Assembly: GCA_028279755.1 (NCBI GenBank)
Contig: JANQNB010000020.1
Location: 62,001-126,000 of the forward strand
Length of the DNA: 64,000 nucleotides
Direction of reading: 5' to 3'
Source: Candidatus Nanoarchaeia archaeon
Lineage (GTDB): Archaea; Nanobdellota; Nanobdellia; Woesearchaeales; UBA525
Positions 1 through 64,000 of this stretch are shown here, one piece after another (within the stretch, counting starts at the first letter, position 1; each line of letters opens with the position of its first letter). The notes beneath the pieces are model-generated. The model was given only the letters and a program-made list of their open reading frames with translations. It was not told where the DNA came from and made no database searches. The position numbers and the translations under genes were made by a program.

Positions 1-1
1 C

Positions 2-3000
2 ACGCCCAGCACCTTCCAGTCCTCCATAGCGCCGACGAGGATCTTCACGAATGGCACGCCAGCGACGTACACCTTCAACATGACCACTTTGTGGAGCGAA
101 AATCTCACTGCGGTGACGATACGGCTCAATTACCCGCTGGGCATCGGCCTGAACGCGACCTGTATCGCTGGCGGTACACCGACCGGGGATGGCGCGTGCA
201 CGCTCACGCAGTGGGCGAACGATACGAGCATCAGCTTCCAATTCAATATCAGCGCGAACACGACAGCGACACAAGGCGATTACTACATCAACGTCACAGT
301 CAACTATACCAATCCTGGCAACGAGGTACGCATATGGAACGAGCAGGAACCACGCCTTCTTGAGGTGCGTGAAGAGGGCATCATCGCCATCACGGTCACG
401 AGCAACCCGAGCAACCTGACCCGCGGCCAATCAGGCCTGATCACCGCCTATGTCAACAACACCGGCGCAGACAATGCGACGAATGTCACCGTGAATTATA
501 CCATGCCGAGCCCTGGCTGGACAAACACCAGCCCCCTGGATGTGCTCTTCCTGCAGATCAACGCCTCTGATACTGAATGGCACAATCTCAGCTTCACCAC
601 GAGCCAGAGCGCAGCGCTCGGCCCGCAGCAAGTACTGATAGAGTCAGGCAGCGACACTGGACAGAACGACTTCAAGTATGTCGACATCACGATCTACGCG
701 AACACGAGCACACGGAACGTCACGGTGAATGACACGAACGCGAGCCGTGGCGAGATGGTGCGTTTCAACGCAACGCTCCGGTACGACAATGGCACGCCGA
801 TCAGCGGCGCGACCATCAACTTCACCGACCTGACAGACAGCGTGAACATCGGCACTGCGGTGACGAACAGTCAGGGCATGGCTACCAGGACATGGCTGAT
901 CCCTGCCGGCGCGAGCTTCGGCGTGCACACGATCAATGCGAGCTATGCAGGCAGCGCCACATTGTACACGCTGCTCTCGTGGAACACCACCTTGCTGGAC
1001 ATCGGCCTGGTGCCGAACATCTCCAGCGTCTGGGCAAGCCCTGACCCGCAAGGCCAGGGCAGCAATGTGACGATCTACGCGAACGTCACTGACGACGACA
1101 CCTTGGATGACGTGCTCTTGACAGTGACAGCGCCGAACGGCACGGTCGTGCTGAACAACCAGCCGATGAGCTTCAGTGCAGGGCTGTACAATTATACCTT
1201 TGAACAGACCTGGTACAACGGCACCTACACCTATACTGTCAGGGCGAACGACAGCACTGGCAGCGCGAGTGAGCAAGGAAGCAGCTTCCTGATCGAGAAC
1301 GAGGCGTTCATCGCCATCAACGTGACTGCCGCGAACTTCAGCCAGAACGAGAATGTCACCCTGCAAGGCCACAGCGCGGGCTGGTGGTGGGCGAAAGATT
1401 GGAAATACCGCCAGAGCTTTACCATCACTGAGCAGGACGGCTTGAGCCTGAACGACACGCAAGTGAATATCACGATCGACACCGCGACGCTCGTGAGCCA
1501 GGGGAAGCTTGACGTGAACTGCACTGACCTGCGCCTTATCGACGAGAGCACCGGCACGAGCCTGTCATATTGGCGTGGCACTGACTGCAATACGAGCACG
1601 ACAGAGCTCTGGGTCAAGCTCGCGACCCTGGACGCGAACAGCGATGTGAACATCAGCATCTATTATGGCAACAGCGGCGCGTCGAGCGGCACGAATGTCT
1701 CGCGCGGCGAGATCTTCAGCGGCATCCAGGTGGTTGTGAGCGATTCCCTCGCCACCGGCGACCTGAACATCTCAGGCATGCACGACAACACGACCGTGTG
1801 CGTGAATGGTGCCGACTGCCATGTCCTGAACCAGAGCGACATCTACACGATCAGGGCCGCGAACCTGACGACCAACACGACCATCAGCGCGACAAAGCCC
1901 GTGGGCAGCGGCTTCCTTCTCACCGGCATCGGCAGTCCACTGACGCCCCTGGCCTGGATGGGGAGGAATTTCACCTACCCTGCGCCGCGTGACACGCAAA
2001 GCCTTGACGTGTACAGCCCGTACCAGGTGGCGAACGTCAGCCTGTACGATGGCTCGGGCTACGTCTCAAGCGTGATCGTCCAGCCAGGCCAGACAGCAGA
2101 GATCAACTACAATCCTGCGGACGGCCCAGGACAGCGACTGCTCGCGAACGCGAGCGTGCTCGCGCACTACGAAGGCGAGGCCGGCAACAACGATTACCTG
2201 CCGCTCTATCCTGAGAGCAACGGCCTCTACGGCATCGAGAGCGGATCCACGAATGGCGCGTATCGCGAGATCGCCTGTGGGGTCAACAACACCAACCTGA
2301 CAGTGTATTTCAGCAATGGCAGCACGTGGAACTGGCCAGACTGCGACGCCTACACCACCGTCGATCTCGGCGGCGGGTCAGGCGCAGGCAACGGCGTGAC
2401 CAGCTATGCAGTGGCAAACAACAGCCAGATCGGCGGCATGACTGCTGCAGACGGCGACGGGACAGAGGGCGTGCTCCACTTGCCGCTCGCAGCCATGGAC
2501 AATTACTATGTCCTGCCGCAGCCAGCCGAATACGTCAGCCTCGTCGCCAGGGAGCCGAGCACGTACTGCGAACTGCGCGACAGCGAAGGCCTGCTCATCG
2601 GCAGCAGCACCTCAACAAGCTACACGCCGCCCAGGCCGCAGGGCGTCATCCGCTTCACAGGCTCACCGATCGAGGCAGGCGCCAGGATCCAATGCGACAA
2701 TGACGTCTGGGCCTACTACGAGTCCTATGAAGAGGATGCAGAGACCATCCTGCTCGGCGCCAAGACCTGGCGGAACCGCGGACCGAGCCTGCCGAGCATC
2801 TCCAGCAGCGCAGAGGAAACCTACGGCAGCCTGCTCAGCAATACTGGCAGCACTGCCCTGCGCGGCCTCCTGCACTTCCTGATCCAGCGAAACATCAGTG
2901 GCGGCTGGCAGTGGTATGCCACGGTGCGCAACGACACGGCAAACAACACCATACAGACCCTGGCACCACAGGAATACCTGGACCTGGCAACAATGTGGAA

Positions 3001-6000
3001 CGAGTCGCCATGGGATTCTGGGAACAGCCCTGCTGGCAAGTATCGCGCGTATGTCGAGCTCGTCGCTCCAGACGGTCACATCCTCATGAGCACGACGCAA
3101 GAACTCTGGAACGCGAGCAGCTTCAACATCACGCCGCCGAACCTGGAACTCAACCTGACAAAGATCCTGGTCTATGACGTGACGAACAGCCTGAACAAGC
3201 ACACCTACAGCGCGAACCTGACCGGGAATTCGACCAACGACACGTTCATCATGATCAGCGGGCACGCCTACCGCATCGAGCTGCACGTGCTGAACACGGC
3301 GAACAGCACGCTCTGGAACCTCAGCAATATCGTCGTCACGCACGAGGACCTGAACGACACATGGATCATCGATGCGGCTGCTGACATCTGGTACCAGAAC
3401 GAAAGCGATGTGTCAGAACGGCTCGGCGGCACGTGGAACGGCACTGTCGAGTGGAACACCTCTGGCAAGGACGGGCTTGCGGATGTCAACACCACTGTGG
3501 TGTTCAGCTATGTCCTCAACCTCACAGGCGCGACCGCGGAAGACGTGCCAGTCCTCTTCCTGGTCGACGATCCAGCCTTGCAGATCCAGGACAACAGCAT
3601 CTACAGGATACAACTGCTCGACACGACACCGCCGCGGATCTACAACAACACGTACAACCTGACGAACACGAGCATCCTGCGAGGCGAGAACACGACCATC
3701 TTCGGACGCTGGGACGAGACATTGAGCAACGCCACGGTCGCGTACAACAGCACCTCGCCGCTTGTGCAGAATTACACGATCACCTTGCCAGAACCGAACC
3801 CGCGCAACTGGAGCAATCATACGATCGTCACCTCGGCATTGTGGACGCTTGGCACCCACGTTGCTAAGCTCTACGCTGCTGACGAGCAGGACAACTGGAA
3901 CCAGAGCCTCGAATACCTCAATTTCACGGTGTGGGGACTCGCGCAGGTGGTGAGCTCGAGTATCACAGACACGCTGCTGAACCTGAGCGACAATACCACG
4001 CTGACCTGCCGTGTCATGGACGACACGAACAGCCAGGCGATCCAGAACTACGTCGTCAGGTTCTACAACGGCACCGATTTCCTCGGCGATAACATCACCA
4101 ATAGCACAGGGCATGCCCGTTTCACCTACCAGGACTTCAGCGCTGGCACAGAGAACTTCACGTGCAACATCACGATGAACGCGTCGCGCTACTACCAGGT
4201 GGACAGCCAGAACCAGGCAAGCTACGAGCTGACAACCCTCGAGTCAGAGCCGCCCTGGGCTGACAATGTCCAGGCGAATGTCACGATCGCGCACAAGGGC
4301 GACACGGTTAAGCTCGCTGCCTTATGGCATGATAACTTCCAGCTCAACACTGCCACCTTGGCGACGAACGCATCAGGCAGCTGGGCGAATGTCAGCAATC
4401 TCTCGCTTTCCGGCACTGACGCTTGGGCGAATTTCTCCTACGTCATCCCGAACAATTTCGCGCCTGGCTATCTCGGCTGGCGGCAATACGGGAACGACAC
4501 AAGCAATAATGTCAACGTGACGCCTGACCAGAGCCTGGAGGTCTGGGGCTGGGCGATTGTCGAGAGCATCCTGCTCGAGCCAGCCTTCATCTACACCACG
4601 AACACGACAAACATCACCTGCCGTGTGGTCGACGAGCAGAACAACAGCGGCATCAGTGGCTATAATGTGAGCTTCTATAACGCGACCGACTATCTCGGCT
4701 GGAACACGACGAACGCGAGCGGACATGCCCGCTTCAACTACACCGATTACAGCTCTGGCATCGAAACCATGCGCTGCCAGATCGGGGACGAACCCACCTT
4801 GATGTACAACGCGTCCTCGCCGAACAACAGGACAGCTTCGCTCACGACAGGCGACAGCGGGGATATCCAGCCCCCGTATGTGATCAACGGCAACTACGGT
4901 CTCAACGACACGGTTGTCAAGAAGGGCGAGAATCTGACGATTTTCGCTGAATGGAACGAGTACATCAACCGGAGCGTAGCACGCTACAACACGACCGACC
5001 CGACGATCAGAGCGTTCAACGTCTCTTCGCCGTACACGAACAACTGGACCAACCACACGATCGAGACGAACTCGAGCTGGATCGTCGGCCGGCACGTGGC
5101 AAAGCTGGAAGCGACAGACCTGAGCAACAACACGAACACGACGGCTGAATACCTCTGGTTCAACGTGACTGCCACGTCGCAGATAACCTGGATCAGCCCG
5201 ACAGGCTCGGTCTACCCGACAAACATCAACCTCACCTGCCGCGTCACAGAAGAGGAGAACGGCCAGGGCATCGACAGCTACACTGTCTACTTCTACAACG
5301 ACACCGGCGGCCTGATCGGAACGCCCACGACAAACGCGACAGGGCATGCGAGAATCGAGTATGACACTGCAGGCTATGACGGCAACTATGATTTCAGCTG
5401 CCGCATCTTCTCAGCGCCGTCAAAGTTCTACTACATCGGCAGCAATTTCCAGGACGAGGAGACCCTGCTCTTCGACGGCGTGGAACCCAACATCCAGCTG
5501 AACGCGCCGCTCGATGGCAACATCACCAGCGAAACCACGCTCAACCTGAGCTTCACGGTGACTGACACGCACGATTCGACGCTCGACTGCAACGTGACAG
5601 TGGACGACAGTGTGATCAGCACGACGACCGCCACCAGCGGGGTGCAGAAGGACGTGGAGGACACGTTCGGCTACGGCCTGCACTATTGGAATGTCACGTG
5701 CTGGGACGATGTCGGGAATATCAACACCAGCGTGACCTGGAGCTTCAACATCACCAGCCCTGACTCGACAGCGCCGACACTGCAACTGCTCTCGCCTGAC
5801 GACGACGCGTACGTCAACAGCAGTACAGTGGTCTTCCAATACAACACCACTGACGATGTGGAAGTCCAGAATTGCAGCCTGTACATCGACGGCGTGCTGA
5901 ACCAGACAGATCCTGCGCCTGTCGAGGGCGGCGACTCCTTCACAGTCAACGGCCTTGCGGAAGGCAGCCACACGTGGTACGTCATTTGTCGGGACGCTTC

Positions 6001-7477
6001 GTTCAACGAGAACCAGTCAGAAACCAGAGTGTTCACTGTCGACACGATCGCGCCAGCCTCATTCGACCTGGTCACACCTGCGAACTACACAGTCACAGGC
6101 GATCTCACGCCCACGATGGAATGGCAGGAGACCACAGACGACAACTTCTGGAACTACACGCTCCAGGTGAGCAGCTCGCCGATCTTCAGCGCGGGCGTCA
6201 CGACCGAGTATGTCACGTTCACGATCAACGACACCAACCGGACGCTCCTGCCCTTGCAGATGAACAAGGCGTATTACTGGCGCGTCATCGCGAGCGACCG
6301 TGCAGGCTGGACCACGACAAGCGACAGCACCTACCAGTATATCACCGACGATCAGCCGCCGGTCGTGCTCCTGATCAGCCCGCCGGACGGCGACAATGAT
6401 CCTGACGGCAACCTCACGCTCGTCTATCAGCCAAACGACAATAACATCTCCAATTGCTCGTTGTACACGAACATCACCGGCGTGTGGCAGGAATACGCGA
6501 ACGACACTGCGGTGGAAGCGCGCCAGCACAACAACTTCACGCTCACCGGCTTGCCGCTTGGGAGCAACTTCACCTTTATCTGGAACGTGCTCTGCTATGA
6601 CAGTCTCGGGTACAGCGACTGGGCTGTCAGAAACTGGACAGTGCACATCCAGGACTTCAACGAGACCCATGATAACATGACGATCCCCACGAACGCGACA
6701 GTGACGAACGCCTTGCCGTACACACGCAGCGTGATCCCTGACAATCCGATCGACCTTATCGCAGGCGGCCAGCAGATCGTGAACTGCACTGCCAATGTCT
6801 CTGACGACAACGGCGCAGCCGACATCATCGACGCGCAGGGCTGGCTGTTCAGGGACGGTCTGGCACGCTTCGACCCTGACAATGCCACCAATCATTACAC
6901 GAATGGCAGCTGCGGCGCCTGCACAACAATCAATGAAACCTCGGCAAGATGCACGTGCTCATTCAACATGTGGTACTATGCAGAGCCGGGCTGGTGGCGC
7001 TGCCATGTCGCTGGCGTTGACAATGTCGGCGTGGGCAGCAGCTTCTGGAACTTCACATACCTCAACCAGTTACAGGCGGTTGATGTCCGTCCCACCCTGC
7101 TCGATTACGGTAACGTGCTCGGCGGCGTCCCCTCCGGAGAAGAGAATGTCTCAGTCATCAATTTCGGCAATGTCGCGCTTGATGTTGATCTCTGGGCGTA
7201 TGGAGCGACGCAAGGCGACAATCTTTCCATGGAATGCAAGAACGGCGGGAACATCACGGTGAGCGCTGAGCGTTTCAGCACCAGCCAGGGCACTGCCTAC
7301 GCGTCAATGACGCCCTTGACTGGCGAGCTTGCGACAGCGCCGACAGCGAATTTGAACGTGCCCCCGCAGACAGGACCGGACAATTCCAGCCTGCCACTCT
7401 ACTGGCGGATCCAGTCAGGCGCAGGCGCTGTCGGCGAATGCAATGGCACCATCGTCTTCCACGCACAGATCGGATAA
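2..7477 (+). CDS. giant secreted/surface protein, 5'-truncated by window edge; DUF2341-like domain plus many Ig/beta-sandwich repeats
   Basis: Frame is open from base 2 upstream of the listed ATG at 80 (TPSTFQSSIAPTRIFTNGTPATYTFNMTT...). Very many N-x-S/T sites; 'WKYRQSFTITEQDGLSLNDTQVNITI...NISIYYGNSGASS' is DUF2341-like; three similar 'N.TCRV...V.FYN.T...GHAR..Y' repeats. Confidence 0.85.
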   Translation, partial: TPSTFQSSIAPTRIFTNGTPATYTFNMTTLWSENLTAVTIRLNYPLGIGLNATCIAGGTPTGDGACTLTQWANDTSISFQFNISANTTATQGDYYINVTVNYTNPGNEVRIWNEQEPRLLEVREEGIIAITVTSNPSNLTRGQSGLITAYVNNTGADNATNVTVNYTMPSPGWTNTSPLDVLFLQINASDTEWHNLSFTTSQSAALGPQQVLIESGSDTGQNDFKYVDITIYANTSTRNVTVNDTNASRGEMVRFNATLRYDNGTPISGATINFTDLTDSVNIGTAVTNSQGMATRTWLIPAGASFGVHTINASYAGSATLYTLLSWNTTLLDIGLVPNISSVWASPDPQGQGSNVTIYANVTDDDTLDDVLLTVTAPNGTVVLNNQPMSFSAGLYNYTFEQTWYNGTYTYTVRANDSTGSASEQGSSFLIENEAFIAINVTAANFSQNENVTLQGHSAGWWWAKDWKYRQSFTITEQDGLSLNDTQVNITIDTATLVSQGKLDVNCTDLRLIDESTGTSLSYWRGTDCNTSTTELWVKLATLDANSDVNISIYYGNSGASSGTNVSRGEIFSGIQVVVSDSLATGDLNISGMHDNTTVCVNGADCHVLNQSDIYTIRAANLTTNTTISATKPVGSGFLLTGIGSPLTPLAWMGRNFTYPAPRDTQSLDVYSPYQVANVSLYDGSGYVSSVIVQPGQTAEINYNPADGPGQRLLANASVLAHYEGEAGNNDYLPLYPESNGLYGIESGSTNGAYREIACGVNNTNLTVYFSNGSTWNWPDCDAYTTVDLGGGSGAGNGVTSYAVANNSQIGGMTAADGDGTEGVLHLPLAAMDNYYVLPQPAEYVSLVAREPSTYCELRDSEGLLIGSSTSTSYTPPRPQGVIRFTGSPIEAGARIQCDNDVWAYYESYEEDAETILLGAKTWRNRGPSLPSISSSAEETYGSLLSNTGSTALRGLLHFLIQRNISGGWQWYATVRNDTANNTIQTLAPQEYLDLATMWNESPWDSGNSPAGKYRAYVELVAPDGHILMSTTQELWNASSFNITPPNLELNLTKILVYDVTNSLNKHTYSANLTGNSTNDTFIMISGHAYRIELHVLNTANSTLWNLSNIVVTHEDLNDTWIIDAAADIWYQNESDVSERLGGTWNGTVEWNTSGKDGLADVNTTVVFSYVLNLTGATAEDVPVLFLVDDPALQIQDNSIYRIQLLDTTPPRIYNNTYNLTNTSILRGENTTIFGRWDETLSNATVAYNSTSPLVQNYTITLPEPNPRNWSNHTIVTSALWTLGTHVAKLYAADEQDNWNQSLEYLNFTVWGLAQVVSSSITDTLLNLSDNTTLTCRVMDDTNSQAIQNYVVRFYNGTDFLGDNITNSTGHARFTYQDFSAGTENFTCNITMNASRYYQVDSQNQASYELTTLESEPPWADNVQANVTIAHKGDTVKLAALWHDNFQLNTATLATNASGSWANVSNLSLSGTDAWANFSYVIPNNFAPGYLGWRQYGNDTSNNVNVTPDQSLEVWGWAIVESILLEPAFIYTTNTTNITCRVVDEQNNSGISGYNVSFYNATDYLGWNTTNASGHARFNYTDYSSGIETMRCQIGDEPTLMYNASSPNNRTASLTTGDSGDIQPPYVINGNYGLNDTVVKKGENLTIFAEWNEYINRSVARYNTTDPTIRAFNVSSPYTNNWTNHTIETNSSWIVGRHVAKLEATDLSNNTNTTAEYLWFNVTATSQITWISPTGSVYPTNINLTCRVTEEENGQGIDSYTVYFYNDTGGLIGTPTTNATGHARIEYDTAGYDGNYDFSCRIFSAPSKFYYIGSNFQDEETLLFDGVEPNIQLNAPLDGNITSETTLNLSFTVTDTHDSTLDCNVTVDDSVISTTTATSGVQKDVEDTFGYGLHYWNVTCWDDVGNINTSVTWSFNITSPDSTAPTLQLLSPDDDAYVNSSTVVFQYNTTDDVEVQNCSLYIDGVLNQTDPAPVEGGDSFTVNGLAEGSHTWYVICRDASFNENQSETRVFTVDTIAPASFDLVTPANYTVTGDLTPTMEWQETTDDNFWNYTLQVSSSPIFSAGVTTEYVTFTINDTNRTLLPLQMNKAYYWRVIASDRAGWTTTSDSTYQYITDDQPPVVLLISPPDGDNDPDGNLTLVYQPNDNNISNCSLYTNITGVWQEYANDTAVEARQHNNFTLTGLPLGSNFTFIWNVLCYDSLGYSDWAVRNWTVHIQDFNETHDNMTIPTNATVTNALPYTRSVIPDNPIDLIAGGQQIVNCTANVSDDNGAADIIDAQGWLFRDGLARFDPDNATNHYTNGSCGACTTINETSARCTCSFNMWYYAEPGWWRCHVAGVDNVGVGSSFWNFTYLNQLQAVDVRPTLLDYGNVLGGVPSGEENVSVINFGNVALDVDLWAYGATQGDNLSMECKNGGNITVSAERFSTSQGTAYASMTPLTGELATAPTANLNVPPQTGPDNSSLPLYWRIQSGAGAVGECNGTIVFHAQIG

Positions 7478-7478
7478 A

Positions 7479-8648
7479 ATGAAAAATACAAAAATCGCAA
7501 TGGCTGTATTGCTGCTAGTCCTTACGCTGCCGTCTGTTGCCGCGCTTGGCGTGAGCCCGGCCCGGGTGGCGCTTGTCGACGTCCTGCCTGGCGGCTATGC
7601 AGAACACGCGTTCCAGCTTTCCAATCCGAAGAATGAGCCAGTCACTGTCACTGCCATAGTTGAGGGCGAAGGCGCTTCCTGGTTCACAGTGGCGATCGCT
7701 GAGGAACGGCTTGCTTCGTTGGGCGTCACGCAGCTCACTCTCGGCCTCGCGCCGCCCAATGATGCTGAGCCGCGGGAGTATCACGCTTCGCTGGTCCTGA
7801 CCTCGACCCCGACGAGTGTGCCGTCAGGGATCGCGAACCGGCTCGCGCTCACGCTCGTGGTGCCGATCAATTTCACGATCGACAGCAATGCGCTCACGAG
7901 CTGCGTGCTCGGCGGCTTTGCCGTACCAACGCTCGAGCAGGGAAGCCAGTTCCAGGCCAGGTATTTCATCAAGAACACAGGGAACACGCGCGTGACGCCT
8001 CGTGGCAGCCTGACAGTCATCAACCTCATGACTGGCGATGAGGTGATGCGTTCCAGTGTGATAGAGAATGCGGAAACCTTGCCGACCCTGACTGCCGAGT
8101 ATCCGCTCCGGACGAGTGGCACGCTGGCTGAAAGTGAGTATGAGGCTGAGTTGTTGATCGATGCCTGCGGCGAGCCACGAAGGACGCAATTCACGGTGCT
8201 CGAGCCCGGCTCCCTTGGTGAGGAAGGCTCGTTCACCGCGCTCGCAGCGCCTGAACAGCCTGGTGGCATTGTTCCGCTTGCCGCATCGTTCACGAATACC
8301 GGCGAGAGGAGTGTGGCGGCGCGCTTCGAGGGTGTAATCGAGCGCGACGGGGAGCTGTATCGAGTCGTCGAGACCGATCAATTGCTCGTTGCGCCGGGCG
8401 AGAGCGTCGACCTGGAGAGCCTGCTCTCGATCGCTGAACCTGGCGAGTACGTGCTGCGCGGCCGTGTCGTGTACGAGAACAAGCGCACAGAGGAGAAGAG
8501 CGTCTCGATCGCTGTTCCGGAGCAACGCAGCGAGGGCTCGAGTCTTGTGCTGGCCACGATCTTGTTGCTCATGGCCTTGATCGGCATTGTCTTGCTGGTG
8601 TTGGTGCACAACAAGAGAAATCCACCACTCAAAAAACGAAAGCATTAA
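7479..8648 (+). CDS. membrane-anchored secreted Ig/MSP-like protein with C-terminal TM
   Basis: ATG 7479 is 2 nt after the stop of the giant gene; signal peptide MKNTKIAMAVLLLVLTLPSVAAL; beta-rich body; C-terminal TM LVLATILLLMALIGIVLLVLV + basic tail. Confidence 0.85.
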   Translation: MKNTKIAMAVLLLVLTLPSVAALGVSPARVALVDVLPGGYAEHAFQLSNPKNEPVTVTAIVEGEGASWFTVAIAEERLASLGVTQLTLGLAPPNDAEPREYHASLVLTSTPTSVPSGIANRLALTLVVPINFTIDSNALTSCVLGGFAVPTLEQGSQFQARYFIKNTGNTRVTPRGSLTVINLMTGDEVMRSSVIENAETLPTLTAEYPLRTSGTLAESEYEAELLIDACGEPRRTQFTVLEPGSLGEEGSFTALAAPEQPGGIVPLAASFTNTGERSVAARFEGVIERDGELYRVVETDQLLVAPGESVDLESLLSIAEPGEYVLRGRVVYENKRTEEKSVSIAVPEQRSEGSSLVLATILLLMALIGIVLLVLVHNKRNPPLKKRKH

Positions 8649-8673
8649 ATTATCATAAGAGGCAAGAAATCAG

Positions 8674-9033
8674 ATGGCATGGTTCCATAAAAAACTGACA
8701 GATCTCATCGCTGCTTTCGAGGAGAAGGACTGGGAAACCGCCGCAAGTATTCTGGAAGAGCATGACATTGAGATACATGAGAAAAAAGGGGAGAGGATAA
8801 AACTTGAATTACAGGAGGCTGCGACACATCTTAGCCGGTACGCTAAATTACTCTCAGGAATTCGTAGGGCGATAAGTCAGGAATACTGGGAAGGAGCTTC
8901 TCAAAGAGCGTGGCCTCCGAGCGACGAAGATCAGCATGTTATTATACATAAACTGAAGATGATTGAAGTTGACGTTAAGGAATTTGAGAGAATACTGAAA
9001 AGGATGTACAAAGAAGGTAAACATCTCGAATAG
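8674..9033 (+). CDS. hypothetical helical protein, 119 aa
   Basis: Complete ORF, charged helical composition, no recognised domain. Confidence 0.6.
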   Translation: MAWFHKKLTDLIAAFEEKDWETAASILEEHDIEIHEKKGERIKLELQEAATHLSRYAKLLSGIRRAISQEYWEGASQRAWPPSDEDQHVIIHKLKMIEVDVKEFERILKRMYKEGKHLE

Positions 9034-9069
9034 TTATTTCCCGTTCTTCGCGAAGAATTCCTTGATCAT
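9034..9069. repeat. 36-bp near-copy of the 3' end of the XPD-like helicase gene (second copy at 9455-9490)
   Basis: ttatttcccgttcttcgcgaagaattccttgatcat vs ttatttcccgttcttctcaaagaattccttgatcat: 34/36 identical; reverse strand encodes MIKEFFAKNGK* vs MIKEFFEKNGK*. Confidence 0.85.
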
Positions 9070-9156
9070 GGCCCGGATTTATTGCAGGGTTGGTATCTGG
9101 ATCTGACGTCCCTCCTGTCTTCTCTGTGCTTACTGACTAAATCTTTTTATATATAG

Positions 9157-9447
9157 ATGTATTACGGTATCATGATGAACAAGCGATTGGAGGATATCAT
9201 TGTTGCCACAATCTTCTTGCCTGTGACAGCTGCAGCATATCTGATTCCCCAAGTTGTTCTCTACATAGGAATGGACGCACATCTTGAAAGCAAAGCAAGG
9301 AGAAAAGGAGTGGCGGTTGCCGTGGAAGCAGCGAAGAATACGAAAGAAGACGCTTCAAATCCTATGGCACGAGTGTTTGTTCCTGGATTGAGATATGCGA
9401 TGGAGAATTACATTGCGCAACACGACGTTCCTCAACAGCAAGGTTAA
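9157..9447 (+). CDS. small hypothetical protein with one hydrophobic segment
   Basis: ORF preceded by AT-rich TATA-like 'tctttttatatata'; true start may be the Met at 9172 or 9175 (MMNKRLEDIIVATIFLPVTAAAYLI). Confidence 0.5.
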   Translation: MYYGIMMNKRLEDIIVATIFLPVTAAAYLIPQVVLYIGMDAHLESKARRKGVAVAVEAAKNTKEDASNPMARVFVPGLRYAMENYIAQHDVPQQQG

Positions 9448-9454
9448 TCCGAAT

Positions 9455-11362
9455 TTATTTCCCGTTCTTCTCAAAGAATTCCTTGATCATCTTCTCGAAC
9501 AGCAAGGTGCTTTTCATGTTCCATTCTTTCGGGAAGAGGTTCAAATAACGGGGCCATTCGTAGCGCTCGTCGAGGAAAACGATCACGCCTTTGTCGCTCG
9601 ATGATCTGATGCACCTGCCAGCGCTCTGCAATGTCTTGTTGAACGCGGGAATGGTATAGCCGTATTCCCAGCCTTTCCGGAACTTTGCGTCGTAGTATTT
9701 GATGAGCGCGTTGGTTTCGAGATCAGGCTTGGTGAGCGGGAGGCCGACGACGACAACGGCTTTCAGTAAATCGCCAGGAAGATCAATTCCTTCTCCATAA
9801 TTACCTGTAATGACGCCGAGAAGGACTGCACCACCATTATTACTATAATCCTTGAACTTGTTCAGAAACACCATTTTTTCGTCCTTAGTCATCCCCCTTT
9901 GTTCAGCGAGCACAGTCTTGGGCAAGCCGTGATCCAGGTTCGCGTTGACTTTCTCGAGGATTGCGTAGCTTGGGAAGTAGACCGCGACGTTTCCTGGAAC
10001 CGCAAGCACGACTTTGCGCAGCACGTCTGCGATGTCCTGCCACATCTTGTCAGAGCGTTGCGTGAACTTCGTGCTCGTCTTGGGGATGATCAGGTTGAGC
10101 CGGTTCTCCTCTGGGAACGGGCTTTCCAAGATTGAGAGATTTGGTTCTGACACGCCGAGGAGCGCTGCGTACATGCCTGGCGGCGTGAGCGTGCCTGACA
10201 TGAGTATCGAACTGTGGCAGTTCTCGAAGACCTCGTGGGTGATGATGCTCGGGTCGAGGCAGCGGTTGTTCAGGTTGATGATCCATTCCTTCTGCCCGCG
10301 CTCGCGTTTCACGATCCGCGCCCTGCCTTGCTCTTCGACCTCGAGCCAGAGCTGGAGGAAGCCTGCGACCGCGCCGATGTAGCTGGCGCGTTGCTCTTCT
10401 CGGATGCCATCAGCCACTTTCTCCATCCACTCCAGGAGTGCGTCGGTGCTCGTGTGCATCGCTTCGAGTTTTGTCATGAGCGCGTCCTTGTTCACGTATT
10501 TCTCCGCTTCGCCGTCCACCGGCATGCCGTTGTCGTCGGTGAACAAGGCCATCTTCTGCAGGATATCGCCGAGCTGCTTGAGCTTCTTGCCGAGTTCGTC
10601 GTGCTTGTACTTCTCGGCTTCGCTCATCGCCCGGTTGAGCAGGATTGTCGAGAGCCGGTCGCTGCCCATCTCTTTCACGCGCTCAGGCAGGTTGTGGGCT
10701 TCGTCAACGACAAGGATGCACTCGTCCAATTGGCGGCCGATTCGTCCGAGGAACAATTTTCGGATGCCTGGGTCGAAGAGGTAGAGGTAATCAGTAACGA
10801 TCAGGCGCGCTCTCTTCGCGAGCAGGAGCGTGATCTCATACGGGCACAAGCCAGCTTTCCTGCTCGCAGTCTTGACTTCGTCGGTTCGCAAGGGAGTGAC
10901 CGCGCTGAGCTCTTTGAGCAATTGCTTGGTCTTCGGGCTGAGCTCCTCGCCTTTCTTGAGATTCTCGTAGTACTCGCATTGCTTGTCTGCTTTCATCGCC
11001 TTACAGTATTCGGCGAAGCTCCTGCTCTTCAGGCTTTCCACGCCTGGCTGGAGGCAGAGCCAGCGCTTGCCGATGAGGTTGACAACCGTGAAGTCGACGC
11101 CGTGCTTTTCCTTGATCTCGCGCGCTGTCTCGATCGCGATGTCGTGCTGCGTATGCCTGCCTGACATGAAGACCACGACGAGATCCTTCTCTATCGCGTG
11201 CTCGAGCGCTGGCGCGAGCGCTGCGACCGTCTTGCCCAGGCCTGTGGGCGCGTGCGCCACGAGGCTCTGCTTTGTCGTGATCGTGCTCTCCACAGCCTCG
11301 ATGAGCTTGTCCTGTTCCGGACGTACTTGATCATAAGGCCAGAGCTGTGGCATGGATGCCAT
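9455..11362 (-). CDS. XPD/Rad3-like (DEAD_2) superfamily 2 helicase
   Basis: Walker A 'HAPTGLGKTVAALAPALEHA', DEAH box 'VVDEAHNLPERV', motif VI-like 'QSAGRCIRSSSDKGVIVFLDERY', Cys residues of an Fe-S region. Start trimmed from 11563 to 11362 (MASMPQLWPYDQVRPEQ) because the upstream part overlaps the opposite-strand gene at 11494. Confidence 0.9.
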   Translation of the reverse strand: MASMPQLWPYDQVRPEQDKLIEAVESTITTKQSLVAHAPTGLGKTVAALAPALEHAIEKDLVVVFMSGRHTQHDIAIETAREIKEKHGVDFTVVNLIGKRWLCLQPGVESLKSRSFAEYCKAMKADKQCEYYENLKKGEELSPKTKQLLKELSAVTPLRTDEVKTASRKAGLCPYEITLLLAKRARLIVTDYLYLFDPGIRKLFLGRIGRQLDECILVVDEAHNLPERVKEMGSDRLSTILLNRAMSEAEKYKHDELGKKLKQLGDILQKMALFTDDNGMPVDGEAEKYVNKDALMTKLEAMHTSTDALLEWMEKVADGIREEQRASYIGAVAGFLQLWLEVEEQGRARIVKRERGQKEWIINLNNRCLDPSIITHEVFENCHSSILMSGTLTPPGMYAALLGVSEPNLSILESPFPEENRLNLIIPKTSTKFTQRSDKMWQDIADVLRKVVLAVPGNVAVYFPSYAILEKVNANLDHGLPKTVLAEQRGMTKDEKMVFLNKFKDYSNNGGAVLLGVITGNYGEGIDLPGDLLKAVVVVGLPLTKPDLETNALIKYYDAKFRKGWEYGYTIPAFNKTLQSAGRCIRSSSDKGVIVFLDERYEWPRYLNLFPKEWNMKSTLLFEKMIKEFFEKNGK

Positions 11363-11493
11363 GTGTGTGAGGAGAAGAAGGCGTTTTAAAAAAGCGATGG
11401 CAGCCTGGCCAGTGCGTTTTTTCGGCTGCAACGGTAAGAATTGCAATAATTGAGGAGGAAGACATTTCTTAACTATTTCCTTGACTGTGTTCC

Positions 11494-11823
11494 ATGAGCA
11501 AAGAACTCGAGACACGGGTGGAGACGCTGATGCGTCTGGAAGAGGAGAAGCGTGCTGCGTCAAAGAAGCAGTATGGTGCCAAGAAAGCCTATGATGCCGA
11601 GTATGGCGCAGTGTTTGCCATGGTGGAAAGCGGGCATGTCATGCCGAAGGGCTCCTCGCTTTTCGCTGAGATCGTGACCGAGCCTGCCGGGCGCGTCAAC
11701 CATAAGTACGCGCTTGAGAAGTTCGTTGCTGGTCATCCGCAGTATGCCAACACGATCCGGCAATTGCAGGAAGAGTCAAAGCAGCAGGATGTTGAGAAGC
11801 TGAAGTATGGTGCTGCAAGCTAG
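11494..11823 (+). CDS. hypothetical protein, 109 aa
   Basis: Complete ORF, 'MSKELETRVETLMRLEEEKRAASKKQ...', divergent from helicase. Confidence 0.6.
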   Translation: MSKELETRVETLMRLEEEKRAASKKQYGAKKAYDAEYGAVFAMVESGHVMPKGSSLFAEIVTEPAGRVNHKYALEKFVAGHPQYANTIRQLQEESKQQDVEKLKYGAAS

Positions 11824-12647
11824 CGTCGCTTTTTCAGCTTGTCGAGGAAGCTCTTCTTGGCAGCTCGTCTCTGAGGAGCGCCTTTACTTGCAGGCTTGCC
11901 TTTCTTCAGGCCCTGGAAGAAGTTCATGGCTTGCGTGTTGAGATCGTTGAGCATGTCCTTGCCTTTCGCCTTGGCTGAGCTCTTGACTGTCTTCTCCTTG
12001 TCCATGCCGACGAGCTTCTTGGCTTCGTTCACGCGCCGGTTCGCCATGCGTTTGAGGATGTCGCGCTGCTTCTCCCATTCGAGGGAGAGGTCGTGCATGA
12101 TACGCTGCATATTGTCGTACTTCATGCCGTACTTGCCATAGTTCACGAGGAACCAGACATACTTGACATGTCGCTGCTTGGGCACTTCGTCGGCGTAGCC
12201 GAGGAGGATGATGGCTTGCGCGCGTGCCACGCTTGGGATCTTGTACATGTCGTTGATCCTGTTCTCGTCGAACGCGCCGATCCAGCACGCGCCGACGCCG
12301 AGCGCGTGCGCCGCGAGGAGCATGTTCTGGATCATGGCTGCGCAATTCTGGATGGCGTAGAGCCGCTTGCCTCGCATGCCGAAGAACTTCTCTGCGATGT
12401 CGGTTTCGGCCACCACGATGATCGCGACCTGCGCTGTCATGAAGGCTTCCTGCTCGAGCGTATGGTGGTACAGGCTCTTGATCTTGTCAGGATCGTACTC
12501 GAAGAGGTATTTCCAGTTCTGCAGGTCGCCGGCGCAGGGCGCGTAGGTGCCTGCTTTCATGATCTCGATGATCTTGTCGAATTCGACTGGCACGTCCTTG
12601 AACTTCCTGATCGAGCGGCGCGTGTAGATGCAGTCGAAAATGTCCAT
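11820..12647 (-). CDS. nitroreductase-family protein with Lys-rich C-terminal extension
   Basis: 'MDIFDCIYTRRSIRKFKDVPVEFDKIIEIMKAGTYAPCAGDLQNWKYLF', 'GACWIGAFDENRINDMYKIP' are nitroreductase-family motifs. Confidence 0.88.
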   Translation of the reverse strand: MDIFDCIYTRRSIRKFKDVPVEFDKIIEIMKAGTYAPCAGDLQNWKYLFEYDPDKIKSLYHHTLEQEAFMTAQVAIIVVAETDIAEKFFGMRGKRLYAIQNCAAMIQNMLLAAHALGVGACWIGAFDENRINDMYKIPSVARAQAIILLGYADEVPKQRHVKYVWFLVNYGKYGMKYDNMQRIMHDLSLEWEKQRDILKRMANRRVNEAKKLVGMDKEKTVKSSAKAKGKDMLNDLNTQAMNFFQGLKKGKPASKGAPQRRAAKKSFLDKLKKRR

Positions 12648-12712
12648 AACAGCGTCCTTATAAAAAAGGCTTAATAAAGTTTACTCCTCCTATACCACTG
12701 CCGCGGTCTCCA

Positions 12713-12837
12713 AGACTCCCACTGCCTTGGCTTCAGAGCGGTGCCGAGCGATGACGAGCGCAGCGAAGTCATAGGACTACGCGAGGCGCCGATAATATAC
12801 CGCAGCGTAGCGAGGATAATTGCCGCAGTGGGAGTCT
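12713..12837. repeat. intergenic inverted repeat, 13-bp perfect arms (agactcccactgc ... gcagtgggagtct)
   Basis: Left arm 12713-12725, right arm 12825-12837, loop about 99 bp; right arm abuts the 3' end of the FKBP gene. Confidence 0.8.
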
Positions 12838-12838
12838 G

Positions 12839-13675
12839 CTATTTCTCCAGAATTTCCAGCAGGGTGATCTCGAACTCCAGGGTCTTGCCTGCCAGAGGGT
12901 GGTTGAAGTCGATGGTCACGTCTGTTTCGTTGAGCGCGATGACTGTGCCAGTGCCCCAGGTGCTCGAGCTCCAGATGTCGCCCACCTCGAGCAGGAGCGT
13001 GGTGATGATCTCCTCCTCGGTGATCGTGAGCAGTGCCGCGCCGAAGGGCGTCTCGATGATCGTGTTGTTCTGCGGATCTTGCCGCACAGTCATGTTCTCG
13101 TCGTCGATCGCGATGATCGTGCCGGGCCAGGGCGTGTCAGCAAGCTGTATGGTATCTCCTGGCTCTGCAATGAGCATGAGGCCGACAAAGTCCTGGCTCA
13201 GGCCTGCAATGACATAGGTGAGCCCTTTGATCTTCACTGGATCGCCGAGATTGATGCTTGGCAATTGTCCCTCGAGCTCGGCGCGTGGCACGTCGAGGAA
13301 GTGCCGTTCGGTCGTTATTCGGGGTGCGCGTTGCACGCGCTGTGTCGTGCTGACCTTGCCGCGCGCGTACGGGCCGTAGGCTTCGCCCGGTGGCAGTTCA
13401 ACAGTCTTTGTCTGGCCTGGCCGCATGCCGACGATGGCTTCTTCAAAGCCGCGGATCACTGATTGCTCGCCGATTAAGAGTTCGAGCGGGACGTATGCGC
13501 GGTTCTCGTTGTAGAGATCGTGCTCCATGGCCACTGCTTCAATGTTCGTGTCGAACACCGTGCCGTTGGCATCCCTGCCGATGTAGTCGACGCGCACGAC
13601 GTCTGTCCAGGTTGCCGGTTCGCCGCATGCGCTGAGGACGAGCAGGCTGAGCAGGAGCAATGGAAGGTATCTCAT
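12839..13675 (-). CDS. FKBP/SlyD-type peptidyl-prolyl isomerase lipoprotein
   Basis: Lipobox MRYLPLLLLSLLVLSACG; 'VRVDYIGRDANGTVFDTN', 'GEQSVIRGFEEAIVGMRPGQTKTVELPPGEAYGPY'. Start trimmed to 13675 (ATGA overlap with the dus gene). Confidence 0.88.
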   Translation of the reverse strand: MRYLPLLLLSLLVLSACGEPATWTDVVRVDYIGRDANGTVFDTNIEAVAMEHDLYNENRAYVPLELLIGEQSVIRGFEEAIVGMRPGQTKTVELPPGEAYGPYARGKVSTTQRVQRAPRITTERHFLDVPRAELEGQLPSINLGDPVKIKGLTYVIAGLSQDFVGLMLIAEPGDTIQLADTPWPGTIIAIDDENMTVRQDPQNNTIIETPFGAALLTITEEEIITTLLLEVGDIWSSSTWGTGTVIALNETDVTIDFNHPLAGKTLEFEITLLEILEK

Positions 13676-14670
13676 GTGTGCACCTGTGCGTTCATCACTG
13701 CTATAAGAGCTTTTGCATCCTGGGCCTGGCTGAGCGCGTGCCTGAGCTTGGCCCCGCCTGGCAGGCCTTTGGTGAAGTGCAGGGCATGCGCTTTGAGCTG
13801 TGGGAAAGGGATGGAATACTGTTGAGCGAGCTCGTAGTATTCGAAAAAACACTTGATATTAGTATTTTTAATATTTTTATTAATATTATTTTTATTATTA
13901 TTTAAGGATTTGCTTAAATTGTTACTATTACTTTTAATATTTTTATTAATACTCTTTAAAATATTAATTTCTGCGAAAATCCTGGGATTCCCGATCGCGC
14001 CGCGCGCCACCATGATATAATCGCAGCCGCTTTCTTGTTTCCTTTTCCAGAAGTCCTCGGCAGAGAACACGTCGCCGTTGCCGATGACAGGGATCTTCAC
14101 AGCCTGCTTCACAGCCTTGACTATGCTCCAGTCTGCCTCGCCAGTATAGCCTTGCTGCTGCGTTCTCCCGTGGACAGCAATGGCAGCAGCGCCAGCAGCT
14201 TCCGCAGCTTTCGCGACCTCGACCGCGTTGATCGATGTGTCGTCGATACCAGTGCGTATCTTTACAGTGACTGGCTTGCTGACTGCGTCGACGACCTTCT
14301 TGACAAGGTGGCCGATCTTTGCTGGATCGTTGAGCAATGCGCTGCCTGCGCCGGTCTTGATCACCTTGTGTGCAGGGCACCCGCAGTTCATGTCGATCAC
14401 GTCGAAATCCTGCTCGACACGCTTCGCAGCCTCGACAACTTCATCTTCATTACTTCCAAATAATTGTACTCCGACTGGTTTTTCAGAAGGGTCAGTAATC
14501 AATAACTCCTTAGTCTTTGCATTATTGCGTACCAAGGCTGCTGAGGAGACAAACTCTGTATAGGTCATGCCTGCTCCATAGCGCTTGCACAAGGCGCGGA
14601 ACGCGACATCAGTCACGCCAGCCATCGGCGAGAGAATGGCAGGGCTCGAGAGCTTCGGAAAGGGTGGCAT
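13672..14670 (-). CDS. dus: tRNA-dihydrouridine synthase with Asn/Lys-rich insertion
   Basis: 'ILSPMAGVTDVAFRALCKRYGAGMTYTEFVSS', 'DVIDMNCGCPAHKVIKTGAGSALL', 'KIRTGID', 'IAVHGRTQQQGYTGEADW', 'GNGDV'. Confidence 0.92.
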   Translation of the reverse strand: MPPFPKLSSPAILSPMAGVTDVAFRALCKRYGAGMTYTEFVSSAALVRNNAKTKELLITDPSEKPVGVQLFGSNEDEVVEAAKRVEQDFDVIDMNCGCPAHKVIKTGAGSALLNDPAKIGHLVKKVVDAVSKPVTVKIRTGIDDTSINAVEVAKAAEAAGAAAIAVHGRTQQQGYTGEADWSIVKAVKQAVKIPVIGNGDVFSAEDFWKRKQESGCDYIMVARGAIGNPRIFAEINILKSINKNIKSNSNNLSKSLNNNKNNINKNIKNTNIKCFFEYYELAQQYSIPFPQLKAHALHFTKGLPGGAKLRHALSQAQDAKALIAVMNAQVHT

Positions 14671-14747
14671 GCGTGTGTGGATCCTCTAGGTGTATTAAAG
14701 GATTAGGTATCAGTTAGTACCCATTTTATAGTAGTAAAAATAGAAAG

Positions 14748-14756
14748 ATTTAAATA
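14748..14756 (+). promoter_or_regulatory. TATA box for the histidine phosphatase gene
   Basis: atttaaata, about 54 bp upstream of ATG 14802. Confidence 0.55.
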
Positions 14757-14801
14757 CGATAACTTTCATACAATGACCAACACAGACCTTGGGGTGTAAT
14801 A

Positions 14802-15503
14802 ATGACACAACGAATGATTATTGACATAATGCGTCACGGAAAGAAGGCGAAAGGTCCTGACGGAAAGAGCTTGGATTGTCTTTCTGTTGAAGGCGCGCGG
14901 GAAGCGATGGACCATGGCGCTGAACTGTACGCAGGATACAATGCGAGTGACATTGTGGTGTACTCCAGCCCGCTGGTGCGAGCACAGCAAACCGGTCACT
15001 GTTTGATGATGGGTGCAGGTATTCCGGTAGGTGTTATCTCTGCTAGCGGCGATGGTGTCGCTACCACGGCCTCTGACTATCTTGGCCTGGCCACGATCAA
15101 GAATACGATGCAGCTGCCGAAAGATATGGGCTATGGTTCTGCATGGATCGCTGACTTTCTGGCGAGAAACGGTGGTGCTGAGCATGTTATCGGTGCTGAA
15201 CTGGGCGGATTTATCCGTGAAGCGTTGACGAGTCATCTTGATAACGATGTCCAAGAAGAGAATATTGTCGTTGGTGTGAGCCACGGTCCAAAAGTGGAGA
15301 TCGGTTATGGCAACCTCGTTGGTATTCGAGAGAGAGAAGCTATTGCTGAACTCGCAGCTGGTGAGCTGGATGGCGTCCGTTTGAAGATTGATGCCAGAGA
15401 TCAAGGAAACGACATTCAACACGTGACAGCTTCCTATAGAGGCGGTCCGGAGCGAAGAATCGACCCGGCACACTTTGCAAGCGTCGTTCACACGAACGGT
15501 TAA
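14802..15503 (+). CDS. histidine phosphatase superfamily (phosphoglycerate mutase-like/SixA-like)
   Basis: N-terminal 'IDIMRHGKKAKG' (RHG), 'VVYSSPLVRAQQTG', 'GVSHGPKVE' motif. Confidence 0.85.
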   Translation: MTQRMIIDIMRHGKKAKGPDGKSLDCLSVEGAREAMDHGAELYAGYNASDIVVYSSPLVRAQQTGHCLMMGAGIPVGVISASGDGVATTASDYLGLATIKNTMQLPKDMGYGSAWIADFLARNGGAEHVIGAELGGFIREALTSHLDNDVQEENIVVGVSHGPKVEIGYGNLVGIREREAIAELAAGELDGVRLKIDARDQGNDIQHVTASYRGGPERRIDPAHFASVVHTNG

Positions 15504-15551
15504 ACATCTTCGAAATCCTTTTAAAACGTCTTCAGTCTTCTGTTTTCTCAA

Positions 15552-15682
15552 GGGCCTGTTGCTCAGTCTGGATACCTGAGTAGGGCAATTAGAGCGCCGG
15601 TCTTATATGACCCTGCATCGCCAGCAATGGTGCAGAGCTCTGAGCGAGCCGGAGGTCGCGGGTTCAAATCCCGCCAGGCCCA
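15552..15682 (+). tRNA. tRNA-Ile(UAU) with BHB intron at 37/38 (15608-15646) and an extra 17-nt D-loop insertion
   Basis: Acceptor GGGCCTG/CAGGCCC + discriminator A; T-arm GCGGG-TTCAAAT-CCCGC; D-stem GCTC/GAGC; anticodon stem CCGGT/GCCGG; spliced anticodon loop CTTATAA (anticodon TAT, 15604-15606). Confidence 0.85.
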
Positions 15683-15684
15683 TT

Positions 15685-17124
15685 ATGGGTGAGTATACTT
15701 TCCTGTGGAGCAATACGCACCTCATGATGGTTGCGGAGAACAATCCCTGGAGCTTCCGCGACGTCAAGACACTCGGCTCGCTATCGACAGGAACGTTCGG
15801 CTTTGTCGAGCAGCGACGCATCCATTCGTTCCAGCACAACGATGGGCTGCTGAAACAGCACGAGGCAGGGAAGAAGTTTCTTGACGCAGCGTTCGCCGCT
15901 TCCTGGTTTGCTGAAGTCGAAGAAGTATTGGCACAGCACCGCGCGTTCTATCAGGAACTCTGGGCTGTCGACATGGAGGAAGCCAGCGATCAAGAATTGC
16001 TGGACTTGCTATCGCAAATCAACGAGTATTGGCGCGTGACGATCAGCTATTTCCGTGTGAGCCAGGCAGAATGGACCAAAGCGCTGGTGGAGATGCTCTT
16101 CAAGCGCCTGGCAACACACGATGTCGTCGGACTCGAAGCGCAGAATCTCTTGTCAGTCCTGAGCACTCCTGATGAGCTCGACGCGATCAACAAGGAAGAG
16201 CTCGCCCTGATCCAGCTCTGCTGTAAAAAAGAAGTGAGTGACGAGCACATCATCGCTCATCTTGAGCACTACCCCTGGATCTTCGCGAACCGTTTCACAT
16301 TGCAGGAATGGATCGACGAGTTCCAGGCGCGACTGGCGACAGTCAAGGCCGAAGGCGACACCGCGTTGAAAAAACGCGCCGCAGAGATGATCCTGAACAA
16401 GAAAGAACTGCATAAGGAACAGGAATCGCTCTATCAACGCTTCGATGATCCAGAGCTTGAACATTGCGGCAGGACACTTGCGCGACACGGCCTGACCCGC
16501 GTCATGATCAAAGAGCTCTGGGCTGGCGAGTTCTACTGGGTCAAGCTGCAGGAAGAACTGGTGAAACGCACCGGTGTCGATGCAGAAACCTTGTTCTTCT
16601 GCTATCGCGAAAAAGAGATCAAGGAACTCCTGCTGAACAAGAAGAAACTCAGCGAGGAAGAGATCGCTCGCCGCAAGGAGGTCTTTGTCTTCCGGTTTGA
16701 TGGCAAGGAGATCGCATTCTATTCAGGAAAGGAAGCGCGCGAGCTTGCTGAAGCAAACATCGGCGATTACCTGCACCCTGACAAGGATATGGAACTGAAA
16801 GGGCAGCCAGCGAGCCCGGGTAAAGTGCAGGGCCGTGCGATCGTGGTGAGCATCAACGATCCTGCGGACGAGCAGCGCGTGCGCAAGAAATTCAGGAAAG
16901 GCGACATCCTTGTCTCGCAGATGACACAGCCTGGGATGATGGATCTGGTCGCGAAAGCCGCTGGCATCGTGACTGATGAAGGCGGCATCGTGAGCCATGC
17001 AGCCATAGTCTCGCGCGAGTTCAAGATCCCCTGCGTTGTCGGCACGCACCTCGCCACAAAAGTCATCAAGGAGGGTGACATGATCGAAGTTGATGCTGAC
17101 GAGGGCATCGTGAGGAAAACATGA
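15685..17124 (+). CDS. protein with C-terminal PEP-utilising-enzyme mobile (phosphohistidine swivel) domain, paralogue 1
   Basis: C-terminus 'KGQPASPGKVQGRAIVV...GDILVSQMTQPGMMDLVAKAAGIVTDEGGIVSHAAIVSREFKIPCVVGT..A'. Start trimmed from 15607, which lies inside the tRNA. Confidence 0.85.
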   Translation: MGEYTFLWSNTHLMMVAENNPWSFRDVKTLGSLSTGTFGFVEQRRIHSFQHNDGLLKQHEAGKKFLDAAFAASWFAEVEEVLAQHRAFYQELWAVDMEEASDQELLDLLSQINEYWRVTISYFRVSQAEWTKALVEMLFKRLATHDVVGLEAQNLLSVLSTPDELDAINKEELALIQLCCKKEVSDEHIIAHLEHYPWIFANRFTLQEWIDEFQARLATVKAEGDTALKKRAAEMILNKKELHKEQESLYQRFDDPELEHCGRTLARHGLTRVMIKELWAGEFYWVKLQEELVKRTGVDAETLFFCYREKEIKELLLNKKKLSEEEIARRKEVFVFRFDGKEIAFYSGKEARELAEANIGDYLHPDKDMELKGQPASPGKVQGRAIVVSINDPADEQRVRKKFRKGDILVSQMTQPGMMDLVAKAAGIVTDEGGIVSHAAIVSREFKIPCVVGTHLATKVIKEGDMIEVDADEGIVRKT

Positions 17125-18485
17125 AATTCAAGAAAGTGTTCCGGGAAAGCGGTTCCATCTTTGTCTTCGAAACCTCGCATGATGTCTATCGTGTGCGTCG
17201 CAACATTTTCGGCAATCATTACAGTAATTTGATTGGCATTTCCAGAGATCGAATCTTCACCGCATACTATGAAGAGAGCGAACTCGAACATTCAAGGGAG
17301 TTGGGGAAGGAATTGCTCAAGCCAGAAGTGCATGAGAAATACTTTGAACAGTGTGAAGCGCACTGCAAAGAAGCGCGTGCTTTTGCAGAAGAGTTGCGCA
17401 CGATGAAGCTCGACGCGCTTTCAGGAGAAGAACTTGCGGAACTTTTTGATACTTACTATAATCATTTTCTGACAACGATAGCGCTCTATCAGCTCACAGA
17501 TACGGATAATTTTCTTCATGCAGCGCAGCAAGTTTTGCGAAGCCTTCTTTCTGACGAAGAAGTCCAAGTGATGCTGCGTGATAATGAAGAGTTCTATGAA
17601 GATCTCAAATGGAAGCTCGCAGTGCTTGAAAAGAAAAAGACTGTTGTTGATTACTTGCTTCACTTCCCGCATAAATGTCATAATCATTATGATTACGAGG
17701 AGTTGGAAGAGCACTATTTGGAAGAGTTCGCACAACAGGTTCCTGAAAACGTGCACCAAGAAATAGCAGTCTTGGAAAAGGAATCACAGGACTTGGCGGC
17801 TGCACAAGCAAAGATCGTGCAAAAGCATCTGGAGGTGAAGCTTCCTGCAATGATTATCAGAAAAGCAGGTCAGTTTCGCTTCAGGCTGAAGAAGTATTGG
17901 GCTGGATACGAGTACCTCTGCGACCCGCTCTGGCGTGCCATCGGTGCCAGGTTGGCGATACCCTTGGAAGATATTGTGTGGACGCACCTCTCCGAGGAAT
18001 TGAAAGATTGTTTGCGAGCAGGAAAGCCACTTGCTCCAGAAGAGATTGCGCGTCGGAAGAAAGGATTTGCGCTCCTCCTCATTAATGGGGAAAAATCTTT
18101 CACCACAGACGTTGACAAGGTTGAAGCCACGTACTTGCAGGCAGAACAAGAGCAGGAGGTGCGAGGCACCTGTGCGCACCCTGGCCATGTTGAAGGGACT
18201 ATTCTGAATATTCCGGTCACGTCTCTCGCTGAGTTCTCCGAAGCAATGGAAGAGGCCAAAGGAGATATTCTCGTGACGCCGATGACACAGCCCTATGTTG
18301 TTCCGTATCTCAAGCGTTTCAAGGCGATCGTGACAGATCAAGGCGGGATTGTCTGCCATGCAGCGATTATTAGTCGCGAATATCGTATCCCCTGTGTGGT
18401 TGGCACGAGCAACGCGACTGAGCTGCTCAAGACTGGCGACAAGGTACGTGTTGAAGCGGACAAGGGCGTTGTGCGTAAGCTCTAG
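17121..18485 (+). CDS. protein with C-terminal PEP-utilising-enzyme mobile domain, paralogue 2
   Basis: 'GDILVTPMTQPYVVPYLKRFKAIVTDQGGIVCHAAIISREYRIPCVVGTSNATELLKTGD'; ATGA overlap with paralogue 1; related helical N-terminal region. Confidence 0.85.
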   Translation: MKFKKVFRESGSIFVFETSHDVYRVRRNIFGNHYSNLIGISRDRIFTAYYEESELEHSRELGKELLKPEVHEKYFEQCEAHCKEARAFAEELRTMKLDALSGEELAELFDTYYNHFLTTIALYQLTDTDNFLHAAQQVLRSLLSDEEVQVMLRDNEEFYEDLKWKLAVLEKKKTVVDYLLHFPHKCHNHYDYEELEEHYLEEFAQQVPENVHQEIAVLEKESQDLAAAQAKIVQKHLEVKLPAMIIRKAGQFRFRLKKYWAGYEYLCDPLWRAIGARLAIPLEDIVWTHLSEELKDCLRAGKPLAPEEIARRKKGFALLLINGEKSFTTDVDKVEATYLQAEQEQEVRGTCAHPGHVEGTILNIPVTSLAEFSEAMEEAKGDILVTPMTQPYVVPYLKRFKAIVTDQGGIVCHAAIISREYRIPCVVGTSNATELLKTGDKVRVEADKGVVRKL

Positions 18486-18487
18486 AT

Positions 18488-18505
18488 ATTTTCTATATAG
18501 AAAAT
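18488..18505. promoter_or_regulatory. perfect 18-bp palindrome ATTTTCTATATAGAAAAT (terminator or operator)
   Basis: Self-complementary over 18 bp, 3 nt after the stop of 17121-18485. Confidence 0.6.
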
Positions 18506-18601
18506 TATTCTACCTATAGTATATTTCCACTGTGAAGTGGTTACAAAACGGAAAAGTTTTTAAACCAGAAACAGCATAATAAATGCGGATAAGGGGGTAT
18601 A

Positions 18602-19645
18602 ATGATGAGTTTGGGACTTTCACTCGAAAAACCACAGTTTACGATTGAACCGATTTGTACAGCAAACTGCGGCAGAAGCAAGCCGGCAGACATTCTGCTT
18701 ACTTATGGCTTGATAGAGAACGACCTGTATGGCGTTGTTGATGTGATCAGCAGCGGTACGCAGGCAGGCTCGATTATCATGGCTGAGCAAGGGGACTGGA
18801 GTGCGACAAGCCCGGGCAATCACCAGTATATCCTTGGCAAGATCATCAACTTTGTTGACCAGGCTGGCCAGCGTCTGACGGGAAACCTGACGAGCGAACA
18901 GCGCGATGAAATTGCTGCTGACCTCAAGTTACTGGGGGTTACGCATGATAGCTTTGCTTACAATCGAATTGCACATTTGGCAACAATGAATCCGAACGCG
19001 TTTGCCCATGATTACAATACACATGGATCATTCAGGGCAGAAGTGATTGAGTGGCAAGAAAAGGTGGGTAACCGCCTCGGAGACATGGAAGTTGCGCATC
19101 GTCAACACTTCCTCGAGCAGTGGGCTGACATGGATGGTGTTGACAAGAACCTTGCGCTGAGTGTTATCGTTGAGCGATTGACCCACTATGACCGGACGCC
19201 TGCCGATCAGACGATCGCGCGTCCAGGACGACGCATCCTCTGGCCAATGGCAGGCAGCAACCTTGCTGCAGTTGTCGGCGAGCTTGGCGATGATGGCCAA
19301 TACCATGGCGGCATCTATGATGGCGCACGACTCCTTGATGTTGAAGGCAGCTCAGGCTTGCGATACGGCATTGAAGACGTCGAAGCCGAGCCAGTGTTCG
19401 AAGGAATCCAGAACTTGCTGGCAGCTGATGACAATGTCGGCAAGAACGTGCTCGTGGCCCGACCGCCGGTGATGGTGATGGGTGTCAATCCTGTCACTAA
19501 TGACGGCCAGCCGAATCCGGACGCCAATGTTGCTGACGCCTTCGGTGTACCGCTTGCCTACGGTCCGATGTCTAAGGGACAACTCGTGCCGTATTGTGCT
19601 CGTACAGTCAAGGCATTGGCTGCTGCTTTGGACCAAGCAGCCTAA
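18602..19645 (+). CDS. LMW protein-tyrosine-phosphatase/arsenate-reductase-like N-terminal domain with long unknown C-terminal region
   Basis: 'PICTANCGRSKPADILLTYGL...VDVISSGTQAG' resembles the LMW-PTP P-loop CX5R(S/T) and following 'SSAGT'; rest unrecognised. Confidence 0.6.
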   Translation: MMSLGLSLEKPQFTIEPICTANCGRSKPADILLTYGLIENDLYGVVDVISSGTQAGSIIMAEQGDWSATSPGNHQYILGKIINFVDQAGQRLTGNLTSEQRDEIAADLKLLGVTHDSFAYNRIAHLATMNPNAFAHDYNTHGSFRAEVIEWQEKVGNRLGDMEVAHRQHFLEQWADMDGVDKNLALSVIVERLTHYDRTPADQTIARPGRRILWPMAGSNLAAVVGELGDDGQYHGGIYDGARLLDVEGSSGLRYGIEDVEAEPVFEGIQNLLAADDNVGKNVLVARPPVMVMGVNPVTNDGQPNPDANVADAFGVPLAYGPMSKGQLVPYCARTVKALAAALDQAA

Positions 19646-19701
19646 ACACTTTCCCAAACCTTTATATTCTCTTATTTGTCTCTTACTGCTGGGTGGTAGG
19701 T

Positions 19702-20901
19702 ATGAAGAAAATCCTCGTTTTCCTTTTGTTGGTCACACTCTTGCTGGCAGCATGCCAGACACCGACAGTCAAGGGCGTTGTCGATGCTGACGAACGCGTG
19801 CAGAGCTATCTCGATGTGTTCAGCGATGCCACATACACTGAAAGCGCGTTTAAGGGCGCGGAAGTCGACGCGATCAAGGACGTCGTGCTCCAGGACTGCG
19901 GCAAGATGGAGGTGCCCTCGCAATTAATCCGCGCGACCTACACGAGTCCGGTCGCGAGCCTGGCCGCATACGTTGACAATAATGAAGTGTTGTGCGTCGC
20001 CTCGAAACTGAACCAGGAAGCATTTGAAATCACGCAAGGAGATCCTGCTACGGTGGATGAAGGCACGCTCGCAACAGTGAATGGCGAGGTCATCACCACG
20101 CAAGCCTTGCAGGCTGCGGTCGATGCAGTGCCGGAAGCGGCGCGCGAGCAGACGAGCATCCCGGCTTTGCTGAACACCTTGGTGGATCAGGAATTGCTCC
20201 GCCAGGCCTCTGCTGACGTCGAGGTCAGCGATGACGAGCTCGCAGACGCGGTCCAGCAGGCCTGGCTTGCTGCCGGCTTTGCCGACGAGGCTGCGTTCAT
20301 CGCGTCGCTCGAAGAGCAAGGCGTCACGTACGACGAGTTCATGGATTCTGCACGATCGCAATTGCAGTTGCAGAAACTGCTTGTGGAAGAAGGTGTCACT
20401 GACGTCGAAGTGACGGAAGAAGCGGTGCGCGATTTCTATGTGCAGAACACGAATGCGTTCATCGTGAGTGAGCAAGTCAGGTTCCGGCAATTGTTCCTCG
20501 GCTTTGAGCAAAGCGGTGGTGAAGAGGCTGCGGAAGCGCGACTCCGAAACGTCCTGCAGCAGGTCAACGAAGGCCTGGATTTCTGCGACGCAGTCAGGCG
20601 CTACAGCGACGACACTGACAGCAAGGAACGTTGCGGCGAGTATATTGCTGCACGAGGCGTGCTCACACCGGAGATCGAAGCGTCATTGTTCGCGTTGGAA
20701 GCTGAGCAAAGCACAGTCACTGCGTCTGCGAACGGCTATCATATCTTTGTCGTGCTGGAGAAGCAACCGACCCAAGTGATTCCGTATGACCAGGCAGCGC
20801 AGCAGGTCGCGAACCTGCTCCAGAACCAGGTGATGCAGCAGCGTCTGAACATCTACTTGCTGAAGCTGCGTGCAGAAGCAGACATTGTGGATTACACCTG
20901 A
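19702..20901 (+). CDS. SurA/parvulin-like peptidyl-prolyl isomerase lipoprotein
   Basis: Lipobox MKKILVFLLLVTLLLAACQ; SurA_N-like 'ATVNGEVITTQALQAAV...LLNTLVDQELLRQAS'; rotamase-like 'VRFRQLFLGF...EGLDFCDAVRRYSDDTDS...ASANGYHIFVVLEK'. Confidence 0.8.
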   Translation: MKKILVFLLLVTLLLAACQTPTVKGVVDADERVQSYLDVFSDATYTESAFKGAEVDAIKDVVLQDCGKMEVPSQLIRATYTSPVASLAAYVDNNEVLCVASKLNQEAFEITQGDPATVDEGTLATVNGEVITTQALQAAVDAVPEAAREQTSIPALLNTLVDQELLRQASADVEVSDDELADAVQQAWLAAGFADEAAFIASLEEQGVTYDEFMDSARSQLQLQKLLVEEGVTDVEVTEEAVRDFYVQNTNAFIVSEQVRFRQLFLGFEQSGGEEAAEARLRNVLQQVNEGLDFCDAVRRYSDDTDSKERCGEYIAARGVLTPEIEASLFALEAEQSTVTASANGYHIFVVLEKQPTQVIPYDQAAQQVANLLQNQVMQQRLNIYLLKLRAEADIVDYT

Positions 20902-20922
20902 TTTTTTTCTTTTTTCTTTTCT
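20902..20922 (+). terminator. poly-T archaeal-type terminator
   Basis: tttttttcttttttcttttct immediately after the TGA at 20899-20901. Confidence 0.7.
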
Positions 20923-20972
20923 TGACTGCTGGTATTCTCCACTTGATTAGTACTAATTCAATAATGGAAAAG

Positions 20973-20980
20973 TATATAAA
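20973..20980 (+). promoter_or_regulatory. TATA box upstream of the AbrB-led operon
   Basis: tatataaa, flanked by TAGTACTA at 20948-20955 and 20981-20988. Confidence 0.65.
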
Positions 20981-21024
20981 TAGTACTACTTGCAATAGGG
21001 CCACTAGTAACTGCCAGTGATTAC

Positions 21025-21043
21025 GCGCGGTTGCGCAACGCGC
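21025..21043. promoter_or_regulatory. inverted repeat GCGC-g-GTTGCGCAAC-GCGC upstream of AbrB-like gene
   Basis: Central 10-bp perfect palindrome GTTGCGCAAC with GCGC flanks and one bulged base; GGGGCCCC follows at 21054-21061. Confidence 0.6.
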
Positions 21044-21065
21044 ATAGCAACACGGGGCCCCCGCA

Positions 21066-21218
21066 GTGAAAATAGTAGCTTACAACAAGCAGTATCGCAT
21101 CACTTTGCCCAAAGACCTGGTCAAGGATAAAGGCTGGGATGCAGGCACAGAACTCCGCTTTGTCGAGGACGAACAAGGCAGAATCTATCTCAAACCAATC
21201 AGGGGTGGTCAGGAATGA
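21066..21218 (+). CDS. SpoVT-AbrB/MazE-like DNA-binding protein, 50 aa (GTG start; not in ORF track)
   Basis: MKIVAYNKQYRITLPKDLVKDKGWDAGTELRFVEDEQGRIYLKPIRGGQE*; AbrB swapped-hairpin pattern; ATGA overlap with 21215. Confidence 0.8.
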   Translation: MKIVAYNKQYRITLPKDLVKDKGWDAGTELRFVEDEQGRIYLKPIRGGQE

Positions 21219-23005
21219 CCGCCTTCTCTCGCGCATGGCCGGCAGAGCACTTGCCGCCAGCGGAACGACTGCAAGTCTTTGACGAACTCAAGACACGCGT
21301 GCACAAGGAGTTCGCGCATCTCGATACAGCGCTCGGCCAGGGCTATATCACGCTCGACGAGTACCGTTTCTACCTCAAGCAAGTCTATGACGGCAAGGAC
21401 GAGCGCGAGGTCATGGACCTGATCAGGCGCGAGGAAGCGACGATCCGTGAAAGCATCAGCGCGGCACGTGGCAGCAAGATGCCAGCGGCGGCAGCGTTCA
21501 TGATATTCCTCGTGCTCACCGGGCTCGCCGGGGTCATTCTCGTGCTCAATCCAGGACAGGGCATCACTGGCTTTGTCACCTACGATGCGACAGAAGAAGT
21601 CAGCGTACCTGTCGACCTCCTGTTCACCGAACAGGGTAATGCGTCACTCAATATCACCAACGTCACGGGCCTGAAAGCAAGCGGCATCCTGACTGACGGC
21701 AGCGCCAGCGTGTATCTGCGATTCGCTGATCAACGCTTGCTTGTCTGGGAAGGAGAAACCAGCGTGCCAGTGTATAGCGTGCGTACTGACAAGGAAAGCT
21801 ACGCTCTCAACAGCACGGTGAACGTGACAGTCACGCCTGCAAACGTGAGCTACACCCTCTGGCTGACAGATGAGGCTGGCGAGAAGACCTTGGTGCAGGA
21901 ACAATTCGTGACGACCACGCCTGGCGACTTTGTCCTCGACGCTTTGATCAACGATACCGGCAATGTCACGAAAGTGAGCACGAGCTTCACGGTCAGGAAC
22001 GACACGAACGCGAGCAATGACGTCTTGCGCGAAGAGGAAGCGGCACAACTCGCGTTTGCTGCGACGTGTGTCGACAGCTGTGCCTTCAACCAGACCAATG
22101 AGACCTTGCTGCTTGACGTCGAGCTCAGCGAAGGCTCCAGACTTGAGATCAGCGAAGTCATCAGCGTGCACGAGCGCGCGAACAACGCGCCAGCCATGAC
22201 GCAGGAACTGCCTGACATCGAACTGCGCATCGGCGAGCATGTCGAGATCGAACTCCTGGATTACTTCGAGGATCCTGACGGCGATATGATCACCTTCGAC
22301 TTCATGAATGTCGGCGGCGTCGACATCACCTTGGACGAGAGCACGCTGTTCATCGAAGGGCTTGAAGCAGGCATCGGCCAGAGCATCGTCTACGCCTCAG
22401 ACCTCTACGAGCTGAGCCAGAGCAACCTGTTCACGATCACTGTGCTTGGGAGCAACACGAGCAATGTCACTAATTCCACCAACACCACACAAAACAACAC
22501 TAATTCCACTGTGGTCACACCACCGGTTGTGATCAACGATACCAATATGACAGTCAACGAGACACTCGACTGCTCGAACCCTGATCCCAATGCGCGGCCG
22601 ATTGAATGCCTGCAGCAGGAAAGCCCGGTCTACTTCCCGCCGCAGGCGATCTATATCACCACGACCGGCAGGACGCCGATCGCGCGCATAACGCCGATCG
22701 GTAACCTGCTCTTGACTGGTGAGGTGCACGAGCAGGCGAGCTTCACCGCGAACACGCGCGATTACGTGATCGGCTACGAGAACGAGTTCGGGCGCTTCAC
22801 CCCGACGATCTGGTTCGACAGCGACACCGGCAACCTGTACCTGACTGGCCGCTTATACGAGGAGCGCATCAGCGAAGTGCCGCCGCCAGGCAGCTATGCC
22901 TTGCGGAACAGGAAGGGGATAACGCTCGCCTGGGCGAACCAAGGGCGTGGCGATCTCTATGTGCGCGGCAATGTCATCCCTTACAGAACGACGATAATTG
23001 AATGA
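21215..23005 (+). CDS. TM-anchored surface protein with cytoplasmic helical N-terminus and cadherin-like region
   Basis: Helical N-terminus, TM 'AAAAFMIFLVLTGLAGVILVL', then N-glycosylation-rich beta region with 'IELRIGEHVEIELLDYFEDPDGDMITFDF'. Confidence 0.8.
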   Translation: MTAFSRAWPAEHLPPAERLQVFDELKTRVHKEFAHLDTALGQGYITLDEYRFYLKQVYDGKDEREVMDLIRREEATIRESISAARGSKMPAAAAFMIFLVLTGLAGVILVLNPGQGITGFVTYDATEEVSVPVDLLFTEQGNASLNITNVTGLKASGILTDGSASVYLRFADQRLLVWEGETSVPVYSVRTDKESYALNSTVNVTVTPANVSYTLWLTDEAGEKTLVQEQFVTTTPGDFVLDALINDTGNVTKVSTSFTVRNDTNASNDVLREEEAAQLAFAATCVDSCAFNQTNETLLLDVELSEGSRLEISEVISVHERANNAPAMTQELPDIELRIGEHVEIELLDYFEDPDGDMITFDFMNVGGVDITLDESTLFIEGLEAGIGQSIVYASDLYELSQSNLFTITVLGSNTSNVTNSTNTTQNNTNSTVVTPPVVINDTNMTVNETLDCSNPDPNARPIECLQQESPVYFPPQAIYITTTGRTPIARITPIGNLLLTGEVHEQASFTANTRDYVIGYENEFGRFTPTIWFDSDTGNLYLTGRLYEERISEVPPPGSYALRNRKGITLAWANQGRGDLYVRGNVIPYRTTIIE

Positions 23006-26000
23006 AAATGAAAAGAGGAATGAGAGGCCTCATGCTGTTACTCTTCATCCTGGCTGTGCCTCTCGTCTTTGCGGCGAACGATCCAGGCCACGACACGCTC
23101 TATATCGAGGAGAGCGGCGAGCAGAACCTCACCGGGAGCTTCAACATCAGCGACTGGCTGCGCGTCGCCAACCTGTTCTACAGCGACTATCTCGATATCC
23201 AAGGCAATGGCACCCAGCCAGGGAATTCACGAGCCGAGATCTACGCGACGGCAGGGAACGGCCTGTACTTCAACGCGCCTGGCAATTTCTACTTCGGGAC
23301 AGGCGACGGCACCATGGTATACATCGGCACTTCTGGCGTGAGCCTGAACGTGAGCAGCAACATCTACGCTGGCGGCGTGATCTACCAGGATGATGTTGCA
23401 GTCTGCCTGTCGAACGGCACGAACTGCATTTCAGGAACAAACGAAGGCAATGTGACGAGCATTATCGCAGGGAACGGCATCTCCGTCGATCAGGCAATCG
23501 GTGACGTCACAGTCTCCACTAATGCGGCTACGTGCAGCGGCGGCCAGTACAGTTACTGGGACGGAAACTCTTGGGAATGCGGCACGATCAGCGGTTCCTC
23601 AAGTGCTGGAGGGTGGACGAACACTTCCACCGTTACTTCCACAGACTTGCACGTTAACATCACGACCGGCAATCTTACTGTGATTAATGGCGACCTCATT
23701 GTCGGAAAGACCACTGTATCCGCAGGCCTTGGCGCCAACTCAGTCATTGAATCGGATGACTATATTGTCGCTGGCAATAACAAAGGATTTATCTCACTCA
23801 CTTCGGGAGGAACAGCAACAACGGTGATGCGTATTAGTTCGAGCGATCATTCGGAGTATTTTGCTCTTGGTGATACGATTTTCTATTCTGACAGTACGCA
23901 AGAGATGATCATTAAGGATGGGGGAACTGTCGGTATAGGACCCAACAATGATCCAGGAGCACAACTCGACGTACAAACTGAAAGCAATGCAGTAAAAGGA
24001 TTGGTTGTGCAAGGTGCGGCTTCGCAAAACGCGAACCTTACCGAGTGGCAGAACAGTACTGGTGATGCTTTGGCGTATGTTGATGCTGCTGGCGACCTCT
24101 TTGCACAGGATGGGCAAGTCTGTACAGCTGCAAACGGTTTGTGCAACCAGACAGAGTTCTCGGGAAGTGCGGCTGGTGGTGATTTGTCAGGAACATATCC
24201 TAACCCGAGTGTGCGTGATGATAGTCATGAGCTTGATGCGGCTAATATTACGAGTGGTACGTTGGCGATTGCTCGTGGCGGTACTGGTGCTGCGACGACG
24301 AGTCAGAATTATGCGTTTATTGGTCCGACGAGTGGTGGTGGTGCGCCGAGCTTCCGGGCGTTGGTTGATGGCGACATCCCGGATACGATTACTGCGTCGA
24401 ATTATGTCCGTACGAGTACGTGGACTGATCATGATAATTATCCGAGTGCGTGCGGTGCTGGTGAGGCTGTGCAGGGGCTTGGTGACACGCTGACGTGCAT
24501 CAGTCTGAGCAGTTCCTCCAGTGCCAGCGGCTGGACGAACACGAGCACCCTAACTTCGACAGACCTGAACGTGAACATCACAAGCGGAAACCTCACTGTG
24601 TCTGGTGGTTTCGCGAGCATAGGGACAGATATACTCAACAATGAACTGGAGGTGTCAGGCTCGACTTCAGGGAATATCTTCGCGCGTGTAACAAACCTGA
24701 ACACGCTCGGCGAATCAGGTTTGGTTCTCGGAGAGACCCTTGATGGAGCTACGCCGTTCTATATGCAGCGATATGGTTCCACAGATGCTTCGCGACCGAA
24801 TGATGTCGAATTTATAGCATCCGGATCAGGAGCCGACATAGCGCTCATGCCAACAGATTATGTGGGTATCGGCACGACTGATCCGAACACGACGCTGCAC
24901 GTCGCCGGGGACATCAATGTCACTGCCGGGAATGATATCTGCATTAATGGAGATACTTGTTTGGGGATAGTGGCTGCTGCTGACGGGAATGTCTCTGGCA
25001 GCGGTACTGCGTCGTATGTCCCGTACTGGAGCGATGGGGCTGAGAACCTCGGAGACAGCAATGCGCTCTTTGACGGCAGCAATTTCGATATTGCGTCAGG
25101 CAACTTGGAAGTCGGCGGTACCACGCGGATATCCTCTGCAGGTGCTGGCACCTTTGCCAGCGCGAGCCTGAGCGGCGATATCGATCTCAACAGCAATGAC
25201 CTCTCAGACATCGGCAATCTGTACACGAATGACGCGAGCGGGAATTTCTTCAGCGGCGGTTGTAGCAACAACGAGCACATCACTGGGATCAGTTCGTCAG
25301 GCGTTATCAGTTGCGCAGCGAATAGCGGCAGTTCTGCTGCCGGTGGCTGGACGAACAACAGTCAGAATACGACGACGACCTTGGATGTTGGGATCGGGAC
25401 AACGAATCCTGAAGCGGCGTTGCATGTGAGCGGTGGTGACATCCTCTTGGATAACACGTATAGTATTCGTTGGGATGATTCTGGCGGAACGCCCACTGAC
25501 ATCATCACTCTGAGCGCGGCTGACAATCTTGCGATCGATGCGCCGTCGGGTGGTGATTTTTATTTCAATGGCGCGTCGACGTTCGCGCTTAAGTCTGGTG
25601 GCAATGTTGGCATTGGGCAGGTGACGCCCTTGGCGAAGTTGCACGTGCAGGGCACTGCTGATGATGAAGTTGTTATAGTGAGAGCGTTTTCGAGTCAGAC
25701 TGCTAATCTTCAGGAGTGGCAGAACAGTACTGGGAGTGCTTTGGCCTACGTTGATCCGTCAGGAGACCTCTTTGCACAGGACGGGCAAGTCTGTACAGCT
25801 GCAAACGGTTTGTGCAACCAGACAGAGTTCTCGGGAAGTGCGGCTGGTGGTGATTTGTCAGGAACATATCCTGATCCGAGCGTCCGTGATGATAGTCATG
25901 AGCTTGATGCGGCTAATATTACGAGTGGCACGCTTGCGATTGCTCGTGGCGGTACTGGCGCTGCGACGACGAGTCAGAATTATGCGTTTATCGGCCCGAC

Positions 26001-29000
26001 GAGTGGTGGTGGCGCTCCGAGCTTCCGTGCCTTGGTTGATGGCGACATCCCGGATACGATTACTGCGTCGAATTATGTCCGTACGAGTACGTGGACTGAT
26101 CATGATAATTATCCGAGCGCGTGCGGTGCAGGCACTGCAGTGCAGGGAATCGGCGACACGCTGTCGTGTATCAGTCTTGGCAGTTCTTCTGCCGGCGGAT
26201 GGACGAACACGAGCACGTACACGTACACGAACCTGGAAGTGAATGTGAGCGATTTCTTCTGGGCGAACAGCACCGCTGTTGGTATCGGAACGAAGAGTCC
26301 GCAAGCAGACCTGCATATTCTCGCTACTGGAACGGCTGGAACTCCGAGCATCGCTTCGAATTTCGTTGTGCAACGAAGCGGTGTGGCAACGCATAACGCG
26401 AGGATGGCCCTCATTTCAGGCAATGACGCTAACAGCTTGTTCTACTTTGGAGACACTGACAGCGAAATACGAGGCCGGCTCATGTACAACCACAGTGGTG
26501 ACGCGCTCTCGCTCTGGACAGCGAGTGCGAGAGCTTTGACGATCGATTCCAGTCAGCGGGTGGGTATCGGAACAAACAGCCCTGAGACACTCCTGCACTT
26601 GCTAAGCGATAATCCGATCATCAGGCTGAATGACAGCACTGACGATTCAGAAATGCAGATCCGCTTGGACAGCGGTGTGTTCGAGATCGGCGATGGCAGC
26701 TTGGCGCCGTTGAGGATTGAGACTGGCGCGCCGTCGAACGCCTTCTACATCGAGGCAGATGGAGATATTGGCTTTGGCACGACGAATCCGGAACAGCCGA
26801 TCGACATCGAAGGAACGACTGCTGCAATCCGTCTGAACGACACGGACGGCAGCTATGCCTATGATATCAAAAGCACTGGCACCGTATTCCAGATCTCCAG
26901 GGACGGCAGCGGAGTCAACGAGCTTGTGATGGACAACGTGGGAAACGTCACGGTGTACACTGACGTCTGCATCAGCGGCGGCAAGTGTCTGGGTAGCACG
27001 GGAACCGGCAGCGGTTCGGTCAGCGGCACCGGCACGCAGAATTACCTGACGAAATGGAGTGCTGGCGGTGCTGACATTGAGGACAGCGCCATCTACGAAA
27101 GCGGTGGCAGCGTGGGCATCGGGACGGCCAACCCTTCGACTATACTTGATGTTGTTGGTAGTACAGACACATCTACTGCTCTGCTCGTTCTCAACAATAC
27201 TGGAGACAGTGGAAACCTTATCAAAGGATTCAATGATCTGAACAGAAATATCTTTGCTGTCAATCAAAATGGAGCTGGAGATGGTTTAATCAATCTTGCA
27301 AACGCGAGCGAAGATATTACAGTTAAGCTTGTCTCCAACGGTGATTCCTACTTCACTGGCGGCAATGTCGGTATAGGAACGTCTTCTCCGTCTTATCCGC
27401 TCGAGGTAACAGACACTGCCACCAATATCCTCATTAATGGGACATCGACCGGCCTTCTTATGGTCGACCGTGATGCAACTGCTGATCAACGATTCATGCA
27501 GCTCATGGACAATGATGGGAAGTTCTACATCCGAGCCTTGGATGATTCGTATGCACTGACCTACAACGGCTTCGTTTTGGACATGTCCAATGGTTATGTC
27601 GGTATCGGGACAGACAGTCCGTCAAAAACGCTGGAACTCGCAGCGAATGACGTTCGCTTGCTCTTCAACGACACGAGCTCGAGCGGCGCGCTGATCAACG
27701 ACTGGCAGATCACGATCAACGATGCAGACGGCGGATCAGCCAATAAGTTTGCAATCGATGATCTCACAGGAGGAACGACGCCCTTGATCATCGAGAATGC
27801 CACACCATCCAACACACTCTACATAGACAGAGCGGGTTATATTGGTATTGGGACAAATAATCCGTCAGAAGCGCTCGATATTGTCGGAAATTTCATCAAG
27901 ATTGATAACAATGCTGATGCGGGAGGCGGTTTGGTGATAGATACTGGCAGCACTGCTTCGCAGAATTCGCAGATCATCTTCCGCGACCAAGGTTCCAGTG
28001 ATTGGTATTTGAGGAAAACCACAAATAATGATTTTGATATCTATAGTGGCGATTATGGAGATACTGTCTTTTTCATCGATAACACAACAGGCAACATCGG
28101 CATTCGGACAAGTGATCCCTCACAAGATCTGCATGTGCATGATAGTGCCGCAGCGAATATCTATGTGAACAGTAGTGGGGCTAATGCCAATGTGCTCATC
28201 GACAGAGGTGACTCGACTGACGAGGCGCGAGTGATGTTTTACACTGACGGAAGTGCACTAGTGGCGCTTGGTCTGGATTCTAACTCCGACAATTACCACA
28301 TAGGAAATAGTGGTTTCGCTACCAAATGGATGACGATCAACACCACCACTGGCTATGTGGGCATCGGGACGAGCACTCCAGACAACATGTTGAATTTGGA
28401 AGGTACGGACGGTAGAGTCAGGTTTACTGACACCGACACGCGCGCAATTCTTGATCTGATGAACAACATCTCGACACCTGCTGCTGATACCGAAGGAGGG
28501 CGGGTGAACTTCATGGCGAACGATGCGAATGGAAACCCGACCGTTTATGGGAGGATTGCTGGATGGGTGGCTGATGATACGGAGTCCTCAGAGGATGGTT
28601 ATTTGACATTCCACGTCACCAATGACGGGACTAATTCCCCTGAAGTGATGCGCATCCTTGATTCAGGCTACGTTGGCATCGGGACGACACAACCGAATAG
28701 CACCTTGCACGTGCAGGGCAACATCAATGTCTCCGGACCTGGTAACATCTACTACGAAGGCAACCTCACTGGCTATGGAGCGGACATTGCAGAGAAGATT
28801 TTTGCACATGGCGAGCTCGAAGCCGGCGATGTCGTGATCATCAGCAATACCGGCGACGAAACAGTCGAATTGTCATGGCAAGCGTACGACACGCGCGTCG
28901 CAGGCATTGTCTCAACCGATCCGAGCCATCTGATCAGCGCTGACGCAGGCGACGTGCCGCTCGCACTCTCAGGACGTGTTCCAGTCAAAGTCACGATGGA

Positions 29001-29166
29001 GAATGGCGCTATCGCACGCGGCGATCTGCTCACGACAAGCTCAACGCCTGGCCACGCCATGCGCTGTTCCTCACGAATCGAATGCACTGGCGCGATCGTC
29101 GGTAAGGCGTTGGAATCACTCAATACTGAAACCGGTTTAATCACAGCGCTCGTGGTGTTAGGATGA
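23002..29166 (+). CDS. giant tail-fibre-like surface protein with repeated 'VGIGT..P...LHV' units and C-terminal 'DIAE...GRVPVKV..ENG.I..GD.LT.S' domain
   Basis: Signal peptide MKMKRGMRGLMLLLFILAVPLVFA; more than ten GIGT/P-type units; C-terminus 'GADIAEKIFAHGELEAGDVVIISN...LALSGRVPVKVTMENGAIARGDLLTTSSTPGHAMR...GKALE'. Confidence 0.85.
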   Translation: MKMKRGMRGLMLLLFILAVPLVFAANDPGHDTLYIEESGEQNLTGSFNISDWLRVANLFYSDYLDIQGNGTQPGNSRAEIYATAGNGLYFNAPGNFYFGTGDGTMVYIGTSGVSLNVSSNIYAGGVIYQDDVAVCLSNGTNCISGTNEGNVTSIIAGNGISVDQAIGDVTVSTNAATCSGGQYSYWDGNSWECGTISGSSSAGGWTNTSTVTSTDLHVNITTGNLTVINGDLIVGKTTVSAGLGANSVIESDDYIVAGNNKGFISLTSGGTATTVMRISSSDHSEYFALGDTIFYSDSTQEMIIKDGGTVGIGPNNDPGAQLDVQTESNAVKGLVVQGAASQNANLTEWQNSTGDALAYVDAAGDLFAQDGQVCTAANGLCNQTEFSGSAAGGDLSGTYPNPSVRDDSHELDAANITSGTLAIARGGTGAATTSQNYAFIGPTSGGGAPSFRALVDGDIPDTITASNYVRTSTWTDHDNYPSACGAGEAVQGLGDTLTCISLSSSSSASGWTNTSTLTSTDLNVNITSGNLTVSGGFASIGTDILNNELEVSGSTSGNIFARVTNLNTLGESGLVLGETLDGATPFYMQRYGSTDASRPNDVEFIASGSGADIALMPTDYVGIGTTDPNTTLHVAGDINVTAGNDICINGDTCLGIVAAADGNVSGSGTASYVPYWSDGAENLGDSNALFDGSNFDIASGNLEVGGTTRISSAGAGTFASASLSGDIDLNSNDLSDIGNLYTNDASGNFFSGGCSNNEHITGISSSGVISCAANSGSSAAGGWTNNSQNTTTTLDVGIGTTNPEAALHVSGGDILLDNTYSIRWDDSGGTPTDIITLSAADNLAIDAPSGGDFYFNGASTFALKSGGNVGIGQVTPLAKLHVQGTADDEVVIVRAFSSQTANLQEWQNSTGSALAYVDPSGDLFAQDGQVCTAANGLCNQTEFSGSAAGGDLSGTYPDPSVRDDSHELDAANITSGTLAIARGGTGAATTSQNYAFIGPTSGGGAPSFRALVDGDIPDTITASNYVRTSTWTDHDNYPSACGAGTAVQGIGDTLSCISLGSSSAGGWTNTSTYTYTNLEVNVSDFFWANSTAVGIGTKSPQADLHILATGTAGTPSIASNFVVQRSGVATHNARMALISGNDANSLFYFGDTDSEIRGRLMYNHSGDALSLWTASARALTIDSSQRVGIGTNSPETLLHLLSDNPIIRLNDSTDDSEMQIRLDSGVFEIGDGSLAPLRIETGAPSNAFYIEADGDIGFGTTNPEQPIDIEGTTAAIRLNDTDGSYAYDIKSTGTVFQISRDGSGVNELVMDNVGNVTVYTDVCISGGKCLGSTGTGSGSVSGTGTQNYLTKWSAGGADIEDSAIYESGGSVGIGTANPSTILDVVGSTDTSTALLVLNNTGDSGNLIKGFNDLNRNIFAVNQNGAGDGLINLANASEDITVKLVSNGDSYFTGGNVGIGTSSPSYPLEVTDTATNILINGTSTGLLMVDRDATADQRFMQLMDNDGKFYIRALDDSYALTYNGFVLDMSNGYVGIGTDSPSKTLELAANDVRLLFNDTSSSGALINDWQITINDADGGSANKFAIDDLTGGTTPLIIENATPSNTLYIDRAGYIGIGTNNPSEALDIVGNFIKIDNNADAGGGLVIDTGSTASQNSQIIFRDQGSSDWYLRKTTNNDFDIYSGDYGDTVFFIDNTTGNIGIRTSDPSQDLHVHDSAAANIYVNSSGANANVLIDRGDSTDEARVMFYTDGSALVALGLDSNSDNYHIGNSGFATKWMTINTTTGYVGIGTSTPDNMLNLEGTDGRVRFTDTDTRAILDLMNNISTPAADTEGGRVNFMANDANGNPTVYGRIAGWVADDTESSEDGYLTFHVTNDGTNSPEVMRILDSGYVGIGTTQPNSTLHVQGNINVSGPGNIYYEGNLTGYGADIAEKIFAHGELEAGDVVIISNTGDETVELSWQAYDTRVAGIVSTDPSHLISADAGDVPLALSGRVPVKVTMENGAIARGDLLTTSSTPGHAMRCSSRIECTGAIVGKALESLNTETGLITALVVLG
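24043..24541 (+). repeat. ~0.5 kb internal direct repeat, copy A (copy B 25714-26210)
   Basis: Near-identical DNA from gagtggcagaacagtact through ...ggctggacgaacac; protein 'LFAQDGQVCTAANGLCNQTEFSGSAAGGDLSGTYP.PSVRDDSHELDAANITSGTLAIARGGTGAATTSQNYAFIGPTSGGGAPSFRALVDGDIPDTITASNYVRTSTWTDHDNYPSACGAG' in both. Confidence 0.92.
25714..26210 (+). repeat. ~0.5 kb internal direct repeat, copy B
   Basis: See copy A; offset 1671 bp (in frame). Confidence 0.92.
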
Positions 29167-32096
29167 GAACACTGGTCTTCATACTACTGCTGGCCTCACT
29201 CGCTACCAGCGTAAGCGGTGCAGTCAGCGACATCACGACTACAGGAACGATAGAAGGGAACGATTTCACTGAAGGCGGTTCAGACACGCTCACGAACGAC
29301 ATCAGCGGGAACGCAGCGAGCGCGACCACAGCGACGAGCGCGTCAGACCTCAGCTGCACGAACTGCGTCGTTGGTAGCGAGGTCGATGAATCGACACTGA
29401 GCGGCACAGCTGCTTCGCTCACTGTCGGTAATCTCAGCTGCACTGACTGCCTGACCTCAGCCGAGATTTCAGACTTGTACTTGTTGAATTCTGGGGACAC
29501 TGCCAGCTCTGAAGCTGGATGGAATTTCGACAGTAACACCTTCACGATCGCTGTTGCCGGCCCTGCTGGCATCGGAACGAACACGCCGACAGAAGAATTG
29601 CAGCTGGACGGGCAAATGTTCGTGACTGGCGGCGAGTTCTGGTTCAACGAGACAGACCAGTCAGGCGTGCTGGGTTTGTGGCGTTTGTATGCGCAAGAAT
29701 ACAAAAGCAATCCTGCCTTTTACTTGGATCAGAACAACGCGACAGCGCGCGATTTCTCAGACTATCACAACATCCTCATGATCGATAGCTCTGGCAGCCT
29801 CTTGCTGGGTGGTGCAGGCAGAACAGGAGATTATGCCATCACCATGACTATCACCCCGAACGCCGGCGCTGTCGGCTTCGGCACGACAGGCCCTGGAGAG
29901 AACCTCGATCTTGAGAGCAATGACGTGGACGAAGCCATTCAATTCGAAGTGCTGAATGGCTCTGCCGGCCCGAACAGCGGCTCATCGTTCGAGGATGACA
30001 ATACTGTCGGCACGGTCGAATGGGACGATCCTTCTTTTGCTGAGACCAGTGATGACAGCGATGCTGTTGCGCTTTCTGACGGGATATCGCATTATCTCAA
30101 AGTGACTGGCTTTGGTTTTAATCTCCCGTCGAATGCGCAGATCAACGGCATACTTGTCGAAATTGAGAAACAAGGAAGTCAAACTGCTGGTCATCACTCT
30201 GAAGACTCTGAGATAAAGATCATCAAAGGCGGAACGATTGGATCAACCAATAAAGGAACGACAACATATTGGCCGGCAAGCGATACCTATGTCTCGCACG
30301 GCAACTCAACCGATCTCTGGGGGGAAACCTGGACAGCGAGTGACATTAATGACGTTGACTTCGGTGTCGCCATCAGCGCAAACACCACTGATGACCCGTG
30401 CTGTTCTGACAATTCGGCAAATGTGGACCACGTGCGGATGACGATCTACTACGATATCAACTACACGCTTGGCTTGGATGACAGTGACAGCGATAAATGG
30501 AAGATCGCAGCAAGCGACGCGCTCGGCACTGACGACGTCATCACTATCAACTCGAGCGGCGCGGTCGGAATCAACACTGACACTCCGGAAGACTTCTTCC
30601 ATGTCAACGGCAGCATTCAGAACAATCCGGATGTGATGGAAATAGTCGCAGAGTTAACGTACACTGATGCGGAATTTGATTACATTGCCCATGTCGCGAT
30701 CAGCGGCGGCTATCTCTACGCTGCTTCGTGGACAAACGACAGTCTCAGCATCATCGATATCAGCGAGCCGACTAATCCGAGATTGATCAGTTCAGTCGTT
30801 GACAGCACGTACTACAACCAAGTTATCTCAGTCGATGTAGCAGGAAAATATGTCTACACGCTCTCTGCGGCGAGCAAGTGGCTCACAATCACTGATGTCA
30901 GCGATCCGTCAGACCCGGTCATTGTCGGTTATACAGACGAATTCCTCAACAATCCTCGTTCAGTGAAGGTGGTGGGACCGTATGCATACACTGCTGAGAA
31001 CAACTACGAGCTCAACGTGTTCGATATCTCTGATCCGACGAATCCTGAGCATATCAATAACCTGACTGAGAATACTGATTTCGAGAACCTCTGGCCATTA
31101 TACATCCACGGCAATTATGCCTATGTTGGCAGCACTGGCAGGGATCGGGTCGTGGTTGTGAATATCACCAATCCGTTTCTTATGAATGTCTTGGATTCGA
31201 TACAGGATGATCAGTTGAATGATACACGGGATCTTATTGTGCGGGGCAATTATCTCTACGCAACCGCGAATGTCGAAGATCGGCTGACAATTATTAACAT
31301 CACAGATCCTGAGGACATTTCTATCCTGACCTCATTGCAGGATTCGACTTATCTTAATGGCGCGATGAACATCGAACTCTATGGTGACTGGGCCATAGTG
31401 CAGGGAAATCCGTACGTGACTGCTGTTGACATCTCTGATCCTGCGAATCCCTTTGTGGTTGGTTCTGTCTCGATCAGCGGCACGAGCCGAACCGAGGGAA
31501 TGAAAATCGAAGGCGACTACGCCTACGTTGCGGAAGTTGCCAGTGATACCTTGAATGTCATCGATCTCAAGGGCTTGAAGACGCATGCAGCGAGCATCGG
31601 CGCGCTCGAATCGACAGACGTGATGGTTGTCCAGGATATGGATGTCGATCACGACCTGACAGTCCATAACAGCTTGATCGTGGGCCCGCGGGGCATCTTC
31701 ATGGATGGCGATCTGAGCGTGAAAGGCAAAGCCTACGGTGTCCTGCCGCGGATGTACCTCACTGAGTCGACTCACGCAGGCAATCACAACTGCGATGATT
31801 ATCCGATGGACTGCTGCAAGCCTGGCTATCACATGTGCACAACAACGGAATTCCTTGTTAGCGGCCGTGAAATCGAGTTGAGCGGTGATGATCGGGACAC
31901 TGATCCGTATAATGTTGCCGGACTGGTCGATCCTGTTGCGGAAAGCACGGCGCGTGACTGCAACGGCTGGACAAGCGTCAGCGCCAGCGACGAATACTAC
32001 TATTGCAGTTACAGCACCAGCACGACCTGTTCGATCTCAGCCTTGATTGCAGGTTGCGATACAGGATCGTTCCGCGTGTGGTGCTGCAGTGATTAA
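29163..32096 (+). CDS. secreted LVIVD beta-propeller protein with tail-fibre-like N-terminus and Cys-rich C-terminal domain
   Basis: Signal peptide; about seven '(I/V)DISDPTNP...YAYV' repeats; C-terminus 'HNCDDYPMDCCKPGYHMCTTTEF...WCCSD'. Confidence 0.85.
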   Translation: MRTLVFILLLASLATSVSGAVSDITTTGTIEGNDFTEGGSDTLTNDISGNAASATTATSASDLSCTNCVVGSEVDESTLSGTAASLTVGNLSCTDCLTSAEISDLYLLNSGDTASSEAGWNFDSNTFTIAVAGPAGIGTNTPTEELQLDGQMFVTGGEFWFNETDQSGVLGLWRLYAQEYKSNPAFYLDQNNATARDFSDYHNILMIDSSGSLLLGGAGRTGDYAITMTITPNAGAVGFGTTGPGENLDLESNDVDEAIQFEVLNGSAGPNSGSSFEDDNTVGTVEWDDPSFAETSDDSDAVALSDGISHYLKVTGFGFNLPSNAQINGILVEIEKQGSQTAGHHSEDSEIKIIKGGTIGSTNKGTTTYWPASDTYVSHGNSTDLWGETWTASDINDVDFGVAISANTTDDPCCSDNSANVDHVRMTIYYDINYTLGLDDSDSDKWKIAASDALGTDDVITINSSGAVGINTDTPEDFFHVNGSIQNNPDVMEIVAELTYTDAEFDYIAHVAISGGYLYAASWTNDSLSIIDISEPTNPRLISSVVDSTYYNQVISVDVAGKYVYTLSAASKWLTITDVSDPSDPVIVGYTDEFLNNPRSVKVVGPYAYTAENNYELNVFDISDPTNPEHINNLTENTDFENLWPLYIHGNYAYVGSTGRDRVVVVNITNPFLMNVLDSIQDDQLNDTRDLIVRGNYLYATANVEDRLTIINITDPEDISILTSLQDSTYLNGAMNIELYGDWAIVQGNPYVTAVDISDPANPFVVGSVSISGTSRTEGMKIEGDYAYVAEVASDTLNVIDLKGLKTHAASIGALESTDVMVVQDMDVDHDLTVHNSLIVGPRGIFMDGDLSVKGKAYGVLPRMYLTESTHAGNHNCDDYPMDCCKPGYHMCTTTEFLVSGREIELSGDDRDTDPYNVAGLVDPVAESTARDCNGWTSVSASDEYYYCSYSTSTTCSISALIAGCDTGSFRVWCCSD

Positions 32097-32097
32097 G

Positions 32098-33345
32098 ATG
32101 GAAGGAAGAACAAACCACAAAACATTCCTCATCGCTCTAGTGGTCTTGCTCTTCCCTGCTTTGCTCTTGGCAGCGCCGTCAGACATCACGACAAGCGGAA
32201 CTGTCGAGTCAGAAGAATACCAATCAGGCGCGTCGAACACCTTGCCCATCAACGTTACTGGGAGTGCAAGCACAACATCGTTGGCTGCAATCGCGAATCA
32301 ACTTACCTGCAGCGACTGCGTCGGCGGTACTGAGATAGACGAATCCAGCCTGAGCGGCACAGCCTCAAACCTCATCGCAGGCGACATCTCGTGCACGAAC
32401 TGCCTCACCGCAACGGATATCGAGGACATCTACTTGTTCAACACCGGCGACACAGCCACTGGCGACTATGATTTCCAGGATGGCAGCTCGAACACGATCT
32501 TCTATATCGACTCCACGAACAATCGTGTCGGCATCAACACGAGTTCCCCGCTCTATGACTTGCACGTCGTCGGCAAAGCTCTGGTGCAGGATACTGGGAC
32601 GCATCTGTACCTCAACGAGACCGGCCAATCCGGCAGCACTGGCGTCTGGAAATTCGACATCGAAGGTGGTGCATTTCGCCTCATCATGAACAATGCGAGC
32701 GGTCGTGATTTCAGCACCTTTTCTCGTGTCTTAAGCGTCACAACTGACAGCAACCTCCGGCTTGGCGGTGCAGGAACTGGAGTCGTCGCCGAAACCATGC
32801 GCATCTTACCCAACGCAAGCTCTGTCGGCATCGGCGTCGGCGCGCCTGACGAATTTTTGCACCTGCGCAACGATGACGACGATACCGCAATCCAATTCCA
32901 GATCCAGAATGCGTCAGACGGGCCGCGGAGCGGCACGGTCTTCAAAAATGATGATTCTGCAGGCAATAATGCCTGGGAGAATGTCAGCTATGCTCGTGCA
33001 AGCGATGATACTTACGCGAACACAACTCTTGCGTGGGATTGGAGTTATTACCTGAACGCGACGGGCTTCAATTTCAATATCCCTGAGGATGCGACGATTC
33101 TCGGCATAAAGGTAGAGATAGAGATGCGAAGGATAGGAACCGGGATCCGCGATGAGAATGTGTACATTGTGAAGGGTGGCTCGTATGGTGCCACCGACAA
33201 GTCACAGGACGCAATTCTTGATGCAACTGATACATATCGAACATATGGTGGCGCGACTGATTTATGGAGTGAAACATGGACACCGAGCGACATAAACGAT
33301 GAGGATTTCGGAGTCGCAATACGGTTATTTGATTCAACGGCATGA
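32098..33345 (+). CDS. secreted protein equivalent to the N-terminal half of the 29163 paralogue
   Basis: Signal peptide MEGRTNHKTFLIALVVLLFPALLLAAPSD; two C-S/T-D/N-C motifs; ends in '...TWTPSDINDEDFGVAIRLFDSTA*' where the paralogue continues. Confidence 0.82.
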   Translation: MEGRTNHKTFLIALVVLLFPALLLAAPSDITTSGTVESEEYQSGASNTLPINVTGSASTTSLAAIANQLTCSDCVGGTEIDESSLSGTASNLIAGDISCTNCLTATDIEDIYLFNTGDTATGDYDFQDGSSNTIFYIDSTNNRVGINTSSPLYDLHVVGKALVQDTGTHLYLNETGQSGSTGVWKFDIEGGAFRLIMNNASGRDFSTFSRVLSVTTDSNLRLGGAGTGVVAETMRILPNASSVGIGVGAPDEFLHLRNDDDDTAIQFQIQNASDGPRSGTVFKNDDSAGNNAWENVSYARASDDTYANTTLAWDWSYYLNATGFNFNIPEDATILGIKVEIEMRRIGTGIRDENVYIVKGGSYGATDKSQDAILDATDTYRTYGGATDLWSETWTPSDINDEDFGVAIRLFDSTA

Positions 33346-35144
33346 TAAAGATGAAGCGAACAAGACTGTTGGTACTGCTCATTCTCCTACTTAGTGTGCC
33401 CCTGCTTGCAGAGGCTCGATCTGGTGTCATCGATCACATTCGCATCACCGTCTACTACGATCACAACGGCACGCTCGGCATTGACCACAGCGACGGCGGA
33501 AATTTCAAGTGGTCAGCAGACAGCTCCCTCGGATCGAACGACGCGCTCATTGTCGGCGGAGATGAGGTCGGTGTCGGAACTCCACCCTTGGACACCCTGC
33601 ATGTCAACGGCACGATCAGGCAGACGCCGATCGATCCGGTCGAGCTCGCCTATTTCACCAACGCGTCGATCATGGACCAGCCATGGAGTGTGGAAGTGGT
33701 TGACAATATCGCGTATGTCGCTGCGTATGCTAACAATACGATCACTGCAATTGATGTCAGCGACCCAACGAATCCGTCACAGATCGGTTATATTACTGAC
33801 AACACGTACCTTGATGGCGTGCGCTTCTTGGACGTCCAGGGCGATTATCTTTACGCCGGCTCCATCGACCAGAATCCAGATTATTTTGTCGTCATCAACA
33901 TCAGCAATCCTCGGAACATGGAAATCGTTGGGTATGACACTGGCTCGTACAACGGGGGAAACCGCTTGTACAACTGCCAGGGAATTGCCGCTGTCGGCAA
34001 GTATGTCTATGTGAACGGTGCCAGCGACATGTTCCTCGTCTTTGATGTGAGCGACCCGACAGATCCCTTATTAGTGGGATATAATAGTACGACGAATGCT
34101 GAGATTGACAATCCTTGGGAGATCGAGGTCCATGGCGATTTCGCGTATATCTCAAACAGTGGCAATCACAGCGTCACCATTATCAATGTCACTGACCCGA
34201 GCCATCCCCGTATCACTGGCTCGTACACCAATTCGACAACCTTGAATCTGTCCAGAGCTCTTACTGTCCGTGGTAGCTATGCTTATGCGACCGGTTTGTA
34301 TGCTGATGCTTTGTCCATCATTGACATCTCCGACCCGACGAACCCGACGCAAGTAGGTTCTCTGATTGATTCGACAGAGCTGAACGGTGCGTCAGGCATC
34401 AAATTGGCAGGCGACTACGCATATATATCAGGCATCAACGGCGCGCGACTGGCCATCGTTGATATCTCAAATCCGAGGGCGCCATACCTTGTGGACACGA
34501 TCAACACGTTCACGAATGTTCGCGCGCGCTTCGAGATACTCGGCCGCCACCTCTATGCTGCAGACCTGAGCAGCGACCGTCTGGAGATATATGATCTCTA
34601 CGGAAGTTCCCTGCCCACAGCAAACATTGGCGACGTGGCAACGACAAGCATGGACGTGACTGGTTCTGCAGATGTCGGCAATGTGGCAACAGTCGGATCA
34701 GGGTTGAATGTCGGCAAAGGCGGATTGTACGTTGGCGGACAATTTGTCGTCGCGCGACATTCAGAGCTTGGCAACTTCACAGTCAAGGCGACAGGTGTCG
34801 CGAAGACGATGTACATGACCCTGGCCTACCATGACGGCGATCATGATTGCGATGATAACCCTGGGGATTGTTGCGACCCTGGGTATCATATGTGCACGAC
34901 GATGGAGTGGCTTGAAGGCGGACGACAAATCGAAGATTCAGGGACTGATCGGAGGACCAATCCTTATTTGTGGAGCGGTCACGTCAACGCCGGAGCCAAT
35001 GATCCATCGATCGACTGCGATGGATGGACAAGCAATTCAGCGACAAACGAATCGATGAGATGCTACTACACGACCACCATGGTCTGCGGAGCGGTGACTG
35101 ACGACTGTGATACGGCAAGAAATGTCTGGTGCTGCTCAGACTAG
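33342..35144 (+). CDS. secreted LVIVD propeller + Cys-rich C-terminal protein, equivalent to the C-terminal half of the 29163 paralogue
   Basis: ATGA overlap; signal peptide MIKMKRTRLLVLLILLLSVPLLAEA then 'SGVIDHIRITVYYDHNGTLGIDHSDG' matching the paralogue interior; C-terminus '...HDCDDNPGDCCDPGYHMCTTMEW...WCCSD'. Confidence 0.85.
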   Translation: MIKMKRTRLLVLLILLLSVPLLAEARSGVIDHIRITVYYDHNGTLGIDHSDGGNFKWSADSSLGSNDALIVGGDEVGVGTPPLDTLHVNGTIRQTPIDPVELAYFTNASIMDQPWSVEVVDNIAYVAAYANNTITAIDVSDPTNPSQIGYITDNTYLDGVRFLDVQGDYLYAGSIDQNPDYFVVINISNPRNMEIVGYDTGSYNGGNRLYNCQGIAAVGKYVYVNGASDMFLVFDVSDPTDPLLVGYNSTTNAEIDNPWEIEVHGDFAYISNSGNHSVTIINVTDPSHPRITGSYTNSTTLNLSRALTVRGSYAYATGLYADALSIIDISDPTNPTQVGSLIDSTELNGASGIKLAGDYAYISGINGARLAIVDISNPRAPYLVDTINTFTNVRARFEILGRHLYAADLSSDRLEIYDLYGSSLPTANIGDVATTSMDVTGSADVGNVATVGSGLNVGKGGLYVGGQFVVARHSELGNFTVKATGVAKTMYMTLAYHDGDHDCDDNPGDCCDPGYHMCTTMEWLEGGRQIEDSGTDRRTNPYLWSGHVNAGANDPSIDCDGWTSNSATNESMRCYYTTTMVCGAVTDDCDTARNVWCCSD

Positions 35145-35147
35145 AAA

Positions 35148-37703
35148 ATGAGAATGAAAGAAAAGATACGGATGATGCCCTTGTTCCTCCTAGTCCTGAT
35201 GCTCTCACCTTCCACCCTTGCCTTGTCTGACATCGACACGACCGGCACTGCAGACGGCAATGACTTCACTGAAGGCGGCAGCCAGACCCTCACAAATAGC
35301 ATCTCTGGGAATGCCGCAACAGCTGACAGCGCCACTTTCAGTCTTGGTCTCACCTGCACGAATTGCATTGGTGGCCCGGAAGTTGATGAGTCAAGCCTGT
35401 CAGGGCTTGCGAGCTCCTTGACAGCAGGCGATCTCAGCTGCACTGACTGCCTGAACGAGACAGAGATCCAGGATGTCTTCCTCTTGAACACCGGCGATGT
35501 CGGGACAGGCACGTACAGTTTCGAAGGCGGCGTGTTCCACATCGATGCGACGAGGAATCTCGTCGGTTTCAACACTGCCAATCCTGACCAGCCATTGCAT
35601 GTGGAAGGCCAGTTCTACATCAACCACGCGACTGTGCCCGTGTATCTGAACGGCAGCGGCTTCTCTGACAATTCGAACCTGTGGCGTCTCGTGACTCAGG
35701 ATGGCTTCTTCAGGATCGACAGGAACACCAACACAGACCCGGATTTCTCGACATACCAGTCTGTCTTCAAGATATTCAATGACGGCACCATCTGGCTTGG
35801 CGGCACTGGCGCCGATATTGTGCTCGGCACGAGCGAATACCAAAACCCAACGATGGTGATCCAACCAGATGCAGGCAATGTCGGAATCGGCACCCAAGAT
35901 CCCAACAATCTGCTTCATCTCTATGATGAGGATAATGATAATGCCATCGAACTTGAATCATCCACTGACTGGGTCTTCGGTCTTGACAAGAGCGACGGCG
36001 GCCGGTTCAAAGCGACGCAAGGCCTCACCTTCGGCACGAACGATTTCTTCACAGTCTGGGGCAGCAACCTCGGCATCGGCACGACGAGCCCGGAAGAGCG
36101 GCTCCACGTCCATACCTCGTTGAAAGAAACGCCCGCTGACCTGGTTGAGGTTGGCGTGCTCTTGGACGGTGACATGAACCTTTCTGCTGACTTTGATGTC
36201 TATGTCGTTGGCAAGTATGCGTATCTGCCCTCGTTCGGTGATGATGGCCTGACAATCATTGATATCAGCGATCGAACAAATCCCCGGCAAGTCGGTTTTG
36301 TCAGTGACTCTGAGAGCGGCGGGACTGCGACGACACTCGATGGAGCGTTCGGAGTCAAAGTCGTGGGCAACTACGCGTATGTCACTGCCTTGCTCGATAA
36401 TGGACTGTCGATCATTGATATCTCTAACCCGTCAGCTCCTGTGGAAGTCGGCTATCTGAACGACTCGGTAACCTTGGCGGGAATCTACGGTTTGGACGTC
36501 TCTGGAGGATATGCCTATCTCTGTGCAGGTGGCACTGAAGGGCTGGTAATCCTGGATGTCTCCGACCCAACCGACCCATTCATCACGGGTTTTGTCAATG
36601 ACTCTGAGGCTGGCGGTACCGCGAGCATGCTCGAGTCTCCTTGGGACGTAGAAGTCCGTGGCAAGTACGCGTATGTGACTGCATGGGATGATAATGCCTT
36701 GTCGATCATTGATGTGTCTGATCCGACGAATCCTGTTGAGATAGGCGCGATCAACGATTCGTTCACTGGCGGGACAGCGACTGCCATTCGGAATCCGTCA
36801 GGAGTGGCTGTTGCCGGAAGATATGCGTATGTCACCTCAGACGCTGACAATGCCGTTGCTGTCATTGATGTCTCAGATCCTGCCAACCCCGTAGAGGTGG
36901 CTAATATCTCTGACACTGAGTCAGGCGGCACTGCGACAGTATTGGATGGCCCGACCGGCCTTTTCTTGGCTGGCGACTTTTTGTATGTTGCTGCGTACGA
37001 CGATTCAGGGCTCTCAGTCATTGACATCTCAGACCCGACAGCGCCTGTTGAAGTCGCCACGATCGTCGATGGCGGTGAGGCGACGTCTATTGAGGGGATA
37101 TACTCCCCTTTTGTGAGCGGGAGATATGCCTATGTACCCGCTGCTATTGATGAGGATTTCACGATCATCGATCTCCAGGGGTATAAAGGCCATGCCGCTA
37201 CAATTGGCAATCTCGACGCTGGCACGCTCCATGTCACGAACGAGCTTGATGTCGGCAACAATCTCTTTGTGCATGACAGCGTGAGCGTCGGCCCGCAAGG
37301 CGCGTTCAGCCAGGGCGAAGTTCATGTCTCCGGGAACACTAGGATCCAGACGCCGACGATGTATCTCACCATCTCGACCTTGAACGGAACGCATGACTGC
37401 GACGACGACCCAGACAATTGCTGCTATCCTGGCTATCATATGTGCACTGCGATGGAATTCCTCTATGGTGGCCGCCAGATCGAGGATCTCGGCGCATATG
37501 ACCGGGACGGAACCCCGGTGGCCACGTATGGCGATGTCGATCCAGGGGATGACAGCTCTGCCACTGACTGCACGGGTTGGACTTCTGATTCATCGAGCCA
37601 GGAAAAATACCAGTGCCAGTACTCGACCGCGCTGGCCTTCAGCTGCACGATCACGCTCAATGACTGCCATAACACAGATCCAATATGGTGTTGTAGTGAT
37701 TAG
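35148..37703 (+). CDS. secreted LVIVD propeller protein with Cys-rich C-terminal domain
   Basis: Same architecture as 29163; 'HDCDDDPDNCCYPGYHMCTAMEFLYGGRQIED...WCCSD'. Confidence 0.85.
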   Translation: MRMKEKIRMMPLFLLVLMLSPSTLALSDIDTTGTADGNDFTEGGSQTLTNSISGNAATADSATFSLGLTCTNCIGGPEVDESSLSGLASSLTAGDLSCTDCLNETEIQDVFLLNTGDVGTGTYSFEGGVFHIDATRNLVGFNTANPDQPLHVEGQFYINHATVPVYLNGSGFSDNSNLWRLVTQDGFFRIDRNTNTDPDFSTYQSVFKIFNDGTIWLGGTGADIVLGTSEYQNPTMVIQPDAGNVGIGTQDPNNLLHLYDEDNDNAIELESSTDWVFGLDKSDGGRFKATQGLTFGTNDFFTVWGSNLGIGTTSPEERLHVHTSLKETPADLVEVGVLLDGDMNLSADFDVYVVGKYAYLPSFGDDGLTIIDISDRTNPRQVGFVSDSESGGTATTLDGAFGVKVVGNYAYVTALLDNGLSIIDISNPSAPVEVGYLNDSVTLAGIYGLDVSGGYAYLCAGGTEGLVILDVSDPTDPFITGFVNDSEAGGTASMLESPWDVEVRGKYAYVTAWDDNALSIIDVSDPTNPVEIGAINDSFTGGTATAIRNPSGVAVAGRYAYVTSDADNAVAVIDVSDPANPVEVANISDTESGGTATVLDGPTGLFLAGDFLYVAAYDDSGLSVIDISDPTAPVEVATIVDGGEATSIEGIYSPFVSGRYAYVPAAIDEDFTIIDLQGYKGHAATIGNLDAGTLHVTNELDVGNNLFVHDSVSVGPQGAFSQGEVHVSGNTRIQTPTMYLTISTLNGTHDCDDDPDNCCYPGYHMCTAMEFLYGGRQIEDLGAYDRDGTPVATYGDVDPGDDSSATDCTGWTSDSSSQEKYQCQYSTALAFSCTITLNDCHNTDPIWCCSD

Positions 37704-37704
37704 A

Positions 37705-38184
37705 ATGAAACGAACCATGAAAACAATGACTGCACTCTTGCTGCTTGCTACCCTCCTGCTGGCAGGGTGCGCGCAATATGATTTTCAGATCGACGATCAG
37801 GCCTTCGCACAGGAACAGATGGCGCATGCCGCGACGCTCGGAACGATTTATCTGAACGACAAGAGCCAGCAGGGTGACCACAACTGCGATGATACACCAG
37901 AGAACTGCTGCGTCGCAGGCTATCATTTCTGCGATGTCAACGAGGTGCGTGCCGGTGGTCGACGCATGGAGTACAGCGGGACTGAACGGGAAACCACCCC
38001 GTACAACACGAACGGCGATGTGCAGTCGCATCAGAATAGCGCATCGTATGACTGCAGCAAGTGGAGCACAACCACGAGTTCACGCGCCTGGCGAACTGGT
38101 TGCCTGTACACCACTACTATCACCTGCGATTCCAACAACGGCTTGTGCACCGGAAATCTGCGACAATGGTGCTGTTCACGATGA
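37705..38184 (+). CDS. lipoprotein consisting almost only of the Cys-rich C-terminal domain
   Basis: Start trimmed to 37705 (MKRTMKTMTALLLLATLLLAGCAQ lipobox); 'HNCDDTPENCCVAGYHFCDVNEVRAGGRRMEYSGTERETTPYNTNGDV...WCCSR'. Confidence 0.85.
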   Translation: MKRTMKTMTALLLLATLLLAGCAQYDFQIDDQAFAQEQMAHAATLGTIYLNDKSQQGDHNCDDTPENCCVAGYHFCDVNEVRAGGRRMEYSGTERETTPYNTNGDVQSHQNSASYDCSKWSTTTSSRAWRTGCLYTTTITCDSNNGLCTGNLRQWCCSR

Positions 38185-39029
38185 GATTGCTCTTCGTTGT
38201 GTTGTGCAGCTCACTGCTCATATCGGCATGCGCTGGCAATGAGCAATGTGAACGGCTCGCGTACGACAATAAGCACGGGTTGAATGTCGTCTTCTTCCCT
38301 GACGGCTATGGAGAGCAAGAAGCAGACGAGCTTGCACACTACGCAATGGAGAGCATCCTCGCGAAAGAACCGTTCACCTCCAAGCCGTTCATCAATTTCT
38401 ATCGTGTCAAGAACGACGACCCAAGCATCTGCGTCGAAGGCGTCGCCGGCGATGTCATCGGCGGGTTCTCGCACGATCCCCTCGCACCGCTCGACTGCGA
38501 CATCGCGCGTGTCAAGGAACTCGTGAACCAATGCAATATCCCGAAAGGCAAGATCATCGTGTTGACAAACGAAACCGTGGCTGCCCAGACCTCGCTGGGC
38601 TTTCACGAAAGCGGGGTCATGTTCCTGGACATGAAGAACCAGCCGCCAGAGATCATCCAGCACGAGTTCGGGCATTTCTTCGGCCTGGTCGATGAGAAAG
38701 TCAAGCTGTACAGTTTCGCGCTCGGTCCAGGATGGGAGCCAGCGCCCAACTGCGTCACAAGCCTGGACAAAGCAGAGTTGCAGTGGCGTTGGTTGTACCC
38801 TGCAGAGCACGAGTTCGAGCGAGGCTGTGCCGGCAATCCTGACTGGTACAAGCCTGAATACCCGGTCTTGATGAGCGAGTTCCCGGATCCGAGCTGGAAC
38901 TACGGCGTGTTCAACGAATGGTATCTCGGCCAGGTGCTCGACTGCTGCTATGCCCGCACGCCCCCGTTATGTCATGCATTCTTCTCAGCATATCCTGCAT
39001 GGACTGACTGCAGAGCCGAAAGTCATTAA
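38181..39029 (+). CDS. M64-like (IgA peptidase-type) zinc metallopeptidase lipoprotein
   Basis: MRLLFVVLCSSLLISACAG; 'NVVFFPDGYGEQEADELAHYAMESILAKEPFTSKPFINFYRV', zinc motif HEFGHFFGLVDE; ATGA overlap with 37705-38184. Confidence 0.8.
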   Translation: MRLLFVVLCSSLLISACAGNEQCERLAYDNKHGLNVVFFPDGYGEQEADELAHYAMESILAKEPFTSKPFINFYRVKNDDPSICVEGVAGDVIGGFSHDPLAPLDCDIARVKELVNQCNIPKGKIIVLTNETVAAQTSLGFHESGVMFLDMKNQPPEIIQHEFGHFFGLVDEKVKLYSFALGPGWEPAPNCVTSLDKAELQWRWLYPAEHEFERGCAGNPDWYKPEYPVLMSEFPDPSWNYGVFNEWYLGQVLDCCYARTPPLCHAFFSAYPAWTDCRAESH

Positions 39030-39053
39030 TACCAAGCAGCCAATCCTGGACTG

Positions 39054-41393
39054 ATGGGGGACGTCCGTTCACTCTCACGCCTTGCACTGTATATTGTCAT
39101 CCTGCTTTCCGGCTGTGCAGCCCTGATCTACGAGCTTATCTGGGCACGCAGCCTCCACCTGGTCTTTGGCGTGAGCAGCCTGGCAGTCGCGACTGTCGTC
39201 GCGGTCTTCATGCTTGGCATCGCAATAGGTAGCTGGCTGTTCGGCATGTACGCAGAGAAGAGCAAGGACGTGCTCACCGCGTACGCGTATCTTGAGCTGG
39301 CCATCGCCCTCACCTCGACCTTCACTTTCCTCCTCCTCACCCGGTTCGAGCTCGTCGAATCGCTGTATTATTCTCTCTACAACAACACCTCGTTCTTCCT
39401 GCTCTCGCTCGGTCGCCTGGTCATCGCGTCCATCATCCTCTTACCGCCTACGATCTGCATCGGCGGCACCATCCCGCTCGTGACAAAATATCTCGTGCGC
39501 AAGGACCAGGCGCTCGGCGCTGACTTCAGTAAGATCTATTACATGAACACGCTCGGCGCGCTCATCGGCGTCCTCGCTACAGGATTTCTCCTGGTACGCT
39601 ATCTCGGGCTCACGAAAAGCTTCTACCTCGCTGTGCTGCTCAACCTCCTCGTCGTGCTCTGCATCTTCCTCTTCTCCCGCAAGGAGAAAGCGAGCAGAGA
39701 CACCCGCACGCACAAGGCCGCTTCCGGCATGCGCTCCATGCTGCCAATCCTCTTCATGACAGGATTCATCGCGCTTGCCTTTGAGGTCGTGCTCATCAGG
39801 CTGTACAGCATCTACAGCCAAGCCACCACCTACTCATTCACGATCATCCTCGCCGGCTTTCTCGCCGGCATCGCGCTCGGCAGCTACCTGATCAGCGAAT
39901 TCGTCGACACCTTCAAGCGTCCGCTCGCGCACTTCCTCACCTATCTCACGCTTGCAGCGCTTGTCGGCTCGCTCCTGCCAACGATCATGACGCGGATCGT
40001 CGGCCGCTCCCTTGTCGGCGAACTCGTCGCCGGCTACCTCGCTGCGCTCGCCTTCGCAACCCTGCTCGGCCTGCTCTTCCCGCTCGGCGTTCGCCTCTAC
40101 GCCGGATCGACGAAACACATCGGCATCAAGACCGGCAAGGTCTACTTCATGAACACGCTCGGCGCAGTCCTCGGCAGCCTCGCAGCAGGCTTTTTCTTCA
40201 TCCCCTTCCTCGGCATGCGCAACACAGTCGGCGTCCTTGCCCTGCTCAGCTTCCTGATCAGCGGCGCCTTGCTCCTGCAGCATCCCAGCAAGAAGCTCGT
40301 CATCCCTTATCTTGGCGTCGTGCTTGTCACTGGCCTGATCCTCAGTGTGAGCCCTGCGCACTATTACCACAGCGAAGACGCGAGCGACGAATTGATATTC
40401 TATGCCGAAGGATTGAGCGGCACTGTCTCGGTCGTGGCATACGCTGACCGGGGCGAGACGTATCGCGAACTCGCGGTCGACAGCGACGCAGTAGCAGGCA
40501 ATAATCCCACGATGACGATCGATTCGAAGCTCCTCGCGCACCTGCCGGTGCTGCTCCATCCCGATCCGCAACGCGCCGCTACTGTTGGCTATGGCAGCGG
40601 CGGCACAAGCTACAGCATGCTGCTCCACGACGTGGACGTCTATGGCCTGGAGATCGAGCACGAGGTCATTGCGGCAAGCGAGTACTTCCCAGGCCTCAGC
40701 AAGGGCGTGCTCGAGCACGAGCGCTTCCATCTCGTGGTGGACGACGCGCGCAACTATCTGCACGCGACAGAAACAGCGTTCGACGTCATCGTCACTGACG
40801 TGACCAACCTGAAATACAAGAGCAACCCCTCGCTCTACACTGTCGATTACTTCGAGATCATGCAGGAACGACTCACTGAAGACGGCATCGCCGCTGCCTG
40901 GGTGCCGCTCGGCGGCCTGAGCTACAACGACCTGCGCATCCTCATCGCGAGCTTCCATGAAGTCTACGAGCACACGACTGTATGGTTCTACAGCGAAGGC
41001 TTCACCCACTTCGTGATCTTTATCGGCACGCCCGAACGGCTTATCGTCGACATCGACGACATCGAGGAGCGGATGCCGCCATTGCAGGAAGATCTCGACA
41101 CTCTCTCCATTGGAGAGGCTGGAGAGCTCGCGTCGATGCTGCTGCTCGGCGAAGAGGATGTAGCGCGCATCTCCGAAGGAGTGCCTCTGCACACGGATGA
41201 GCACCCAGTGCTGGAATACTCTGACATCTCGCAGTATCGTATGGTCGCGCCGTTGACCAATCTCAAGCTTTTGCTCGCGCAGCAGGACGAGGATCTCAGC
41301 CTCTACTACCTGGCTGAGCATCAGGAGGAGATGGGAGAACGCCTGGAACACATCCTCGGCCTGCACACAGGTGCCATCCGCGGCTTCACCTAA
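39054..41393 (+). CDS. membrane-fused spermidine synthase-like protein (multi-TM + SpeE-type methyltransferase fold)
   Basis: 'GCAALIYELIWARSLHLVFGVSSLAVATVVAVFMLGIAIGSWL', 'GGTSYSMLLHDVDVYGLEIEHEVIAASEYF...DDARNYLHATETAFDVIVTDVTNLKYKSNPSLYTVDYFEIMQERL'. Confidence 0.88.
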   Translation: MGDVRSLSRLALYIVILLSGCAALIYELIWARSLHLVFGVSSLAVATVVAVFMLGIAIGSWLFGMYAEKSKDVLTAYAYLELAIALTSTFTFLLLTRFELVESLYYSLYNNTSFFLLSLGRLVIASIILLPPTICIGGTIPLVTKYLVRKDQALGADFSKIYYMNTLGALIGVLATGFLLVRYLGLTKSFYLAVLLNLLVVLCIFLFSRKEKASRDTRTHKAASGMRSMLPILFMTGFIALAFEVVLIRLYSIYSQATTYSFTIILAGFLAGIALGSYLISEFVDTFKRPLAHFLTYLTLAALVGSLLPTIMTRIVGRSLVGELVAGYLAALAFATLLGLLFPLGVRLYAGSTKHIGIKTGKVYFMNTLGAVLGSLAAGFFFIPFLGMRNTVGVLALLSFLISGALLLQHPSKKLVIPYLGVVLVTGLILSVSPAHYYHSEDASDELIFYAEGLSGTVSVVAYADRGETYRELAVDSDAVAGNNPTMTIDSKLLAHLPVLLHPDPQRAATVGYGSGGTSYSMLLHDVDVYGLEIEHEVIAASEYFPGLSKGVLEHERFHLVVDDARNYLHATETAFDVIVTDVTNLKYKSNPSLYTVDYFEIMQERLTEDGIAAAWVPLGGLSYNDLRILIASFHEVYEHTTVWFYSEGFTHFVIFIGTPERLIVDIDDIEERMPPLQEDLDTLSIGEAGELASMLLLGEEDVARISEGVPLHTDEHPVLEYSDISQYRMVAPLTNLKLLLAQQDEDLSLYYLAEHQEEMGERLEHILGLHTGAIRGFT

Positions 41394-41424
41394 AGCTTTA
41401 TAAGCGCCAAGCCCGGATTCTGGA

Positions 41425-42672
41425 ATGGTGGTATTGGTGGCAGGTGGTCGCGTCGACAGGTTTGTAGCGCTGGGACTCCTCGCATCCCTCTTCTGCATCG
41501 GGCTTGTCCAGGCTGTCGACCTCAACTGCACGTTCAAGGCCTCGTGCTCAGGCTCTGAAGTCGGCCTGCTCCGCGCTGAGAATGACAGCGGGGGCTATAA
41601 CAACGCGCACATCGAGCTGATGAACGACTCTGGCACGAATTACAGCTACACTCTCTGCTGCGATACCGATGTCAACCACACGCTCAACAACAGCTGCAGC
41701 CATGAGAACCGGACGATCGTCATCCGCATCAATGGCACCAACGACACGCATGCGCAGGAGCCTGGCATCGATACCTATGTCGAGAGCGTCTGCATGGCCC
41801 TGAGCCCCGGCAACCTCACATGCGAGTATGTGAACACGACCTGCAGCGCAGGCTATAGCCCGTTCTTCAGCATGGCATCCTCTGAGAGCAACGGCGGCCT
41901 GGAGAACCAGTCGAACGCGCACCTCGGGAACTATACATGGTACACACTCAGCGTGTGCTGCCAGGGCGGGAACGCGCGGCCGAGCGTGCCGATCCTCCAA
42001 TACCCGCTCGACGGGAATGACAGCGTATTCGAACGCAACATCACCTTCGACTGGCAGGACTCTACGGATCCGGACGGGGACGAGATCAATTACACCTTCA
42101 ACCTGAGCCAGGCCACGTGCCCTGACGACGTCTACCAGAACGTGACCCCAAGCACGTACACCAGCGGCGAGCTTTGCGTCGACCAGGTCTTCTGGTGGAA
42201 AGTCAAGGCCTGCGATCCCTACGGGTGCAGCGCGTGGAGCGACTTGTGGAACTTCACCATCGCGAGCGTCATCGGCGTCACGTTCGACGTGAACAACACC
42301 GACTTCGGCTCTATGGCGAGGAACACGACCGATAACACGACCGATAACACGCCGCCGCCGTTTGAGGTGAACAACACAGGGAATGTGAAAGTGAATGTCA
42401 CGTTCAAGGCAGACGATCCTCTCTATGACTCGGAATACCTGGACAACAGCAGCTTCCAATACAAGGCGCGCGAATATGAGACCAACGCGTACGCGAGCGG
42501 GCAAGAGACGTGGACAAACGTGTCTGACACCCTGACTGCCCTGTTCACCAACCTGCATTACACCGCAAGCCACGACGCAGCCTATGTCGATATCCTCGTC
42601 GACCTGCCTTACAATGAAACAGCCGGTTATAAGAGCAGCATCGTGAATATCACAGCAAGCTACAATGGTTAA
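41425..42672 (+). CDS. secreted FN3/Ig-like surface protein
   Basis: Signal peptide; 'RPSVPILQYPLDGNDSVFERNITFDWQDSTDPDGDEINYTFNLS' FN3-like; ends in beta-strand-like 'SSIVNITASYNG'. Confidence 0.8.
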   Translation: MVVLVAGGRVDRFVALGLLASLFCIGLVQAVDLNCTFKASCSGSEVGLLRAENDSGGYNNAHIELMNDSGTNYSYTLCCDTDVNHTLNNSCSHENRTIVIRINGTNDTHAQEPGIDTYVESVCMALSPGNLTCEYVNTTCSAGYSPFFSMASSESNGGLENQSNAHLGNYTWYTLSVCCQGGNARPSVPILQYPLDGNDSVFERNITFDWQDSTDPDGDEINYTFNLSQATCPDDVYQNVTPSTYTSGELCVDQVFWWKVKACDPYGCSAWSDLWNFTIASVIGVTFDVNNTDFGSMARNTTDNTTDNTPPPFEVNNTGNVKVNVTFKADDPLYDSEYLDNSSFQYKAREYETNAYASGQETWTNVSDTLTALFTNLHYTASHDAAYVDILVDLPYNETAGYKSSIVNITASYNG

Positions 42673-43807
42673 AATGAGAAAATGCCTCTTCGCAACACTG
42701 GCGATCATCCTCTTGATCATCCCGACAGTGAGTGCGCTCCAGGTCAGCCCTGCAGTGAAATCTTTCACACTGGAACCAAGCGCTGTGGATACGTACGAGC
42801 TCCGAATCATCAATGACCAGCGCATCGAGCTTGAGGTTTCCCTTGCGGCGCAGGGCGACTATGCAGGCCTGGTCACGATCGAGCCGAGCAGTTTCTCCCT
42901 TGCTGCGGACGAGGGCTCGCGACGCGCGACAGTAACGGTCACTCACCCGCCTGAGAACGAGCTCACGCCTGGCAGGAACACGATACCGCTCCGCGTGAGC
43001 GGCACGAATCGTGGCGGCCAGTTCGGCGGCGCAGTCTCGCTGATCCATAACCTTCACGTGTATCGCGCGTACGACGGCGTGTTCTTTGAAGGCGTCCTCT
43101 CAGCAGAGGACGCGACCAGTCCTGACGACCCTGTCGCGTTTGTCCTGAGCCTTGTCAACCGCGGCGAGCAGACAGGACGCGCCGAAGGCCATGTCGTGGT
43201 GGCAGGTACTGTGCCCCTCACTGCGGAATTCTCTGCAGTCGAGATCGGTCCTGGACAGGAAGGCAAGATGACAGCGGAATTAGGCGGGCTTGCCAGGGGT
43301 GCCTATGACGCGACTGCGCTGCTGACATACCAGGACCGTGGCGAAACAGTCACGAATGAATACGCGACCACTGTCACGGTTGGCGCGCCTGCTGTTACCA
43401 TGCGGCAACCGATAGCCGAGCTTATCGCCGGCGAGATCGCACAGGTCGACGTGCCGGTAACCGTGCACTGGAACAGGGAGCTGGACGTGAATCTCCGTCT
43501 GGAACTCCACGACGGCGAAACACTGCTTGCGCAAGCGACAAGCGCAACTGTCACGCTTGCTCCGAACGCAGAAGGAGAGCTGCGCGCTTTCCTCGAAGTA
43601 CCGGAACTCGCGGCTGGCGACTACCGTCTCAGCGCGACAGTGCAGAGCGAGCAGGAACTCGAGACCGCAACCTGGCTGGTTCCTGTGGCGGCGCCAGCAG
43701 CGCCCTTGCCTGTCGCGGTCGCGCAAGCATTCCCGCTTTGGCTTGTCCTTGCACTCATTGTCCTTGCGATCTTCGCCTTCCTGTTGTGGAGGCAAAAAGA
43801 TCGCTAA
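42665..43807 (+). CDS. membrane-anchored Ig/MSP-like protein with C-terminal TM
   Basis: Overlaps upstream gene by 8 nt; same layout as 7479-8648 and 45542-46837; C-terminal TM 'FPLWLVLALIVLAIFAFLLW'. Confidence 0.82.
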   Translation: MVKMRKCLFATLAIILLIIPTVSALQVSPAVKSFTLEPSAVDTYELRIINDQRIELEVSLAAQGDYAGLVTIEPSSFSLAADEGSRRATVTVTHPPENELTPGRNTIPLRVSGTNRGGQFGGAVSLIHNLHVYRAYDGVFFEGVLSAEDATSPDDPVAFVLSLVNRGEQTGRAEGHVVVAGTVPLTAEFSAVEIGPGQEGKMTAELGGLARGAYDATALLTYQDRGETVTNEYATTVTVGAPAVTMRQPIAELIAGEIAQVDVPVTVHWNRELDVNLRLELHDGETLLAQATSATVTLAPNAEGELRAFLEVPELAAGDYRLSATVQSEQELETATWLVPVAAPAAPLPVAVAQAFPLWLVLALIVLAIFAFLLWRQKDR

Positions 43808-43865
43808 TATGTTTTGAGCATTTCTTACTTTCTCAGTAACTATTTCGAAATGAAAAAGAGTAAAC

Positions 43866-43873
43866 TTTATATA
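43866..43873 (+). promoter_or_regulatory. TATA box for 43899 operon
   Basis: tttatata 26 bp before ATG; upstream dyad TTACT-N5-AGTAA at 43824-43838. Confidence 0.6.
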
Positions 43874-43898
43874 CCTCTGAGCCAGGATTTACAATATC

Positions 43899-44132
43899 AT
43901 GGAAAGCGATATCTCGAGGAATACGATCTTTGTCCTGGTCATCCTCACGCTTCTCGTTTCAGTGCTCGGCACCTGGACAGTGCTCACCCATGTCGAAGAA
44001 GGATTCGCAGCCCCACCGATAGCCCAGCGGACTGATCGTGGCAGCGGCGAAGTCCAATTCGCAATTGTTGCGCCTAAGGAAGGAGCAGTCAGCGAACCAG
44101 CAACAGGGCGAGTCGTGTTTGAAATACAATAG
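43899..44132 (+). CDS. small N-terminally anchored secreted protein, 77 aa
   Basis: MESDISRNTIFVLVILTLLVSVLGTW hydrophobic N-terminus resembling the two genes that follow. Confidence 0.65.
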   Translation: MESDISRNTIFVLVILTLLVSVLGTWTVLTHVEEGFAAPPIAQRTDRGSGEVQFAIVAPKEGAVSEPATGRVVFEIQ

Positions 44133-44140
44133 GGGAGACT

Positions 44141-44767
44141 ATGGACATTTCGAACAGAGCTCTCGCAATCTTCTTTGTCTTCGCAATCGGCTTCAGCCTG
44201 TTCGCCACGCTGATCAACCTTGATGAGATCAATAAGATCACAGGACGAGCCGCTTCAGACACCGGCGAGACCAATTTCACGATCCAGTCTGATATCCAGA
44301 TCGTGTTCACCACGAGCCAGATCAACTTCGGGACCGGTTCTGTGAACAACACTGATGGCGGACCGACGATTTGCGAGAACTGCACGCTCAATTCTGAAAG
44401 CACCCGCTCGTTCAACTGCAGTGGCTTCAACACTGTTGCGACAGGTTTCGTGATAGAGAACCAGGGCAACCTTGACGTTTCCTTGAACATCTCGAGCAAC
44501 GAGACGGTTGCGCAGTTCGTCGGCGGGAACAGCACGATCCGCGCGTTCCAGTGGAAGATGGCGCAGGCAGCAGAACCGGGTTCATGCGGTGCGGGCTTGA
44601 ACCCGACGTCATATGCGACCGTGACCACGACGAACACGACAGCCTGCACTGATTTCAACAGTGCCGGTGCGAACAACGTGCTGGAGATGGACATCCAGAT
44701 CATCATCCCGCAGAACGCATCCACAGGTGAGCGGGCAGCGACGATCACTGCCTGGGGCTGGGAGTAA
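44141..44767 (+). CDS. TasA/WxL-like small surface protein, paralogue 1
   Basis: Hydrophobic N-terminus, beta-rich body 'TNFTIQSDIQIVFTTSQINFGTGSVNNTDGG...ITAWGWE'. Confidence 0.7.
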   Translation: MDISNRALAIFFVFAIGFSLFATLINLDEINKITGRAASDTGETNFTIQSDIQIVFTTSQINFGTGSVNNTDGGPTICENCTLNSESTRSFNCSGFNTVATGFVIENQGNLDVSLNISSNETVAQFVGGNSTIRAFQWKMAQAAEPGSCGAGLNPTSYATVTTTNTTACTDFNSAGANNVLEMDIQIIIPQNASTGERAATITAWGWE

Positions 44768-44781
44768 TCCTTGAACTTCTC

Positions 44782-44797
44782 TTCACTAATCAGTGAA
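44782..44797. promoter_or_regulatory. inverted repeat TTCACT-aatc-AGTGAA upstream of TATA box (TTTAAATA 44813-44820)
   Basis: Perfect 6-bp arms; about 16 bp upstream of TATA for 44881. Confidence 0.6.
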
Positions 44798-44880
44798 TCA
44801 AGAAGAGAAAACTTTAAATACCGCCATCTTCAGAGTTTGTGTAATACATAATAAAAGGCTCCGGTGGGGAGGCGATCACC

Positions 44881-45516
44881 ATGGAAATGTCAAACAAATC
44901 ATTAGCGTTGATTCTTGTACTCTCAGTAGCAGTGAGCCTTTTCGGCACGTTCTACAGCATTTCACGTATGCCGACGCCAGTGGCAGCCCCTCCGACAGGC
45001 TATGCCGCGTCTGACACTGGCCAGACAAATTTCACGATCCAGTCCGATATCCAGATCGTGTTCACCACGAGTCAGATCAACTTCGGGACCGGCGCAGTGA
45101 ACAACACTGACGGCGCTCCGACGATTTGCGAGAACTGCACGCTGAACAGCGAGGGAACGCGATTGTACAACTGCTCTGGCTTCAATGTCGTGAACACCGG
45201 ATTCCGCATCGAGAACCAGGGGAATCTCAACGTCTCCCTGAACATCTCGAGCAACGAGACGGTTGCGCAGTTCGTCGGCGGCAACAGCACAGTTCGTGCC
45301 TTCCAGTGGAAGATGGAAGAGAACGAGACTGGCGCGTGCGGCGCAGGACTCGCTCCTGGGACGTACAGCACAGTCACGGTGACGAACACGACAGCCTGTA
45401 CCGACTTCAAGACTGGAGCTGCGAACACGCTGAATATGGAGATCCAGATCCGAATCCCGCAGAACGCCTCGACCGGTACGCGCGACGCGACGATCACGGC
45501 GTGGGGTTACGAATAA
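44881..45516 (+). CDS. TasA/WxL-like small surface protein, paralogue 2
   Basis: Long identical stretches with 44141 product (e.g. 'TNFTIQSDIQIVFTTSQINFGTG', 'SLNISSNETVAQFVGGNST'). Confidence 0.72.
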   Translation: MEMSNKSLALILVLSVAVSLFGTFYSISRMPTPVAAPPTGYAASDTGQTNFTIQSDIQIVFTTSQINFGTGAVNNTDGAPTICENCTLNSEGTRLYNCSGFNVVNTGFRIENQGNLNVSLNISSNETVAQFVGGNSTVRAFQWKMEENETGACGAGLAPGTYSTVTVTNTTACTDFKTGAANTLNMEIQIRIPQNASTGTRDATITAWGYE

Positions 45517-45541
45517 ACCATTTTACTCTTCGGAGTCGATC

Positions 45542-46837
45542 ATGATGAAACGTCTCCTGTGTTTCTTCTTTCTTTTCGTTCTTGTTACACCGCTCGTCCT
45601 TGCAGGAGCGGGTGTCAAAGGGCCATCGCCTGGTGAGCGTTTCTTCGATTTCCAGCCCGGCATGGAGATCAACCTGGGGTTCTCGCTCTATGGCAGCGAC
45701 CAGCTCGACCTGGTGGTGAACGGCAGGCTTACCGAGTACACGACAGTCACTGATCCTGACCCGAAAGGAGGCCCCCGGGATGTCTTGGTCAATGTGCAGC
45801 TGCCTGACGAACTCCCGCCAGGACTGCACAAGGTGTATGTGGGAGCGGTCGAATACGCCCCAGGAGGCATGATCGGCGGCCGCGCAGGCGCCTTGATGAG
45901 CATCAAAGTGAAAGTCCTGCATCCCGAGCCATACATCGTGGCCAGCCTGAACATCGAACCAGCTGGTGAAGGCAGTCTCACCGCGAGCGGCACGCTCAAT
46001 ATCGACAGCTGGAGCCAGTTGCCCATGACTGTTTCGGCAGACATCACGATGCGGAATGATCTCGGCGAGATCCTGCACTCGTTGCAAATGCCTGCGCAAT
46101 CGTTGGGATCCAACCAGAAGCTGGCCCACCCATTCGTGCTTCCAGTGCAGGACCTGCGCCGCGGCTTTTATCCGGTGCAGGCGATCGTGGAATACGGCGC
46201 TCCGAACACGACAGACGTGAACGCGTCCCTGCGTGTCGGCGCGAAGAACATCTTCCTGCGGCAATACACTGAGGAGATCACGCAAGGGATGATCAACCGT
46301 TTCGAATTCGACCTCGAGAGCGACTGGAATCAAAAGCTTGAGGACGTGTACGGCAGTGTCAGCGTCGGTAGTGCGACAAGTGACCGGACGCCGGAGACAA
46401 GCCTCGGCCCGTTTGCAAGAGAACGGCTCGTCGCCTATCTCGATGCGACAGATCTGGAACTCGGGACGCAGCAGGGTGTCATCAGGACGCATTTCGAGGA
46501 TGAATTCAAGGAATTCCCTATCGAAGTCGAGGTCATTGCTGAAGCAACAGAGGCAAGCGAGGTGACACCGGCTGAGATACAGCAGGCCAAGGGCTTGCTG
46601 GGATTCGACAGCCTCACCTTGCTCTATGCATGCCTTGTCATCCTTGTCATCGTCAACCTCTTCCTCCTGCTCAAGCAGAAGCACAAGCCGAAGGAAGAGA
46701 AGCACGACAAGCCGCACGACAAACCGCAGCCAGCGGCCGCGAAAGAAAAACCTGCACAGCACGACGCGAAAAAGCATGACGAGCAGTCCGCAGACAGCAA
46801 AGAATACGGGGAATGGGACAAGCCACAGGGGCCATGA
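45542..46837 (+). CDS. membrane-anchored Ig-like protein with Lys/His/Asp-rich cytoplasmic tail
   Basis: Signal peptide; beta body; TM 'LTLLYACLVILVIVNLFLLL' then KQKHKPKEEKHDKPHDKPQ... tail. Confidence 0.82.
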   Translation: MMKRLLCFFFLFVLVTPLVLAGAGVKGPSPGERFFDFQPGMEINLGFSLYGSDQLDLVVNGRLTEYTTVTDPDPKGGPRDVLVNVQLPDELPPGLHKVYVGAVEYAPGGMIGGRAGALMSIKVKVLHPEPYIVASLNIEPAGEGSLTASGTLNIDSWSQLPMTVSADITMRNDLGEILHSLQMPAQSLGSNQKLAHPFVLPVQDLRRGFYPVQAIVEYGAPNTTDVNASLRVGAKNIFLRQYTEEITQGMINRFEFDLESDWNQKLEDVYGSVSVGSATSDRTPETSLGPFARERLVAYLDATDLELGTQQGVIRTHFEDEFKEFPIEVEVIAEATEASEVTPAEIQQAKGLLGFDSLTLLYACLVILVIVNLFLLLKQKHKPKEEKHDKPHDKPQPAAAKEKPAQHDAKKHDEQSADSKEYGEWDKPQGP

Positions 46838-46838
46838 A

Positions 46839-47249
46839 ATGCGCATCAGCAGATTGTTAGTGATCATCTTCTCAGTACTTATCGTCGGAATCACTGCGAC
46901 CATGACCTATTACTACGGCTTCTACCTGCTCGAGTATCACGAGATCCCGGTGGATTTCAATGTCAAGCAGGGATTGGTGGGAATCAACACTGACAGCGAC
47001 GCCCTCCACATGGGTGGCATCGGGCCTGGCGGCTATTCCCGCAGGAGGATGACGATCGAACCAGCGCAGGATGCCCGGCTCGTGATCCGTGTTACAGGGG
47101 GTGCGGCGCCCTATGTCGCGCCTGAAACGAACAATCTTGCAGTCAGGGCAGGCGAGCCCCTGGAGCTCATGTTCGTGGCCGCAATCCCTGTGAACACCAC
47201 TGAAGGCAACTACACCGGCACAGCTAAATTCTACTTTTTCCGCTCGTGA
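46839..47249 (+). CDS. small N-terminally anchored secreted beta protein, 136 aa
   Basis: Start trimmed to 46839 (MRISRLLVIIFSVLIVGITATMTYYYG...); ends '...NYTGTAKFYFFRS'. Confidence 0.75.
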   Translation: MRISRLLVIIFSVLIVGITATMTYYYGFYLLEYHEIPVDFNVKQGLVGINTDSDALHMGGIGPGGYSRRRMTIEPAQDARLVIRVTGGAAPYVAPETNNLAVRAGEPLELMFVAAIPVNTTEGNYTGTAKFYFFRS

Positions 47250-47257
47250 CGACAAGC

Positions 47258-47265
47258 TTTAAATA
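47258..47265 (+). promoter_or_regulatory. TATA box for 47295 gene
   Basis: tttaaata, about 30 bp upstream of GTG start. Confidence 0.6.
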
Positions 47266-47294
47266 GGCTGGCTCTGCATTCTCAAGTAGTAGCG

Positions 47295-49223
47295 GTGGTC
47301 GTCGTGCGGTGGCTCACAATCCTCGTATTCACACTCCTGATTCTCAACACCTTATCCGCAGTCTTCGTCATCTACAAGACTGAACAACGGGTTGCACTCC
47401 CGACAGCGCAAGCCACGCAGGCAGAAGTGAATTTCTGCATCAACTACCCGCCGACCCTTGACGTGCCGTGCAACAGCACGATGGACCAGGACGTCATCTA
47501 TACGTGCCAGCTGAACGCCAGCGATCCTGAGAACAGCACTGTGCTGTACTTCCAGATACCCCAGCCGCCGGACAACGAATCAGTCTTCAACATCTCCGCA
47601 ACTGGACTGATCAATTTCACGCCGACAAATAACGACACTGGAAATCACAGCACCCTGATCGGCGTTGATGACAACAGCAGCTGCGACAACGCCCTCGTGT
47701 TCGAGCTCTTCAATTTCTCGATCTCAAACATCAATGACCCGCCCTACCTGATACAGAACATCCCTGACCAGACGTTCGAGTCCGGGACCACGCTCTACGC
47801 CTTCTCGCTCTACGATTATTTCGCTGATCCCGACAACGACCCGCTCAACTGGACGATCGAAGCAGGGGCTGCGGAAGTCGCGATCACCGCAAGCCTCGAC
47901 GGCGACACGGTCGTGTTCAGCTCTGACGGCTGTGGCGACGCCTGGTTCCGCTTCACTGCGACAGATCCTGGGAACCTGTCGGCGCAGAGCAATCTCGTCA
48001 AGGTCACCTCGTCATGCGTCGATCCTGGCGGTGGCGATGACACGAGCGGCGGCGGTGGCGCTGCAGGCGGCGGTGGCGGCGCAGGCCCGTATTGTGAGGA
48101 AGAGCTGGTCTGTCTGCCCTGGAGCGACTGCTATCCGAACGGGCTCCAGGTCCAGGTATGCAGGGACAAGAACGGCTGCACTGACGTGGAGATCAAGTTC
48201 TACCGGAATTGCTCGTATGTCGGCAATGCCACGATGTGCGAGGAGAATTGGCTCTGCGGCGAGTGGGGCTCGTGCTCGATCGAGGGTGTGCAGAATCGCA
48301 CCTGCTTTGACCTGAACGAATGCGGCACCCACCGGTACCGGCCGGCTTTGGAGCAGGAATGCGTGTATGTCGCTACCTGTTTCGACGGGGTCCAGAATGG
48401 CGAGGAGACTGGCATCGACTGCGGCGGTCCGTGCGAAGCGTGCAAGACCATCCAGCAACCAGAGTTCCTGCCGGAAGTGAAGGGCTTCAACCCCTGGCTC
48501 GCGCTCTTGCTCCTCATCATTCTGAGCGTGCTCATCGCGCTCTTTGTCCTGTACCGTGAACGCATCTATGAAGGGCTTGCCGAGCTTGGCTGGATGATGG
48601 CGCACAAGCATGACAAGGAGGTCCTGCTCACGCCGGCAGAGAAGCAAGCGCTCTTCAAGCGCTTGGCCACGATCGACGAAGCGCTCCCCCGGACGCCAGT
48701 GCTCAAGACGTACGAGCTCCTGAGCGAAACTGTCAGGACCTTCTACTCCTATGTCGCTGACATCCCCTTCGAGTTCACAGAAGAGGAGTTCCGGCTTGCG
48801 CTGTCGAAAATGAAGATATGCGACGAGTTCGAGAAATTGCTGCCTGCCTTCATGATACGGCTCTCGCTCCTCGAATCAGGCAAGATCCCGGGCGAGAGGC
48901 TCAACACCCTGCTCTATGACACGATCATCGAGGAATTCCGGCTGCTCATCTGCATGACGAGCGTGTATGAGCTCAGCGAGATCGAACGCGAGCTGCCAGA
49001 ACGGCAGATCACGCAACAGCTCTCGTTCAGCGATGAAATCAGGCTGCGCCTGCTCAACGCGTACGAAGCCCTGCAGTTCCTCAAGCTTGATGAGGCGCAG
49101 AACGAGTACCGCAGTATCCTGCGGGCGTACGACAGCATGGCCCTGGGCAAGCGCGAAGTGCTCTACAGCGACATCCAGCGCCTCTATCTCGAGATCAAAT
49201 ACGTGGCTGAGACGAGCGAGTAA
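47295..49223 (+). CDS. TM protein with extracellular cadherin-like + TSP1-like region and a helical cytoplasmic domain
   Basis: 'CEEELVCLPWSDCYPNGLQVQVC', 'CEENWLCGEWGSCSIEGVQNRTC', 'CFDGVQNGEETGIDCGGPCEAC', TM 'NPWLALLLLIILSVLIALFVLY', helical C-terminus. Confidence 0.82.
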   Translation: MVVVRWLTILVFTLLILNTLSAVFVIYKTEQRVALPTAQATQAEVNFCINYPPTLDVPCNSTMDQDVIYTCQLNASDPENSTVLYFQIPQPPDNESVFNISATGLINFTPTNNDTGNHSTLIGVDDNSSCDNALVFELFNFSISNINDPPYLIQNIPDQTFESGTTLYAFSLYDYFADPDNDPLNWTIEAGAAEVAITASLDGDTVVFSSDGCGDAWFRFTATDPGNLSAQSNLVKVTSSCVDPGGGDDTSGGGGAAGGGGGAGPYCEEELVCLPWSDCYPNGLQVQVCRDKNGCTDVEIKFYRNCSYVGNATMCEENWLCGEWGSCSIEGVQNRTCFDLNECGTHRYRPALEQECVYVATCFDGVQNGEETGIDCGGPCEACKTIQQPEFLPEVKGFNPWLALLLLIILSVLIALFVLYRERIYEGLAELGWMMAHKHDKEVLLTPAEKQALFKRLATIDEALPRTPVLKTYELLSETVRTFYSYVADIPFEFTEEEFRLALSKMKICDEFEKLLPAFMIRLSLLESGKIPGERLNTLLYDTIIEEFRLLICMTSVYELSEIERELPERQITQQLSFSDEIRLRLLNAYEALQFLKLDEAQNEYRSILRAYDSMALGKREVLYSDIQRLYLEIKYVAETSE

Positions 49224-49293
49224 CTCACAGTACAGGCCTTCTCCTCTTGTTTTTCCACACGTTCAGCCCTTCTTTTCGGCATAAATAACAAGC

Positions 49294-49301
49294 TTTATAA
49301 A
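49294..49301 (+). promoter_or_regulatory. TATA box for the RHH-led surface operon
   Basis: tttataaa. Confidence 0.6.
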
Positions 49302-49304
49302 TTA

Positions 49305-49336
49305 CTAACTTAACTTAGTTAGCCAACTTAGCTAAG
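49305..49336. promoter_or_regulatory. putative operator: CTAAC-N8-GTTAG (49305-49322) and CTTAGCTAAG (49327-49336), AACTTA x3
   Basis: ctaacttaacttagttagccaacttagctaag directly downstream of the TATA box. Confidence 0.65.
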
Positions 49337-49348
49337 TCGCAGCGACAC

Positions 49349-49364
49349 GGCCTCTCACGAGGCC
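49349..49364 (+). promoter_or_regulatory. leader hairpin GGCCTC-TCAC-GAGGCC
   Basis: Perfect 6-bp stem, 4-nt loop, ends 12 nt before ATG 49377. Confidence 0.6.
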
Positions 49365-49376
49365 ATAGTAGCCACC

Positions 49377-49517
49377 ATGGTCAACGTCAACATCGAAATA
49401 CCCGACGAGCTGCACAGGCAGCTCAAGCTCGCTTCTGTCCTGAATGACAAGACCCTGAAGGCCTACGTGATCGAGACGCTCGATGAGGAGCTGCCAGCCA
49501 CGATCGGAGGGAAATGA
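49377..49517 (+). CDS. ribbon-helix-helix (Arc/CopG-like) protein 1, 46 aa (not in ORF track)
   Basis: MVNVNIEIPDELHRQLKLASVLNDKTLKAYVIETLDEELPATIGGK*. Confidence 0.85.
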   Translation: MVNVNIEIPDELHRQLKLASVLNDKTLKAYVIETLDEELPATIGGK

Positions 49518-49518
49518 C

Positions 49519-49662
49519 GTGGTTAATATCAACATCGAGATCCCGGACGAGCTCCATCGCAGGGCGAAGATCACTGCCACGCTCGAAGGGATCACGCTCA
49601 AGGAACTCTTGATCAAGCGTCTTGAGAAACGCGCGAGAAAAGACGCAGGAGGGCTCCAATGA
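49519..49662 (+). CDS. ribbon-helix-helix (Arc/CopG-like) protein 2, 47 aa, GTG start (not in ORF track)
   Basis: [51 protein letters not shown] overlap with 49659. Confidence 0.85.
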   Translation: MVNINIEIPDELHRRAKITATLEGITLKELLIKRLEKRARKDAGGLQ

Positions 49663-52600
49663 GATACGCCCGCGTGTTCACCATCGCGCTCCTGCTCCTC
49701 CTGCTTGCAGCCCTCACGACTAGTGTCAGTTTCACCTCGAGCCCGGTCATCAACAACGGCCAGACGACATACACTGATGACGATCTGGTGTGCGAGTGGA
49801 CCGCTTCCGGCGACACAGTCAACCTCACGGTGCGCTGGTACAAGGATGCAGTGCTCAACCAGACCTTCAACTTCAGCGGGAGCCTGCCGACAAACCACAC
49901 GATGCCTGCTGCCAACACGACACGGGATGAACTATGGGTATGCAATGTCACGCTGATCAACGCTACCGCCAATGTGAGCGCTGACGACAACATCACGATC
50001 GAGAATTCAGGGCCATTGACGCCGGTCATCTACAACGCGAGCGGACAGGACATCGGGATCGCCATGAACATCACAGAAGACGTTGCTTTTACGCTTGACA
50101 TGAACAGCAGCGACGCAGACCTTGACACCCTCACCTATTATTTCATCGACGGCAAGTTCTGCAGTGTGACAAACTCTGCGACAGGCGCGGTGAGCTGCAC
50201 CGCAACGCACGAATACGTGCGCGAAAGCCCCACAAACCAGACAGAGAACGTGACACAAGTGGATATCGAGTTCTGGGTGCGTGACACACCGCCGAACACC
50301 AAGTCGAGCGAGCGCACGATCACGTTCAACATCACGCCGGTGAACGACGCGCCGCAGGTCACGATCGCAGACCAGAGCACTGCTGTGAACGTGACCCTGA
50401 ACATTACCGTTGTCGCAACAGATGAGGAGGAGAACTGGCCGATCAATGCGAGCCTGATCGTCGCGCTCACCAGCGCTGCAGTCAGCGATGATGTCATCGT
50501 CACTGTCGAAGGCAATGACACGATCCGCATCGTCTACGGGCCGAGTCCTGTCGAGTACAGCGACGTCGGCAATCACACGGTCACGATCAACGTCACTGAC
50601 GCGCTTGGCGAGAATCTCACTGTCAACTTCACCCTGGAGATCACGAGCATCAACCGGGCGCCGTATTTCACCAACATCAGCCCGAGCAATTACAGCAGCC
50701 CGATCAATAGGACCTACGTGCTCTGGCAGGGTGAGAACCTCATCATCAACATGACGGCGAACGACCCGGACACGAACCAGACGACAGAGACATTGACGTT
50801 CAGCGACAATACGAGCATCTTCGTGACAGTCACCACCAATAGCACAGCCACGAACACGAGCGACGCGAAAGGATACATCAACTACACCGCGCTCAACGCT
50901 GACGTCGGCAACCACACAATCTCGATCATCGTCACTGACGGTGGGGGATTGAGCAATTCGACAGAAGTCAACTTCACGATCAAGAACCTCAACGACCCGC
51001 CGATCATCTACAACCAGAGCTATGATGCGCAGAACACCGGCGGCAATGTGAACATCACCAACCTGACAGCCTATCTCGACGCGCCGTTCCGCTACCAGGT
51101 GAACTATTCAGATCCTGACGAGGACATCGGCTATGACAACCTGACCTGGGCTGACAACACGAGCACGATCAACATCACGCAGGCCGGCTTCATCGGTTTC
51201 ACGCCGACAGGACTGCCGCGCAACGAGACGATCAATATCAGCGTGGTGGACATCAACGGCAGCCGGGACTATGTCACCGTGAATCTCGAGATCAGGAACA
51301 ATACTGCGCCGTATTTCAACGACACCTTCCCGCAGCTCAATTGCAGCGAGGGACAGCAATGCTTCTTCAATGTGAGCTATTATGCCAAGGACGACGACTT
51401 CGGCGACAACGTCACCTTGTACACGGCGATCTTTGTCGGGGCCAATTTGAGCAGCTTCTCCCTGAACAGCAATACCGGGATCATCGACTTCACCCCGCTC
51501 CAGTCAGAGATCGGCAATTACACCATCACGATCGTCATCGAGGATTCGAGAGCTGCGAACGCGAGCCAGACCCTGAACCTGAGCGTGAACAACACAGAGG
51601 ACTACCCGGTCTGGCTCCAGTACGACTTCAGTGCGAGCACGATCGTCGAGGACAAGGAGTTCAACTTCGTGCTCATGGCGCGCGATCGGGACATTAACTA
51701 TTCCGCGACAGAGAACCTCACGTTCACGAGCAATCTCACCTGGGTGACGATCACCTACCAGCAGACGATCAACGACACGGTCTACGCCCTGCTGGCCATG
51801 ACGCCGAACAGCAGCCAGGTCGGCAGCCACAACATCGAGCTCAACGTGACAGACAGCACCGGCAGGGTCAACTCGACAAGCCTCACGTTCACGGTGCTGG
51901 CAGACACTGATCCGCCGAATGTCACCGACATCCAGCCATACGGCAACACCTCAGAAGACAATCTCACCCAGGGCTGGCTCGACGTGACGAGCTTCCCGGT
52001 CAACGAGGAAGACGTGGCCTTGTTCGAGAACACGACAAGCGTCCGCTTCGAAGTGAATGTCACCGACGATTTCACCGGCGCGGCCCAGCTCGGCTACACC
52101 TGGTATTACGATGGCGTGTGGAACGCCAGCGGCACTGGCGACGCATCCAGGTTCCAGATCTACGACTTCGGCTTCTTCAGCAACGGCACCCACAACATCA
52201 CGGTCAGGGTGAACGACACCACGCTGGAGAACACGACCTGGACCTGGAACCTCAACGTGATCAACGTGAACCGGCCGCCGATCCTGGCAGGCAACCTCGA
52301 GAACGAGCTGAACATCAGCGCGACAAGCACGTATGCGAATTACTTCCTCAACACGAGCGGCACTGGCGGGTTCTACGATCCTGACGACGATCTGAACAGC
52401 GACGGGCAGATCAATGGCAACGAGACCCAAGACCTGACGTATTCCTCGACAGCCTGCACCATCGCGACCATCGCCTACAGTGATGAGGATCTGCGATTGA
52501 CCCCGCTCAGCGTGGGATCGTGCACTGTCACGTTCAACGCGACTGACGCGTTCGGTCTGACTGTCGGGAGCAACCTTGTCACGATCAATGTGCAGGAAGT

Positions 52601-53372
52601 GCCGGAAGGCGCGTCAAGCACGTCCTCGAGCAGCAGCGGAGGCTCGGCAAGCACCAGCACCAGTTTCATCCCGCTCGAGACAGAGGTGGAGACGCCGAAA
52701 CCCCTCACTATCGTCGCGCCGCAGCTCGTGACCATCTACAAGAACCGCACGGTCATCGTCCCGATCGAGCTCAGCAACAACTGGACCGAGCCCTTGGAGA
52801 TGATCGAGCTGGGAGCGCAGACCAACGCGACCGGCGTCACGCTCCGCTACGACACTGATTATATCGAAGAGCTCGACGTCAACGAGACACAACGCGTGAA
52901 CCTCATCGTGAATGGCTATCGTCTGGGATCGAACTTCGAGGTGACAGTGACTGCGAATGTCACTGAGCCCTTGTTCCATGATTCCGCCTTGATCCTGTTC
53001 AACAGCATCGAATCAGCGCAGGACGGTGAGGATGTGGAAGTCAAGGTGACCTTTGCGCAAGACCTGCTCAGCCAGCACGACGAGTGCCAGGAACTGAACG
53101 AGCTCCTCGACGAAGCGAATGTCAGGCTCGAGCAGGGGAACATCGACGACGCCCACCAATTGGTGGACATGGTGATCAACGGGTGCAAGTATCTCATCAG
53201 CCGGACGCAAGAGGACGGGCAGAAGCCTGCGATGCTCCGGACGCCATGGATCAATCTCCCGGAAGGGAATATCAGGATCATCTCGTTCACAGCGCTGGGC
53301 GCGGCGATCATCGTCGGACTGCTCGTCATGCTCTATTACCATCATAAGACCAAGGAGGAATATGATTTTTAG
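49659..53372 (+). CDS. large surface protein with cadherin/Ig-like repeats and C-terminal TM
   Basis: Signal peptide [22 protein letters not shown]; many 'VND.P' and N-glycosylation sites; C-terminal TM '[26 protein letters not shown]'. Confidence 0.88.
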
Positions 53373-53385
53373 GAGGCGATTGACA

Positions 53386-55059
53386 ATGAAGATCAATGAG
53401 ATGCGGAATGTGCGAACGAATGTTTTGATGATAGCGATGCTGACAGTGCTGCTGACAGTGAGTCTCGGCTTTGTGCTTGCTGATCCGCCGGATCCGCCGC
53501 CATTACCGCCTGGCCCGCCAGCGATGGGGGGCGAGCTCGTGCTGCTCATGCCGGAAGACGGCGAGTACTTCAAGACGACGACGATCAAGTTCTCGTTCCG
53601 GCTCGGCCGTGACGGCCTGACAGAATGCGATCTCATGCTGGACAATAGCTCTATTCAGGAATTCACCGGGACGCCGACGCTGGACCCGTTCAAGCAGTAC
53701 AACTACACCAAGTCTGGCGTCAGCAGTGGGGAGCATGACTGGTACCTCTCGTGCGAGGAGAGCGACGGCAACCAGCTGGCGAGCGAGACGCGCGATTTCA
53801 CTGTCGATACCGCTGATCCGGAATTCACCATCCCGGCGAGCGTTGCGCAGGGCGATTTCGCCGAGGTGAATGGCAGCCATTATTGGCCTGGCACTGTCCG
53901 GATCAACCTGTCGAACTCCAGCGGGGTGCTCGACCAGTGGACTGATGATGTCGAGGATGATGGCACGTTCGGCAGGAAGATCTTCATCGACTACGACTAC
54001 CCGGCTGGCAGCTATACAGTGACGACCTCGCAGGATGGCGAGCCTGACGCCACAGTGAGCAAGACGCTCTCAGTGACTGCGCGCACCGCGAGCTTGGGGA
54101 CAGACCAGGATGTCTATTTCCGGGGACAGACAGTCGCGATCACCGGCTCGGGTTTCAGCGGGAGCGCCAATGTTCGTGTGAGCATCACGAAGCCAGATGC
54201 GACCATCTACCAGATGCCGAATGTGCGCGCGACAGTCGATGGCGACATCTCGACCACGTATTCCCTGACAGGGACCCACGCTCTGGGAACATATACAGTC
54301 AAGGCAGAGGACTCTGAATACGTGTCCTTGTCCGCGACCACGAGCTTCACGGTCGAGGAAGAGAGTGGGAACAATGATTTCGATGGTGACGGTGTCGACA
54401 ACAGCGTGGACAACTGCCCGTACAAGGCGAATCCCTTGCAGACAGACGTCGATGGTGATGGTAAGGGTGACGTGTGCGACAATTGCCCGACTGTCGCGAA
54501 TCCCGGCCAGGCAGACGCTGATGCTGACGGTGATGGTGATGCCTGCGATCAGGGAGCGCCGCCGCCGACAAGCGCTGATTTCGACAGCGACGGCGTTGTT
54601 GACGACCTGGACAATTGCAAAGCAGCGGCGAATCCCTTGCAGCAAGACGTCGACATGGACGGCATCGGCGACGCATGCGACCCCACGAATGATCTGGATG
54701 ATCGGACAACACCAAACGAGCAGGATCCGAAGGACGTGGAACGCAAGGGCTTTCCCATTTGGTGGATCCTCTTGATCGTGGTCTTCGTGATACTGCTTGG
54801 CACACTGGGCTATCTTGCGTATGAGGGCAAGCTCGACATGCACGATCTGGCAGGAAGCCTGAAGGCGCTCTTCCATCCGGAAGCCAAGAGCACTGGCTCG
54901 GGATTGTCTGACCCTGGCCAGGTGGAGGAGCTCAAGGCCTTCATTTTCGGCCAGCGGAGCAAAGGCTACGACGATCTGACGATCAGGAACGCGCTGATCC
55001 AGCGTGGCTGGGCAGAGAATGACGTCGATGGCGTCTTCCAGCAGATCTATCAGGAGTAG
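53386..55059 (+). CDS. TM surface protein with thrombospondin type-3 calcium-binding repeats and small cytoplasmic C-terminal domain
   Basis: '[60 protein letters not shown]', TM '[25 protein letters not shown]', C-terminal '[33 protein letters not shown]'. Confidence 0.88.
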
Positions 55060-55076
55060 TCCAAACAGTTTTTCTC

Positions 55077-56639
55077 TTATTTCTTTGCTAATTTCCACAG
55101 AATCTCGAAATGCTGCATGTAGGACTTGGCCACTGCTTGATTCTTGATCATGATTGTCGTTATCGGCTCTGTGAAATCGACAATTGCGACAGTGTCGGCG
55201 AACATAATCGTTCGTACTGGAGCGAAGTAGCTCTTGGGAAGATGGCGCACCTCTGCAGTATGGTTCGGCGGCATATAACCCTCTGAAAAGATGAGCTTTG
55301 TTTTCATCTTGAGCCGTTCCGATTCTTTGATGAATGCATCCAGTTCTTCCCGAACCTGGACTGCCCAGTCATCCTCATCAGTGCCGTAGCCGTAATTGAT
55401 GAAGTCCTTCCCGCCTTTCTTGCACGCTTCGACGATCTCATGCAGCACTTTTATGGGTCCTTCTTTGCCAGTGTAGATCCTCGTTGGATGTTCCGCGATT
55501 TTCCACAAGAGCTGGAATTGTTTGATGAAGGCGTCGGCAATCTCTTGTTTCCTGATGATCACCGTTGTCCAAGGCTCGGTGAAGTCTGCGAGGGCGACCA
55601 TGTCCCCGGCCATCATGATCCGCAGCGGGGAGACGAATTCTTTTGGCAGGTAACGGATGTCAGCGTTCGGTTGTTGATGCTCGCCGCCTTCCATAAAAAG
55701 CAGTTTTGTAGTTATCTTGTGCTTCTTTTCCGCATCCCAGAACTTGGCGAGCTCGTCTGGCAGATATTTTGTATAAGGATTCTCGTCAGTGCCGAAGCCG
55801 TAGTTCGGCAATCCTTTTTTCCCTTCTTCAGCGAGCAGGTCGAGGACGCGTGTGGGCCCTTCTTTGCCGTAATAGACTTGCACCGGCTGCTTCCACATTG
55901 CGTAGAATTGGGTGCGGAAGGATTCCGCCACTTCTTTGTTCTCGATGAGGATTGATAGGCCTTCTCCTTCAAGCACGGTGATGAGCACCTTGTCGTGCCA
56001 GATCTCCATGACGCTCGGGAACAGCAGATGTTTCGGGAGGAATTTAATCTCAGTATTCGGCAAGTGTTTGCGGAAGGTCACATATTCATCGAGCCAGGGG
56101 TATTCCTCGCTGACGAGCTGCTTGAGCTTTGCGCCTTTCTTAACCCGTCGTTCCTGGAAGTGCTGGAAATAAATCTCCCAACTCTTGCTCTGTTTTGTCA
56201 AGCCGAAATCGAGCAACTCGTCGCCTTTCTTGAGATCCTTAATCAAGAGGTCGTGCGCAGCTTTGATCCCACGGCGACCTTTGAAAATCGTTGCGTCAGT
56301 GCCGGCTTCGCTGATTGTCTGCAGAAGCTCGAGCTGCCTGATCAAACGCTGCGCTTCTTTCTTCTGTGTCTTGAGATCCGCCTCCTTCTTCTCCAGGAAG
56401 CTGGTGATCATCGTTGGCGGGTTCGCGCGGTAGATACTCTTTTTTCCCTCTTTCACAAAGCCGACAAGCCCTTTATCAACCAAACGGTCCAGGATGGGAT
56501 ACACTTTCGAGGCGTGCACCTTGCTTTCCTTGATGATGGGCCCTGTGGAGCTTGCACCAAGACTCATCAGCGCGAGATAGACCTTGATTTCTCCTTCACT
56601 CAAGCCAATCTCCGAGAGCAGTGCTGTATCGATATCCAT
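55077..56639 (-). CDS. TrmB-family transcriptional regulator with three sensor-domain repeats
   Basis: N-terminal wHTH 'LSEIGLSEGEIKVYLALMSLGASSTGPIIKESKVHASKVYPILDRLVDKGLVGFVKEGKKSIYRANPP'; repeats containing '(Y)GKEGP..VL', 'DFTEP.TT.(I)I..Q..A..(F/Y)..(Q/H)F..LWK'. Confidence 0.9.
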   Translation of the reverse strand: MDIDTALLSEIGLSEGEIKVYLALMSLGASSTGPIIKESKVHASKVYPILDRLVDKGLVGFVKEGKKSIYRANPPTMITSFLEKKEADLKTQKKEAQRLIRQLELLQTISEAGTDATIFKGRRGIKAAHDLLIKDLKKGDELLDFGLTKQSKSWEIYFQHFQERRVKKGAKLKQLVSEEYPWLDEYVTFRKHLPNTEIKFLPKHLLFPSVMEIWHDKVLITVLEGEGLSILIENKEVAESFRTQFYAMWKQPVQVYYGKEGPTRVLDLLAEEGKKGLPNYGFGTDENPYTKYLPDELAKFWDAEKKHKITTKLLFMEGGEHQQPNADIRYLPKEFVSPLRIMMAGDMVALADFTEPWTTVIIRKQEIADAFIKQFQLLWKIAEHPTRIYTGKEGPIKVLHEIVEACKKGGKDFINYGYGTDEDDWAVQVREELDAFIKESERLKMKTKLIFSEGYMPPNHTAEVRHLPKSYFAPVRTIMFADTVAIVDFTEPITTIMIKNQAVAKSYMQHFEILWKLAKK

Positions 56640-56676
56640 GGCTTTGGAAGAGAGAATATCATACTTAAATTTTTCG

Positions 56677-56689
56677 CCCCTTCAAGGGG
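56677..56689. promoter_or_regulatory. palindrome CCCCTT-C-AAGGGG between divergent TrmB-like and 56744 genes
   Basis: Perfect 6-bp arms; followed by TATA-like ttatatag (56699-56706) for the + gene. Confidence 0.6.
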
Positions 56690-56743
56690 GAAATAAACTT
56701 ATATAGGGATTCTCCACCACTACAGAGTGGTTTCCGAGAGGAT

Positions 56744-57457
56744 ATGATGCGACGATCAACAATCTGGGCATTAGCGCTTCTGACCGCGCTGGGTGCGGCT
56801 CGTGCAAGCGGCGAAGAGCCCAGACACCGCCTGGACCTAAGCCTCCGTCTCACGAACAGTTATGCAAACATGCGTGGTTTTGTTCCGAGTGATGAACCAG
56901 CACTGCAACCAGGCCTCGACTACCGTCTCAACCTGGGCGAATGGGGTACACTCCATCTTGGCTGGTGGGGCAATCTTACTGTTGACGGTCCTGCACAGAC
57001 AGAACGTGACTACGTTGTGGACTGGACTGTGCCCTTGTTGTATCATTCTGAAGGACGGACATTGACAGGAACTGTCTGCTGGAGTAAGTTCATGATTCCC
57101 GACGCTCTGTTTGAGGAATGGATGCTTGGGTTGAAATGGAGCGATCGGAATTGGAGCGCAGGCGTGAACTTCATGCGTGACTATGAAGACGGACAAGGCA
57201 ACTTTGCTGAAGGAGTCGCGACGCGCCGTTGGCAGGTGCATGGGCAGGCTGTCGACACGAGTCTTGCGGCATTGTACAACCATCATTACGCTGTCGACTC
57301 GACTGGCGTGAGTGGCTTCCGAGCGAGTGTTTCGACACCGATCACACTGACTGACAGAGTGACGGTAACGCCAGACGTGCGTCACTTCTACGCAACGCAC
57401 GGCGACTTCGAATCGAACTGGACCTTCGGCTGCTCGATCAGCACGACGCTGCGGTGA
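56744..57457 (+). CDS. secreted protein with beta-barrel-like alternating strands
   Basis: Signal-like N-terminus; strand-like segments LDLSLRLTNSYANM, LDYRLNLGEWGTLHLGWWGNLTV, RTLTGTVCWSKF, WMLGLKWSDRNWSAGVNFM, FRASVSTPITLTDRVTVTPDVRHFYA, SNWTFGCSISTTLR. Confidence 0.6.
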   Translation: MMRRSTIWALALLTALGAARASGEEPRHRLDLSLRLTNSYANMRGFVPSDEPALQPGLDYRLNLGEWGTLHLGWWGNLTVDGPAQTERDYVVDWTVPLLYHSEGRTLTGTVCWSKFMIPDALFEEWMLGLKWSDRNWSAGVNFMRDYEDGQGNFAEGVATRRWQVHGQAVDTSLAALYNHHYAVDSTGVSGFRASVSTPITLTDRVTVTPDVRHFYATHGDFESNWTFGCSISTTLR

Positions 57458-57461
57458 TGCT

Positions 57462-58400
57462 ATGGTAGGATGGAATCCGAGCTACAACTCGCGCTACGCC
57501 TCATTCAATCGGCCTTTGGAAGGGAGAGTGAATGATTATGATGATTTTTCAGCGGTCTATCAACAGATGATGGGTCGGGATATTGCTAGCATTCTGCTGA
57601 ACTTGTATCTGCCAATTTTTAACGAGGCACTGGATCGTGACCATCGCCGTTTCCTTGATCTTGCGTGCGGTTCCGGTGATTTCATCGTTGGTTTGGCTGC
57701 CATACACCGAGAATTGGGGTTGCAGCACACATATCGCGGTATCGATAAATCGAAAGGACAGATTGCCAGGGCAAATGCTCTCCGAGAAGAGCGTTGCGTT
57801 AATGTCAAATTCGTCCACAGCGACGTCGTCCACAGCGACATATTTAACACAAATTTTCTTGAGAATGATGTCATAACAATGAATCTCGACGCCATCAACC
57901 ATCTCCGGGAACCCGATGATTGGCACGCCTTGATGGAAAGAGTTCATGCATGCCTGGTTGAGGACGGTCTCTTTCTCTTTGACATGAACACTGTCAAACG
58001 CTTGAGGTATGATTGGCGTCATCCTGAAGTCATTGTCAAACCGGATATGACATATATCCAGCTTGGTTCTGATCTTTCTGAGATTGGGGGTTTCACCAGA
58101 CGGCGTTTGTATATGGAGATCTTCGCTCAAGGGAGAAAAGCAGTGGAGCAACCTCATGGAGACGTAACCTGGGCGTTCATGGATGCGCTTCAGGGTTTCC
58201 CTTCTGCTCGTGCGGTATCCTCAGAAGAGTACGCGCGGTTTGTGGTGAATGTCGAGCAGATCGCGCCGCCGAATGACGTCTTGTTTGACATGCTGGAGGA
58301 GCACGGTTTCGAAGCTGAAGAACTGGAAATGAGCGATGAACAACGAGCGCAGCATGTCATCATGAAGAACCGACTCTTTGTGAAAGCAAGAAAAGTCTAG
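57462..58400 (+). CDS. class I SAM-dependent methyltransferase
   Basis: 'RRFLDLACGSGDFIVGLAAIHREL...YRGIDKSKGQIARAN', 'LENDVITMNLDAINHL', 'LVEDGLFLFDMNTV'. Confidence 0.9.
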   Translation: MVGWNPSYNSRYASFNRPLEGRVNDYDDFSAVYQQMMGRDIASILLNLYLPIFNEALDRDHRRFLDLACGSGDFIVGLAAIHRELGLQHTYRGIDKSKGQIARANALREERCVNVKFVHSDVVHSDIFNTNFLENDVITMNLDAINHLREPDDWHALMERVHACLVEDGLFLFDMNTVKRLRYDWRHPEVIVKPDMTYIQLGSDLSEIGGFTRRRLYMEIFAQGRKAVEQPHGDVTWAFMDALQGFPSARAVSSEEYARFVVNVEQIAPPNDVLFDMLEEHGFEAEELEMSDEQRAQHVIMKNRLFVKARKV

Positions 58401-59041
58401 CCCTGCTGTTTCCTGATCGCGTCGTAGGCTTCGTTGACCTTGTGGTAGAATTCGTGCTGCATTGTCGAGCCGAGGGTGTTGTAACGTTTCATCAGGACTT
58501 TGTAGTATTTTGTCGCGAGCTTCACCTTGCCCTTGCTCAGCGCAGTATAGAGGTCTTCGAGCACGGTGTTCATCTCGATCGTGGTCGCGTCGTTGGGCTC
58601 GACCACTGGGAATTCGGTGATCACGGTTTCAGTTTTCTTCGGCTTCTTGTGCCAGAGAAAATTAGCGACACGGGTGAGAAAGGGGATGTGCCGCTTGCGC
58701 TCGATGACCAGATCGCGGACGATCGTGTCGAGATCCTGGATAAGCAGCTTCAGCTCTGCCTGGCCGTATTTCGAATCAGTGTATTCCATCAGGCTGAGCT
58801 TCTCGATCAAGCGGTCGACGCGATCGCGGACATTGCTGGACAGGTAGACCTTGTGCAGCTCTTCCTTCAGCTCGGCACTGGTGAACTCGACCGGCTTCTT
58901 GAGATAGGACTTGAAGAAATCCTTGGCAAGCCCATATACCTCGTGCTGCTCGACAAAGGGCTTCTTGAGCAAGAAGGTGGCCTTGCGGCGCGTATCGCGG
59001 GCCACGTCCCCCATGCTCACTCCGGGCTCACCCTTTTTCAT
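58397..59041 (-). CDS. helical cytoplasmic protein related to the intracellular domain of the 47295 product
   Basis: 'VYGLAKDFFKSYLKKPVEFTSAELKEEL' vs 'TYELLSETVRTFYSYVADIPFEFTEEEFRLAL'. Confidence 0.7.
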   Translation of the reverse strand: MKKGEPGVSMGDVARDTRRKATFLLKKPFVEQHEVYGLAKDFFKSYLKKPVEFTSAELKEELHKVYLSSNVRDRVDRLIEKLSLMEYTDSKYGQAELKLLIQDLDTIVRDLVIERKRHIPFLTRVANFLWHKKPKKTETVITEFPVVEPNDATTIEMNTVLEDLYTALSKGKVKLATKYYKVLMKRYNTLGSTMQHEFYHKVNEAYDAIRKQQG

Positions 59042-59159
59042 GCCCTGACTCTTCCAGAGGGAGTTTTTAAACTTTACTCTGAATAAAGCTACTGCCGCGG
59101 CACTATCTCAGACGACAAACTATTTAAATGGTCTTAGCTCGGGAAGTGTTGAAAGAGGT

Positions 59160-60182
59160 GTGGTGTTGGAGCACGAGGAAGATTCTTATAAAGAACTCCA
59201 GAGCGAACAATTCCAGCAGAAGATCGCCTATTACGGCAAGCAGTTCTCCCGGATCAAGGAAGAGATGAAGAAGATCGTCGTAGGCCAGGACCAGGTGGTC
59301 GATTCCCTGATCGAGGCCTTGCTCGCCAACGGCCACGTCCTTGTCGAAGGTATTCCTGGCGTGGGCAAGACCTTGATCGTGCGTACCCTGGCGCGCATCA
59401 CCGGCTGCCAGTTCAGCCGTATCCAGTTCACACCCGACTTGCTGCCGACCGACATCGTGGGCATCACGACCTATGAGGAAGGCAAGGGATTCTTTACTGT
59501 GAAAGGTCCGATCTTCAGCAACTTCGTGCTGGCAGACGAGATCAATCGTTCGCCGCCGAAAGTGCAGTCGGCGTTGCTGGAAAGCATGCAGGAGCGGCAA
59601 GCGACGATCGGTAAAGAAACGTTTCAGCTGCCCTCTCCCTTCTTCGTGATGGCGACGCAGAACCCGATCGAGCAGCTCGGTACGTATAAACTGCCGGAAG
59701 CGCAGGTCGACCGTTTCCTGTTCAAGGTGCTCATGACCTATCCGACGCCAGAGCAGGAGATCCACATCCTGAAGAAGAACATCACGATCCACGACTTCAC
59801 AGAGTTCGAGCTCGAGCCGGTCTTGACCGCAACGGATATTATCGACGCGCAGCGTTTCGCCAAGAAGATCTACCTGAACAAGAAGATCGAGCGCTACCTT
59901 GTCCGCATCGTGGAAGCGACGCGCGACCCGACAAAGTACAATGTCGAGCTGGGCAAGTACATCGGCTACGGTGCCAGCCCTCGTTCTAGCATTGCCTTGT
60001 ACATCTCGAGCAAGGCGCACGCCCTTGTTCGCGGTCGTGGTTATGTCACGCCGCAGGATGTCAAGGACGTTGCGCACAACGTGCTCCGCCACCGCGTCCT
60101 GCTCAATTTTGAAGGCGAAGCAGAAGAGATCAAGCCAGAGCAGATCATCCAGGAAATCCTCGAGAAAGTGCCTATCTTGTGA
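59160..60182 (+). CDS. MoxR-family AAA+ ATPase
   Basis: 'VVGQDQVVDSLIEALLANGHVLVEGIPGVGKTLIVRTLARI', 'FVLADEINRSPPKVQSALLESMQERQATI', 'FFVMATQNPIEQLGTYKLPEAQVDRFLFKV'; GTG start. Confidence 0.95.
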   Translation: MVLEHEEDSYKELQSEQFQQKIAYYGKQFSRIKEEMKKIVVGQDQVVDSLIEALLANGHVLVEGIPGVGKTLIVRTLARITGCQFSRIQFTPDLLPTDIVGITTYEEGKGFFTVKGPIFSNFVLADEINRSPPKVQSALLESMQERQATIGKETFQLPSPFFVMATQNPIEQLGTYKLPEAQVDRFLFKVLMTYPTPEQEIHILKKNITIHDFTEFELEPVLTATDIIDAQRFAKKIYLNKKIERYLVRIVEATRDPTKYNVELGKYIGYGASPRSSIALYISSKAHALVRGRGYVTPQDVKDVAHNVLRHRVLLNFEGEAEEIKPEQIIQEILEKVPIL

Positions 60183-60255
60183 GAGCGCTGCGGTGGTGCA
60201 TGACCAAATCTTTATAAAGGCATTTTCCGGATTCTAGACCAGGAGAGGTGTCCTA

Positions 60256-61158
60256 TTGCCGATCAAAGAGCTTGATCTTGACCTGAAACCCGTGCTGAAG
60301 AATGCGGATGTGCGCGCTCGGAGAAGAGTACTCAGTCGTGTGTTAGAGGGCTCGTGGACCGCGCTGTTGAAAGGCCGTGGTATGGAGTTCGCCGGCTTCC
60401 GCCAATACACCTATGGTGATGACGCTTCCAGAATCGACTGGAACGCGACCCTGCGTGCCAAGGAAGTTCTTGTCAGGGAATTCGAGGAATACAAGACCGT
60501 GAACGTGCTCTTCCTCATGGACGTCTCTGACTCCATGCTCTTCACCAGCCAGCCACGCCTCAAATGCGAATATGCTGCAGAGATCATGTTCAACCTCGCG
60601 ACAGCGATCGCAGACGCGGGCGACAATGTCGGCTATGCCATCTTCAGCGACCATATCATCGCGAAACAGCTTCCAGGGCTGGGCCGCGAAGTCGTCTACC
60701 GCCTGGCACAAGACTTGATGAATGGCGAGCACTACGGCGGGGGCTCTGATTTCAAGCAGGTGATGAACCTCGTCAACAGCATGCTGCACCAACGCTCGCT
60801 GATCATCCTGATCAGCGATTTCATCGGGATGCCGCAAGGATGGGAACGATACATTCAGATGTTCAGCACGCGCTATGATTTGATCGGCGTGATGGTTCGC
60901 GATCCGCACGACTTCCAGCTGCCGCATGCCGGCGTGCAGCTCGTGCTGCGCGACCCGAATGTCAAGGACGACACTCTTCTCGTGGATGTCAAGCAATACG
61001 CGGAAGCGTTCAATGAGGAGGCGAAACGCGAAGAACGCTACATCGAGAGCGTGTTCGAGAAGGCGAAAGGCGGCTTTGTCAAGATCGATACCTCGAAAGA
61101 CCCCTTCGACAAGCTCATCGCGTACTTCCGAAAGCGGGCAAAGATCATCAAGGGATAA
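60256..61158 (+). CDS. DUF58-family protein
   Basis: 'GRGMEFAGFRQYTYGDDASRIDWNATLRAKEVLVREFEEYKTVNVLFLMDVSDSM'; TTG start. Confidence 0.92.
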   Translation: MPIKELDLDLKPVLKNADVRARRRVLSRVLEGSWTALLKGRGMEFAGFRQYTYGDDASRIDWNATLRAKEVLVREFEEYKTVNVLFLMDVSDSMLFTSQPRLKCEYAAEIMFNLATAIADAGDNVGYAIFSDHIIAKQLPGLGREVVYRLAQDLMNGEHYGGGSDFKQVMNLVNSMLHQRSLIILISDFIGMPQGWERYIQMFSTRYDLIGVMVRDPHDFQLPHAGVQLVLRDPNVKDDTLLVDVKQYAEAFNEEAKREERYIESVFEKAKGGFVKIDTSKDPFDKLIAYFRKRAKIIKG

Positions 61159-61160
61159 GC

Positions 61161-62120
61161 ATGGTACAATTCACGTTCGAGAACGCGGCCAATCTCTGGT
61201 TCCTCCTGGCCTTGCCCTTGCTCGTGCTCGCTCATTACTTCTTCCTGCGCAATGCGAAGAAGCGAGCGCTGCGCTTCGCGAATTTTCGCGCGTTGAAACG
61301 CATCACTGGCAAGAAACTGGTGACGAAAAACACCTTCATCCTCTCCCTCCGCTTGCTTATCCTCGCGCTCGTCATACTTGCCGTGAGCGGCACGGTCTTC
61401 TGGTATGAAGGCGAGAGCAATAAGAACGATTTCGTCATCGCGATCGACACCTCGAGCTCGATGACCTCTGAAGACATCCCGCCGACACGTTTGGACAGTG
61501 CGAAGAACGACGCCATCCTGTTCATCGACGCTTTGGAGAGCGAGACAAAGATCGGCGTGTTGACTTTTTCGGGCGTTGCTCTGATCCAGACCGTGCCGAT
61601 CACCGATCGCGACAGGGTGAAAGAAATCATTGAAGGGCTTGAGCCGATACAGGCAGGCGGCACTGACATCCCGGGCGCGATCATCACCGCGACAAATTTA
61701 TTGCTGGACAACGAGAAAGGCCGTGCCATCGTCATGATCACTGACGGCAGCAGCACGATCGAGACCTTCCTTGACGCGAGCATGCAACACGCGGTCGCGT
61801 ACGCGCAGGAGTACCATGTTACGATCCACACGATCGGCATCGGCACGAACACCGGGCCTGTGGGCTACCTGCCCCAGTACTACAACGTGAGCGCGATCTA
61901 CAACGAGGACAACCTTGTAAACATCTCGCAAGCGACGGGTGGTGTGTACTCGCATGCTCAGGATCGGGACGAGCTCATCAACGCCCTGCAGGCGATCGCA
62001 GACCAGTCGACGCGGCAGAACCTGCGCCGAGATTTGAGAGCGCCCCTGATGCTCGCAGCACTCCTCCTCATTTTCTTGGAATGGATCCTGGTGAACACGA
62101 GATATAGAATGCTGCCGTGA
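61161..62120 (+). CDS. BatA/VWA-domain membrane protein
   Basis: TM helices flank MIDAS-type 'FVIAIDTSSSMTSEDIPPTRLDSAK...IVMITDGSS'. Confidence 0.92.
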   Translation: MVQFTFENAANLWFLLALPLLVLAHYFFLRNAKKRALRFANFRALKRITGKKLVTKNTFILSLRLLILALVILAVSGTVFWYEGESNKNDFVIAIDTSSSMTSEDIPPTRLDSAKNDAILFIDALESETKIGVLTFSGVALIQTVPITDRDRVKEIIEGLEPIQAGGTDIPGAIITATNLLLDNEKGRAIVMITDGSSTIETFLDASMQHAVAYAQEYHVTIHTIGIGTNTGPVGYLPQYYNVSAIYNEDNLVNISQATGGVYSHAQDRDELINALQAIADQSTRQNLRRDLRAPLMLAALLLIFLEWILVNTRYRMLP

Positions 62121-62126
62121 GACACA

Positions 62127-62453
62127 ATGGATGAGAAGATACAAGACTATATTGAAAAACAAAAATCCCCTCAGAAGGAAATCTGCAAAAAACTCCACAC
62201 GATTATTGTGAAGACTATACCTGGAACAAAAGATGCAATGAAATGGGGAGTCCCGGCGTATGATGATGGAAAATATTATATTGTGGCGCTTAAGGATCAT
62301 GTTAACATTGGATTCTCGATACAAGGCCTGACAAAAGAACAGATCGGACTGTTTGACGGTGGAGGAAAGACGACAAAACACATCGAAATCAAAGATTTGA
62401 AAGACATTGATGAGAAAAGGATCGTGAAATTATTGAAGATGGTGAAGAAATAA
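62127..62453 (+). CDS. DUF1801/YdhG-like protein
   Basis: 'DAMKWGVPAYDDGKYYIVALKDHVNIGF'. Confidence 0.75.
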   Translation: MDEKIQDYIEKQKSPQKEICKKLHTIIVKTIPGTKDAMKWGVPAYDDGKYYIVALKDHVNIGFSIQGLTKEQIGLFDGGGKTTKHIEIKDLKDIDEKRIVKLLKMVKK

Positions 62454-62459
62454 CGTCAT

Positions 62460-62783
62460 TCACAGCTCATCCCAGCTCTTGATCGGTAAATCATTGATCT
62501 CCCAGGCTTTTTTCCAGCTTACTGGGCCGCATTCCATGCAGGTGAAGAACGTACCGTATTTTGATTCCTTGATGTCGAGATAGCCGCCGCACGCGCATTT
62601 CAGGTTGATCTCCCTGTCGCGGTGCTTGGTGCAGACAGGGAGTTCTTGGCTGTTCTTGATCGTCGCCTGATTGCCGCAGAACGGGCATTGGATCTCCTGG
62701 CTCTGTCCATAGACCTTGCGCATGGCGTCGCAGGACAAGGGGACGTATTTAAGCGTGTCGTCCTCATAATATTTATAAAACAC
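62460..62783 (-). CDS. zinc-ribbon protein (start may be at 62723)
   Basis: 'CPFCGNQATI', 'CTKHRDREINLKCACGGYLDI...FFTCMECG'; the listed GTG start overlaps a TATA-like atttataaaa belonging to the + gene. Confidence 0.7.
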   Translation of the reverse strand: MFYKYYEDDTLKYVPLSCDAMRKVYGQSQEIQCPFCGNQATIKNSQELPVCTKHRDREINLKCACGGYLDIKESKYGTFFTCMECGPVSWKKAWEINDLPIKSWDEL

Positions 62784-62801
62784 TCTGCCTGTCTTGCTCC
62801 T

Positions 62802-64000
62802 ATGCGTTGGTTCCTCGTTTTCCTCATTCCTGTCCTCCTGCTCTCAGCCTGCGAATCCAGCCAGCTCTCCGACGGTCCTGAAGTACAGCCGCCGCCAGCC
62901 CCTGAGCTGCGTCCGCAGATTCCGCGCGTTGACGTTCCCACCAGCACGCCGCCAACGCCGACACAGCCCTCGACACAGTATGGCGAGCTTCGCAGCTTCC
63001 TGAACAGCACGCTCCACTATCGCACTGGACCGCGCGGCCTGATCGTGGGCCAGATCACCGACCCCTTCCTGTTCGGCGACAAGCTCGGCGATATCCTGCC
63101 CATTCTCACACGAACAGAACTGCCCTTCCTCGCAGCGCCGAATCCGAATCCTGATCCCCGATTAGCGAGAGGCCCCTTCCATGCCGAGCAGTTCGTCCGT
63201 TTCGATTTCGACGACAACACCAGCGGCGAGCTCCGCTATGTGCGCGATCCTGACACTGAACGCGTCGAATCAGAGTTATTCTTCGAGGAGGACAAGCCGA
63301 TGTTCGAATACGCGTACCTGCTGGAAGAGGGGAATTTCCACGCGCTCATGGGTTCAGAGATTGAAATATTCGGCGGCCGTTATTGGGTGAAGGAAGTCCA
63401 TGATGATTCGCTGGAGCTCTACGGTGTCGATGTCGAACAATATGTCTTCTTCAGCAACGATTCCTCGTTAAAAATCGACGGCGAGCGCATGCCGGACACG
63501 GACGTCCGCGTGGACCAATGGAGCGTTATCGTGACCTATTACGCTGACGATCCTGACGAGGATGGCATCCGTCTCAAGACTGGCGAGAACCTCAGGAGCA
63601 AGCTGCGCAAGCCAGAAGCCCTGCTCAACCCGATCTTCGACATCTTCTACGACGGGCTGGAGGAGAACCAGCAAGGCCTTCTCGTGTTCGAGAACCGCGG
63701 CAGCGAGGTTGAGATCACGTTTCAGAACATCCTCGGCGAGCAGCGCAGCTTCCGAACCGGATGCGGGGCAGAAGAGGACTTCCTGCACACCAAGGAGTGC
63801 GACGACGACTTTTGCATCGCTGATGAGGAACGTTTCCTGCTCACGTCGCGCCAGGGCGTGACTGACATCTTCGAATTCCGCGGCGTGAACGAGATTGGCA
63901 CTGTCCTGACCTTGCGCGACCACGTGTCTGGCGACGAGCATGTCGTCGAGGTCGAGTACACGACGAGGAACCAGTCAGGCCTGCGCGTGCTCGAGGGCGA
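62802..64000 (+). CDS. lipoprotein / S-layer-like protein, truncated by window end (not in ORF track)
   Basis: MRWFLVFLIPVLLLSACESSQLSDGPEVQPPPAPE lipobox; 'NFHALMGSEIEIFGGRYWVKEVHDDSLEL' resembles S-layer-like domains; frame open to the window edge. Confidence 0.75.
   Translation, partial: MRWFLVFLIPVLLLSACESSQLSDGPEVQPPPAPELRPQIPRVDVPTSTPPTPTQPSTQYGELRSFLNSTLHYRTGPRGLIVGQITDPFLFGDKLGDILPILTRTELPFLAAPNPNPDPRLARGPFHAEQFVRFDFDDNTSGELRYVRDPDTERVESELFFEEDKPMFEYAYLLEEGNFHALMGSEIEIFGGRYWVKEVHDDSLELYGVDVEQYVFFSNDSSLKIDGERMPDTDVRVDQWSVIVTYYADDPDEDGIRLKTGENLRSKLRKPEALLNPIFDIFYDGLEENQQGLLVFENRGSEVEITFQNILGEQRSFRTGCGAEEDFLHTKECDDDFCIADEERFLLTSRQGVTDIFEFRGVNEIGTVLTLRDHVSGDEHVVEVEYTTRNQSGLRVLEG

Follow-up and report, generated by a model that had tools for sequence, protein, structure and literature searches.

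We detected a tRNA-Ile gene with a UAU anticodon, made up of three exons and two introns (direct reading and ARAGORN), at positions 15552-15682 of the forward strand of the window, i.e., the whole 64,000-nucleotide stretch of contig JANQNB010000020.1 analyzed here. The host genome belongs to the Woesearchaeota (NCBI kingdom Nanobdellati, DPANN), with an assembly of 1.49 Mb in 24 contigs. We consider it highly probable that the gene encodes a functional tRNA-Ile(UAU) with two predicted introns that serves TiaS-free AUA decoding. The distinction of AUA from AUG is a classic decoding problem, solved with lysidine in bacteria, agmatidine in archaea, and inosine plus pseudouridine in eukaryotes. 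We infer that the tRNA is spliced, charged with isoleucine and used to decode AUA: the transcript would shed two introns, of 17 nt in the D-loop and 39 nt in the anticodon loop, through the BHB endonuclease and ligase to yield a 75-nt tRNA, and its encoded UAU anticodon would read AUA, replacing the usual archaeal pair of tRNA-Ile2(CAU) and TiaS (agmatidine). This arrangement is inherited across the phylum and common to other DPANN groups. The gene contains the following features:

15519..15525 (+), candidate promoter of its own, a TATA-box-like TTTTAAA 27-33 nt upstream of the tRNA (direct reading)
15552..15571 (+), exon 1: 5' strand of the acceptor stem, 5' strand of the D-stem, and D-loop to G19 (direct reading, ARAGORN)
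15572..15588 (+), predicted intron 1 in the D-loop at 19/20, 17 nt, ATACCTGAGTAGGGCAA (relatives, ARAGORN after removal)
15589..15607 (+), exon 2: remaining D-arm, anticodon stem 5' strand CCGGU, and loop CUUAUA (direct reading, ARAGORN)
15604-15606 (+), anticodon UAU, positions 34-36, in exon 2
15608..15646 (+), intron 2 at 37/38, 39 nt, with a BHB (direct reading, ARAGORN, phylum-wide position)
15609..15612 (+), intron positions i2-i5, GACC, complementary to GGUC at exon positions 29-32 (covariation of i4 with 30)
15647..15682 (+), exon 3: A38, anticodon stem 3' strand, variable region, T-arm, acceptor stem 3' strand, and A73

The acceptor stem is GGGCCTG/CAGGCCC, the discriminator is A73, and CCA is not encoded. 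The anticodon stem CCGGU/GCCGG contains one U-G pair and carries the spliced loop CUUAUAA, and the 75-nt spliced product, GGGCCTGTTGCTCAGTCTGGTTAGAGCGCCGGTCTTATAAGCCGGAGGTCGCGGGTTCAAATCCCGCCAGGCCCA, folds into a cloverleaf (-35.1 kcal/mol). The BHB of the 37/38 intron has a 4-bp central helix, CUUA/UGAG, and 3-nt bulges UAU and CGA. Neither ARAGORN nor Rfam (gathering threshold) returned a match to the gene in the raw window. When the D-loop insert alone was taken out, ARAGORN called a tRNA-Ile(tat) with the exact gene ends and the 39-nt intron correctly placed, and when both introns were taken out it called a clean 75-nt tRNA-Ile(tat). The same tRNA gene, spliced at the same predicted position, occurs in more than 100 related genomes; this recurrence and the exact ARAGORN call indicate that the assignment is not due to chance. 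The initial annotation had described the acceptor stem, T-arm, anticodon stem, loop CUUAUAA, a 5' exon ending at 15607 and a 3' exon starting at 15647, all of which are present at these coordinates. It had also placed a UAU anticodon and a 39-nt intron (15608-15646) at 37/38, in agreement with ARAGORN once the D-loop insert is removed. The gene structure given there is real, and its coordinates and 37/38 splice sites are confirmed, but the 17-nt D-loop intron had been overlooked. A TTTTAAA-like box is also present at a comparable distance upstream of the tRNA-Ile(UAU) genes of several relatives. Just downstream of the tRNA, two adjoining ORFs (window 15687-18485) both end in the PEP-utilising mobile domain PF00391, and no Pfam family matched their remaining parts. 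The window also encodes two giant ORFs, at 80-7477 (2465 aa, with no NCBIfam family matched) and 23002-29166 (2054 aa).

Comparative anatomy indicates that the D-loop insert is a second intron. With the insert left in, the D-loop would measure 27 nt. The insert sits between G19 and U20 with the 3' motif GGGCAA|TTAGAGC, and taking it out restores the consensus D-loop AGTCTGGTTAGAGC. In relatives, inserts that differ in length and sequence interrupt the gene at this very point, directly behind C-U-G-G (G19), and the majority terminate in GGGCAA or something very similar ahead of U-U-A-G-A-G-C (e.g., L062, L097, L102, L112, L116, and L170 share the position and the 3' motif). Most relatives have no insert, and their D-loop is the plain AGYCTGGTTAGAGC or differs little from it. 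The insert could alternatively be an enlarged D-loop retained in the mature tRNA, as its BHB is relaxed, with a possible central helix between its GGGC and G15-U17a, bulges GGA and AAU, and a weak outer helix. However, the variation of the inserts at exactly 19/20, their common 3' motif and the standard D-loop of the insert-free relatives make such an enlargement very improbable, and these same features, together with the consensus restored on removal, argue for an intron. Extra introns or inserts were also seen in the tRNA-Ile(UAU) genes of other relatives, in the anticodon stem (L060, L098, L203, and L229), the variable region (L133) and the T-loop (L339, L341, L344, and L350).

The survey of the phylum used two strict patterns (CTTATA, an intron and the 3' half), and false matches were removed by hand. 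A UAU tRNA with a 37/38 intron was detected in this way in at least 118 of the 236 genomes. Among 30 near-complete genomes with no pattern match, 18 do have a tRNA-Ile(UAU), which had often escaped the patterns owing to one more intron, in the T-loop or at another site. In total, at least 136/236 genomes of the phylum carry the tRNA, and the 37/38 intron is almost always present; a single intronless copy was seen (L052). Pattern matches with mismatched stems turned out to be other tRNAs, genes that by chance lie behind a CTTATA, or UAU tRNAs with a further intron. A scan of named records covered 84,980 named species, and among the matches listed were Woesearchaeota, Pacearchaeota, Nanoarchaeota, Aenigmatarchaeota, Micrarchaeota and Iainarchaeum. 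Also among the matches listed were one MAG each of Altiarchaeota and 'Marsarchaeota' and two Guaymas MAGs of 'Thermoproteota'; single MAGs may be misbinned or misnamed. Three further listed matches, in bacteria, were rejected as chance matches on account of their broken stems (L208, L222, and L236).

The TiaS FLD domain PF08489 was not found in the host genome (93.7% complete), in any of the 236 genomes of the phylum (207 of them at least 90% complete), or in the 45 searched genomes behind named records carrying tRNA-Ile(UAU). The same search was positive in four archaeal control genomes (Methanocaldococcus, Haloferax, Sulfolobus, and Methanosarcina). Likewise, the TiaS kinase domain PF22641 was found in 0/193 genomes of the phylum. 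The absence of tiaS predicted in the initial annotation is thus borne out by both domain searches. The codon itself is in use: in 25 window ORFs, selected by length, AUA makes up 77 of 928 Ile codons.

The initial annotation had also predicted the absence of a CAU tRNA-Ile2, and the CAU tRNAs inspected agree with this. The one CAU tRNA found in the host (L014, minus strand, G000:C7:193979-194105) is of the elongator Met type and has an intron of 53 nt, and no tRNA-Ile2(CAU) was found; however, the host tRNA list is incomplete, as the initiator tRNA-Met was found neither by the model nor by patterns in this 93.7% complete assembly, probably owing to additional introns or a gap in the assembly. 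Of the CAU matches in 59 relatives, some were extracted and read whole, the rest being judged from the 3' half, and the extracted ones are all initiator or elongator Met, except for one bacterial-type initiator. The latter (L303, G119:C68), considered as a candidate Ile2, is contamination in a same-order assembly, and a second candidate, in G143, is an elongator Met (L358). Rfam finds 41 tRNAs in the host genome, about half of which exceed the intronless length and carry introns. The introns of the elongator tRNA-Met(CAU) genes (L014, L293, L297, L298, and L299) share a core of UGA-NNGAG-hairpin-CGAUGA, which resembles a k-turn or box C/D element and might possibly act as a cis guide for C34 methylation.

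The tRNA-Ile(UAU) gene could instead be a pseudogene or an unspliced remnant, with AUA read by a TiaS-independent tRNA-Ile2(CAU) lost in assembly gaps. Both the failure of ARAGORN and Rfam to recognize the raw sequence and the completeness of 93.7% would fit this explanation. On the other hand, the tRNA consensus bases are all intact, the stems are compensatory, the gene is kept phylum-wide, and near-complete relatives are also without TiaS, and we regard a pseudogene as extremely improbable. The searches support AUA reading by a UAU tRNA independent of TiaS, as proposed in the initial annotation. What does not stand is its status as an exception, as the trait is phylum-wide and present in other DPANN groups. 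Rather than an exception of two species, a UAU tRNA in the absence of TiaS seems to be the norm for a large share of archaea.

The 37/38 intron shows conserved pairing with the exon. Across relatives, it ranges from 17 to more than 55 nt, and it is conserved in the BHB strand (UAAG-like, pairing with C32-A35) and in its start, U-G-R-C, the remainder being free in length and sequence. The BHB central helix is complete in 130/160 sequences. In the anticodon stem, the intron start pairs with the 5' side, with i2-C32, i3-U31 and i4-30 all paired in 148 of the 160 sequences and i5-29 paired as well in 93. The i4-30 pair covaries (APC z 5.1, rank 6 of all column pairs by APC-corrected mutual information, with kinship ignored), only slightly less than the mature-stem pair 30-40, and is preceded by 28-42, 29-41, 27-43, 30-40 and 26-44. 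Of 14 sequences with C at position 30, 12 have G at i4; of 146 with G at this position, 144 have C at i4 and none has G (Fisher p = 4e-17, tree ignored). The 12 compensated cases are spread over six families and more than one order. The intron-exon pairing and its covariation are thus shown by the alignment of relatives. RNAalifold returned the BHB only from the intron alignment, and a longer pairing of i7-i11 with 22-26 (CGYUC/GAGCG), noticed by eye, was dropped as its covariation is absent.

Pairing of i2-i5 with 29-32 would form an alternative hairpin with the loop UUAUAU before splicing, leaving U33-A37 in the hairpin loop. This pairing and the mature stem are mutually exclusive at 30-31, so that the precursor would have two conformations, with about equal predicted mean energies (-12.4 kcal/mol for the alternative vs -11.5 for the BHB). 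We infer a pre-splicing hairpin that would expose U34 and U36 and, more weakly and by analogy, that the paired intron may serve U34 modification. An archaeal tRNA-Ile mutated to UAU is reported to bind AUG too (Mandal 2014, as cited in PMC7694415), and the UAU tRNA would thus need something restricting it. The hairpin, or the helix of anticodon and intron in the BHB, could aid anticodon maturation, e.g., an intron-dependent change of U34 that blocks misreading of AUG. A functional role for the intron is nevertheless a tentative proposal, and one relative with an intronless UAU tRNA (L052) speaks against it. Box C/D and H/ACA guide functions were also considered and rejected, given the shortness of the intron and its lack of a box pair; in an in-cis H/ACA layout, the guide strands would also run in the wrong order.

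Another possibility, which we hold with similar reserve, is that the pairing serves splicing or folding order rather than modification: the first intron bases would occupy the stem's 5' strand while the 3' exon is still being made, and the BHB would then form and be cut. The two near isoenergetic, mutually exclusive conformations and the transcription of the stem 3' strand after the intron are consistent with this order. However, for the other 37/38 tRNA introns of the host that were parsed, the best parse gives no full i2-i4 match, which makes a general folding need unlikely, and a need restricted to tRNA-Ile(UAU) would be left without explanation. A functionless inherited trace of an ancient intron with low turnover, with the covariation due to shared ancestry, is rather unlikely. 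The sequences are related and the Fisher test ignores the tree, yet C30 with G at i4 recurs across families and orders, the rest of the intron varies freely, and the APC-corrected i4-30 signal approaches that of 30-40. Returning to modification, we hypothesize, as a speculative extension to DPANN as a whole, that the intron could be a functional cis element whose paired 5' end would present U34 and U36 to a modifying enzyme before splicing. Prokaryotes would then have a third, intron-based solution to the AUA/AUG problem, either convergent with the eukaryotic one or ancestral to it.

In surveys covering 167 and 217 genomes, Nanoarchaeum and Korarchaeum are the only archaea reported to have a tRNA-Ile(UAU) (PMC6000648, PMC8450103), and it is regarded in published surveys as two stray archaeal exceptions. 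A search of the open-access literature (subscription papers and preprints being outside its scope) returned no paper joining DPANN, tRNA and TiaS. What is new on this known UAU type is the phylum-wide covarying intron element and the D-loop intron. If the UAU tRNA is the rule in a very large TiaS-free archaeal radiation, the archaeal AUA rule needs restating, and the covarying element offers a direct, testable lead as to how an unmodified or specially modified U34 avoids AUG. Besides, the multi-intron tRNAs of DPANN represent a blind spot, since they can escape default finders.

As in Nanoarchaeum equitans and Korarchaeum cryptofilum, a UAU anticodon replaces the CAU tRNA-Ile2, and the K. cryptofilum gene also has one intron (PMC6000648, PMC8450103). 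While those cases were reported as species-specific gains (2 of 167 or 217 genomes), the trait described here extends over a whole phylum and other DPANN groups. It is also set apart from those reports by a conserved intron element and, in the window gene, by a second intron in the D-loop. A precedent for a tRNA intron serving anticodon modification is the archaeal tRNA-Trp intron with its box C/D guide (PMC4090602, PMC11408192); in contrast, the tRNA-Ile(UAU) intron has 39 nt, and no arrangement of box C and box D was seen in it. A further parallel concerns the eukaryotic tRNA-Ile(UAU), which shares the isoacceptor, the intron position, and an anticodon paired or framed by intron bases; in yeast, pseudouridines 34 and 36, made by Pus1, depend on its 37/38 intron, which also prevents ncm5U34 (PMC4090602, PMC11408192). 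In contrast to this Pus1 system, the present case is known from gene sequence, and BHB-type splicing is predicted. The TruA/Pus1 family PF01416 was not found in the host genome (93.7% complete), with 12 of 14 control genomes positive and the Sulfolobus control silent, so that the role of a Pus1-type enzyme would have to fall to another protein. This absence counts against a direct copy of the yeast system, and so does the tRNA-Ile(UAU) of Cyanidioschyzon merolae, in which pseudouridine 34/36 seems to be absent or partial (PMC9602550). The latter tRNA has three introns, in the D-, anticodon- and T-arms (PMC9602550), the same arms as those found here, T-loop inserts occurring only in relatives of the window gene. 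C. merolae, unlike the host of the window gene, is a eukaryote, and this likeness may reflect convergence or shared insertion hot spots.

Follow-up and report, generated by a model that had tools for sequence, protein, structure and literature searches.

A recurrent regulator-anchor-fibre gene cassette probably encoding membrane-anchored adhesive fibres in archaea

Introduction

What is produced by nine closely packed genes that occupy positions 21066-39029 of an archaeal contig and are led by a gene for a protein of only 50 amino acids, and does this gene set belong to a single genome or does it recur? The locus lies within the stretch of 64,000 nt that was analysed as a whole (the window), which is part of contig C4 of a 1.49-Mb genome (G000) estimated to be 94% complete. 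The preliminary description considered it a single coupled operon with a tiny AbrB-like lead gene and extracellular products of the fibre or adhesin type, and the present analysis supports this; it also suggested that those products may assemble into one complex appendage or adhesion layer, which now appears less likely than separate membrane-anchored fibres. The question has a wider bearing, as the recognition of host cells by DPANN archaea has been called unknown, and tail-fibre-like 'antennae' have been described in a DPANN co-culture, on the host cell (PMC11329633). We propose, with a probability of about 0.68, that the operon belongs to a multi-copy regulator-anchor-fibre cassette, of which it is one copy, autoregulated and giving rise to membrane-anchored adhesive fibres with exchangeable tips, together with accessory proteins.

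Organization of the operon and its promoter

The nine ORFs of 21066-39029 are all open (9/9), with start and stop codons at the coordinates reported here, and the tight coupling previously noticed across them was confirmed: five junctions (21215, 23002, 29163, 33342 and 38181) are exact 4-nt ATGA overlaps, and in the remaining three the downstream gene starts 1, 3 and 1 nt past the preceding stop codon (starts at 32098, 35148 and 37705, respectively). When the + strand of 20900-39100 was searched for an 8-position archaeal TATA-type box, the sole 8/8 match was TATATAAA at 20973-20980 (+ strand), the operon promoter, and the internal gene starts reached at best 6/8, in agreement with the earlier remark that the only strong TATA box precedes 21066. 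Further downstream, no TATA box was found before 39054, 41425 or 42665, the next one being at 43866; since the interval between 39029 and 43866 is devoid of such boxes, the operon transcript may extend to ~43807. The gene at 39054, directly after the last named gene of the operon, is a fused MFS/spermidine synthase. In both relatives in which this position is visible (2/2) the gene that follows the M64-like protease gene is unlike that of the window, and the conserved cassette therefore seems to stop at the protease gene. On the other side, 19702-20901 (+ strand) encodes a SurA/PpiC-type PPIase lipoprotein (Pfam Rotamase 40.8 bits, SurA_N_3 40.0 bits), likely a fibre-folding helper belonging to a separate transcription unit; a PPIase-like gene is also found immediately 5' of AbrB-anchor genes in three other genomes (G002, G003 and G005).

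The giant fibre and its tips

The third gene (23002-29166, + strand) encodes a giant fibre of 2054 aa, composed of a signal peptide, a conserved NDPGHDTLYIE dock domain, VGIGT repeats and a C-terminal 'DIAE' tip. Its description as a tail-fibre-like protein is borne out by its matches to PHROG tail-fibre families (phrog_18345, 1.7e-22; phrog_9942, 1.1e-21). The fibres of other loci start, past the signal peptide, with NDPGHDTLYI or a near variant, and the conserved domain, of about 115-130 aa, directly follows the signal peptide in 19 aligned fibres (alignment A7). When ten fibres were compared, their first 115 aa matched in 45 of 45 pairs (31-75% identity), whereas their last 140 aa fell into one group of five, one pair and four orphans; the group of five is that of the DIAE tip (the window, G001, two fibres of G006 and a 3' piece from G007). 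These alignments show fibres with a conserved N-terminal end and swapped C-terminal tips.

As for the nature of the tips, DIAE has no relative in the PDB and its Pfam matches are weak, the best being a phage minor capsid protein. Pfam detects no S74 chaperone in the window fibre; one fibre of G006 ends in a Peptidase_S74 chaperone (31.9 bits versus a cut-off of 22), and a T4 gp36 match was found in a fibre of G006. Another cassette of this genome encodes proteins of 215-255 aa that resemble, by eye, phage tail-collar tips, with no Pfam match. Within the window fibre gene, a repeat search revealed a 300-nt internal duplication (24031-26001, + strand), the two copies of which (24031-24330 and 25702-26001) are 91% identical.

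The membrane anchor

The second gene (21215-23005, + strand) encodes a protein of 596 aa, for which AlphaFold, from an alignment of 19 sequences (A6), gave a confident model (pLDDT 82). The predicted layout consists of helices (residues 15-85), a TM segment (92-110), Ig-type beta domains (126-411) and, past an Asn/Thr-rich linker that is disordered (415-449), short beta repeats that form a C-terminal domain (453-596). In the predicted topology the helices would be cytosolic, and the Ig-like and C-terminal beta domains, on the other side of a single TM segment, extracellular. The earlier term 'anchored surface protein' thus holds for an anchor with extracellular Ig-like domains, and is corrected by the addition of the predicted cytosolic helices and the one predicted TM segment. 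Foldseek returned many Ig-domain proteins, with TM-scores of 0.1-0.2 on the query, and at such scores an assignment of the anchor to a family was dropped. The C-terminal domain (453-596) resembles, by eye, the GNLxxxG repeats of the fibres. This domain may be the site at which the fibre N-terminus docks; such docking is not obligatory, because either gene is sometimes found without the other (G276:C5 and G276:C45).

Recurrence of the cassette

A lack of conserved clustering among relatives, which the preliminary description had named as evidence against it, was not observed: the regulator-anchor-fibre set was found again in three families (f1, f36 and f20), at about 20 loci. The recurrent order is a small DNA-binding gene of about 50-150 codons, the anchor and then the fibre, plus variable extras. 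Scanning named genomes with the fibre N-terminus gave 15 loci, the MAGs concerned being labelled Woesearchaeota, Nanoarchaeota or Euryarchaeota, and one further weak match in Acidobacteria; judging by these relatives, the window probably comes from a DPANN archaeon of the Woesearchaeota lineage. With the anchor gene as query, long matches were obtained within the order, in the same three families and often several per genome. In a tally that leaves out G004, regulator and anchor overlap by 4 nt in the window, G000:C20, G000:C21, G006 (four loci), G280 (two), G281, G002, G276:C5, G276:C11, G279, G001, G278, G044, G003, G005, G007, G062 and G065, and a 4-nt overlap of anchor and fibre is present in most loci showing both genes. 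In G276 the two halves are separated, with an AbrB-anchor pair without fibre on C5 and, on C45, a GerE-type regulator that overlaps the fibre gene directly, without an anchor; it follows from these split halves that the coupling is between the regulator and any gene that comes next.

Three cassettes, with three different regulators, are present in the window genome itself. Contigs of MAGs frequently end inside fibres, so that many cassettes are truncated. In particular, the fibre bodies on C20 and C21 have the same final 99 nt, placed exactly at both contig ends, the mark of a shared repeat at which the assembly broke; a contig continuing these fibres is absent from the assembly and the bin.

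Exchangeable regulators and their operators

The lead gene (21066-21218, + strand) encodes a tiny AbrB/MazE-type DNA-binding protein of 50 aa, our proposed autoregulator, and its AbrB-like character was confirmed by the Pfam domain MazE_antitoxin (PF04014), at 34.2 bits against a cut-off of 24.7. The view of an AbrB-led operon is correct here and does not hold as a general rule, AbrB being one of several exchangeable regulators. The regulator slot is occupied by four kinds of protein, namely the AbrB of the window type (AbrBa), a second AbrB (G000:C21) and two HTH types, one GerE-like (HTH1; Pfam GerE 36-37 bits) and one weakly sigma-r4-like. Between families f1 and f36, the identity of AbrBa proteins is 42-60%; the f36 relatives of the window protein are 51-60% identical to it and also lead anchor genes.

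The palindrome ATTAGTACTAAT, or a near variant, is found in 6/6 AbrBa loci, from two families, and in 0/15 others; the full TTAGTACTAA is present in five of the six AbrBa promoters compared and in none of the 15 other cassette promoters. The 10-mer AATTAGTACT occurs in all six AbrBa promoters versus 0/15 promoters of the other classes (Fisher 1.8e-5, a value that overstates independence, as the six loci come from two genera and the motif was picked post hoc). In the window, TTAGTACTAA lies within ATTAGTACTAAT at 20947-20956 and is the sole copy in the 1.49-Mb genome (proposed AbrB site 1). A second copy with two mismatches, AAATAGTACTACT, at 20978-20990, overlaps or abuts the TATA box (proposed site 2); four matches of this kind were found in the window versus 0.17 expected. 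GTATATAAATAGTACT is also present in G002 and G003. From its position, AbrB bound at 20978-20990 should hinder TBP/TFB.

Other promoter motifs accompany the HTH regulators. GerE-type cassettes carry TAAGTTATATAACTTA in G280 and G276:C45 and the close variants TAAGTTTTATAACTTA in G278 and TAGTTATATAACTA in G000:C20, these operators being clear in just 4/9 loci; sigma-r4-like cassettes carry ACTTATATAATAAGT in three f36 loci and TACTTACTTAGTAAGTA in G006. Unrelated DNA-binding folds thus fill one and the same slot, each apparently with its own operator. Since the palindrome co-occurs with AbrBa, and its core is found once in the genome, beside the TATA box, autoregulation by AbrBa is likely; from the promoter motifs we infer it strongly for AbrBa and moderately for the other regulators of the slot.

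Propeller, Cys-domain and protease genes

Downstream of the giant fibre, 29163-32096 (+ strand) encodes a second-type fibre of 977 aa, with a stalk, an LVIVD propeller (109 bits) and a C-terminal Cys domain (alignment A3), and 35148-37703 (+ strand) encodes another, of 851 aa and the same three parts (LVIVD 175 bits; 65 bits, below cut-off, to TIGR04312). Between them lie two genes that had been counted as separate members of a propeller and Cys-domain family. The LVIVD repeats (PF08309) are indeed present in three genes (29163-32096, 33342-35144 and 35148-37703), well above cut-off (109-175 bits versus 20.2), and all 15 LVIVD matches of the window genome are inside the operon. The two middle genes are together one split paralogue of the 977-aa gene: 32098-33345 (+ strand, 415 aa) is the 5' half, or stalk, which can be aligned with the N-terminal portion of the 29163-32096 product, and 33342-35144 (+ strand, 600 aa) is the 3' half, with a new signal peptide, the LVIVD propeller and the Cys domain, the cut falling inside a shared domain.

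The last two genes encode lipoproteins. The product of 37705-38184 (+ strand) is a 159-aa lipoprotein with one Cys domain, like that of the gene directly 5' of M64 in G007 (L016). Gene 38181-39029 (+ strand) encodes a 282-aa M64-like metalloprotease lipoprotein, containing HEFGHFFGLVDE, 49-51% identical to the G006 and G007 copies. Its zinc motif HExxH reads HEFGH (residues 161-165), with H161, E162, F163 and H165 invariant in the three copies. The identification as M64-like stands on this motif and on a profile match to PDB 3p1v (E=2.9e-4, with HEFGH aligned), and the Pfam M64 score is below cut-off (17.4 versus 26 bits), so that M64-like is the most that the name should say. In G280 (f36), where M64 directly follows the fibre, HLIGH replaces HExxH with loss of the catalytic Glu, and because of this the copy is probably inactive.

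M64-like genes adjoin Cys-domain genes in G000, G006 and G007, and G007 has, as the window, a DIAE fibre, a propeller-less Cys fibre, a 155-aa Cys lipoprotein and M64. A first scan of the genome collection with the Cys domain gave no match; among the 353 genomes of the order, strong matches are confined to the window genome, two other members of its family and a single stray contig. The domain has no match in Pfam, in PDB sequences or in viral contigs and phages, and AlphaFold gave no confident fold for it (pLDDT 44). A weak profile match falls inside an FGE-sulfatase domain of G061, hinting at a C-type-lectin-like fold. The core unit is regulator-anchor-fibre, with the propeller and Cys-domain genes as variable passengers.

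Proposed function and alternative explanations

In the mechanism that we propose, the 50-aa AbrB would bind the palindromes that flank the TATA box of its own gene, and would set, or shut off, transcription of the whole unit. The coupled second gene would supply a membrane anchor exposing its C-terminal beta domain outside the cell, and the third a secreted fibre, similar to those of phage tails, whose N-terminal domain would dock on the anchor and whose tip could be exchanged. The downstream proteins with stalk, propeller and Cys domain might serve as additional fibres or tips. The M64-like lipoprotein might trim the fibres or the surface they contact. The fibres would serve as adhesins of an archaeon that is probably cell-dependent, and the cassettes may be the means by which such archaea choose and hold other cells. 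Extracellular domains of such kind could alternatively have a role in the cell wall or in biofilms.

A related but distinct possibility is that the operon belongs to an ordinary cell envelope and encodes S-layer-associated or wall-like structural proteins rather than adhesins, the resemblance to tail fibres being that of any generic trimeric beta-repeat stalk. The VGIGT repeat is generic, and the anchor resembles Ig-rich surface proteins, including the S-layer proteins SbsB, SbsC and EA1 (Foldseek, at low TM-score). Conservation would be expected of a structural layer, however, and the cassette is patchy and multi-copy, with swapped tips and different regulators; moreover, S74 chaperone, Gly-rich and Cys domains, as at the ends of fibres, are among the tips, and we consider this explanation unlikely. 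A phage origin, as a prophage remnant or a domesticated virus tail module, is suggested by the PHROG tail-fibre matches and by the S74 chaperone and T4 gp36 match in the G006 fibre. Yet the screened neighbouring genes are cellular, the dock domain was not found in the viral contig collection, nor the Cys domain in viral contigs and phages, and signal peptides together with a membrane anchor point to use at the cell surface, all of which makes this origin highly improbable. Even less credible is a toxin-antitoxin-like locus headed by a MazE antitoxin, as the Pfam name of the lead gene would imply, given that no operon protein matches a toxin family and that unrelated HTH proteins replace the lead gene elsewhere, leaving DNA binding as the only conserved property.

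Returning to adhesive fibres as the preferred explanation, an extension of it, speculative and rather doubtful at present, is fibre switching: the several paralogous cassettes of a genome, each insulated by a swapped regulator-operator pair, would be displayed one at a time or as a chosen subset, and changed to match partners or to escape recognition. If true, phage-like tip swapping would here be joined with regulator swapping, and the kind of anchor still lacking for MAT-type fibres would be named. The exchange of regulators is the most surprising feature of the system. For DPANN archaea, whose recognition of other cells is described as unknown (PMC11329633), the cassette provides specific genes, found together repeatedly, for what is probably an attachment fibre. 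Its candidate dock is the C-terminal domain of the anchor, its tips are defined, and its tiny regulator has a putative operator of ten bases, a pair open to tests in vitro that need no culture of the organism.

Comparison with known systems

In line with the preliminary description, no named archaeal system with this composition was found in the open-access literature searched, and we regard the cassette as a real and conserved archaeal variant of the tail-fibre-like adhesins, of which the same literature contained no earlier description. SPEARE proteins of Nanohaloarchaeota are single giant polypeptides with serine protease, adhesion and type III restriction-enzyme domains; they share with the window the very large membrane-anchored DPANN surface proteins proposed for host contact, with adhesion and protease functions (PMC6642349). 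The window differs in being a multi-gene cassette, and identity with SPEARE was rejected, as no serine protease or restriction domain was found in any operon protein. The IgA peptidases M64 (PF09471) share with the last gene the HExxH...DE motif and a local match to PDB 3p1v/4df9, whereas the window protein is a shorter lipoprotein below the Pfam cut-off and the G280 copy reads HLIGH. With the tail fibres of tailed phages the archaeal fibres have in common the repeat stalk, a conserved N-terminus with a variable tip, the PHROG matches and, in one relative, S74; unlike them, they have signal peptides and a membrane anchor, and are chromosomal and multi-copy, with no virion genes seen nearby.

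The close analogue in concept is bacterial. The MAT fibres of Bdellovibrio bacteriovorus have an invariable beta-rich N-terminal domain of about 130 aa right behind the signal peptide, a beta-repeat stalk and swapped tips (S74, lectin or other), the S74 chaperone tip being present in 13 of 21 and not required of all; they are trimeric, surface-displayed and bind prey glycans, many being encoded in the genome of a predator that attaches to cells (PMC10769870). In the archaeal fibres, too, the sequences show a conserved N-terminal domain after the signal peptide, a stalk, variable tips and multiple copies. Their dock domain, however, is a sequence family of its own, set beside the MAT N-domain by organization only; the window tip is DIAE and not S74, LVIVD propellers and an M64-like protease are added, and the operon includes genes for a membrane anchor and for a tiny DNA-binding protein that are outside the MAT description. 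The surface partner of the MAT N-domain was not identified in the study of these fibres (PMC10769870); in the archaeal cassette, the anchor encoded next door is a candidate for the partner of the fibre N-domain.

Fibre Genes and Neighbouring Genes in the Window Genome

Two more fibre genes of the window genome, belonging to its other cassettes (G000:C20 and G000:C21), run to the contig ends and both terminate in an identical 99-nt stretch (G000:C20:26352-26450, locus L081; G000:C21:7305-7403, L082), which suggests that their fibre bodies are shared or recombining; a contig continuing these genes is absent from the assembly. In the operon (21066-39029), the paralogue at 32098-35144 is broken within a domain and its second half carries a new signal peptide, as would result from gene fission or from recombination among paralogues.

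Downstream of the operon, three genes separated by short gaps (39054-43807) encode a fused MFS/spermidine synthase, a secreted protein and a FixG_C-like membrane protein; the next TATA box lies at 43866, with none between the operon and that point, and they may be co-transcribed with the operon. Elsewhere in the window, an ORF of 2465 aa with strongly biased composition (positive AT skew; 80-7477) is, as far as seen, unrelated to the operon, and two genes overlapping by ATGA (15607-18485) have a C-terminal PEP-utiliser mobile domain as their sole Pfam match.

Divergent, Isolated and Possible Cassette Components in Other Genomes

The M64-like protein of G280:C37 (L047:9315-10244) has HLIGH where HExxH is expected, and is probably a non-catalytic relative retained in the cassette. 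In G001 (G001:C2:23522-24193), AAATAGTACTAAT, a variant of the operator (the proposed AbrB site), lies ~290 nt upstream of a truncated anchor-like ORF, possibly a decayed cassette.

The Cys-rich domain of the operon's propeller proteins recurs in a solitary protein flanked by bacterial-type pseudopilin-like genes (G100:C31, L046:868-1545), on what is possibly a contaminating bacterial contig. A weak match to its profile, located within an FGE-sulfatase domain (G061:C61, L048:9421-9570), hints at a C-type-lectin-like fold.

Finally, three secreted proteins of 215-255 aa encoded downstream of a fibre in G006:C24 (L083:9900-11960), which have no Pfam match, resemble phage tail-collar tips (PSGWT...HTH...IPxYxxLxxCxK).
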